Virus record (IMG/VR): IMGVR_UViG_3300006736_000023
Location: 1 to 37,611 of that record
Strand: one strand, 5' to 3'
DNA length: 37,611 nucleotides
DNA from: a virus
Shown here: positions 1 to 37,611 of the stretch, one piece after another
Position numbering within the stretch: the stretch's first letter is position 1
Layout: the number at the start of each line of letters is the position of its first letter
The notes under the pieces: generated by a model
What the model was told of the DNA's origin: nothing
Database searches by the model: none
The model's input: the letters and a program-made list of their open reading frames with translations, nothing else
Made by a program: the position numbers and the translations under genes

Positions 1-267
1 AAACCTATCAGTGCTGCCCGATATCCTATCGATATTCATCTCGTAGAGACTTGCGTACCCTGAAGTAATAGGGACGGGTGAACCGCCTTGAGGTATATCT
101 AAATCGCCGCCATGCTCCGATGCATTGTATCCTATGTTATAAGTTCCCGAAATCTCCGGAGTGTTGTTGTAATAGACATTCCCATCAAAAACGAAAAACT
201 CACAACTAGGGTGAGTTTTCATTGTGTTCAGAAGTACATCTCTGGGTCGGAACTTCTTAATGGACAT
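1..267 (-). CDS. Partial gene, probable virion structural protein (C-terminus beyond window)
   Basis: An ATG at 265-267 opens a frame of 89 codons with no stop before the left edge, so only the N-terminus is present. The start lies one base past the TAA of the upstream gene (269-271), which suggests translational coupling. The N-terminus reads MSIKKFRPRDVLLNTMKTHP and is followed by a Tyr/Asn/Gly-rich, probably beta-rich stretch. I see no catalytic motif, signal peptide or membrane segment. Its place at the end of a run of tail-peripheral genes suggests another virion protein, but this is inference from context only. No specific family is recognised. Confidence 0.75.
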   Translation of the reverse strand, partial: MSIKKFRPRDVLLNTMKTHPSCEFFVFDGNVYYNNTPEISGTYNIGYNASEHGGDLDIPQGGSPVPITSGYASLYEMNIDRISGSTDRF

Positions 268-268
268 T

Positions 269-1372
269 TTAGTAGTCCAGTCTAACGCGCAGTGTCACCT
301 CGTTTGATGGATCCTTCTTCAAGGGCTCAGATAGTTTTGCAACCGCCATGAGTTCATTGCTGGCATTATATAGGCCAATTGTTGTTATGAATGATACCGG
401 GGTGTCTGTTGAGACGTTTTTTACTCTTATTTTACTACCAGTAGTGTAAGTGGTATTAGTACTATAGTTGAACTTGTTAGAAGACGCCCTGCAGAAATAA
501 ATGGTAGAGTTGATTTCTGTGGTGTTATTATAAGAGAGGTTGTAGACTCTCCGTCTAATAGCATCACATGACGAGGAAATCGGAAGATCGGTCCAAGAAC
601 CTGTAATACCATACATGGTACCGTTGTTATCATTAAACTGGTCTTGACTACCAGATGCTGGTGTGCTAGCATTCGCTACTGAAGCGCTGGCAAAAATAGA
701 TGCTGTGACAACTGCCACTCCTGCTTGATAAAAAACAACTCCTACCGCCGATGCGGTAAAGGGCGAGTGATAGAGCAAACCATAATCACCACTCACAATT
801 GTTGAATTAGTTCCCTGAGTATCAGAGGCGGATAAATCAGTAAGGGTAACTCCCACGGGGGCTATAACAAAAGGATCTGACCACGAGCCCGTTCCAATTT
901 GAAGGCTGAAGGATCCCTTTTTAACTTGGTCTTTGGTCAATAATCTCGAAAAGTTAAGGAAAAATACTTCACGCATTTGACCACTATCGTCCGCGGTGTT
1001 AAGATCGTTTTCAAAAACTTCAATAGCACCAGTCAAATCATAACCCAATAAAGTTTGAGCCATTTCATTATAAATGTTAATCTTCTTGGCATTCTGTTCG
1101 TTTGAAGAACTACTCAAAGGAGAATTATTAGAATACCCCATTGTAATATCAAAAATATGATTAGAAGAAGAACTCAAATAAGCATAATCATATACCGATT
1201 GAAACATTCCATGAGAATAGTTTTTAATATTAGTCTCGCCTGTGGCTGTGTAATCTTCAAAATAAGTTCCAGAGACAATTGCACCAGTAAGAGGAATTGC
1301 TTCGTGTAACAATGTTCTAGTGGTAGTTACATCGGTATTGGTATTAAGTGTTTCGTAATTCTTGACTGCCAT
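269..1372 (-). CDS. Virion structural protein, hypothetical (367 aa)
   Basis: The ATG at 1370-1372 is preceded by a good ribosome binding site (GGAG eight bases upstream). The protein is Ser/Thr/Asn/Gly-rich with many alternating polar and hydrophobic residues, as in beta-rich phage tail decorations. It has no signal peptide or transmembrane segment. The C-terminus ends in a charged beta-strand pattern (SNEVTLRVRLDY) of a kind I associate with phage structural proteins, but this recollection does not assign a function. It sits between a fibre-like gene (1390-2394) and the partial gene at the left edge, so a baseplate-peripheral or fibre-associated role is likely. The family is not recognised. 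Confidence 0.8.
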   Translation of the reverse strand: MAVKNYETLNTNTDVTTTRTLLHEAIPLTGAIVSGTYFEDYTATGETNIKNYSHGMFQSVYDYAYLSSSSNHIFDITMGYSNNSPLSSSSNEQNAKKINIYNEMAQTLLGYDLTGAIEVFENDLNTADDSGQMREVFFLNFSRLLTKDQVKKGSFSLQIGTGSWSDPFVIAPVGVTLTDLSASDTQGTNSTIVSGDYGLLYHSPFTASAVGVVFYQAGVAVVTASIFASASVANASTPASGSQDQFNDNNGTMYGITGSWTDLPISSSCDAIRRRVYNLSYNNTTEINSTIYFCRASSNKFNYSTNTTYTTGSKIRVKNVSTDTPVSFITTIGLYNASNELMAVAKLSEPLKKDPSNEVTLRVRLDY

Positions 1373-1389
1373 TCATTTTCTCCAAATAT

Positions 1390-2394
1390 TTAGGTGTCTC
1401 TTTTAATAAGGGTAATTGGAATACTTATTGTTGCGGCGCTACTATTTGTAGTAATTTCTAACTCAAGCGCTATTGTAGAATAAGTTCTAGTTGCGCTAAG
1501 TCCCGTGATTGTTACGCCGGTGTTTCCAAACTTTGTCCACTTCGTAGAAGCGGTTTGGTCTTTGGTAGTAGTAAGTGCCGGATCTATAGAAACGTTAAGA
1601 TATGCCATACTACCCACGACGCCGGCCGATTGTATGAAAGTGGTCACATCCGTTGTGCCTTCTGCCGGCGTGAAAATATTTGCGCGGCTCATGGGCCCTA
1701 TTGCTGTGCTATAGCCCGTTCTCGCAGCCGGAGATACACTTGTTAATGACTGCAGAGGGCCCGTAGTGCCGGTCCATGATCCGTCGGTGCCTGTGGAAAA
1801 TGAAGTTTTGCCAGATGAAACCATTGGGAATGTAATGAAATTGTTGTCAAAAGTCACTTTCATGTTTGTATCTAACATATTTTTACTCACAATATATGTA
1901 CTTTGATTTGCTCGAGTCATAGGAATATCGCTGTTATCCATGCACGATTCTATAGTGATAAATGAAGCGCCACCGCGCTGGCCGGCTAGCAGGGCATAGC
2001 CAGAGCCAAATCCAACGCTAGAATTATCGAGACTTGCCTTGGTTTGTGAATTAACAGCAATGTAAATTGTATTGTTTTGTCTCTTGACTGCGGTGTCTAA
2101 TTTTTCATTTAACAATAACGACGGCATATATAAGATATCATTATTAGCTATTGTCATTAATGAGGAATTCAGTCCAACTTGAGTTGCTGATTCCATTATC
2201 GGAGTTTGCAAAATTTCTAAATCAGCATATGCGGTGCCAGAAGGATGGTTAAGATTATATAAACTATAGTCAATTTCATCATCTCCTAAAGCAAATTTTA
2301 CAATTTTAAAGTTGCCCTCGGCCATCTTACGGCGGCCGGTTTCTGTTAGGACGGCGTCTAAAATAATGTCGCCCGAGTTATCTAAAAAAGCCAT
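1390..2394 (-). CDS. Fibre-like virion protein with LTxxGR N-terminal module (334 aa)
   Basis: The start ATG (2392-2394) follows a strong purine-rich ribosome binding site (AGGAGAGAGG). Residues 3-42 carry FLD, a D-x-x-LT-x-x-GR core, G-x-FK and a GDDEIDY end. This resembles the N-terminal docking segment of phage tail-collar fibres (DUF3751 type, as in P2 gpH), where LT..G..K is followed by a FA-GDG stretch. The same module is present in the 355-residue protein at 10617-11684. The remaining 290 residues are Ser/Thr/Gly-rich and probably beta-structured, with no recognised catalytic site. I infer a baseplate-attached fibre or adaptor. A T4-type late promoter sequence lies about 55 bases upstream, inside the end of the preceding gene. 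Confidence 0.75.
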   Translation of the reverse strand: MAFLDNSGDIILDAVLTETGRRKMAEGNFKIVKFALGDDEIDYSLYNLNHPSGTAYADLEILQTPIMESATQVGLNSSLMTIANNDILYMPSLLLNEKLDTAVKRQNNTIYIAVNSQTKASLDNSSVGFGSGYALLAGQRGGASFITIESCMDNSDIPMTRANQSTYIVSKNMLDTNMKVTFDNNFITFPMVSSGKTSFSTGTDGSWTGTTGPLQSLTSVSPAARTGYSTAIGPMSRANIFTPAEGTTDVTTFIQSAGVVGSMAYLNVSIDPALTTTKDQTASTKWTKFGNTGVTITGLSATRTYSTIALELEITTNSSAATISIPITLIKRDT

Positions 2395-2431
2395 TTATGT
2401 ACCTCTCTCCTCTAAATAGTTTGTGTTTTTT

Positions 2432-5245
2432 TTAATTGCTTTCTCTTTCATATTTATAAGTAACATTTAGATCCATTTTTCTGCCTGTCTTTTTGGATGT
2501 GAGCCGGATCTTAAACGTCTTTCCCCAAATTAATTCATCCGCATCTCCTAAGCTCATATTGCCTATTTGTTCGGATGCTAATAAATTATAATCTATGAGT
2601 TCATCATTTAAAGCCACTTGAGACATATTTGGTTGTAATTGAATTAATTTTTTAAAAGAAATGGATGGATTAGTAAATGTTTCTTCTTGTAAGTCTTCCT
2701 CAAAGAGAACTTCAAAGTTGGGATAAGTGTAGCCTCCATCATTAATTAACTCTGCTTCGTAAATTTCAGACAACCATCCGGGCATCAAATTTTCATTCAA
2801 CACTCTAAACACATAATAATATTTGTGATTAGTTTTTATCATATCATAAAATATAGAATTTGATAAGGTATAGATAGAATCTTTAAGTTTTAAATCAATT
2901 GTGCTTATAAGGCTTCCGTCAAAATCTTCAAAAGAGGTGGGAATTTCATCTACACGGTAAGCCTGCAAAAATCTTTGTTGAGAGATTGATTTATTTGTTA
3001 AGATATCTCCATCGAGAAGGTTTTTAGTATTTAAGTATTCTTCTTCTAAGGCAACATCTGCTGAGGAGATGGTTTTAGGATATGGTTGTTCCACAAACGC
3101 TTCTTGGTTCGCTTCATATCCGATAGTTTGTGATGCATCAAGAAGGAAAAAGGGGTTTATTGTTAATTTATTAGGGGGGTTATCCAATACTTTTAAAGTT
3201 TTGGTGCCCATGGGCACCTCAAATATTTTAAGTTTTGGTTGATAAGTGATACGCATCTGCGCCTGAGCCGGGTCGTAAGATTCATCAATACTACCAGGAA
3301 GGTCTTCCTCGCGTTCGTAGTAATCCTCCGATACAAGTTGATCTGCAGTCTCGCCAGTCGTCGGATTATAATATTCTAAACACCATGGCGTAGATGCATC
3401 TTCGTTAAAATTTATCTGCCGGCTGAGCCTTAAATCGCTCGTTCTATATTCTACACCCAATGAGACAATATATGCATAAATATTATAGGTATATTCTTTT
3501 CCATACACAACTTGTGAATCATATAAATTTATGGTGGATTCATTTAGTGAGTTAAAAATCCAATAATTTTGCAATACTTTGGGGGTTTGTAAGATGCCAG
3601 ACGGATTGGCGGCCACTTTCTCTATTCTATATGCTATCGTTTCATTATATTTGCTGGATTCAGTTTCTGGATCCAGCAAATTAGTCCAACCGTTCAGGAT
3701 ATAGTAAAGATTGCTGGTTGCACCCATAGGAGAAATATCTTCATTCCGCATAACATTAAGTGTCTGTTCAAGAACACCCAATGTGCTTTTAGAATTTAAA
3801 TAAGCATAAGATTCATTTGTTCCCATTGCTGTTTCTCTCTCTATCAATCTTTCTCCTACAAAATAACAATTGTTGTTGGTAGATTTATAATTTTTATAAC
3901 CATATATTAATAAATCAATATAATCTATAGTTTGAAATGAGGTGTTCTCTGTGCTAACAATTATAGAATCTATAATTTCATCTTCTGAGGCCTCTTGATA
4001 GTTTTGCGACAAAACATACTCTTGTGTTTGTGGGAGTAAAGTTTCTATTTCTCCGCTAAAAGCTTCCTTTAAAAGCATAAGAATTTTAGAAGAATAATTA
4101 TTATAAGTTAGAGATTCAACTAGATAGGTGTGGTGCCCGGAGTCTGATGGATTGGTGCCGGCAGCCGCCGCTTGGAGCGCTGCAGTTTTTTCTGCCGTTC
4201 CGCCGGCGCCGGCCATCATCGGGAAACTAATATCGACATAATAAGGAAACAGAGCTTTGGTGTCTGTTATATCAAAAATTGATAGAGTGGTGCCCCCTCC
4301 TGTCATTGAATATTCATCAAAAAATATATTTTGCAAAGCATTTTTAACATATTCGTTGGTAGATGCGGATAATGGATTTAATGGTGCTGATTGAGAAAGA
4401 TATCCATGTAAAACATAATCAGGTATTTCTTCGCCCCATGATGTATTAATATCCGCTAATAGTTCATTAATATTGCCGAGAGGAGAGTCATCGGTAGTTG
4501 TATTATATATTCCTTCTAAACTAACGAAATTTTGTATTGTGGAGTCAAATATTCGCGATGTAGTACTATCGACGGAAGTTAATAGGCCTTCAGGATCCGT
4601 CACATCCGATAGAGTGACACTATTAAACATTTCAATCAAATACATATTAGGAATAAGTAATTCAGAATCCATGGACGCGGCAAATTCTTGATATTGAGGA
4701 AGGTAGTAATTATATTGAGACGAAATATTTAAAATGTTAACAACACTATCTTTCTCAATAAGAACATTAGCTTCTATTTGAGAATATGGAAGAGTTGTTT
4801 CAAACCAATAATCATCCCATACCGTTTCATTATAAATCGTAGGATAAATTACATCCCCATGAGATCCTCCAAGCCAATAAGTTTTCCAGTGATTGTCATC
4901 AATATAGGTATCTGGATCGGCCAAAAACACCGCTACATAAGTGTAGTTGGGAACCACCACAGTGGTGGAGCTTGGGCCATGAGTGTCGGTGACCGCGGTC
5001 GAAGCATCGGTGACTTGTTGTAATATAAAAGGCGAAAGCATAGGGCCGTTGAAAAGGGAGGCGTCGGTGTACTTTTGAAAAATGGGTTCTTCTCCTACGG
5101 TGGTGAGCAGCGCGGAGTCGCTGGCTAGCTCGAAGTCGGTTTCTACCATCTCAAAATACCCTCCTAAAGCTGTACGGAAGGTGTCGGCCGAGCCTGAAAA
5201 TAAGTTTAAATCTATTATTTTTGCTTCTTTTTCTTCAATAGACAT
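2432..5245 (-). CDS. Large virion protein with fibronectin-III-like segments (937 aa)
   Basis: The ATG (5243-5245) is preceded by AAGGAAAAA. The protein is acidic, Tyr/Asn/Thr-rich and has no signal peptide or membrane span. Two stretches look like fibronectin-III folds: about residues 530-610, with YRIEK then YGKEYTYNIYAY, and about 805-846, with YYYVFRVLNENLMPGW then SEIYEAEL. The Tyr-x-Tyr/Phe-x-Val pattern followed by a turn and a second strand is typical of FN3-like modules in phage tail proteins. It lies between the cysteine-rich protein and the fibre-like 334-residue protein. A receptor-binding or fibre/baseplate adaptor role is inferred from the fold and context; the exact function is unknown. 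Confidence 0.78.
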   Translation of the reverse strand: MSIEEKEAKIIDLNLFSGSADTFRTALGGYFEMVETDFELASDSALLTTVGEEPIFQKYTDASLFNGPMLSPFILQQVTDASTAVTDTHGPSSTTVVVPNYTYVAVFLADPDTYIDDNHWKTYWLGGSHGDVIYPTIYNETVWDDYWFETTLPYSQIEANVLIEKDSVVNILNISSQYNYYLPQYQEFAASMDSELLIPNMYLIEMFNSVTLSDVTDPEGLLTSVDSTTSRIFDSTIQNFVSLEGIYNTTTDDSPLGNINELLADINTSWGEEIPDYVLHGYLSQSAPLNPLSASTNEYVKNALQNIFFDEYSMTGGGTTLSIFDITDTKALFPYYVDISFPMMAGAGGTAEKTAALQAAAAGTNPSDSGHHTYLVESLTYNNYSSKILMLLKEAFSGEIETLLPQTQEYVLSQNYQEASEDEIIDSIIVSTENTSFQTIDYIDLLIYGYKNYKSTNNNCYFVGERLIERETAMGTNESYAYLNSKSTLGVLEQTLNVMRNEDISPMGATSNLYYILNGWTNLLDPETESSKYNETIAYRIEKVAANPSGILQTPKVLQNYWIFNSLNESTINLYDSQVVYGKEYTYNIYAYIVSLGVEYRTSDLRLSRQINFNEDASTPWCLEYYNPTTGETADQLVSEDYYEREEDLPGSIDESYDPAQAQMRITYQPKLKIFEVPMGTKTLKVLDNPPNKLTINPFFLLDASQTIGYEANQEAFVEQPYPKTISSADVALEEEYLNTKNLLDGDILTNKSISQQRFLQAYRVDEIPTSFEDFDGSLISTIDLKLKDSIYTLSNSIFYDMIKTNHKYYYVFRVLNENLMPGWLSEIYEAELINDGGYTYPNFEVLFEEDLQEETFTNPSISFKKLIQLQPNMSQVALNDELIDYNLLASEQIGNMSLGDADELIWGKTFKIRLTSKKTGRKMDLNVTYKYERESN
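2451..2458 (-). promoter_or_regulatory. Candidate T4-type late promoter (TATAAATA)
   Basis: The minus strand reads TATAAATA here, an exact match to the T4 late promoter core recognised by gp55-type sigma factors. It lies within the last codons of the 937-residue gene and about 57 bases ahead of the ATG at 2394, leaving a leader that contains a strong ribosome binding site. The same window encodes a gp55-like sigma factor. Against it, I found four exact copies on this strand, close to what base composition alone would give, so only the placement supports function. Confidence 0.35.
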
Positions 5246-5262
5246 TTTTAAATTTTTCCTTG

Positions 5263-7731
5263 TTAATAAGAAGTAATGCTAGTAGTAGCAGTTGTCATAG
5301 TGGTAGATACACTTACTATTTTGGCTTGGGCGCTTTCTATATCTTTTGTATCAAAAACCGAGAACATACTTTCATCTAATTTAGCATGTGCAAGTTTCTT
5401 AAAAGTAAACACTTGGGCATTCGCAAGACCACTCGTCAACGTAGAGGGAACTGCGTTTTGAACAGCAGCATCAAATATCAATGTCATTTGCTCCAGACTG
5501 GGAGAAGTTGTATAACCTTCGGCACTAAAATCTCCACCGAAGGTCGCTCTTAGTTGAACCACTTCGCCGCCGGCGCTGTCGGCCGGCCCATTTGAGTAAT
5601 TAATCGTCGAACCACCGTCACTTGATTCCAGCGTTAAAGATGTGATTCCAGAGGGAGTTATTGGATAATAATATCTGATAATAGTAGTGGTATCCTCCTC
5701 ATCGCCCCAAGCATCGCCCATATATTCATACACCAGACTTACGTTTCCGGTGAGCATATCTAGCGCTTCGCTGGCACCGGCCAGATCTGTGACGCTGTAC
5801 GACGTCGACATATCCCAGGCGCTTAACCGCCACCCTGGACTCAGTTTAGAAAAAAGAAATGAGTTATCTACTGTCTCATACGGCGTCGTCATGCTGTACC
5901 AGACGGCGTCGCCAGATTCTACTTCGTACTCTTCTTCATAAAGCGGGTCGCATGCGTCTTCGTGGGACCATGCGCTATAACCAGATCTCAAACCATACCC
6001 AGAATCACAATCACATGTGCCATATGATTCCGTAGCTATTCCGTCGCCGTTAGCGTCATAAGTAGTATAATCGTTTACCTGGAGAGTGGAATGGGCGGCT
6101 GCACAATATAAGCAGTCGAAGTTGCCGGCGACGTCCAAGTTCAAGTAGTTGCATGCGTCATAGGTTCCCGCGGGGAATCCTTTTCCTGGCCCATAAGTAA
6201 AGCTATCATTATCACCGCACAGATCGTTGAGTTCTTCCTCCCAATCCAGCATCAGATTATATGCATCACTAATATCATAACCCCACCTTCCATCGTCAAT
6301 TCCAAGATTTGTTATAGCGCAAGAAACAAAGTCGCATGGAGATCCCATAATACACTTATAAAATGTGTCATGACTGCCGCCGGCACCATCGGATCCACCG
6401 ATGAGCGGGCCACCGTCGATCTGATCCACACAAGCGGCCAGTCCATTTATGCACCTATAGGCCTCAAAACAATCACAATCGCCGCCATTTACATAGCCGG
6501 CACCAGGGGTGGACGTTGAGGTAAAGTTGGCATTCACAGTGTTATTGCAGTAATAGTCTGCACATTCAGTGGGATAGTAGTCAAAACAAGTACCCAGTTC
6601 ATCATCGGTGGGAGCCGCGGCCGCTCCAGCATAATAAGTGACACACTCATCAAAAGTTGCAAAAGCGGGCTCTGTCCATGCACAGGAGCCTTGGCTACCA
6701 CCGGTACCAGTGCAATACCACCCACCAAATTCCGGATTGGACGCGTCATAAAGGCCGGCTCCATCGGTGTCACAGGCGCCATCACCTTCACAACAGGACG
6801 GAGCGTCACATGTGACGTCCTCCCATTCTTCGTCCGCTGCATCGGCGCCGCCCCAAGTATCTTCCTCCTCCACGACGTCACAGTTGCCGTCGGAGTTGTA
6901 AGTGCCCGTAATCCCGTCGTCGTCGGTGCAACCACCTCCAACGGTGAAGGTCTCTTCGTCGAGCACAAGGTCGCGGTGACAGAGATGTGAGCTTGAATCC
7001 CAATCGGCGCCGGTGTCGGCGCACACACAGTCGGTGCCTTCGATACGATCCACATCCGCGGCGGTGCCAGACCAGGTGACCGTATCTCCGTACTCTTCGA
7101 TGCACTCGGCCTCATTCGATGGTACCCACCCGTCGGAGCAGCGGGCCTCCGGTGTCGCCGAGGTGCACATGAAGAAATCCCCCCCCCAAGTGCATGCTTC
7201 AGAAGGAGTCTTATAAAAATCGAATGGCAGCCAACCGAACACATCTTCGCAACCAGGACATCTATCTAAATCGCGCCGATCGGTGCAGGTCTCGCCGCCA
7301 ACGAGCCAGCGGGTTTCCAAACAGCAGACAAGGTTCTCATCCGCGTAAGAATTAAAATCAACGTCGTAAGGGTCTAATTCTTCATACACGTAGGCTTTGA
7401 GGGTTTGGTCGGCATCACCCGAATGGCAATAATAATAGCCGTCGTGGAAACCACCGGTGTTGCAATAAATATCGGAGCAAAAACAATCCTTTATAACGCT
7501 TTCTAGTTGATCAGCGTATGTTGCAGCAAACGCTGATTCTTGGTCGCGCCAATACGAATTCCAACAAGTTTCTGTAATCCCCTCCTCTCTCTCTTCGTCG
7601 GTGAGACCGCACATGGCGGCGGCAGAGTCGATGGCGTCGGTCCCAAGAATACTCAGAGATTCTTTTTGATAATCGGTGAAGTCAAAGATGCAATTTTCAA
7701 GATTGGAGAGTTGGTCATCAGTGCAAGGCAT
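5263..7731 (-). CDS. Cysteine-rich acidic virion protein, candidate adhesin (822 aa)
   Basis: The ATG (7729-7731) follows AAGGAAAAA. I count about 46 cysteines, all between residues 3 and roughly 594, in CxC, CC and CxxC arrangements, while the last 225 or so residues have none. The Cys-rich part is strongly acidic and has an EF-hand/dockerin-like calcium loop, DANGDG, near residue 560, followed by an EGF-like CDCDSGYG. There is no signal peptide. The Cys-free C-terminus is Ser/Thr-rich and beta-like, similar in composition to its neighbours, and may be the virion anchor. Around 6.75-7.3 kb the DNA is close to 60 percent GC, unlike the AT-rich genes on both sides, and includes a G9 run. I infer an exposed, disulfide- or metal-stabilised surface-binding protein, possibly acquired by transfer. 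No family is recognised. Confidence 0.8.
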   Translation of the reverse strand: MPCTDDQLSNLENCIFDFTDYQKESLSILGTDAIDSAAAMCGLTDEEREEGITETCWNSYWRDQESAFAATYADQLESVIKDCFCSDIYCNTGGFHDGYYYCHSGDADQTLKAYVYEELDPYDVDFNSYADENLVCCLETRWLVGGETCTDRRDLDRCPGCEDVFGWLPFDFYKTPSEACTWGGDFFMCTSATPEARCSDGWVPSNEAECIEEYGDTVTWSGTAADVDRIEGTDCVCADTGADWDSSSHLCHRDLVLDEETFTVGGGCTDDDGITGTYNSDGNCDVVEEEDTWGGADAADEEWEDVTCDAPSCCEGDGACDTDGAGLYDASNPEFGGWYCTGTGGSQGSCAWTEPAFATFDECVTYYAGAAAAPTDDELGTCFDYYPTECADYYCNNTVNANFTSTSTPGAGYVNGGDCDCFEAYRCINGLAACVDQIDGGPLIGGSDGAGGSHDTFYKCIMGSPCDFVSCAITNLGIDDGRWGYDISDAYNLMLDWEEELNDLCGDNDSFTYGPGKGFPAGTYDACNYLNLDVAGNFDCLYCAAAHSTLQVNDYTTYDANGDGIATESYGTCDCDSGYGLRSGYSAWSHEDACDPLYEEEYEVESGDAVWYSMTTPYETVDNSFLFSKLSPGWRLSAWDMSTSYSVTDLAGASEALDMLTGNVSLVYEYMGDAWGDEEDTTTIIRYYYPITPSGITSLTLESSDGGSTINYSNGPADSAGGEVVQLRATFGGDFSAEGYTTSPSLEQMTLIFDAAVQNAVPSTLTSGLANAQVFTFKKLAHAKLDESMFSVFDTKDIESAQAKIVSVSTTMTTATTSITSY
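7179..7187 (-). repeat. G9 homopolymer inside the cysteine-rich gene
   Basis: Nine consecutive C on the plus strand give G9 in the coding strand, read as Trp-Gly-Gly-Asp. The reading frame is intact through it. Long G runs can slip during replication or transcription and are also a common place for sequencing indels, so the frame of the 5' part of this gene depends on this run being read correctly. Confidence 0.9.
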
Positions 7732-7743
7732 CTATTTTTTCCT

Positions 7744-8235
7744 TCATCGTTGGCTTCGCATAAGAGTTATAGCTGTTCTTATATAACTAGGGACTGCCTC
7801 GGCCGAGGCATCGGCTTGTTCTACTTGGTATCCCTCTGGAAGCTCATCATCAAGTTGATAAAATGGATCTTTAACGTCTGGAAAGCTTTCAATCGCTGGG
7901 ATCTCTTGTGGCTCAAGTTTCTTATAACGTTCTTCATCCATTATATTTTCATTGTCAAGGGTTTCAGTTTGATCATCGCTCAAACTGAAATCAAACTTTT
8001 CTCCAGACACACCGCAGTCATATTCAGCCAAAAGCATTAAGGCTGCCTCGTTTGTAGAGATGCTCGTGCTTATTTTTAAATTTCGTTGTTTTAAGCCTAT
8101 CTGTATCGCCGCACTATCGGATGTTTGTTCATATATTTTGCCGTTAATTACGATCTTCCCCCTCTGTTGTCGAAGACGATTGGACTTGTCCGTCTGGGGC
8201 GCGCCTTTGGTGGTTATAGTATCTTCTGGTGGCAT
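7744..8235 (-). CDS. Hypothetical protein, probably tail-associated (163 aa)
   Basis: The ATG lies at 8233-8235; a clear ribosome binding site is missing, with only GAGAAAA upstream, so translation may depend on coupling to the gene ending 15 bases earlier. The N-terminal third is basic (SNRLRQQRGK), the middle has a compact segment (about residues 28-75), and the rest is acidic and proline-rich (for example KLEPQEIPAIESFPDV), likely extended. It ends in a short basic amphipathic helix (YIRTAITLMRSQR). No membrane span or catalytic motif is visible. It sits between two large virion proteins and could be a linker or chaperone for one of them, but this is a guess from position. The family is not recognised. 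Confidence 0.7.
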   Translation of the reverse strand: MPPEDTITTKGAPQTDKSNRLRQQRGKIVINGKIYEQTSDSAAIQIGLKQRNLKISTSISTNEAALMLLAEYDCGVSGEKFDFSLSDDQTETLDNENIMDEERYKKLEPQEIPAIESFPDVKDPFYQLDDELPEGYQVEQADASAEAVPSYIRTAITLMRSQR

Positions 8236-8247
8236 TGTGGTTTTCTC

Positions 8248-8255
8248 TATTTATA
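8248..8255 (-). promoter_or_regulatory. Weak candidate late promoter (TATAAATA overlapping a stop codon)
   Basis: The minus strand reads TATAAATA just ahead of the ATG at 8235, and the TAA in it is the stop codon of the 792-residue gene. A start of transcription six or so bases downstream would leave a leader of only about seven bases, too short for a normal ribosome binding site. The match may therefore be accidental. Confidence 0.15.
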
Positions 8256-10629
8256 CGACTACTGTACGCGCATATGGTAAATCTGTTGTTCCGGGGCTCG
8301 AGGGTAGTTGATATATTGAAACGGCATCCGCGTTTAGAGAGCACGTAAACACATGCTCTATGGCGGCGTCTGTGATGCCGGCCTTCATGGTACTTACGGC
8401 ATTGTTTAATTCGATCATCTGATCATTAAAAGCCTCTAATTGAGGAATATTTCCAGTTATTGGGCTAATATTTTGGCCAGTGGCTTCGGCCGATGCCGTG
8501 ACAATAGCTATATCGCCGCCATGAACATTATACAAAATGTCCATAAAATAATGATAAGCAGTGGCAGCTTTCACCCATGGGGCGGCCGCAAGATTACTGC
8601 CGTAAAGTGCTTCCATTTCATCAACAAAAAATTGATTAAAGGTCTCATCAATATTATTCCAAGCACAAATTTCTTTTGCAGTATCATAATACGTATCAAA
8701 CTCACCTTTGTTGTTCTCAAATGCAGTTAAAATAGCCGATATAACATTGGACGTGCTATCTTCCATAGTCACAGTAGCAGTATAAGTATATGCTTCTATT
8801 GGGCTATCGAGGGTGGGTTCATGAAGGAGCGCTTGAGCATCATAACTCATGAGATCTTGAAATTCAAAGGCCATCAGACGAAAGGCGCCGGCGCCTACAT
8901 ATCCCCAGCCGTCTACGCCATCATCATTAGACGCGTCGTAGGCGTATCTATCACTCAATCGGATGGGGCTGTAGGCATACCCGGGTTCGTAATTACGTAA
9001 AGCCAAAAAAGAGTGGACGCGTACATCGCCATCCACAATTCTATCGCCGCGGTCGTCTGTCATATCACTTGTAGTTCCTATGACAGTATAAGCGGTTGAA
9101 TCTACTGCGGGATAATTATTACTGTAAGTGTAAGAGGTAACCATACGCATACCATTCTCGCCGTCGGGATCCATACGCTCTAATTCTACAGATTTGAGTT
9201 GATAGGCAACATTAAAAAGGCCGACCCCAAAACTTTCGATAAGTTTTTGTACATCTGCGATAGCCACGGCGGCCGCTGTATAATAAAAAGCTTTGTCATA
9301 ATCAAAGAAAAACCATCCATAACTTGATCCATAATCAAATTCTTCGTCACCTGACGTGGCCACCTGAAAAACAGTGCGATTTAATATGGGCGTGCCGTAA
9401 GAGGCAACTGTAAAGCTAATAATTTCACACTCAGCGCATGTTGACGGTAGCTCGTCGCCTTCGGTGCACCAATCGGTCGGGACACTAGGCGGTACATATA
9501 CATCCGTGTTGAATAACCTTAAATCGATGATTTTAGATCCAGTAACTTCTTTCTTATGAAGTATGTTTCCAAGCAACACAACATCATTGGCAGAATATAT
9601 TTTCTTTCTATATTTAAGATATAATTGTCCAGTCGTGGTGGCGCTCGTCTTACTGGGAAACGCTTTTCTATATTCATTCAATCTAGGCAATAGATCGACA
9701 GCTTCTCCATAAGTTATAAGAATATAAGAAATATTATTGATAGAATCAAGCAAAGCTTCATCTGTGGTGGCCACCACCGAACCTTCGTATTCATCCAATA
9801 ATTCCTGAAAAGAACTAACAATTTTATCATGTGTAAGTTTGTCTGGCTCGTGATATGAACCCTGAATAGCTTGAAGAGGAGTATTTCCATATACAGCTTC
9901 ACTATTATCCATCCACACCACGTCCTCGGGAATGACTACGACTCCGCCGGCTAACACTGGCTCATAGGATATATCACTTGATTCGGTACTTACAAAATTT
10001 AGCCAAGAATGATATGTGAGATCATCTGGGTTTTGCATGGCCGTGGCCGTCGCGTCGTAGTCCTGGTCCCAGGCGGCGACACCTGGTGACCAGTTGATGT
10101 CGGGAGTAAAGAAATCTTCAGCGCTACTCCAGGTGTATGCATAAATGTTAGTATACGCGCTCCCGAGACTACTCCACGTCATCGATGAATGAACCCATTC
10201 TCCCTTATAAGTGAATTTTAATACCCTGTCTCCATTTTCATCATAAAATACGTCATATCCGGGTCCATCGCCGGCATCATTCATTATAAAAGAATTGTCT
10301 TCATTCTCCACTTCCCAAAAAGTTGTCGTCGACGACCCGGCGATCAGCGAGCCGTCGACCATGGCAGACCATACTGATTTGCCATTCACATAATCCTCTG
10401 GTGTATAATCAAGACCGACGCCCCACCAAAATCGAAGAGCACTTAAATTGTTTATAAGAGTAAGTTCATCGGTTTCTTCGGTTGCTTTAAGAAAAATGTT
10501 TATTTCAATTGCCATTTTGGCATAACCGGTAGTGCCATCTTCTTCTATAGAAATTTTATCAATATATGGGTCAGGTAAATATTTCCCAAAATTGACAGTT
10601 GTATCTCCTTCAAAAATTAACTTTGACAT
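8251..10629 (-). CDS. Large virion structural protein, hypothetical (792 aa)
   Basis: The start ATG (10627-10629) lies 13 bases inside the end of the preceding gene and has CGGAG nine bases upstream, so the two are probably translationally coupled. The protein is acidic and rich in Tyr, Asp and Thr. The N-terminus (MSKLIFEGDTTVNFGKYLPD) is followed by a strand-rich segment, and a Cys cluster with a CAEC motif lies about residues 390-405. The C-terminal 150 residues look helical. There is no signal peptide or membrane segment. It follows the fibre-like 355-residue gene and precedes the cysteine-rich gene, which supports a place on the outer baseplate or fibres. I cannot assign a family. Confidence 0.78.
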   Translation of the reverse strand: MSKLIFEGDTTVNFGKYLPDPYIDKISIEEDGTTGYAKMAIEINIFLKATEETDELTLINNLSALRFWWGVGLDYTPEDYVNGKSVWSAMVDGSLIAGSSTTTFWEVENEDNSFIMNDAGDGPGYDVFYDENGDRVLKFTYKGEWVHSSMTWSSLGSAYTNIYAYTWSSAEDFFTPDINWSPGVAAWDQDYDATATAMQNPDDLTYHSWLNFVSTESSDISYEPVLAGGVVVIPEDVVWMDNSEAVYGNTPLQAIQGSYHEPDKLTHDKIVSSFQELLDEYEGSVVATTDEALLDSINNISYILITYGEAVDLLPRLNEYRKAFPSKTSATTTGQLYLKYRKKIYSANDVVLLGNILHKKEVTGSKIIDLRLFNTDVYVPPSVPTDWCTEGDELPSTCAECEIISFTVASYGTPILNRTVFQVATSGDEEFDYGSSYGWFFFDYDKAFYYTAAAVAIADVQKLIESFGVGLFNVAYQLKSVELERMDPDGENGMRMVTSYTYSNNYPAVDSTAYTVIGTTSDMTDDRGDRIVDGDVRVHSFLALRNYEPGYAYSPIRLSDRYAYDASNDDGVDGWGYVGAGAFRLMAFEFQDLMSYDAQALLHEPTLDSPIEAYTYTATVTMEDSTSNVISAILTAFENNKGEFDTYYDTAKEICAWNNIDETFNQFFVDEMEALYGSNLAAAPWVKAATAYHYFMDILYNVHGGDIAIVTASAEATGQNISPITGNIPQLEAFNDQMIELNNAVSTMKAGITDAAIEHVFTCSLNADAVSIYQLPSSPGTTDLPYARTVVV

Positions 10630-11684
10630 ATCTCAGGCTCCGTAACACTTCCATAAATATCATAAAACACAGTTTCTCCAGCTTCGTCTGCGCACTCAAA
10701 ATCAAAATCAATATAATAACCTTTTTTCTCCAGCACACGAGATGCTTCGCAAGCTATTAACTGATTAATAGATTTATCTGTTAGGACATCAAAATAATAT
10801 TCTACACTTGAAGTAGTTAAAGTTGCAATATCGTTTGTAGGAGGTATTTCAGTTAACATAAACCCATTTTTAATTTGAGGATTTGTTTTTTCAAAATATT
10901 GACGTTGCAACGTTGGGCTATAAAAACCTCCTGCTGTTCCACTAAGAACCTCAAAAACTTCAATTTCAAAGTTCTCGGTAAGTAGTTGAGTATTAACTTC
11001 ATTAAAATATATCACAGGATCTACCGCTTCCAAGCGTATAACTTTTTTATCCACAAACATGGGACTTTCATCCAACGCCTCTCGAGCGCTCTGCGGATCA
11101 AAAACGAATTCTGGATCTGCCACTTTTAAGGTGTATTTTGCCTGAATGTTTATTTGGGGTATTGCCGAATTAACCAGTACACCAGGAGCATCGAGCCGTT
11201 CAGATGTAGGGCTGGTACGATAAACTGAGGAAGAAATATTGCTATCCAACATCAGCACTTGCCATGCGGGCGCTGCATTGTTGGTTTCGCCATCTAGATA
11301 AGCGTCTCCAATGACTGCATTAAACTTGAATACATCTGTATCGGGAGTGATTTTAGTAGGAGTAATGTTAATATCTAAAAAATTAATCGTTTCTCCTGCA
11401 TTATTGGTAATAAATTCTTCCACATCTCGAAACAACACCTGGCTTCCCATATAAACGGTCTCTTCTTTAATTCGTTTATTAATATTATTTTGACTTTCTT
11501 TTGGTGCTGTATCACCATCAACAGTAGGACCACTTCCGGCTCTATAGCGTCCATCATACAAAACATTATCATCAAAAAATGCATAATAACTTGGTTTAAA
11601 TGTACCTATAGAAAGTAAATATCTTCCGTACGGAGTTAACTTAAGATCAAACACTTGTTCTTTTTTGTCGAGAAATTTAGTCAT
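10617..11684 (-). CDS. Fibre-like virion protein with LTxxGR N-terminal module (355 aa)
   Basis: The ATG is at 11682-11684 after a 40-base gap; the ribosome binding site is weak (AAAAGA). Residues 4-44 contain FLD, D-x-K-LT-x-x-GR, G-x-FK and an AFFDDNVLYD end. The pattern lines up with the N-terminus of the 334-residue protein at 1390-2394, and with the docking segment of tail-collar fibres of DUF3751 type. The rest of the protein is mixed alpha/beta with no catalytic motif. It is transcribed directly after the giant wedge-like gene, the position of the fibre gene H after I in phage P2. I infer a baseplate-attached fibre or fibre adaptor; homology to DUF3751 is by motif only. Confidence 0.78.
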   Translation of the reverse strand: MTKFLDKKEQVFDLKLTPYGRYLLSIGTFKPSYYAFFDDNVLYDGRYRAGSGPTVDGDTAPKESQNNINKRIKEETVYMGSQVLFRDVEEFITNNAGETINFLDINITPTKITPDTDVFKFNAVIGDAYLDGETNNAAPAWQVLMLDSNISSSVYRTSPTSERLDAPGVLVNSAIPQINIQAKYTLKVADPEFVFDPQSAREALDESPMFVDKKVIRLEAVDPVIYFNEVNTQLLTENFEIEVFEVLSGTAGGFYSPTLQRQYFEKTNPQIKNGFMLTEIPPTNDIATLTTSSVEYYFDVLTDKSINQLIACEASRVLEKKGYYIDFDFECADEAGETVFYDIYGSVTEPEICQS

Positions 11685-11724
11685 TTTAAAATCTTTTTTG
11701 TCTCATTATAAATATAACGTTCAG

Positions 11725-14700
11725 TTAATTCTTATATAAAATCTGTACATCTAGTTTGGCCATTTCTACAATAGAAATATAATCATAAGGCCAGTTAAAC
11801 ATCACTTCATATTCCTTTTCCTGGGTTGTTTCCTTATTAAAAATATTTTCGGACGATTCTCCTACTTGAGTTACAATTTTATCATAATAATTGCTCGATG
11901 CTCTCTGTTTAATTTTGAATACCATCCAACGAAGATTTTCTTTCTCCAAAATAGATGTATCCAAAAGCTCTGTATTTATTAGTTCATGAGCTACACTATA
12001 GCTTTCTAACGAAATCTTTTGGTAGTCGCGGGGTGCTAAATTTTGCCAAATATATGCAAGGTCATCTTGGTCTAACTCATATTCAAATTCAAACATATAC
12101 ATGACCATCGGACGAATGTCGGGATTATTAATGAAATCAAATTGTGGAGGTAACACATAGCGGCCCATCTTCTGTACTAATTCTCGAATAGAAATTCCTG
12201 CAGCATCTAAGGAATCTCCAGTAGCAGTATTTTTACTCATAGCAGCTTGGAATCTTTCTTTGGGGATACTTATAAACTTTTTGCGCTGGGAAGCTTGTTC
12301 GCCAGATATGGAGCTTATTTGACTTTGTATAATATTCTCGGTTGTATACGGTACTGCCACTACAGCTTCTCTAATTATTTGTTGTGAAGCTAGCTCTCCT
12401 AACCTAGTTTTAGATTCGTTTCGTTCAAAACCCGTTAGTTGTGCTAGCGACTTCAGTTTCTTATGAAGCCTCTTTCCATTCACGCCGGCATTATTATCGT
12501 TATAAATGGTATCATTAGTAATAACATCATAATGATATTTCAACCAATTAGTGGGAATATCTCCAATCTTAAGGAAGATTCCATTATCAGTTTCAGTGGG
12601 GGGTACGCCAAATTGGTGCCACATTCCTCGAGGTACGGATGCTGAACCATAAGTGGGTAATGTTAATGTAGAATTTGCTGTCGAAATGGGATGGACCGGA
12701 TCATTATCACTAAAATTCATCATCGGTGTTTCAAATTTGGACTGAATAACCCATTTTTTCCCTACAGATTTATTAGTATCCATTATTAAATTGCCAAATT
12801 CATCCAGCGTCTGCTCTGTTACTCTTTCCACGCCAAAGATATTAACACTAGCGCTTAACTGCATGGCATTTGCGTTGACATTGGCGCCCCCATAGGGCGG
12901 GCCCGGATCATTGCTACCTGTGGCTCCTTTTGGAATCAAGGCATATTTGGTGACATTGGATGCATAAAGCTCTACACCGGGGTCGGCGCGCCAGTAGGCA
13001 GCACTTGTTTCTGATAAAATGCGCTCCAAGGAGTAGGTTTCCCCCGCAGTGGGCCTAAAGATCAAATCACACCAAGCCTCTCCATAAAAATAGGGAGGAG
13101 TATAAGCCCACGCATGCCCATTGGCAAAATCTCGAACGCCATTTGCATCCCCTTCACGGGCGATAAGAACGGTAGCATCACCATCCGCCCCCCACGCTGG
13201 GCGCCCAGCAACAGGCGGGCCGTACGCAGTGGGACGAGTATAAGGAACGAACAGGGGCTTAAATTTCACATTCTTAATAGGATCTTGAGGAAGAGGATAA
13301 GAGCCGCGCAATGCCCGGGCCGCGGCTCCGGAACCACTGTAGGCCAGGGCGCCCATTTTAGTAAAGCTAGCATTACTTCCATTAGAACCCGATTCGCTAC
13401 CATAAGTTCTATCACCATCCCATGCGCGCTGCATTACAATTCTGGCGCCAAAAATATCGCCCCTTTCAAATTTTAAATCATCAGTGATAATGCCAGATTT
13501 TAACGTAGAAAACTCTTGGTTCTTGAGAAAGAAATTAGCAATCTCACCAAAAAAGTTAGTTGACATCTTGGAATATATGCCATCAGATTCACCTGCAAAT
13601 GATGAACTAACATCTAAGCTCACCGATGGATGAGGTTCACAATCAATAAAGGCAACATCTTTTATATGAGATTCGGGTTCAAGAATGGCTTCAAATGGTA
13701 TCCTTAAATCATACCACTCACCTCCATTATACCCTTCAGTTGTTTCTTCTGCGTTAGTCGCATTAGCATGTAAAAGCGCCCAATCGTTTGTAGTTTCCGA
13801 AGAACCTGTCCATCCTATCGGAATAAACCGAGTGGCATCGATAAGAGTGGGATAATCAACAGCTATTCCACCTTTCATAGTGTTATATAAGATACCCGGC
13901 GCAAACAATGGTTGTATTAACGGCCTCAATAAAGATCCGGACTTTTTGAGCAGAGAAGTCCCTTTAACAACAGAACCACCCTGTTTTTTACCCATCAGCC
14001 CAGCACCATAAGATTTAGAAAATTGAGTAACCAGATTCATACTTCTTTGTGCTGGATAAAATCCCTTATACGGATTGAATCTAATTGCAGCACTCATTAC
14101 AAGACGTATTTCTGAGGCTTTTAGTCTGGTTTCGCTTGGCACATTACTAAACTCCTTCATAAATTCGGAGTTAGAATAATCTTTATAGAAATTGTCTTGC
14201 GTGCTGTTCAATGTGGTTCCGGGGATTTCGAATGTATTTGTTTGATTTAATATTCCATAGTTAATATAATCATCTACATGTTCACTAATTCTAAACTCAG
14301 GGATAATAGAATAATCTTTTGCAAGAAGTTTTAAATCATATCGAAAGTCATCATAAGTACCAAACCAAGGTTTTGAGGACGTAACCTCAAAATGCACCTG
14401 AGAGCCACTCTTAATTACTCTTCCCGCTTGTGTGTCAGCTTCCCACAAAGCTTCTCCGGCATAAGGCTCGGGTACAATTCCTTCCATCGACGCTGTTGAA
14501 AACTCTCCAATATTAGGATTGCTTCCAGTTTCAGGAATGTTAGTCCACGGACTCACAGATTTAGGCGATTGTAGCATATGCTTTCTCGCATATAAAGCAC
14601 TAGGAGATAACACTTGATATTTATTTTCCACAGGGCCGCCAGTTGAATACTCAGTATCCCAATAGAAGAAATAGTTATTTTGCATTTCGCCTGCGGCGCC

Positions 14701-17700
14701 GGAGATAATCAACCCATGATCATAACCAGGAGAAGAAGAAGAGTTCCAACTCGGCGTAGGAAGGGTGGTTGCCGTTCGTGTTAAGAAATTGTCCTGCGCA
14801 TCAATAGCCCAACAACTTTGTGAGACAGAACGACTAAAGGAGTTGTTGATAGCATTTCCCACTGTGGCTCTTGAATTTGTCCCCGTACGGATGTTCCTCC
14901 AAAATTCATTATTATAATCCGTTCGAGTGGTGGTGCGAGAAAGCATTTCATTTGGATCTGAAGGATATACTCCTTGTGAATAGAGAACCCATTGTAAACT
15001 ATAAGCTCTGTTTCTCTTAAAAGCTCTTGTTAATCCATCATAGGCAGTTGGAATCCTTATTTTAGGATCTATTAAGTGATTATCCAATTCGATGTTATTA
15101 AAATAAATATGCCTGTTATTGTCTGATGCCTTAAGTGTAAGATTATTACCTGCTTGCGGCCTTTTATATGCTGTGGAAGCGGGTGCATCAATATTCATCA
15201 AAACTGGGCGCCCTTTCAAAGAAACTGCCCCCACACTATAGCTAGAAAGCACACTCTTGCCGGGATTTTTAGTTAAACTTAGTGTGGATCCTGTGGCTTC
15301 TGCAACCAAAATAGGATGATCGTTCTGGCGAAGCTTCTGCCAATTCCATCCATACGTATTGCCGCGGCGCGTCATTAAAAGATTGAAATAATTGGCGCTT
15401 GACCCGGTAACTGTATTCGAATCAGCAGCAGATAGTTTTTCAATTAACTGTGAGTTAAAATAAGCTGTGCCCGCCGAGGTGGAAGGGTATCCTAACACAT
15501 TGGTTGTAGAGCCCGTGACCGGATCAAGAGTAAAGATATTTAACCTCGTGGTAGGCTGAAACATTCCCACTGAAGTATCAATGACGCTTCCTGTAATAAA
15601 ATCAAAATAATCTACATATCCGGAAGATCCAGAGAATAAATCATAAGGAAAGTTTCTTCCGGTTGGTTGGAAACGATAATAGCGTACGTCACTAGAGGAT
15701 ACCAAGGAAGATGTAAACCAAGAATATTGACGATCTGATCTAGGAATAGGATGGACTACATAAGCATTATCAAACTGTGAGCCACTAGAATATCCTGAAT
15801 CATCTGCATACGCTGTTGAAGATGATTTAATCACCACCCATCGGTTGCGATTATTTTGTTGGAAACTGGGTAGCTGGTTATATGTCGCACCAGGAGATGC
15901 TGTTTCAAATATCGAATCTCGACCAAATCTTGCCGAGTGTCGAGCTAAGAGTCCATTTAATCCGTAAGACTTACCATGAATATCGTATACGCGAATGCCC
16001 GGTACTCCGGATCCGGTGGCTTGAGAGATAGTACCGCTAGGAGGCTGCCATGGCCTTAGGACGGAAAGATTCCGCCAAGGAAGAGCATTGTACGGAGAGT
16101 ATTCGGCGCCTCGAATATCAAGGAAACCACGAGACATCACATCTGGACCGCCGGGCGCCGCAAATCGACCCACAAACACAGTCTTATTGGTTGTACCTGT
16201 GAGTTCTACGGGGGCATAATCCAAATCCCAATTAAAGTGAGAGTTTTCTGTACGTCGTATCCAAGGGAAAAACCCTACCACATTTGTTGACGCCGAGGGG
16301 ACAGTTTCAAGAAGATTTACAACCGGTGTGGGAAGAGGGGGTTGATATTCCAAAAAGTGTCGCGGAGTTGAATAAGCCCCTACCGATTGAACGACCTGGG
16401 CGGCATGAGTATAATTACCCAAAACAGAGTCCATGGAACTAGTAATATTGCGAATATTCACTGGGCGTTTAGCAACAAATCCGCGATAATATATGGCCTT
16501 CTGGGATGCCGTCATGGGATAAGGTCGCTTGTGGGCATCATTAGCCTCAGGCCACGGATAGTCAACACCCGCCATGCCAATGGCGCCACTAGTATTAGGA
16601 CATTTTCCTAAAAGCAACTTCCAAGCTTCTGGACGCGTCAAATAAGTATCTAATACAGAACCTGTATTTATAGCCACATGGCGAGATTGGTGACCCCCCA
16701 CGTTGTGATCTGTAAACGGTCCCTGCATCGGCACTTCCATGTCCGGCCCATACACATCATTATGTAAGTTAGTTACCTCAATGCTGGAGGTTACTTTATT
16801 AACCACCAACTTGTTGTATCCTGACACCACCGATGAACTCATGATGTTAAAGGGGAAAGAATATGTAGATTTGGTGTTTGCGTATCCACTACCATCTTCC
16901 CAATCACGTCCATGTTGGACCCTCCCAAAAACTCTCTTCAACTTTCTACTGGAGGGAAAATTAGCTACATTTGCAGTAATCTCATCCAAAGGTTCTAAAT
17001 CATCTGTTAAGGCCATCAAAACATTTTTGGGAACAAAAACATTGTTATCTGTATTGACAGGGCCACCTGCGTATAGTGCATTATAAGTGAATTGTATGTT
17101 CTTGTTTTCTTGGAAGTTTACTCCACCCCAATAACTACCAGACCCACGCCTGGCCAATGTGCTAGAAAGCTTTTCATTTTGAGCATTTTGAGCGACATCT
17201 TGCATTCCTTTATATGTGGTTCCATCTACACTCTTAAAATTCGGTAATGCTTGGGGTACAGTTGGAAAACTAGCCGCAATCTTTCGAATGTTGTCTCTTT
17301 GGCTATCGACAGTGGCATCACCCGAAGTAATCTCGGGCGCTGTTCTAAGTGCTCTATTCTTCCAGAATATTTCGTGTTTATTTGTAGGTCGAGGCGAACT
17401 GGCGGCCGGTGACGAGGAGCCAAAGCCAGCGTCCTCACTGGCCAGGAGGCCCTCCACCGTGGGTTCTTCATAATTAAGCATCGGAAACTTGCTACGATAT
17501 TTGTTTCTTTCAAGAACGTGACTTTCAATCGTATTATATGCATCGGGCGTAAAATCGCCGCTGGCGGGCAGAAGTTGGCCAATTACTTCTGCTATCGCAT
17601 CATCAAACCATTTGTAATATTCGATAAATTTCTCTACTTGTTTAACTTCGGTAACTCTTCTAAAGAATATTTCTCTTAGTTTTTCAAGTGTTTTATATCT

Positions 17701-20700
17701 TCCTCGATATCGATTAATGGGTTCTCCGATAACATTATTAAAGTCAACAACACCAGCAAAGAAATTAAGCATTTCTTCAGAGATGGCATTATACATACTC
17801 TTTTCAAGCAGATAAGTAAATTGTGGGGGAGTTTCGGAGACTCCAAAATAAGTGTCGTCTTCAGATAGTATCTGTATCATGTCCGAAGAAACCGCTATCT
17901 CTGGATTAATAAACTGGTATGCATTCACTGACTGGCTTTGAATTATAGTTTGGGAACTATTAGACCACCCCGACCCAGAGCCTGCCATTTGATATCCTGC
18001 AATTTCGCCAACCCATCCATAATTGTTTCGAATTTCAGTGGAGCCGGAACTGATATCAGTCACTGTAAAACCTCCATTAACATTCGAAGCTGAAAGTTCA
18101 CTGAAATTCCAGTTTAATGCTAACATATTGGAGTTCAATACACTGCCACTGTTTTGCAAGTTTATGTCAAAGGGCGACGTGTATTGATAAGACCCTGAAA
18201 TACCATAGTTATCGATATCATAAGCATGTTGATTTAAACTCAAATCGTCAAGATATTTTAACCAATATCTTGCGCCTTCAAAAACTACATCACATGATGA
18301 AGATAAAGAGCCAGTAAGATTATGTTTTAAAGCGCCAACATACAGTCGTTTAGCTGCTTTTAAGAAGTTCTGTCCGAGAGTCTGGGAAATCGATGATGAA
18401 AGCTCAAAACTATTTCGAACCACACCTAATTCAGCGTTGATTCCTTTAAAAATTACATCATAAGTATAAGCAGTCGCACCCGTCACTACTTGAGCCAGTG
18501 GCCACTGACTTGGCTTGAGTCTAACTGAGAAGTTCCAAGCTTGATCATCATATACATCATAAAAGGTTTCACTTGCCATGACGGGGAACGGCTGATCGAC
18601 ATCTGGTCCAAATGCTGATGTCAACTGAAACTTGACATTCTTAGAATTTGGTTCATCTCTGAGGGCAAATACCTGGAAACTTGCATTGTCGGAAGCATAC
18701 CAGGTTGTATCGTTCAGTGGACGCTCAACAGTGTTATCCGTCGATGCCGACTGCATTCCAAACAAAGAGATACTAGTGGGTTGACGACTGGTCGGCATTG
18801 CTGGATCTGCAAAGTTAGGAAAAATGACATCTGCTTCGGCAGTAAAGCCATATTTGCTTTCATAAGGAACGCCGTCTGGAACACCTACGCCTTCACTACC
18901 AGAAATATATCCAAAGGTCTCGGTTACATAGCTATTGGCATTCACGCCTTCTTTTGCGTTGTAGAGGGCCTTAATATCCGTGGGAGATAAAATTGAATTC
19001 CAAACAGCAACATCGCCAAGATAACCCTTAAAGTCATAACTAGTTACTCTCGCTCCTAGGTAAAGATCCTCACCTGTTCTCGACATTCCATCATAAGTTC
19101 CAGACTCCGACGTAGTTGTTGCAACCTCAACCCCATCAACGTATACTTTGATGCCGCTAGAGTTTTCGCTTCCGTCATAAGTGACAACAACGTCATACCA
19201 TTGTGAACTATTTAAAGACGTCGTCGTGTATGCTCCAATATAATCCCCGCCGGCGTCATAAAATTTGACGGTCATTACTGCGTCACCATCGCCATCGCCA
19301 TCGTATAGGTAAAAACGATATTCCGAGTTGGTCGTAGTTCCGTCTCCTTTCTGTGCCAAGTAGTAATAAGATGTCGCGCCTTCGTCAAAAGTTCCATTAA
19401 ACCTAAAGTGAAAACTGCAAGCAGTATCGGTACCCGAGCCATCAGTAAAAGACAAAGCATTAGCGGAGGATACACTAAGTCCCGAAGTAGTGCCGTCAAA
19501 ATAATTGGTATTGGCTTGAATCATGGTAGACGGAGTAACCACAGGATCTGGCCAATCTGGAGCCGGGCCGGCTGTGGCAGTGTGTCCGTTTCCGCTAGAA
19601 TCCGCTTCACTTCCTGCGGTGGCAATATCAGTATTTAAACGCCACCAACCTACTAGGGAGGATTTTGCAGTATACGCCTGCTTTGACCACCAATTTTCTG
19701 TCAAAAGATAGTTTTGGGGCATTACTGGGCGTGCTTGGTAAACGACACCCCCAACGTTAGCAGATTCGTTGAAGTTCAACATCTTTTGATTGACTAATGT
19801 TTGTCGTAAATTATTTTTAAGCTCATAAACTTGTTTATCAGAATAAACGTTTAAGCGAATCAATTTGTCGTCAATGTTAAAGCAACGTAAAACATTTCTA
19901 ATTGCTTTTTCTGTGCCTTTTGACTTATAAATGTTTGTGAGGTTATTATAAATGTTTTGATAAATAAGATTCTTAGTTTCGGTAAGATCTCCCTCAAATA
20001 AAGTATTATCAGTTCGATTTAAAAACTTCTCCATCACATTTGCATCTACAAAAATCTCGGGCATATACAAACCTAATGATTGTGGTAAATGTTGGGCAAA
20101 CGCAGTAGGTGGGTTGGAAGCACTAGCATAGTTAAGATATCTAAGCTTAGGGGTTGATTGAATCATCAATCTTAAGTTATCAAAATAGGTACCCAAAACG
20201 TGCGAGACCATCTCAATGTTGCTCGGATTCGGGTTTACATATTGTCCGTCACGAGAGTTGGCCTCTTCTACTACCCAACTAGGAATTAAACTTTCAAAAG
20301 AAGCATTATTGTTGAAATCGTAATCAGATCCTTTTCTTTCGAGTGTATTCTTAAGGCTAATAACATCTGGGTTGTTACTGCGGATAATGGGGTCTTTATA
20401 TTCTGTTGCTGAGGCAGAAGACTGGACTATGGCAGAATTAAGAGAACGAGAGTCTGAATCATATCCGATCCAATTGCCGTTGGTTATTCTTCCGCTATAA
20501 TCTAGAACGCTGTTATCGATACTAGCGGTGCCAGTGATACCTTCATTAAATTTATAATATACACCCAAAGTGGTGTTGGAGATATCTGTGTTGGTGCCAC
20601 CGCGAACTTGTGTGAACCAATTTTTGTAAATCTCGGCGCCATTTCTGGCCGCTTTCCAAAAGCGGAACTCATCCATAGACGCACTTAATTTACCGGCGCC

Positions 20701-21753
20701 GGCGGCTATATCAATGGTAGGTGGCCCAGTGACCAAAGCCCCCAAGCGCCCTATCATGGCGCCAGTAAGATCTGCTTTAACGTCCAATATTCCCAAAGTA
20801 GTGGAAGTGGTTGTATCTATATCATCGAGGGCGCCCGATAGATATAGTTTAGAGACAAAACCACTCCCAGAGTTTTGCATAGTAACAGCATAATGTTGCC
20901 ATGCCCCGTTGGCCACCGAAGTTGCTGTGATATTGCTGCTTCCTAAAGTCTTTTGCGCAAATCCAGTGGATCCACTATAAACCGTAAGAATGAAAGGAGA
21001 GGTGGCGGCCGCCCCATTTATAGATAATAGAATTCGTCCGTATGCATCGTTGCCATATTCTACCCCAGTCCAAATGTCGCAAATAACTTCTTTAGCTGTT
21101 TTACTTGCATCAAAATCATCTTTCTTCAGCCAAAATTCCAGCGTAACACCTTTGTCGAAATTACATTCTAAGTTAGATTCTCGCGAACCTGTTCCATAAT
21201 TTGATTCTAAACCAGCCGTCGTGTAAATGTTTGTATCATAAATATTGGCGGAATTCCTACTCGATGTTTCGGGATCCTCAAACAAACCAGCAGTGGTGCT
21301 AGAAGTAATAGTATTTGGACCACCTTTAAATTCAATATATTCTTGACTTGCTGGAAGTCCATAGCCTTGGACCTTAGCGCCACTTCTATCACCCCAACTG
21401 TCAGCGCTAAAAAGCGCATATCCATTCGTACGAGGATAATCATTATCGAAAATATACTTTTCTATATTAAGCGATTCGTTATAGAACCCATTGATTTCAG
21501 CGTCAGACCCATCATAAGGAAAGTAATCAATAATCCTTTCGATTGCTGACTTATAATATAAATTCGCAGAACCGTATTTTACAAAATTCTTCGGTTTACT
21601 ATAATCTAGCGGCGGTATGAAGGAGGTTTGCTTTTCGCGAACCTCAGAAACATTTTTCGCTGATTCTACATCCTTAAACGCATCCTTCTGATTTGTATCA
21701 GAAAGATAATTTCGAGATGTATCGGTAGACTGAAAAAGTTTCTTAATACTCAT
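11725..21753 (-). CDS. Giant baseplate/tail protein with two LamG-like domains, gpI/gp7-like motif (3342 aa)
   Basis: One intact frame of about 10 kb, starting at the ATG 21751-21753, 11 bases inside the end of the preceding gene; the ribosome binding site is weak, so coupling is likely. Residues about 190-400 form a LamG/concanavalin-type module (GVTLEFWLKK, WQHYAV, MDEFRFWKAAR). About 698-935 form a second one (SLVGWWRLN, DSSGNGHTA, WYDVVVTYDGS, KVYVDGVEV, LGDVAVWNSILS). Between them, near residues 608-625, is YKSKGTEKAIRNVLRCF, which resembles the KGT segment of P2 gpI-type wedge proteins (counterpart of T4 gp7). The gene follows gp25- and gp6-like genes as I follows W and J in P2. The remaining 2400 residues are Ser/Gly/Asn-rich and beta-like, ending in a short helical tail. 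I infer a wedge component that also carries sugar-binding lobes; T4 gp7 is only about 1000 residues. Confidence 0.8.
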   Translation of the reverse strand: MSIKKLFQSTDTSRNYLSDTNQKDAFKDVESAKNVSEVREKQTSFIPPLDYSKPKNFVKYGSANLYYKSAIERIIDYFPYDGSDAEINGFYNESLNIEKYIFDNDYPRTNGYALFSADSWGDRSGAKVQGYGLPASQEYIEFKGGPNTITSSTTAGLFEDPETSSRNSANIYDTNIYTTAGLESNYGTGSRESNLECNFDKGVTLEFWLKKDDFDASKTAKEVICDIWTGVEYGNDAYGRILLSINGAAATSPFILTVYSGSTGFAQKTLGSSNITATSVANGAWQHYAVTMQNSGSGFVSKLYLSGALDDIDTTTSTTLGILDVKADLTGAMIGRLGALVTGPPTIDIAAGAGKLSASMDEFRFWKAARNGAEIYKNWFTQVRGGTNTDISNTTLGVYYKFNEGITGTASIDNSVLDYSGRITNGNWIGYDSDSRSLNSAIVQSSASATEYKDPIIRSNNPDVISLKNTLERKGSDYDFNNNASFESLIPSWVVEEANSRDGQYVNPNPSNIEMVSHVLGTYFDNLRLMIQSTPKLRYLNYASASNPPTAFAQHLPQSLGLYMPEIFVDANVMEKFLNRTDNTLFEGDLTETKNLIYQNIYNNLTNIYKSKGTEKAIRNVLRCFNIDDKLIRLNVYSDKQVYELKNNLRQTLVNQKMLNFNESANVGGVVYQARPVMPQNYLLTENWWSKQAYTAKSSLVGWWRLNTDIATAGSEADSSGNGHTATAGPAPDWPDPVVTPSTMIQANTNYFDGTTSGLSVSSANALSFTDGSGTDTACSFHFRFNGTFDEGATSYYYLAQKGDGTTTNSEYRFYLYDGDGDGDAVMTVKFYDAGGDYIGAYTTTSLNSSQWYDVVVTYDGSENSSGIKVYVDGVEVATTTSESGTYDGMSRTGEDLYLGARVTSYDFKGYLGDVAVWNSILSPTDIKALYNAKEGVNANSYVTETFGYISGSEGVGVPDGVPYESKYGFTAEADVIFPNFADPAMPTSRQPTSISLFGMQSASTDNTVERPLNDTTWYASDNASFQVFALRDEPNSKNVKFQLTSAFGPDVDQPFPVMASETFYDVYDDQAWNFSVRLKPSQWPLAQVVTGATAYTYDVIFKGINAELGVVRNSFELSSSISQTLGQNFLKAAKRLYVGALKHNLTGSLSSSCDVVFEGARYWLKYLDDLSLNQHAYDIDNYGISGSYQYTSPFDINLQNSGSVLNSNMLALNWNFSELSASNVNGGFTVTDISSGSTEIRNNYGWVGEIAGYQMAGSGSGWSNSSQTIIQSQSVNAYQFINPEIAVSSDMIQILSEDDTYFGVSETPPQFTYLLEKSMYNAISEEMLNFFAGVVDFNNVIGEPINRYRGRYKTLEKLREIFFRRVTEVKQVEKFIEYYKWFDDAIAEVIGQLLPASGDFTPDAYNTIESHVLERNKYRSKFPMLNYEEPTVEGLLASEDAGFGSSSPAASSPRPTNKHEIFWKNRALRTAPEITSGDATVDSQRDNIRKIAASFPTVPQALPNFKSVDGTTYKGMQDVAQNAQNEKLSSTLARRGSGSYWGGVNFQENKNIQFTYNALYAGGPVNTDNNVFVPKNVLMALTDDLEPLDEITANVANFPSSRKLKRVFGRVQHGRDWEDGSGYANTKSTYSFPFNIMSSSVVSGYNKLVVNKVTSSIEVTNLHNDVYGPDMEVPMQGPFTDHNVGGHQSRHVAINTGSVLDTYLTRPEAWKLLLGKCPNTSGAIGMAGVDYPWPEANDAHKRPYPMTASQKAIYYRGFVAKRPVNIRNITSSMDSVLGNYTHAAQVVQSVGAYSTPRHFLEYQPPLPTPVVNLLETVPSASTNVVGFFPWIRRTENSHFNWDLDYAPVELTGTTNKTVFVGRFAAPGGPDVMSRGFLDIRGAEYSPYNALPWRNLSVLRPWQPPSGTISQATGSGVPGIRVYDIHGKSYGLNGLLARHSARFGRDSIFETASPGATYNQLPSFQQNNRNRWVVIKSSSTAYADDSGYSSGSQFDNAYVVHPIPRSDRQYSWFTSSLVSSSDVRYYRFQPTGRNFPYDLFSGSSGYVDYFDFITGSVIDTSVGMFQPTTRLNIFTLDPVTGSTTNVLGYPSTSAGTAYFNSQLIEKLSAADSNTVTGSSANYFNLLMTRRGNTYGWNWQKLRQNDHPILVAEATGSTLSLTKNPGKSVLSSYSVGAVSLKGRPVLMNIDAPASTAYKRPQAGNNLTLKASDNNRHIYFNNIELDNHLIDPKIRIPTAYDGLTRAFKRNRAYSLQWVLYSQGVYPSDPNEMLSRTTTRTDYNNEFWRNIRTGTNSRATVGNAINNSFSRSVSQSCWAIDAQDNFLTRTATTLPTPSWNSSSSPGYDHGLIISGAAGEMQNNYFFYWDTEYSTGGPVENKYQVLSPSALYARKHMLQSPKSVSPWTNIPETGSNPNIGEFSTASMEGIVPEPYAGEALWEADTQAGRVIKSGSQVHFEVTSSKPWFGTYDDFRYDLKLLAKDYSIIPEFRISEHVDDYINYGILNQTNTFEIPGTTLNSTQDNFYKDYSNSEFMKEFSNVPSETRLKASEIRLVMSAAIRFNPYKGFYPAQRSMNLVTQFSKSYGAGLMGKKQGGSVVKGTSLLKKSGSLLRPLIQPLFAPGILYNTMKGGIAVDYPTLIDATRFIPIGWTGSSETTNDWALLHANATNAEETTEGYNGGEWYDLRIPFEAILEPESHIKDVAFIDCEPHPSVSLDVSSSFAGESDGIYSKMSTNFFGEIANFFLKNQEFSTLKSGIITDDLKFERGDIFGARIVMQRAWDGDRTYGSESGSNGSNASFTKMGALAYSGSGAAARALRGSYPLPQDPIKNVKFKPLFVPYTRPTAYGPPVAGRPAWGADGDATVLIAREGDANGVRDFANGHAWAYTPPYFYGEAWCDLIFRPTAGETYSLERILSETSAAYWRADPGVELYASNVTKYALIPKGATGSNDPGPPYGGANVNANAMQLSASVNIFGVERVTEQTLDEFGNLIMDTNKSVGKKWVIQSKFETPMMNFSDNDPVHPISTANSTLTLPTYGSASVPRGMWHQFGVPPTETDNGIFLKIGDIPTNWLKYHYDVITNDTIYNDNNAGVNGKRLHKKLKSLAQLTGFERNESKTRLGELASQQIIREAVVAVPYTTENIIQSQISSISGEQASQRKKFISIPKERFQAAMSKNTATGDSLDAAGISIRELVQKMGRYVLPPQFDFINNPDIRPMVMYMFEFEYELDQDDLAYIWQNLAPRDYQKISLESYSVAHELINTELLDTSILEKENLRWMVFKIKQRASSNYYDKIVTQVGESSENIFNKETTQEKEYEVMFNWPYDYISIVEMAKLDVQILYKN

Positions 21754-23881
21754 AGTTTTCTACTCTAAACCTAAAGACGTCTGGTTGTTCCACCCACGAA
21801 TTAAGCCCATTATCATAGAAAGAGAATTTAAATGCATATTCATACCCAGGCTCCAACAAGTTCATATCTAAATCAAAATAATTTCCCGAAACATCATAAG
21901 ACATCAGTGTCTGTAAATCACTCCCAGTTCCATATGGAATGGCATCGTAAGCATCTAAAGTTCTATAAACCCTATATGAAGAACTTATGATATTCGTTGT
22001 CGGCGGATTAATATTGGCCACTGTGTATACAGTCGGTTGCCAGTTTTTATCTCTAACATATAAATTAAACCGTGCATTTTCATTTGCGCGGTATTTGTCT
22101 TTGAGATTTGTGATGTTCATATAATAAGTTGGACGAGTGATGCGGTTTTGGGCGCGCAATGTGTGACACGCAATCGCGCCTGTAAAATATTGTGTAATAG
22201 CATCGCTAGCATTTGTAGTAGTGTGGCTTCCTGTAAACCATACATCATAAATGGTTTTAAGTATAGGATTGGTGGTACCTGTAAACGCAAAAGAAGCGCT
22301 ATAAATACCAGTTGAAACAATACCCCCCGTTACAACTGTTTGATTATCGCTGCCAACATGGCCCGGATCGTCAAGAGATAATACCTGTGCACTCCCAGTA
22401 TTGCCTATCGATCCAAATGCCCCCGAGAGAGAACCGGAAACAGGAATGTCTGAGGGGGGCACATCATCTCCATCACCCCCTGTATAAAAACCTCCGGTTG
22501 AACCCGAATAAATGCTCACATAAATACGTTTATCATCTCCTAAGTCGGGAATATCAGTCAATTGGCCATCAATATAGTTGTAGAAATATATTGTATTAAG
22601 ATTTTTGGCGGCTGGGGCTAGAGAACTACTAAAGAAAAAGTTTGCTCTATCATCAGCTTTTGCTGAATTCCATCGAGCTTCAATAGTTGGTTTTTTAAAG
22701 AAATACTCGGTCCCACGGGCAAAAAACCTCTTGGTATAATAGGAGGTGGTTGAACCGCTCGGATTGTAAATAACACTTTGTGTATCATCATCACCGTCAA
22801 GGGCAAGCTGTCCTGGAATACGACTAGTGATAGTATTTGCTGAACCCGATTCATATGCTTCGTAACTGGCCGAAAGATGTACTCCCACGCCATAGTTAGA
22901 GTATGTGCTACCCATCCACTGCTCTACTAATGGAGTGATATCTAATTCTAAATCTTCTAATCCGGTGGAGAAATCTTTAGTGAAAGTAAAAATTTCGGTA
23001 TCTACAATGCCCGCCACTGCTCCTCCCGTAATATATGACCCGCCGGCCAACAAAGTACCATTAATATCAGTCCAATAACCAGCGGTCGCTCCGGACCATT
23101 GTGAAGCAGCCGTAATAACACTATCTGTAATTGCAGTTCCAGCTATATCTGAGACGCGATTTCCTGCAAAACTAATAGAAGTCATAGTAAGAGTTACAGT
23201 GGCGCCAGAAGCTGTGGCTGCAATATTCAGTGTTTCGGCTGTATTGGCGGCATTAATAGCAGCCGCAATATTAGTAGCAAATTGTGAAGCGTTGCTATTT
23301 GCATTAGAAAAACCGATGACTGTTGCCGTGGAAGTATCGGTGCTGTTATCAATACTAAAAGAAACAGAATTGGCAGCCACATCAGTAATGACCAAAGTTC
23401 GAGTATTAGCTTCACCCGCTGTTTTACTGAGGGCTGTCAACGATGCGCTCGCACCAGCATTGGCAGTGTTGGAGCCCGACATCCAGTTGGAACCCTCGTT
23501 GCTTAGCGTCAAATCCTTATACCCCTCCAAATCCAAGCCGACGCCCTCTTGCCACGATTGTGAAACCGTAAGAACTGTTAAAGTATAATCTCGTGGTACA
23601 GTTTTTGAATGTTCTGCATTATACATGCGCAAATAAAAACTAACACTGCCGCTGGCTGGTATATCATTGTTGGTTCTGTCTGTAGAAATATCACTGATGG
23701 GAAACTTAATGAGAATGCGAGATAATTCTTGAGAACTCGTGGTGACGCGTCCATAAATAGAGAAGGTCTCTAAAATATCCGATTGGCCCGCGTTGGCGCC
23801 GGTGCCTCGCGTTTTTAAATTCGCATCATAAGCGTTAACAACAGTGTTATCAGCATCTGCCACATATCTTTTGATAGTCAT
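21743..23881 (-). CDS. DNRLRE-like virion protein with an inserted domain (712 aa)
   Basis: The ATG shares one base with the stop of the gp6-like gene (TAATG) and has AAAGGAAAGG upstream. Residues 1-135 read like the first half of a DNRLRE-type beta domain: ADADNTVVNAYDANL, then LSRILIKFPIS, VSFYLRMYN and a W-Q-E-G turn. The second half appears at about 305-340 (LELDITPLVEQWM, NYGVGVHLSA). Between them, about residues 142-268, sits an Ala/Ser/Thr-rich insert (ATNIAAAINAA, then ATVTLTMTS and a final WSGATAG) of a kind common as a mobile module in phage virion proteins. The C-terminal 300 residues are beta-like. It lies between gp6-like and the giant wedge-like gene, so a baseplate location is likely. 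DNRLRE domains are usually found in surface proteins; function here is unknown. Confidence 0.78.
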   Translation of the reverse strand: MTIKRYVADADNTVVNAYDANLKTRGTGANAGQSDILETFSIYGRVTTSSQELSRILIKFPISDISTDRTNNDIPASGSVSFYLRMYNAEHSKTVPRDYTLTVLTVSQSWQEGVGLDLEGYKDLTLSNEGSNWMSGSNTANAGASASLTALSKTAGEANTRTLVITDVAANSVSFSIDNSTDTSTATVIGFSNANSNASQFATNIAAAINAANTAETLNIAATASGATVTLTMTSISFAGNRVSDIAGTAITDSVITAASQWSGATAGYWTDINGTLLAGGSYITGGAVAGIVDTEIFTFTKDFSTGLEDLELDITPLVEQWMGSTYSNYGVGVHLSASYEAYESGSANTITSRIPGQLALDGDDDTQSVIYNPSGSTTSYYTKRFFARGTEYFFKKPTIEARWNSAKADDRANFFFSSSLAPAAKNLNTIYFYNYIDGQLTDIPDLGDDKRIYVSIYSGSTGGFYTGGDGDDVPPSDIPVSGSLSGAFGSIGNTGSAQVLSLDDPGHVGSDNQTVVTGGIVSTGIYSASFAFTGTTNPILKTIYDVWFTGSHTTTNASDAITQYFTGAIACHTLRAQNRITRPTYYMNITNLKDKYRANENARFNLYVRDKNWQPTVYTVANINPPTTNIISSSYRVYRTLDAYDAIPYGTGSDLQTLMSYDVSGNYFDLDMNLLEPGYEYAFKFSFYDNGLNSWVEQPDVFRFRVENYEY

Positions 23882-25677
23882 TATACGACCTTTCCTTTAA
23901 TATCAGTCGAAGGAAACTTAATCTCTATAAGAGCATTTGCCGGAACAACCAAATAGCTTCCGTCTGGCGAAAGGTTATCATTAATATCAATATTAGCCCC
24001 TGAATAGTTTGCGCCGACTTTGTTAACCAACTTAACAGTTAAAACATCCAACAAACCTGTGACATTTTTAAGTTCACTGTAAATATCGCTAATATAGAAA
24101 GGTTCTCCAATGTAATAAGGTGTACTGTATTTTGCCGCTAGCGCATTTACTGCGTTATCTAATAAAACAAACTTGTCGGTGCCTGTGGCTGCTTTAATGG
24201 TAAAATTAATGCCAATATTAAGAATGTAGGGATCCAAAATATCAATTGTATCATTAATCATTCTATATTGATTCAACCAAGTTTTAACATTATCTTTAAT
24301 TGTGTTATTGGTTTTAACTAATTTTCCCTGGCTATCTTCCGATACAATATATAAATTAAGATTTCTTTTCAACGAGTTGGGATCTTTTTGCGCAGAAACT
24401 CTTTTAACTGACCCAAATTTAGCCGGCATCCTGTAAACCACATTTTCATAATCCGCTTGAGTAACTGCTCTATTTTGAGTGGGAAAAGTATCAAAAATTC
24501 TTCTTTTAACTTCTCCGGACGAGGGCGCGCCAACGTTGCCCATAATCGGCTCTTCGTTAGAGACTTCTAACGAGTTAATGACCGTTTGCATCGTGGTACT
24601 TGTTAATGACTCTGGATTTTTAAATTCCATTTTGGCATTACCTACTGAGTTTAAAGCAGTTACCGCAACATTAGAGTTGGTGGCATTTGTTACTCGGTAT
24701 GTTATTGTCAAGGTGGTATTCGAAGGAACCACCCCAAGGCTTTCATTTCGTGACAAACGAGTGGGATCAAAAGTCGTATCGGTTACATATGCTTTTCCAA
24801 ATGCATTCACCGCCACAGATTGTGGATCCGCCACGACATTCGTTTCCCCCTCCTTCCCGCTGCCAAATTGCAAGAAGGAGGAAAGGCGCGTACGTTCTAC
24901 CACAAATTTTCTGGAGGTTAAAAATGGTTTTAAAATAGAAGGCACATTGTCGTTCTTAAAGTTCGTGTTTCCCATTTCTTTTAATATCATGTCTTGAGCG
25001 AGATAATCCACTTCAAAATATTCGCGACCTTGCGAATCAGTTACAGACATGATCTCCGCTACATTTGTTGTGGCCATGGGTACTTGCAAAAACTTCTGGT
25101 ATGCTCCTACTCTAATTTTTTCCTGAGTGAAATATCCAGAGACTACATTTCCATATGCTTTGATCGCATAAAATGTAGGGGCGCCCGTAGTAGTATCAAC
25201 AGTGGCTACCACAACGGGATTTTTAGTGTCGGAAAAGTCAACATTTTCCGTTAAGACAAAATTAGTGCCATTGGAGGCGGTGAATCGAGAGCCTCTTTTT
25301 AAAAGTGGTGTATAAGAGGTGTCGGGACCTAAAGCTGTTGCCGATGCTGGCACTATAACGAAAAGAGCTACCTGGCCATAGGTTGATGGAACACCGGTGT
25401 ATTTATATCCTAAAACTCTGCCATGACGAAGAATATTATTATATTGGTATGCAGTATCTAAAAAAGATTCATTAACATTATAGTCTAAATAAAAGGAAAG
25501 CTGATCTCCCACATACGCCACTGCATCAAGCATCAAAGAACCAAAAGAAGCCTCACTCCAGTCTTTAAATGTATCCGGATAAAAGCGTTCAGCTATTTGC
25601 ATTAAATCCTCACGAATACTTTCATACTCGCGATGAGTGTAATCTATTGGTATTATCTTTTTTTGTTCATTTGACAT
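23881..25677 (-). CDS. Baseplate wedge protein, gp6/J-like (598 aa)
   Basis: The gp6 family (baseplate J-like) forms the inner ring that joins wedges around the hub of contractile tails. The signature N-terminus is present: IDYTHREYESIREDLMQIAE, then RFYPDTFKDWSEASFG and MLDAVAYVGDQLSFYLD. The central part contains a conserved-looking RRIFDTFPTQNRAVTQADYE, typical of J-like proteins, and the C-terminus has the LKNVTGLLDV segment. Length is close to T4 gp6 (660). I take the ATG at 25675-25677 as the start because GAGGG lies seven bases upstream; a TTG codon just before it is also in frame. The gene follows gp25-like by 15 bases and overlaps the next gene by one base, the usual W-J order. Confidence 0.93.
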   Translation of the reverse strand: MSNEQKKIIPIDYTHREYESIREDLMQIAERFYPDTFKDWSEASFGSLMLDAVAYVGDQLSFYLDYNVNESFLDTAYQYNNILRHGRVLGYKYTGVPSTYGQVALFVIVPASATALGPDTSYTPLLKRGSRFTASNGTNFVLTENVDFSDTKNPVVVATVDTTTGAPTFYAIKAYGNVVSGYFTQEKIRVGAYQKFLQVPMATTNVAEIMSVTDSQGREYFEVDYLAQDMILKEMGNTNFKNDNVPSILKPFLTSRKFVVERTRLSSFLQFGSGKEGETNVVADPQSVAVNAFGKAYVTDTTFDPTRLSRNESLGVVPSNTTLTITYRVTNATNSNVAVTALNSVGNAKMEFKNPESLTSTTMQTVINSLEVSNEEPIMGNVGAPSSGEVKRRIFDTFPTQNRAVTQADYENVVYRMPAKFGSVKRVSAQKDPNSLKRNLNLYIVSEDSQGKLVKTNNTIKDNVKTWLNQYRMINDTIDILDPYILNIGINFTIKAATGTDKFVLLDNAVNALAAKYSTPYYIGEPFYISDIYSELKNVTGLLDVLTVKLVNKVGANYSGANIDINDNLSPDGSYLVVPANALIEIKFPSTDIKGKVV

Positions 25678-25684
25678 CAAAAAA

Positions 25685-25689
25685 CCCTC
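25685..25689 (-). promoter_or_regulatory. Ribosome binding site deciding the gp6-like start
   Basis: GAGGG on the minus strand lies seven bases ahead of the ATG at 25677 and favours that codon over the in-frame TTG immediately upstream. Confidence 0.6.
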
Positions 25690-25694
25690 GTTTT

Positions 25695-26063
25695 TTAATT
25701 AGTTATTTCTAAGAAATCTGAAGCTCCAACTCCCGGAATGGTATACCTGAGTTGTATTCCTAAATGATTATTGTCAGGATCAGTAATACCAAAAGTTATT
25801 TCTTGAATTTGGACTGCTGGCATATAAATCCTAACTTGTTCCCTAATTTTATTATCAATATTGGCAGAAGTTTGACTTCCAAAATTCTCAAATAAATAAG
25901 TTTTAATTCCAACTCCAAACCTAGGTTCCATTACTCTTTCGCCTGGATTTGTAAGAAGAAGCATTTTCAAATTTTGTTTGACTAGTGTCTTAAGATCTGT
26001 AATCATTTTAAAACCTGTACTATAATCTATCTCCAGTGGAAGTGCTGCAGCAAGTGAACTCAT
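25695..26063 (-). CDS. Baseplate wedge protein, gp25/W-like (122 aa)
   Basis: This is a member of the GPW/gp25 family, small wedge subunits that nucleate sheath assembly at the baseplate. The key segment is present at about residues 28-58: TLVKQNLKMLLLTNPGERVM followed by the EPRFG motif and a YLFE helix. The second half has the usual strand pattern (VQIQEITFGIT then LGIQLRYTI). Length is normal for the family (T4 gp25 is 132). The ATG at 26061-26063 has AAGAGG upstream. It is placed just ahead of gp6-like, as W is ahead of J in P2. Confidence 0.93.
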   Translation of the reverse strand: MSSLAAALPLEIDYSTGFKMITDLKTLVKQNLKMLLLTNPGERVMEPRFGVGIKTYLFENFGSQTSANIDNKIREQVRIYMPAVQIQEITFGITDPDNNHLGIQLRYTIPGVGASDFLEITN

Positions 26064-26089
26064 ATTATATACCTCTTAGTAAATACTAC

Positions 26090-29000
26090 TTAATCCTTTT
26101 CTTCGCACAATTCTCCGCTAGCATTAAAGGGGTTTGTGCGAAGCATTCTTCTTTTCCACCATGGCAGGAGGCTTTTGCCCGGTCGCGGGCGGAACTTTTC
26201 TTTGAGTTGATTAGTAAGAATCACCCCTGCGCTGTCTTCAGAACCAGCCTCATCGTCGTCTTCCCAATCCCGACCATTATAATAATTCTTAAACATTCTT
26301 TTAATTTTACTCTTTGAGTTTCGTAATAAAACTTGGTCCCATTCATCGTAATCCACCACTCCCACTCCAGCAAGAGGATTGACCAAACTGGAGGGGTCGC
26401 GGTCCACTTTGTTTGCCCATCCAGCCACACCACCGACGACTGCCCTAACAGAAACGGCATCGCCCGTCGCGATATCGGTGACAGTGCCTGCGGCGTTGAT
26501 CAATTCAAAACCAACATTCATCCCTGGTTTATCTGATAAGGCATCCGATTTGACCTGGCCCACTGGTACCACCTTCTCGCCAATCGAAGGAAGAAAAGCC
26601 TCTCCATTATAAATGGCCGTTGTAGCTGTCAGTTTGCTTAATGGGAAAATATAATGAGCAACCATTCTAAACCGGTCATCTTCTTTAAGTAAATTAACCA
26701 GACACAACAAGAGCATACTGTTAGATTCCAAAGGATCTAGTTGATTAACTTTAACATCTAAAGCATCTATTTCAACTTCTGTAATAATATAAGGGCCTCC
26801 GGAGAGATTTATGGAAAATCTCAAACCATATCTTACACCCAATTCGCCCGTTAAGCCAACCACTTCATCGTTAGTATCAGTTACAAGTTCTAAGGTTCCC
26901 GGATACACATCTGAAATATTTAAATCGCTCGAGTTAGCGCTTATTATATCAATCTGATTTTCAGGTGTATCATAAGAATCTCCTATTCTTATGTACTTTT
27001 CAATAATAAATGGCTTCGTTCCGTATGTCTCTGTATCATTACTATTCGTACTAGATATAGATCCGCCAGTCCCAGCAGTTCCCAATGGCGCTATATCTCC
27101 CACATTTACTTCAATTTTATTAGCGAAAGGAGTTAAAATATCATGTTCCGCATCAGAATGAAACTCTCCCGCCATATAAAGAGGACTTCCATCTTCTTCA
27201 TCTGTTGTAACATGATAATAGCCCACATATTCGCTTCCATCTGGAGATGCGAATTCGGCGCCGCTGCTGTAATACTCTTCACCCTCGGTTGGGAGGTCTA
27301 CATAAGTACGTTTCATTTCTTCGTTAAGAGTGAGGGAGTCCCCACCAGTCGATAGATATTGAAGAATATAATAATCCAGATCATAAATGTCGGGGCCCAT
27401 TCCAACTAGTTTAAGATTTTCAATGAGTTTGTTCCCTATAAAATTTAATTCTTCTTTGACTAGTTCCTTAAAAATTAATTTGGCATCATCTTCAGTGGCT
27501 TGGATAGCTTCGTAATTTTTGTCGGAGCGATATCCTTTTAAGGTCTCAAACAGGCCAGCCATTTGGCCGCGTTCTTCCTTTAGCTCCGCTTTATCTGGAT
27601 ACGCATATCCTTGTTGCATGTCATTTAGGCGCGCCAATGCATCCAATACATCTTCGGGAGGTTCTATGATAGAACCGTCGTCCACCTTTCGCCCATACAA
27701 CTGTACAGTTTGTTCTAAAAAGCCATACCAGAACTTGCTATTTTTAAAAGGATTAAAAAATTCCCAAAAGGCTTTTTGTGCATCTTTAAAGCCTGCTTCC
27801 ATGTCTTCAACAATATATTGCGCATAAAGAGAACTGAAGACGTCGGGAAAACTAGGATTAAATTTTGTAAAAGTGGCCATAGATTTAACAAAGTTTGCAC
27901 TCACATAAACCCTAATAGCCGCACTGATAAGCCCTTCTAATCCAGAAGTGTCTGATCTGGTTAAAATTCTATTGTAAGGCAACTCCTCCACACAATCGGG
28001 ATCATCTTTTAGGCGTTCATCTTCGGGGATATTGGGATAAGTATCATTAATTTTTTGTTGAATATCCTGAAAGTCAATTAGATCTGTTGTATACGGCTTG
28101 CAAGGGCTCATCTCCGGGAACATTACCTCCACAAAGCCCAACCATCCTTCACTCTTGGGCGGTGCAATATGGAGCGGAGGGTTTACATAAGATCCTCCAT
28201 ACGAAAGGGGATCTAAATAAAAAACTCTATTGGTTTTAGTACCTCCCACATTATCATCATATTGCATTCTACTGATACCCATAATCATATCACGATTTAA
28301 AATGGGACGTTCATCGCCATATAGAACTTGCATCCAGCCAGGATCGTCAGCGGTAACAGAAATGGTAACGTCATAATAATTCGTCCCAGCTACGGAGTTC
28401 CCAACATCTTCCTCGATAACATATTCGACATCTTCCACTCCTAAATCATCATAAGTGGCGCCATAACTAAAACCATTGTCATTATAAGCCACTTCTGCAG
28501 CGATTAAATTAGCCAAATCACCGGCTATGGTATCATATTCCGATTTCAGATTGGTAACATAATAACCATTGTTTTTTAATATTTCTTCTAGCAAGACGAC
28601 TTGGGGCGCCTCTGTTTGGTATCCCGAAAAAGTAGAAAGGAAAGTAGGGTAATTATCAAAATTTATTCCATCTAAAGTATCATCAACCGATAAAAATTCA
28701 TATTTCACATCCTGCATGATAATGCTTGGAAATTCAAAAAAGTCGGCTCCGGCGCCGGCGGTGCCCCAGGACGCCAACCATGCGATCAACCCTCCTACAC
28801 TATCGACAGTATCAGTGCTGTTCTTTGGTGTTAAAAGATTTTGGAGTTCGTCAAAAAGAACTATTTCCTTTCCAAGGATTTTAAGTCGAACGACGGGTAC
28901 CATCGCCGCTAATTTAGTAAAAGTAATACCCGTCATATTTGATTTTTCTAAAATTCTTATGCGCGCAGTATCCCGCGGTGAGTTTGTGGTGGCCGCGGTT

Positions 29001-32000
29001 TTTCCTATAGAGGTTTCCATCAAAGTATGAGTATGGCATTCGCCCTCCTCATCGCAGACTTCTTCAACAACTCCACTTACAATAGAATGAACGTGGCCAT
29101 CTGCCCATGAGGTTTCTCCATTGTTTACGCTATCCAAAATATAAGTGTGTCGATGGCCATCATTCAATGAAGTAATTGCCTCACTTAATCCAGAGAGAGA
29201 GCCACGGTTTCTGGCGCCGGATAAAGACCCATTATCAGAAACCAAATCAGATAGGTAAAGTTCCAGGTCAAAGGCTTTAGAAAATGCATCACCGGTGTCA
29301 TAGAACCAAGGGAGCGCGCTTGTTTCGGCCGCTTCGACGTAGTCTCCGGTCCAGATGCCGTCGTCGTCATATTCCCTTTCGTCAATGGTTGTATATACAC
29401 CCCCGCTTGTGGGGTCTTTATCAGCTTGTAAACCTTTGCAGTTGTCTTGAAAAGACAATGTAAGATCGGGGGTGGCTTTTCGTGCTTGCTCGGTGAGGAG
29501 AAGGGTTTTTTCATCAAAGTCCACATCAATTTTGGTGTTATATCCTAAAGTTTCTGAGTCTAGTCTTAATAAGTTAAGACCACTTCCAAAAGTTCTCACG
29601 CCGGCTTTAGCAAATGTGGTGGGGGTTTCCACATCTCCTATAAATTCGTTATTTGAATCAAAAGTAAGTGTCAATTTAGTTTGCATATAATCTTGCAACC
29701 AATCTGCGATCTTAGTAGGGAAGGCGCCTTCCTGTTTTCCTAGTTTAGGAGGATTGGGGAAGATAGCGTTAAATGCATTTTCCGGACTGAATCTACGAGG
29801 TAAATCGGCCGACGTATCTAGTGCATCCATCAATGCGGCTTCATCCTGGTCCATATAAAAATCAACATATGATCTTCTAGCATAGGATTTTCGATAATGA
29901 GCAGTAAGGGGCTGACCCATCGTGTCGGATAGAATCATATTCATCAAACCCCATTTTGCCTCCCATGGCCCGTTTCCTATCATATCGTAAGTAAATTCAA
30001 TTTTTAATGCCTCTAAATCGTTACTTAAGCCAGCTATTGTATCAGCTACAGCTTCAGGAGGTTCAATAGGCAATAAGCCATTATCACAACCCGGGTCTGA
30101 AAATAACGATGGTAACGCGTCTTCGGGAATTCCCCCCTGTAATGCGTTGGCTATATCTCCTAAATCGTTTAATGCACCGTCAGAGATATCATCGCATATT
30201 TGCTCTAGTTGAGCAGGAGTAGCTCTACCTCCCAATATTTCTTTTCGTAGTTCACAAAATTCTTCTACCTGTTCGGGAGAGGCACACGCACACAAACCGG
30301 CGGCCTGTGTGATATTATCTGGGAATGAATTTAAAAAGTCCTGCATTTGATCTTTAAAATCTGCAGGCATTAAATTACCTATGTTACAGAAAAAGCTTTT
30401 GATCGCTTCTTCGCTTTTTAGGCCCTGCTCAAAATCGGGGTACTCGTAATGAATTATTTGACGAACAACTTTTAAAAATTCCTGAGAAGGTTTACACAAA
30501 AAAGCGTCATAAAGTTCTTCGGTGGTAACAGCATTCGAAACATCTCCAGCTAAATTTAAAACTTGCTCTGAATCTGCGAGGGCTGCGGCGCCTAGGCCCA
30601 GATCACTAAATAAATCTACCAATGTATCATCGATTACTTCGTCTGGGACATCATCGCCGCAAATAGAATCTTTAATGGCATCACTAATTTTTGTGCGCCC
30701 TCCGGAAGCCAAAGCACCCAATACCTGGCCTGTAGCTCCAAGAGCTTTGCAGGCGGCCTCTCCCAATATTTCACATATTTTTGTGAAAATCATTACCAAT
30801 ATTTTTAATAATGCTTGTTGGATGGCATATTTGGCTGATTCCATCAGCAATGCGTGCGGGTCTCCTATTTTAGCCATCCAACCATACGGATTTTCATATC
30901 GCGGCATCGTAATACCACGATTAGTCGTGCAAAATGGTATTTCAAAGTCTTTAATGAAGTCTATATAGGATGGATTGAAGGGGGGTGGAACTGGACAATC
31001 TAATGTAGCAATGATATAAGAGACTATTTGGGCCCCAGGCAATTTATTCAATTCTCCTAATAAATCCATATATGCATCTGAATACAATTCTATATAAGCC
31101 AAAATTATAGCTTCCATTACAAGGTTTGGATCCAGCTTATCCTTACCGACACCTCCATCTAATTGGCGCGCCAAAGTTCGTTCATCGGTGACGGCCGCAG
31201 AAAGGGGTGAGCCTCGAGTAGTGCCAGGCGGGTCACCTTGTAGATCTGTTTTGTTTTGCTCGTCTACTAAAGCTTCATTTTGAAATGGATAACTACCATC
31301 TGCGACTGATAGATTTTCTGCGGCAATTTTGTCTGAGGTTGTTTGAAGGTCGCTTCCCGATTGAAACACGTCTCCACTTTCTAATTTCTTGTTGATTAAC
31401 GCACTCAATTCTGCTTGTTTGTCTGGGGGTAATCCCACAAACAACTTATCAAAATTTTCTAAGCTCATGGCCCGGAGTGCACTTTCAATGACAGCGGCCA
31501 TGGCCTGCTCAAAAGTCAGGCCTGAAAAGAGACAAGAAATCACCGACATCATTAGTTCTGTCATACCACAGAATTTAATTTTATCAAATGCTTCTTCCCA
31601 AAGCTCCTCTATAGAGTCTACAGAATTGGTAAGTGATCCACAAAAGGCTAAAGTTGATTTGGAATCTATCGATTCGTAAGCCTGCATTTTGGCCATCTTC
31701 ATGATATCCACATCTTGTTTGGTATCTGGATCCCACACCTGACCGATCTTAATTTTCTCGTCTATAACTCCTTGAATATCTTCGTAACATAAATTTTTGT
31801 TAAATTGATATGCTATCGCGTCCCCGAGAGAGAAAACTTCATCTAAAATATCTTCCCCTAATTGTTTTCCTTCATTAGCTAGGGCGTCTGCTACACAACT
31901 GGCTATACTTTCTTTCGGGTCAGTGTTGGCATATGCTTGATTGGTGGTGGAGTATATTGTAGGGTATGTGTACTTTTGTACAAATTCGAGCCATGGCATT

Positions 32001-33055
32001 GGCTCTCTTGCCATTAAATCACTCTCCATGTCATTTAATTGAGACAGATACGCCAGCGCTGTTGGATCTTTCCATGGTGAATTTGATCGAAAGAGAGGCT
32101 CCAATTTACTATCTTTCTTAAAAACTACAGGAGTATTAGGACATCCTTGAGTATAAATGGACAACTTAAGAAGTTCATATTCGCCACTAAAGCTAAACGT
32201 TACTTCTTCGACTTTTTCTCTTCTCCAAAATCCCCCAAACCCCCCAATACCAGCAATATTATATCCTTTTGTGTTTAAGAATTCATCTAAGTCCGGAAGC
32301 AGTTTAGCTGTGATCGAGCCCTTAATAATCCCCCAATCCCCATAGTCATCAAGAGGAAAAAGTACTCCCTCAAAGGGCGCATCTTGATAATAAAGATTAC
32401 CCTGTTCCAACTTTGTGTATATCTTATTATACCAACTGTATAGTTTTAGACCTTTTCGGATCCGCAATAATTTAAGTTTTAAATCATCAATTGTATAAGT
32501 AACTTCGCTTTCGATACCGGTGGCTTCATCGTCATCCTCTGTGTCTGAATCATCTTCGGCATCTTCTAAATTATAAACCACATCGAAAGGTAAAGAATAA
32601 AGTAACCGTAGTCGCGACATGGCGCGCGGCTCTAAATAATAATCAGTCTTCACATCCCATATAACTGCTTCCTTGACGCTTAGTTTGACAGCTTCTGAGT
32701 CATCTTTATTATTGTCCTGTAAAAATGCTGTAACGGCAGTGTCTAAAAATTCTTCAAATCGATCATTTAAAGAACCGTCAGCTTCTTCTTCTGGCAAATC
32801 GATTCGTGTTAATAATTTTTCATCAATAGTTGTCGTGTATGGAGTTTCAATGGGTACCTGAAAATAACAAATCTTTTCGTTTAAAAATACGGCGGCCGAC
32901 TCACTGCGATGCCAATTGGGAACAATTGCATTTCCATGTGGAATACAAGGACTTTCATCACACGGAGCTTCTGGTACCTCTATTACTTCGTCGCATGTAT
33001 CAACAAGCCCAGTACCGCTAGTGTCTTGATATTGTAAAAATTTTGATTCTGCCAT
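26090..33055 (-). CDS. Giant virion protein of unknown role with HxH motifs (2321 aa)
   Basis: A single intact 7-kb frame starts at the ATG 33053-33055, with a weak ribosome binding site. The protein is acidic overall, with a very acidic stretch near residues 165-185 (AEDDSDTEDDDEATG). A long hydrophobic helical segment lies near residues 735-778 (KILVMIFTKICEILGEAACK); it is more amphipathic than a clear membrane span. Residues about 1298-1342 contain three HxH motifs (GHRHTY, GHVHS, CHTHT), as in metal-binding tips of phage spikes and fibres. The final residues are basic (RPRPGKSLLPWWKRRMLR). It lies between the spike-like genes and gp25-like, so it is probably a hub or baseplate protein, or carries the tail tip. 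I know no simple counterpart in T4 or P2. Confidence 0.75.
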   Translation of the reverse strand: MAESKFLQYQDTSGTGLVDTCDEVIEVPEAPCDESPCIPHGNAIVPNWHRSESAAVFLNEKICYFQVPIETPYTTTIDEKLLTRIDLPEEEADGSLNDRFEEFLDTAVTAFLQDNNKDDSEAVKLSVKEAVIWDVKTDYYLEPRAMSRLRLLYSLPFDVVYNLEDAEDDSDTEDDDEATGIESEVTYTIDDLKLKLLRIRKGLKLYSWYNKIYTKLEQGNLYYQDAPFEGVLFPLDDYGDWGIIKGSITAKLLPDLDEFLNTKGYNIAGIGGFGGFWRREKVEEVTFSFSGEYELLKLSIYTQGCPNTPVVFKKDSKLEPLFRSNSPWKDPTALAYLSQLNDMESDLMAREPMPWLEFVQKYTYPTIYSTTNQAYANTDPKESIASCVADALANEGKQLGEDILDEVFSLGDAIAYQFNKNLCYEDIQGVIDEKIKIGQVWDPDTKQDVDIMKMAKMQAYESIDSKSTLAFCGSLTNSVDSIEELWEEAFDKIKFCGMTELMMSVISCLFSGLTFEQAMAAVIESALRAMSLENFDKLFVGLPPDKQAELSALINKKLESGDVFQSGSDLQTTSDKIAAENLSVADGSYPFQNEALVDEQNKTDLQGDPPGTTRGSPLSAAVTDERTLARQLDGGVGKDKLDPNLVMEAIILAYIELYSDAYMDLLGELNKLPGAQIVSYIIATLDCPVPPPFNPSYIDFIKDFEIPFCTTNRGITMPRYENPYGWMAKIGDPHALLMESAKYAIQQALLKILVMIFTKICEILGEAACKALGATGQVLGALASGGRTKISDAIKDSICGDDVPDEVIDDTLVDLFSDLGLGAAALADSEQVLNLAGDVSNAVTTEELYDAFLCKPSQEFLKVVRQIIHYEYPDFEQGLKSEEAIKSFFCNIGNLMPADFKDQMQDFLNSFPDNITQAAGLCACASPEQVEEFCELRKEILGGRATPAQLEQICDDISDGALNDLGDIANALQGGIPEDALPSLFSDPGCDNGLLPIEPPEAVADTIAGLSNDLEALKIEFTYDMIGNGPWEAKWGLMNMILSDTMGQPLTAHYRKSYARRSYVDFYMDQDEAALMDALDTSADLPRRFSPENAFNAIFPNPPKLGKQEGAFPTKIADWLQDYMQTKLTLTFDSNNEFIGDVETPTTFAKAGVRTFGSGLNLLRLDSETLGYNTKIDVDFDEKTLLLTEQARKATPDLTLSFQDNCKGLQADKDPTSGGVYTTIDEREYDDDGIWTGDYVEAAETSALPWFYDTGDAFSKAFDLELYLSDLVSDNGSLSGARNRGSLSGLSEAITSLNDGHRHTYILDSVNNGETSWADGHVHSIVSGVVEEVCDEEGECHTHTLMETSIGKTAATTNSPRDTARIRILEKSNMTGITFTKLAAMVPVVRLKILGKEIVLFDELQNLLTPKNSTDTVDSVGGLIAWLASWGTAGAGADFFEFPSIIMQDVKYEFLSVDDTLDGINFDNYPTFLSTFSGYQTEAPQVVLLEEILKNNGYYVTNLKSEYDTIAGDLANLIAAEVAYNDNGFSYGATYDDLGVEDVEYVIEEDVGNSVAGTNYYDVTISVTADDPGWMQVLYGDERPILNRDMIMGISRMQYDDNVGGTKTNRVFYLDPLSYGGSYVNPPLHIAPPKSEGWLGFVEVMFPEMSPCKPYTTDLIDFQDIQQKINDTYPNIPEDERLKDDPDCVEELPYNRILTRSDTSGLEGLISAAIRVYVSANFVKSMATFTKFNPSFPDVFSSLYAQYIVEDMEAGFKDAQKAFWEFFNPFKNSKFWYGFLEQTVQLYGRKVDDGSIIEPPEDVLDALARLNDMQQGYAYPDKAELKEERGQMAGLFETLKGYRSDKNYEAIQATEDDAKLIFKELVKEELNFIGNKLIENLKLVGMGPDIYDLDYYILQYLSTGGDSLTLNEEMKRTYVDLPTEGEEYYSSGAEFASPDGSEYVGYYHVTTDEEDGSPLYMAGEFHSDAEHDILTPFANKIEVNVGDIAPLGTAGTGGSISSTNSNDTETYGTKPFIIEKYIRIGDSYDTPENQIDIISANSSDLNISDVYPGTLELVTDTNDEVVGLTGELGVRYGLRFSINLSGGPYIITEVEIDALDVKVNQLDPLESNSMLLLCLVNLLKEDDRFRMVAHYIFPLSKLTATTAIYNGEAFLPSIGEKVVPVGQVKSDALSDKPGMNVGFELINAAGTVTDIATGDAVSVRAVVGGVAGWANKVDRDPSSLVNPLAGVGVVDYDEWDQVLLRNSKSKIKRMFKNYYNGRDWEDDDEAGSEDSAGVILTNQLKEKFRPRPGKSLLPWWKRRMLRTNPFNASGELCEEKD

Positions 33056-33071
33056 TTAAATGTCTTTGTGA

Positions 33072-34070
33072 TTAAGTTGTTCTTACGTTTCTGCTGCAAA
33101 TATATTTGCTTCCTGCGGGATGTAGATAATTAAGTTCCCATAACGATAAATTTACTCTAGTGTGATATAAGGGATTGATGGTGTCACTCCGCATTCTGTT
33201 TACATACTCTTGACATATGTTAGCGGGAACGGCGCATGGAGGACACACTGCAGTGAGAGCGTCAAAAGCCATACCTATGGTATTGATAATTTTGGTATTA
33301 AAACGAGCATATTGATACGTAGCTTTTTGTATATCTTCCACACTCTCAAGAAGTTCTCGTAGTGCATCTTTTGTATTGCCTCCAAGCAAAACCGGCTGGA
33401 TCGCTTTGATAGCACTGGAGTCTAGAAACTTGCCGCCAGGAATAATATGTTCGCCCGAAAAGTTTCCTGCGTTCAATTCAATAATGGGCCCAGCGGCTAT
33501 TGGGAATCCTAAAGAATTAGTTTCACCATCATTTCCGTAGCCTCTAAACCCTTTTGCTGTTCCTGTTACTATTTTAACTCCCTCTCTTCCAATAATACGA
33601 ACCCCATCAGCTTTAATGCCTATGCCAGATCCAGGGGACGGCATTGCGGTTCCTTCTATTCCAAAGTTCTTATCTAAATCTGTTAATTGGCTAATATAAA
33701 CTCTCGCTGCGTCAGCTATAAAACTATTATTGACTATTGAACCGGGCTCGGGTCCTTCCCCATCTCGTGTCGACGACATTCTCCCAACCACTACATCAAT
33801 AGAATTGGCAATTTGGGCGCCTTGGGCGCCCCAGCCCGAGGCTACTCCTGTTGGACGATCAGTTCCTAAAACTATATAAGATCCTTCCCTTTGTATCCAA
33901 CTTTCATTTGGAGCTTGATAAAAGTTTAATTCAGGCCCGCAAACATTATTATGATATAACCCGCTCCGGGGAGGAACTGTATTAATAGAGCCCAACTCAG
34001 TGAGAGTAGCCTCCACAGTGGGACAATTGGGTGGATCTAACGTATTTTCAGGATTATAGATTTTAGGCAT
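33072..34070 (-). CDS. Probable spike or hub component (332 aa)
   Basis: The ATG is at 34068-34070, 12 bases after the amidase gene ends; the ribosome binding site is weak. Residues about 145-215 form a Gly/Ile/Val-rich repetitive stretch (GIGIKADGVRIIGREGVKIV) like the short-period beta-prisms and beta-helices of tail spikes such as the C-terminal part of T4 gp5. The region 225-270 is helical. Cysteines at 276 and 279 (CPPC) with others at 16, 44, 287 and 325 could bind metal or form a disulfide. It lies directly downstream of the hub-amidase gene, so it may supply the puncturing spike that the amidase fusion lacks. The family is not recognised; the role is inferred. Confidence 0.7.
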   Translation of the reverse strand: MPKIYNPENTLDPPNCPTVEATLTELGSINTVPPRSGLYHNNVCGPELNFYQAPNESWIQREGSYIVLGTDRPTGVASGWGAQGAQIANSIDVVVGRMSSTRDGEGPEPGSIVNNSFIADAARVYISQLTDLDKNFGIEGTAMPSPGSGIGIKADGVRIIGREGVKIVTGTAKGFRGYGNDGETNSLGFPIAAGPIIELNAGNFSGEHIIPGGKFLDSSAIKAIQPVLLGGNTKDALRELLESVEDIQKATYQYARFNTKIINTIGMAFDALTAVCPPCAVPANICQEYVNRMRSDTINPLYHTRVNLSLWELNYLHPAGSKYICSRNVRTT

Positions 34071-34081
34071 TTTTAGTTTGG

Positions 34082-35587
34082 CTACCCTTTGGCACCTGGT
34101 TTACCTACACTTCCGAGGCCTCCGGCTGCAGCAACCGCTGTTGAGTCGGTAGAAGTTGGAGGCGAAACAATAGATTTTTCTACCGCGCCCGACGTAGAGT
34201 TTTGAGCTAATATAATGGGTATCCCATCTATTTGGGCTTTGACTGCTTCCATAAAAATATCCCAATCCCAGCCCCCTTCATAGCCGAATTTTTCTTTGTT
34301 CCTTTCCGGGTAAGTTCCAGGTCCATATTTATTTTTGCGATACTCATCGTGGCCAACAATATGTTTCCTATCCACAGGAATATCATTTCTCACGGCAATT
34401 TCTGCCACTAATTTAACCACTGCATGCATCATAGTAGGATTAAACATTCCCGGCTTACATTCTGCAGCTATTGTATGGCTATGATGTCCCAACATTTCAA
34501 TGCCTATGGAGCGCTTATTTCCGCCAGGAACTTTACCGGCATGTACAACTACATCTTTTTCCAGCGCTCCCTGCACTACATCTCCATTTCCATCGACGGC
34601 ATAATGAATCCCTACATTCTTCGGCCCCTTCTCTAATGCGGATCCTGGAGGATCTAAATAGGATACGTTGTCATAATAATGAATTTTCTTACAATGAAAA
34701 CCCTCTGGGGCTGCTTTTGTTGGATCACAAGAAACAAATTTACCATCGACCTTATATGCATCATAGTGGCCGGCAGCGAAATAATTAATTACACCCTGGG
34801 CCGTTTGCTTATTGTAGCAACGGCCGGCCGTTATGTGAAGAACTATCTTATTAGGATCGCGATAGCCCTTCTCGCCTTTGGCGGGCCGCGATTTATAAAA
34901 CATCGCTTGATTAGCGCCTAGGGTTGTGGGTTCTAAGGTTTTTGGCGTAGGGGGAACTCCTGGGCTCGGCGGTGTGGGGTCCTCAATCTGCGCAGACTTG
35001 GGGTTTTTGGCTGCTTCTTCTGGGTCTTGGGCCGGTACCGTTGCCTTTTCTTCATCGAAAGTATCTGCTATTTGATAGCAGCTTTGTTTATCGGCTTTAG
35101 TTGCTGCGGCCCCTCCAGCCACAGATAGCCCTACATAAGTTCCATTGGCCAAATCATAAGGCCCGGTTGTTCCTGGCTTTAGTTCCACTCTCACCATGTC
35201 TCCCACTCCTGGCATTTCTGTTGAAATGCCATCATTAACAAAAGTAGTGTGATCTGTGAGGAGTCGTTTAATGGCTTCGGGACATGTCCCTGTACTTAAT
35301 TCACAGGGGTCATCTAGAAATTGACCATGAAGCTCTTTGATCCTTCCCTTGAAATAAAATTTTAATCTTTTCTTGTTTGGGGGTAACGTCGCATCAATAT
35401 CCCCCCCCGATTGAGCTTCGCTCCACACACTTACATCCATCGGCTTTGGAGTCTCAAGAACTTTAGCCAAAAAAGTAGGGCCCTTTATCGCATTATAATC
35501 AAACGCTTTTCTAATACTATTATCAAAAAGATCCAATGCAGACACATTATCAGTAAAAAGCGAAGGGTCATGAAAGTCTTTAGCCAT
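34082..35587 (-). CDS. Baseplate hub protein fused to N-acetylmuramoyl-L-alanine amidase (501 aa)
   Basis: Residues about 36-155 look like the OB-fold of a gp5-type hub: FLAKVLETPKP, FKGRIKELHG, and EMPGVGDMVRVELKPG. A Pro-rich linker (about 186-222) leads to an amidase_2 domain (about 245-450), which cuts the bond between muramic acid and L-alanine in peptidoglycan. Candidate zinc ligands are His251 in IVLHITAG and His413 in IVGHDEY, with Asp441 in GGWDWD or a nearby residue as the third; His349 in VVVHAG is a further conserved-looking His. The C-terminal tail (about 455-501) is Ser/Thr/Ala-rich and possibly disordered. In T4 gp5 the enzyme is a lysozyme, so here the activity differs. The ATG at 35585-35587 has AAGGAGAAG upstream. 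It would act in the periplasm during DNA injection. A G8 run lies at 35401-35408. Confidence 0.88.
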   Translation of the reverse strand: MAKDFHDPSLFTDNVSALDLFDNSIRKAFDYNAIKGPTFLAKVLETPKPMDVSVWSEAQSGGDIDATLPPNKKRLKFYFKGRIKELHGQFLDDPCELSTGTCPEAIKRLLTDHTTFVNDGISTEMPGVGDMVRVELKPGTTGPYDLANGTYVGLSVAGGAAATKADKQSCYQIADTFDEEKATVPAQDPEEAAKNPKSAQIEDPTPPSPGVPPTPKTLEPTTLGANQAMFYKSRPAKGEKGYRDPNKIVLHITAGRCYNKQTAQGVINYFAAGHYDAYKVDGKFVSCDPTKAAPEGFHCKKIHYYDNVSYLDPPGSALEKGPKNVGIHYAVDGNGDVVQGALEKDVVVHAGKVPGGNKRSIGIEMLGHHSHTIAAECKPGMFNPTMMHAVVKLVAEIAVRNDIPVDRKHIVGHDEYRKNKYGPGTYPERNKEKFGYEGGWDWDIFMEAVKAQIDGIPIILAQNSTSGAVEKSIVSPPTSTDSTAVAAAGGLGSVGKPGAKG

Positions 35588-35879
35588 CGTTGACTTCTCC
35601 TTGAATCATATCAAATAAACTATTCTTATCTTCCTCTGACAATCCCTTATTTTGAGTTTGACCTTTTTGTCTCAACCCAATTATCTTTACTAGTTGTTCA
35701 TTAGATCTCTGCAATGTTTCTACGTGTTTGGCGGCCACTGGGCTAAGATACTTATTTTGTTCTGGCTCCCTCACTATTTGATTAGCTACCTCATTTAGAA
35801 ATTCACGCGCTAGTTTTCTATCACTGCGAATATTATCGAGCGCTTCTTCAATCAGATTTTCTAAATTGTGGCTACTCAT
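35580..35879 (-). CDS. Small helical protein, hypothetical (99 aa)
   Basis: I take the ATG at 35877-35879, which overlaps the TGA of the sigma gene as ATGA and has GGGAG five bases upstream; a TTG 18 bases earlier is also in frame but lacks such a site. The gene overlaps the next by eight bases. The protein is almost wholly helical and charged (NLENLIEEALDNIRSDRKLA, then HVETLQRSNEQLVKIIGLRQ) and could form a coiled coil. There is no membrane span. Coupling to the sigma gene suggests a late-transcription partner (a gp33-like coactivator is one possibility) or a structural chaperone, but I see no sequence match to either. Confidence 0.75.
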   Translation of the reverse strand: MSSHNLENLIEEALDNIRSDRKLAREFLNEVANQIVREPEQNKYLSPVAAKHVETLQRSNEQLVKIIGLRQKGQTQNKGLSEEDKNSLFDMIQGEVNDG

Positions 35880-36580
35880 ATCACTCCCGTGTCCCAATCT
35901 TGCTTAAAATTATAATATCTCTTCCGAAATTTCTTTAAGGAGTTAACAATCTGTTTGGTGTTAAGTCCTGTGATCTCTCGAAGATATAAATAAATAGCTT
36001 TCTTATTAAAAATATCAATATCCTCTTTTGACTCAAAAAGTATGTTAATCGCTTTATATACTTTTAAATCGTTCTCCTTCATTTGAGATGTATCCCACGA
36101 TTTGAGTTCTGTGTAAAACTTTTTCCAGAATTCATCCTCTTCCCTATGAGTCAAATACGATTCTTCAGTAGAAAGATATTGTTCCTCATAGCTCTTAGAA
36201 ATGTTGTTTAAATCCACCTCTCGCTTGTTTTGTTTCTGCTGTTTTTTAACCTTATGAATAAACCAGTTCTTTGTGATTACCGAAAAATAAGAAAAGGCGG
36301 AAGAGCCTCTTTCAGGATCGTATTTGCCGAGTATAGTCATTAACCATATCTTACATTCTTCTCTCAGAGAATCAATATTTGGCAGACTGGTGAACTTGTA
36401 AGTGAACACGATCTTGTCCACCATTTCATTAAATGCAGGCCCAATATATTTAATATAAAGTTCTGTTCTTATTTGAAGACACTCTGTATTGGCATATTTG
36501 ACAATGGCGTCTTCATGGACTTGTGTAAAGTAATAGTTTTTTTTAGATTTCTTCGGCTTCGTTGTCTTCAGCTTCATCAT
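35876..36580 (-). CDS. gp55-like late-transcription sigma factor (234 aa)
   Basis: T4 gp55 redirects host RNA polymerase to late promoters of the TATAAATA type and works with the DNA sliding clamp. Residues about 71-117 contain a region-2-like core: LREECKIWLMTILGKYDPER, then AFSYFSVITKNWFIHKVKKQ, with the YDP..G..AF.YF pattern of phage late sigma factors. Residues about 190-222 form a second helical pair (TGLNTKQIVNSLKKFRKRYY) that may bind DNA. The N-terminus is Lys-rich. T4 gp55 is 185 residues, so this one is slightly longer. I choose the ATG at 36578-36580, with AAGGAG nine bases upstream; an in-frame TTG precedes it and a second ATG follows it. It overlaps the acidic 72-residue gene by 38 bases. 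Confidence 0.85.
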   Translation of the reverse strand: MMKLKTTKPKKSKKNYYFTQVHEDAIVKYANTECLQIRTELYIKYIGPAFNEMVDKIVFTYKFTSLPNIDSLREECKIWLMTILGKYDPERGSSAFSYFSVITKNWFIHKVKKQQKQNKREVDLNNISKSYEEQYLSTEESYLTHREEDEFWKKFYTELKSWDTSQMKENDLKVYKAINILFESKEDIDIFNKKAIYLYLREITGLNTKQIVNSLKKFRKRYYNFKQDWDTGVI

Positions 36581-36761
36581 CAAGTGGGTCTCCTTCGTGC
36601 TCCAATGCCTCAGCTTCAGTTAAAGAATAAATATATTCAAATGTCTCTAATTGTTCATTAAAGGACACTGCATGCTCAAGAAGGTGCGCTAGTGTTTCGT
36701 CACCATAAAACATTTCCAATTCATATACCGATTTTGCATGGGTAGCAAAAGAATTGATCAT
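36543..36761 (-). CDS. Small acidic protein, hypothetical (72 aa)
   Basis: The ATG at 36759-36761 directly follows the TAA of the 44-residue gene with no gap and there is no good ribosome binding site, so translation probably depends on reinitiation. The first 45 residues are helical (MINSFATHAKSVYELEMFYG); the last 25 are very acidic (LDDEAEDNEAEEI). Such acidic tails occur in nucleic-acid mimics and in polymerase- or clamp-binding proteins, but no match is recognised. The 38-base overlap with the sigma gene suggests joint expression. Confidence 0.65.
   Translation of the reverse strand: MINSFATHAKSVYELEMFYGDETLAHLLEHAVSFNEQLETFEYIYSLTEAEALEHEGDPLDDEAEDNEAEEI
36590..36595 (-). promoter_or_regulatory. 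Ribosome binding site of the sigma factor gene
   Basis: AAGGAG on the minus strand lies nine bases ahead of the ATG at 36580, inside the coding end of the acidic protein gene. It favours that ATG over the TTG at 36583. Confidence 0.6.
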
Positions 36762-36896
36762 TTATTGAAGATCGCCAAGCTCTTCGGATATTGCCAAGAG
36801 GCGCACTATGGCCCCTCTCACGTAATATATTAAACCGATATTCAAAAGCACAGAAAATAATAATACAGCACTTAATATCATTTCAAGACGACTCAT
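36762..36896 (-). CDS. Single-pass membrane microprotein (44 aa)
   Basis: The minus strand from the ATG at 36894-36896 encodes 44 residues ending at a TAA that touches the next ATG. A hydrophobic helix covers about residues 6-25 (MILSAVLLFSVLLNIGLIYY), followed by a basic turn (VRGAIVR) and an acidic amphipathic end. This fits an inner-membrane protein with the C-terminus in the cytoplasm. The start overlaps the end of the zinc ribbon gene by 14 bases. The frame fills the only gap in this gene cluster exactly, which argues that it is real. Possible roles are lysis control (holin or antiholin-like) or a membrane effector on the host; neither is shown by the sequence. Confidence 0.7.
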   Translation of the reverse strand: MSRLEMILSAVLLFSVLLNIGLIYYVRGAIVRLLAISEELGDLQ

Positions 36897-37167
36897 ATGA
36901 TTTCTTTTTTGCCTCTTTTTTTTGTTCTTTTAAAACCTTTCGATTTTCTTCGATATATTCTCGGGTTAACTCACCAACCTTTTTACAAAAAAGCTTTTTG
37001 TCGGAGATGTCAATGGATTTTTTATTAATAGCAAGCGGCGTTGATAATAGTTTCTTCATCGTATCTTTGTGTCCGCACTTTTCACAATCAGAAAAGGTTT
37101 CTTCAAATCCATGAAAAACTATTAGCCACTCGCCACAATTTTTACATTCGTACGGATACCGCGGCAT
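36883..37167 (-). CDS. FmdB-type zinc ribbon protein (94 aa)
   Basis: The N-terminus MPRYPYECKNCGEW followed by DCEKCGHKDTMKKLLSTP is the FmdB/CxxC-CxxC zinc ribbon pattern, with zinc ligands Cys8, Cys11, Cys28 and Cys31. The C-terminal half is a highly charged Lys/Glu-rich helix (REYIEENRKVLKEQKKEAKK), likely a coiled coil or nucleic-acid-binding tail. FmdB-type proteins are small putative regulators of poorly known function. The ATG overlaps the TAA of the preceding gene by one base. Being three genes upstream of the sigma factor suggests a part in late-gene expression, which is inference. Confidence 0.8.
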   Translation of the reverse strand: MPRYPYECKNCGEWLIVFHGFEETFSDCEKCGHKDTMKKLLSTPLAINKKSIDISDKKLFCKKVGELTREYIEENRKVLKEQKKEAKKKSYESS

Positions 37168-37355
37168 TAGGGGGTGGTAGTATCCGCGTGTTCTTCTGCG
37201 GGTATATGCACAGTTGGTGGATTTTTAACCACCAATCCGTCGTCGCCATCTTCAAGTTCAAATTTTTTAAAAACAGGAACAATATCTGACTGATGCATCA
37301 AAGATTCCTGGAGGGCCATCATGATGGCACCAATTGCTTGATTAGATAATTTCAT
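37167..37355 (-). CDS. Small phage protein, hypothetical (62 aa)
   Basis: The ATG at 37353-37355 has an excellent ribosome binding site, AAAGGAG six bases upstream, formed by the last codons of the preceding gene. The N-terminal half is helical (MKLSNQAIGAIMMALQESLM), followed by QSDIVPVFKKFEL and a short strand with the turn DGLVVKNPPTV. The C-terminus is His/Glu/Thr-rich. The compact arrangement resembles small conserved proteins of large myoviruses, but I cannot name a family or role. It overlaps the zinc ribbon gene by one base. Confidence 0.75.
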   Translation of the reverse strand: MKLSNQAIGAIMMALQESLMHQSDIVPVFKKFELEDGDDGLVVKNPPTVHIPAEEHADTTTP

Positions 37356-37356
37356 T

Positions 37357-37539
37357 TTATTCTCCTTTAAGTAACTGCAACAACGCAGCTTTCTTGTGTT
37401 TTGTATAACCTTTCATTCCTCTTTCTTTCGCTATAGCTCGTAGTTCAACAACCTTTAAACTAGAAAGATCAATTTCGGGTTCAACAGACATGGGTTCTGG
37501 GTCTGAAAGCCAGTTTCTGATTTTATTTAAAAAGTTCAT
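37357..37539 (-). CDS. Small Rho_N/SAP-like domain protein (60 aa)
   Basis: I choose the ATG at 37537-37539, preceded by AAAGGAAAC; a TTG 69 bases further upstream is also in frame but would overlap the end of the preceding gene. The C-terminal 35 residues (DLSSLKVVELRAIAKERGMK, then GYTKHKKAALLQLLK) fit the Rho_N or SAP helix-extended-helix fold, which binds nucleic acid in Rho, in some ribosomal or phage proteins and in SAP-domain proteins. The first 25 residues are a basic amphipathic helix and a Pro/Glu-rich link. No other domain is present, so it may be a small nucleic-acid-binding adaptor. It is one base from the next gene's ATG. Confidence 0.75.
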   Translation of the reverse strand: MNFLNKIRNWLSDPEPMSVEPEIDLSSLKVVELRAIAKERGMKGYTKHKKAALLQLLKGE

Positions 37540-37542
37540 ATT

Positions 37543-37551
37543 GTTTCCTTT
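37543..37551 (-). promoter_or_regulatory. Ribosome binding site of the Rho_N-like gene
   Basis: AAAGGAAAC on the minus strand, three bases before the ATG at 37539, sets the start and rules out the longer TTG-initiated reading. Confidence 0.6.
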
Positions 37552-37552
37552 G

Positions 37553-37611
37553 TTACCATTTAAAATTATTTTTATAATGCTCAACAATTTGTTTGATTTC
37601 GTGATCAAACT
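37553..37611 (-). CDS. Partial gene, C-terminal end only
   Basis: Reading from the right edge, a frame gives 18 residues (FDHEIKQIVEHYKNNFKW) and a TAA at 37553-37555, just ahead of the next ribosome binding site. The helical, charged make-up and the usual spacing between genes here suggest the true end of an upstream gene. Too little is present to say more. Confidence 0.45.
   Translation of the reverse strand, partial: FDHEIKQIVEHYKNNFKW

Follow-up and report, generated by a model that had tools for sequence, protein, structure and literature searches.

The protein encoded on the minus strand between positions 5263 and 7731 of the window (i.e., the whole stretch of 37,611 bases that was analysed, a fragment of an uncultured phage) belongs to a kind already known, the hypervariable proteins of tail modules, and what is unusual about it is a module with 46 cysteines and the question of chemistry that this module raises. 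The cytoplasm in which phage tail proteins are synthesised is reducing, and dense cysteines are usually avoided in such proteins. With about even confidence, we read the protein as the local version of a hypervariable tail or baseplate protein that occupies a slot between two conserved genes, in which a conserved anchor carries an acquired, disulfide-stabilised module that would face outward and be oxidised after lysis. Location in the virion, a disulfide-bonded state and contact with the host are what we infer for this protein.

The slot gene belongs to a minus-strand run that encodes, in order, gp25-like and gp6-like proteins, proteins of 712 and 3,342 aa and then proteins of 355, 792, 163, 822, 937, 334 and 367 aa. 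The features referred to below, with related viral loci designated by L numbers, were as follows.

25695..26063, minus strand: gp25-like baseplate wedge gene (PHROG baseplate wedge, E 6.3e-22).
23881..25680, minus strand: gp6-like wedge gene of the baseplate, part of this run (PHROG baseplate wedge, E 1.5e-17).
8251..10629, minus strand: 792-aa gene upstream of the 163-aa gene, variable at its C-terminus.
7744..8235, minus strand: 163-aa gene, the upstream boundary of the slot, whose homologues precede the slot gene in related loci.
7740..7744, minus strand: Shine-Dalgarno-like AAGGA, 8 nt before the ATG and overlapping the stop of the 163-aa gene.
5263..7731, minus strand: slot-protein gene (P0001), 822 aa with 46 cysteines, an open frame preceded by the Shine-Dalgarno-like AAGGA and packed between its flanking genes.
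5932..7731, minus strand: cysteine-rich N-terminal addition, residues 1-600, with 46 cysteines at 3-594, acidic and without a signal peptide.
6040..6057, minus strand: DANGDG, residues 559-564, present at near chance expectation and without a complete EF-hand or thrombospondin type 3 (TSP3) loop.
5992..6015, minus strand: CDCDSGYG, residues 573-580, present without the PROSITE EGF patterns or a Pfam EGF match.
5263..5931, minus strand: cysteine-free C-terminal domain, residues 601-822, corresponding by alignment, and by length match, to compact slot proteins of 217-242 aa in related phages.
5266..5778, minus strand: residues 652-822, the part with statistically supported homology, containing E..LR..FG, FKK, FS.F, a Thr-rich tail and a terminal Tyr.
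2432..5245, minus strand: 937-aa gene, the downstream boundary of the slot, represented by homologues at 53% identity in L002 and 38% in L003, and also in many more loci.

A tail or baseplate location of the slot protein is suggested by synteny, the gp25-like and gp6-like wedge genes lying in the same run. The gp6-like gene had more than 80 relatives among viral contigs. The nearest cultured relatives were remote (Microcystis phage Mel-JY01 and Flavobacterium phage immuto, about 29-31% identity in gp6), and of the relatives that extend beyond gp6, the nearest (92% identity in gp6) stopped short of the slot. Near relatives by gp6 (92-100% identical) were IMGVR 3300025118_000201 and 3300037586_005330. 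The phages of this group are uncultured, myovirus-like and apparently mostly aquatic (probably mainly marine, as we read contig origin and cultured relatives); scans of genome contigs for host clues found none.

Several other proteins of the window and of related loci deserve mention in their own right. The 3,342-aa protein of the tail run (11725-21753, minus strand) matched Laminin_G_3 in two stretches (E 3.4e-22) and is a candidate glycan-binding giant tail protein. A 2,321-aa protein (26090-33055, minus strand) contained three spaced HxH motifs at residues 1301-1345 (DGHRH, DGHVH and ECHTH), and similar NEHAHHY and DGHTHTL repeats were seen at the end of the giant protein of L002; these motifs are possibly metal-binding turns. 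At 35876-37167 (minus strand) there was faint similarity to a T4-type late sigma factor (phrog_234, E 8e-5), adjoined by a 94-aa protein with CxxC pairs that resembled an FmdB-type zinc ribbon. The L002 version of the 792-aa neighbour (L002 5346-8387) had about 220 extra residues at its C-terminus with further cysteines, and at positions 10120-12252 of L003 the 334-aa 'MAFLDNSGDIILDAVLTE'-type protein, of which the window has one copy, was duplicated in tandem.

An earlier note on this DNA had reported about 46 cysteines in the first 600 residues and a cysteine-free C-terminus, and recounting bore out both observations, the 46 cysteines lying between residues 3 and 594 and none in residues 595-822. 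Cysteine made up 5.6% of the whole protein and 7.7% of residues 1-600, as against 0-1.8% for other large genes of the window, and the fraction was the highest in a set of 1,281 distinct ORFs (at least 300 aa, from related loci), whose median was 0.42%. By these comparisons, the density of cysteines is far beyond chance.

Because the flanking genes have relatives, although the cysteine-rich part has none in the collections searched, the homologous position could be read in about 40 related viral loci. Between the homologues of the 163-aa and 937-aa proteins there was nearly always one gene, and it is this position that the window gene occupies. Slot proteins were mostly 217-360 aa long and cysteine-poor, within a full range of 144 to 822 aa. 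In the comparison of the window with L002, identities were 53-65% for the 937-, 334- and 367-aa neighbours as opposed to about 30% for the slot core. As judged from such alignments, the slot protein is fast-evolving and hypervariable. Among 39 slot proteins, 34 had Tyr as the last residue, as a rule at the end of a Ser/Thr/Gly-rich tail, compared with 14% of other ORFs, and the window protein ends in TTATTSITSY. This Tyr-ending, Ser/Thr/Gly-rich tail is possibly a C-terminal docking or assembly signal. Endings noted in L002, L003, L096, L099, L102, L121, L139 and other loci included GGSSY, TGDY and STTGY. In two lineages the slot region contained one additional, inserted ORF of about 208 aa (L087 3139-3768 and L108 5200-5826), with similar starts and ends and 6-7 cysteines.

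Quick evolution and a wide spread of lengths (144 to 822 aa) are found in accessory proteins too, and the slot protein might accordingly serve in assembly or be set free at lysis instead of being part of the virion, with the cysteine-rich part acting elsewhere, e.g., on the host cell or its surroundings. We regard this as unlikely, since the gene has a fixed place in the late tail-gene run across the roughly 40 loci, the C-terminal tail is conserved and a secretion signal is absent.

The two-part build proposed in the earlier note, a cysteine-rich arm on a cysteine-free anchor, held up in that the C-terminus proved homologous to the slot protein and the N-terminal part differed in codon usage. 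An HMM made from C-terminal parts with the window left out detected the window protein with an E-value of 1.3e-4 (21.4 bits), as against 0.16 for the best unrelated ORF. In the ranking the window protein followed the slot proteins immediately and preceded all unrelated ORFs; three 'non-slot' frames that scored higher were truncated copies of slot proteins. Against a profile of 17 whole cores, the window protein scored 33.7 bits, compared with a maximum of 11.3 in 1000 shuffles, and the matched part was residues 652-822. Removal of the last 35 residues lowered the score to near that of the best shuffle, so that the signal of homology rests partly on the tail. Residues 601-651 were placed by length and alignment only, the first part of 601-822 alone being below significance. 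The compact slot proteins of L139 (217 aa), L121 (219 aa), L096 (234 aa) and L142 (242 aa) aligned to residues 601-822 only. The cysteine-free C-terminus thus corresponds roughly to a whole ordinary slot protein, and, given this correspondence and the homology of the C-terminus, residues 1-600 are an N-terminal addition.

With regard to the origin of this addition, GC3 in the N-terminal part was 283 observed as opposed to 191 expected from its amino acids and the other genes (z 8.3), whereas the maximum z among 102 windows of equal length from other genes was 3.1. The excess was greatest in residues 101-300, and the C-terminal part was not unusual (z 1.7). By its foreign codon usage, the cysteine-rich addition looks acquired. 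Codon usage sharply unlike that of the rest of the contig, together with the failure of viral-contig scans to reveal the cysteine-rich stretch in a second contig, would also be expected of an assembly chimera or recent junk insertion, i.e., a metagenome artefact or a non-functional in-frame fusion. This explanation is highly improbable, however, in view of the Shine-Dalgarno-like site 8 nt before the start, the upstream stop 12 nt before the same ATG and the 600 open codons joined in frame to the C-terminal domain, which as an artefact would need two exact joins. Moreover, an extension rich in cysteine, but of its own kind, occupies the corresponding place in a separate lineage, L087. The L087 slot protein (3790-5004; the same as L170 6787-8001), of 404 aa, was the next richest in cysteine, with 12 in residues 15-93, and this stretch consisted of two similar units around C-x2-CC-x9-C-[SG]DGS.P.

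Cysteines of slot proteins in general were counted upstream of the core and within it. There were 83 in 4,780 residues upstream versus 15 in 8,496 core residues with the window protein included, and 37 in about 4,180 residues of the extensions versus 15 in about 8,270 core residues with the window protein excluded. The N-terminal extensions of the other slot proteins were smaller than that of the window protein, and no similarity was found between the N-terminal part of the window protein and the cysteine-bearing N-terminal parts of L002, L003, L087, L092, L093, L208 and L209 (z -1.0 to 0.7). It is a fair inference from these few cases, which establish no general rule, that cysteine-containing N-terminal parts were gained independently.

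The short motifs to which the earlier note had drawn attention were all present in the cysteine-rich part, but the meanings attached to them did not stand. Thus, CC, CxC and CxxC occurred 2, 4 and 2 times, and shuffling of the same residues gave means of 3.4, 3.5 and 3.5. The sequence DANGDG, taken as a calcium-like loop, was the one D-x-[DN]-x-D-G core seen where 0.18 were expected by chance (P 0.16); a calcium loop of the thrombospondin type 3, EF-hand or dockerin kind was rejected because this core is single and incomplete and the repeated DxDxDGxxD-type loop is absent. The sequence CDCDSGYG does resemble the end of an EGF domain, but an EGF-like domain was rejected on the basis that the Pfam EGF profile gave no match and that the protein contained neither of the PROSITE patterns PS00022 and PS01186. 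In the Pfam and NCBIfam searches, EGF, thrombospondin and metallothionein families remained absent even when the E-value limit was raised to 10.

The suggestion of metal binding likewise received no support, a metallothionein-like or zinc-binding domain being rejected for want of CxC and CxxC motifs above shuffled levels and of a family match in Pfam or NCBIfam. A high content of cysteine and of acidic residues would suit a module loaded with zinc, iron-sulfur or other metals, both within the reducing cytoplasm and as part of the virion. Thioredoxin-family genes, which are ordinary in phages, were above cut-off in 12 of 14 relatives, and their frequency was counted as neutral toward this explanation. 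With CxxC (2) and CxC (4) not enriched, only 8 His in 822 residues and neither a metallothionein nor a zinc-binding family recognised, a metal-loaded module is very unlikely. Wide spacing of the cysteines, the unenriched CxC and CxxC motifs and the few His favour disulfides over metal clusters.

Comparison of the whole protein and its parts with Pfam, PHROGs, NCBIfam and PDB sequences yielded no match better than chance. Neither tblastn in phages and plasmids nor two scans of viral contigs with the protein or its N-terminal part recovered a relative of the cysteine-rich part; 29 related viral records contained none either, and no clear internal repeats were seen within it. AlphaFold2 models of residues 1-600 (single sequence) and 601-822 (18 sequences) had mean pLDDT values of 42 and 48, too low in both cases for folds, cysteine pairs or metal sites to be read.

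Hydropathy analysis of the 822-aa protein revealed no signal peptide or membrane segment, and the protein is therefore probably synthesised in the cytoplasm and retained there until lysis. Its place in the late tail-gene run and the conservation of its C-terminal part suggest that this part docks in the tail or baseplate while the N-terminal part points outward. According to the reading of a conserved anchor with an acquired module, the protein, which lacks a signal peptide, would be a cytoplasmic product that joins the tail while reduced, its C-terminal 220 residues or so probably docking into the tail or baseplate. After lysis, release into oxic water would oxidise the cysteines to disulfides, and the resulting module, rigid, protease-resistant and outward-facing, might touch the host surface or shield the tail tip. 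The N-terminal addition is probably a disulfide-stabilised attachment that lies exposed outside the cell. Post-lysis oxidation of the cysteine-rich part is plausible, given that neither a signal peptide nor a membrane segment is present. A search for sulfhydryl oxidase gave 0 matches, its controls being equally undetected. Host contact is the usual reason for hypervariability in tail-tip parts, and a role of this kind may be presumed for the slot protein.

A module of 46 cysteines on a hypervariable tail-module protein would offer a clear natural case in which to ask whether oxidation after lysis helps to fold or arm phage proteins, and whether disulfide-rich modules are exchangeable host-contact parts in uncultured phages. 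Tentatively, and with more doubt than confidence, it may be proposed that a group of phages diversifies a tail-tip protein by fitting a conserved anchor with unrelated modules rich in cysteine, and that these modules fold by oxidation only after lysis. If true, post-release covalent maturation would arm the virion outside the cell. The layout of the slot, with two conserved neighbours, a conserved C-terminal anchor and a free N-terminus, provides a simple way to gather modules from metagenomes.

Among the known systems closest to the window protein are the slot proteins of L002, L003, L093, L096, L102, L121, L139, L142, L169 and other loci, which have the same gene position, a homologous C-terminal part and the shared motifs E..L..FG, FKK and LS.F followed by a Ser/Thr/Gly-rich tail ending in Tyr, but which lack the cysteine-rich part of 600 residues. 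EGF, thrombospondin type 3 and other extracellular cysteine-rich modules resemble the N-terminal part in their many widely spaced cysteines, their CDCDSGYG-like and DxNxDG cores and their acidic, Gly/Asp-rich composition; they differ from the window protein in that the latter has no Pfam match, no PROSITE EGF pattern or TSP3/EF-hand loop and no clear internal repeats. The statement in the earlier note that no family of this kind had been described was correct as far as the searched libraries go, but phage virions rich in disulfides have been described before (PMC10811340, PMC10491603). No description of such a module was found in searches of open-access literature for cysteine-rich or disulfide-rich phage tail proteins, which is weak evidence of novelty as subscription journals were mostly outside this search, and the sole close precedent that these searches found was phage Milano.

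Milano, a contractile phage of Agrobacterium, has disulfides both within and between its virion proteins (PMC10811340, PMC10491603), and its structural proteins are, like the window protein, unusually rich in cysteine (2.1-2.4%; PMC10811340, PMC10491603). No sequence link between Milano and the 822-aa protein was found. In Milano, all tail components are disulfide cross-linked (PMC10811340, PMC10491603), and by analogy the cysteines of the window protein could serve as a covalent cross-linker, stabilising the virion through disulfides between copies or with neighbouring tail proteins without any receptor role. This is quite unlikely, because neighbours with 0-1.8% cysteine would provide few partners, unlike the many of Milano, and because 46 cysteines within a single module suit internal pairing better. 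Enrichment across many structural proteins, as in a Milano-type virion, was not seen among the other structural genes of the window. Milano cysteines are distributed across sheath, baseplate, neck, collar and capsid, whereas here one protein, at 5.6%, stands among cysteine-poor neighbours and carries most of the cysteines, which makes internal pairing the likelier arrangement.
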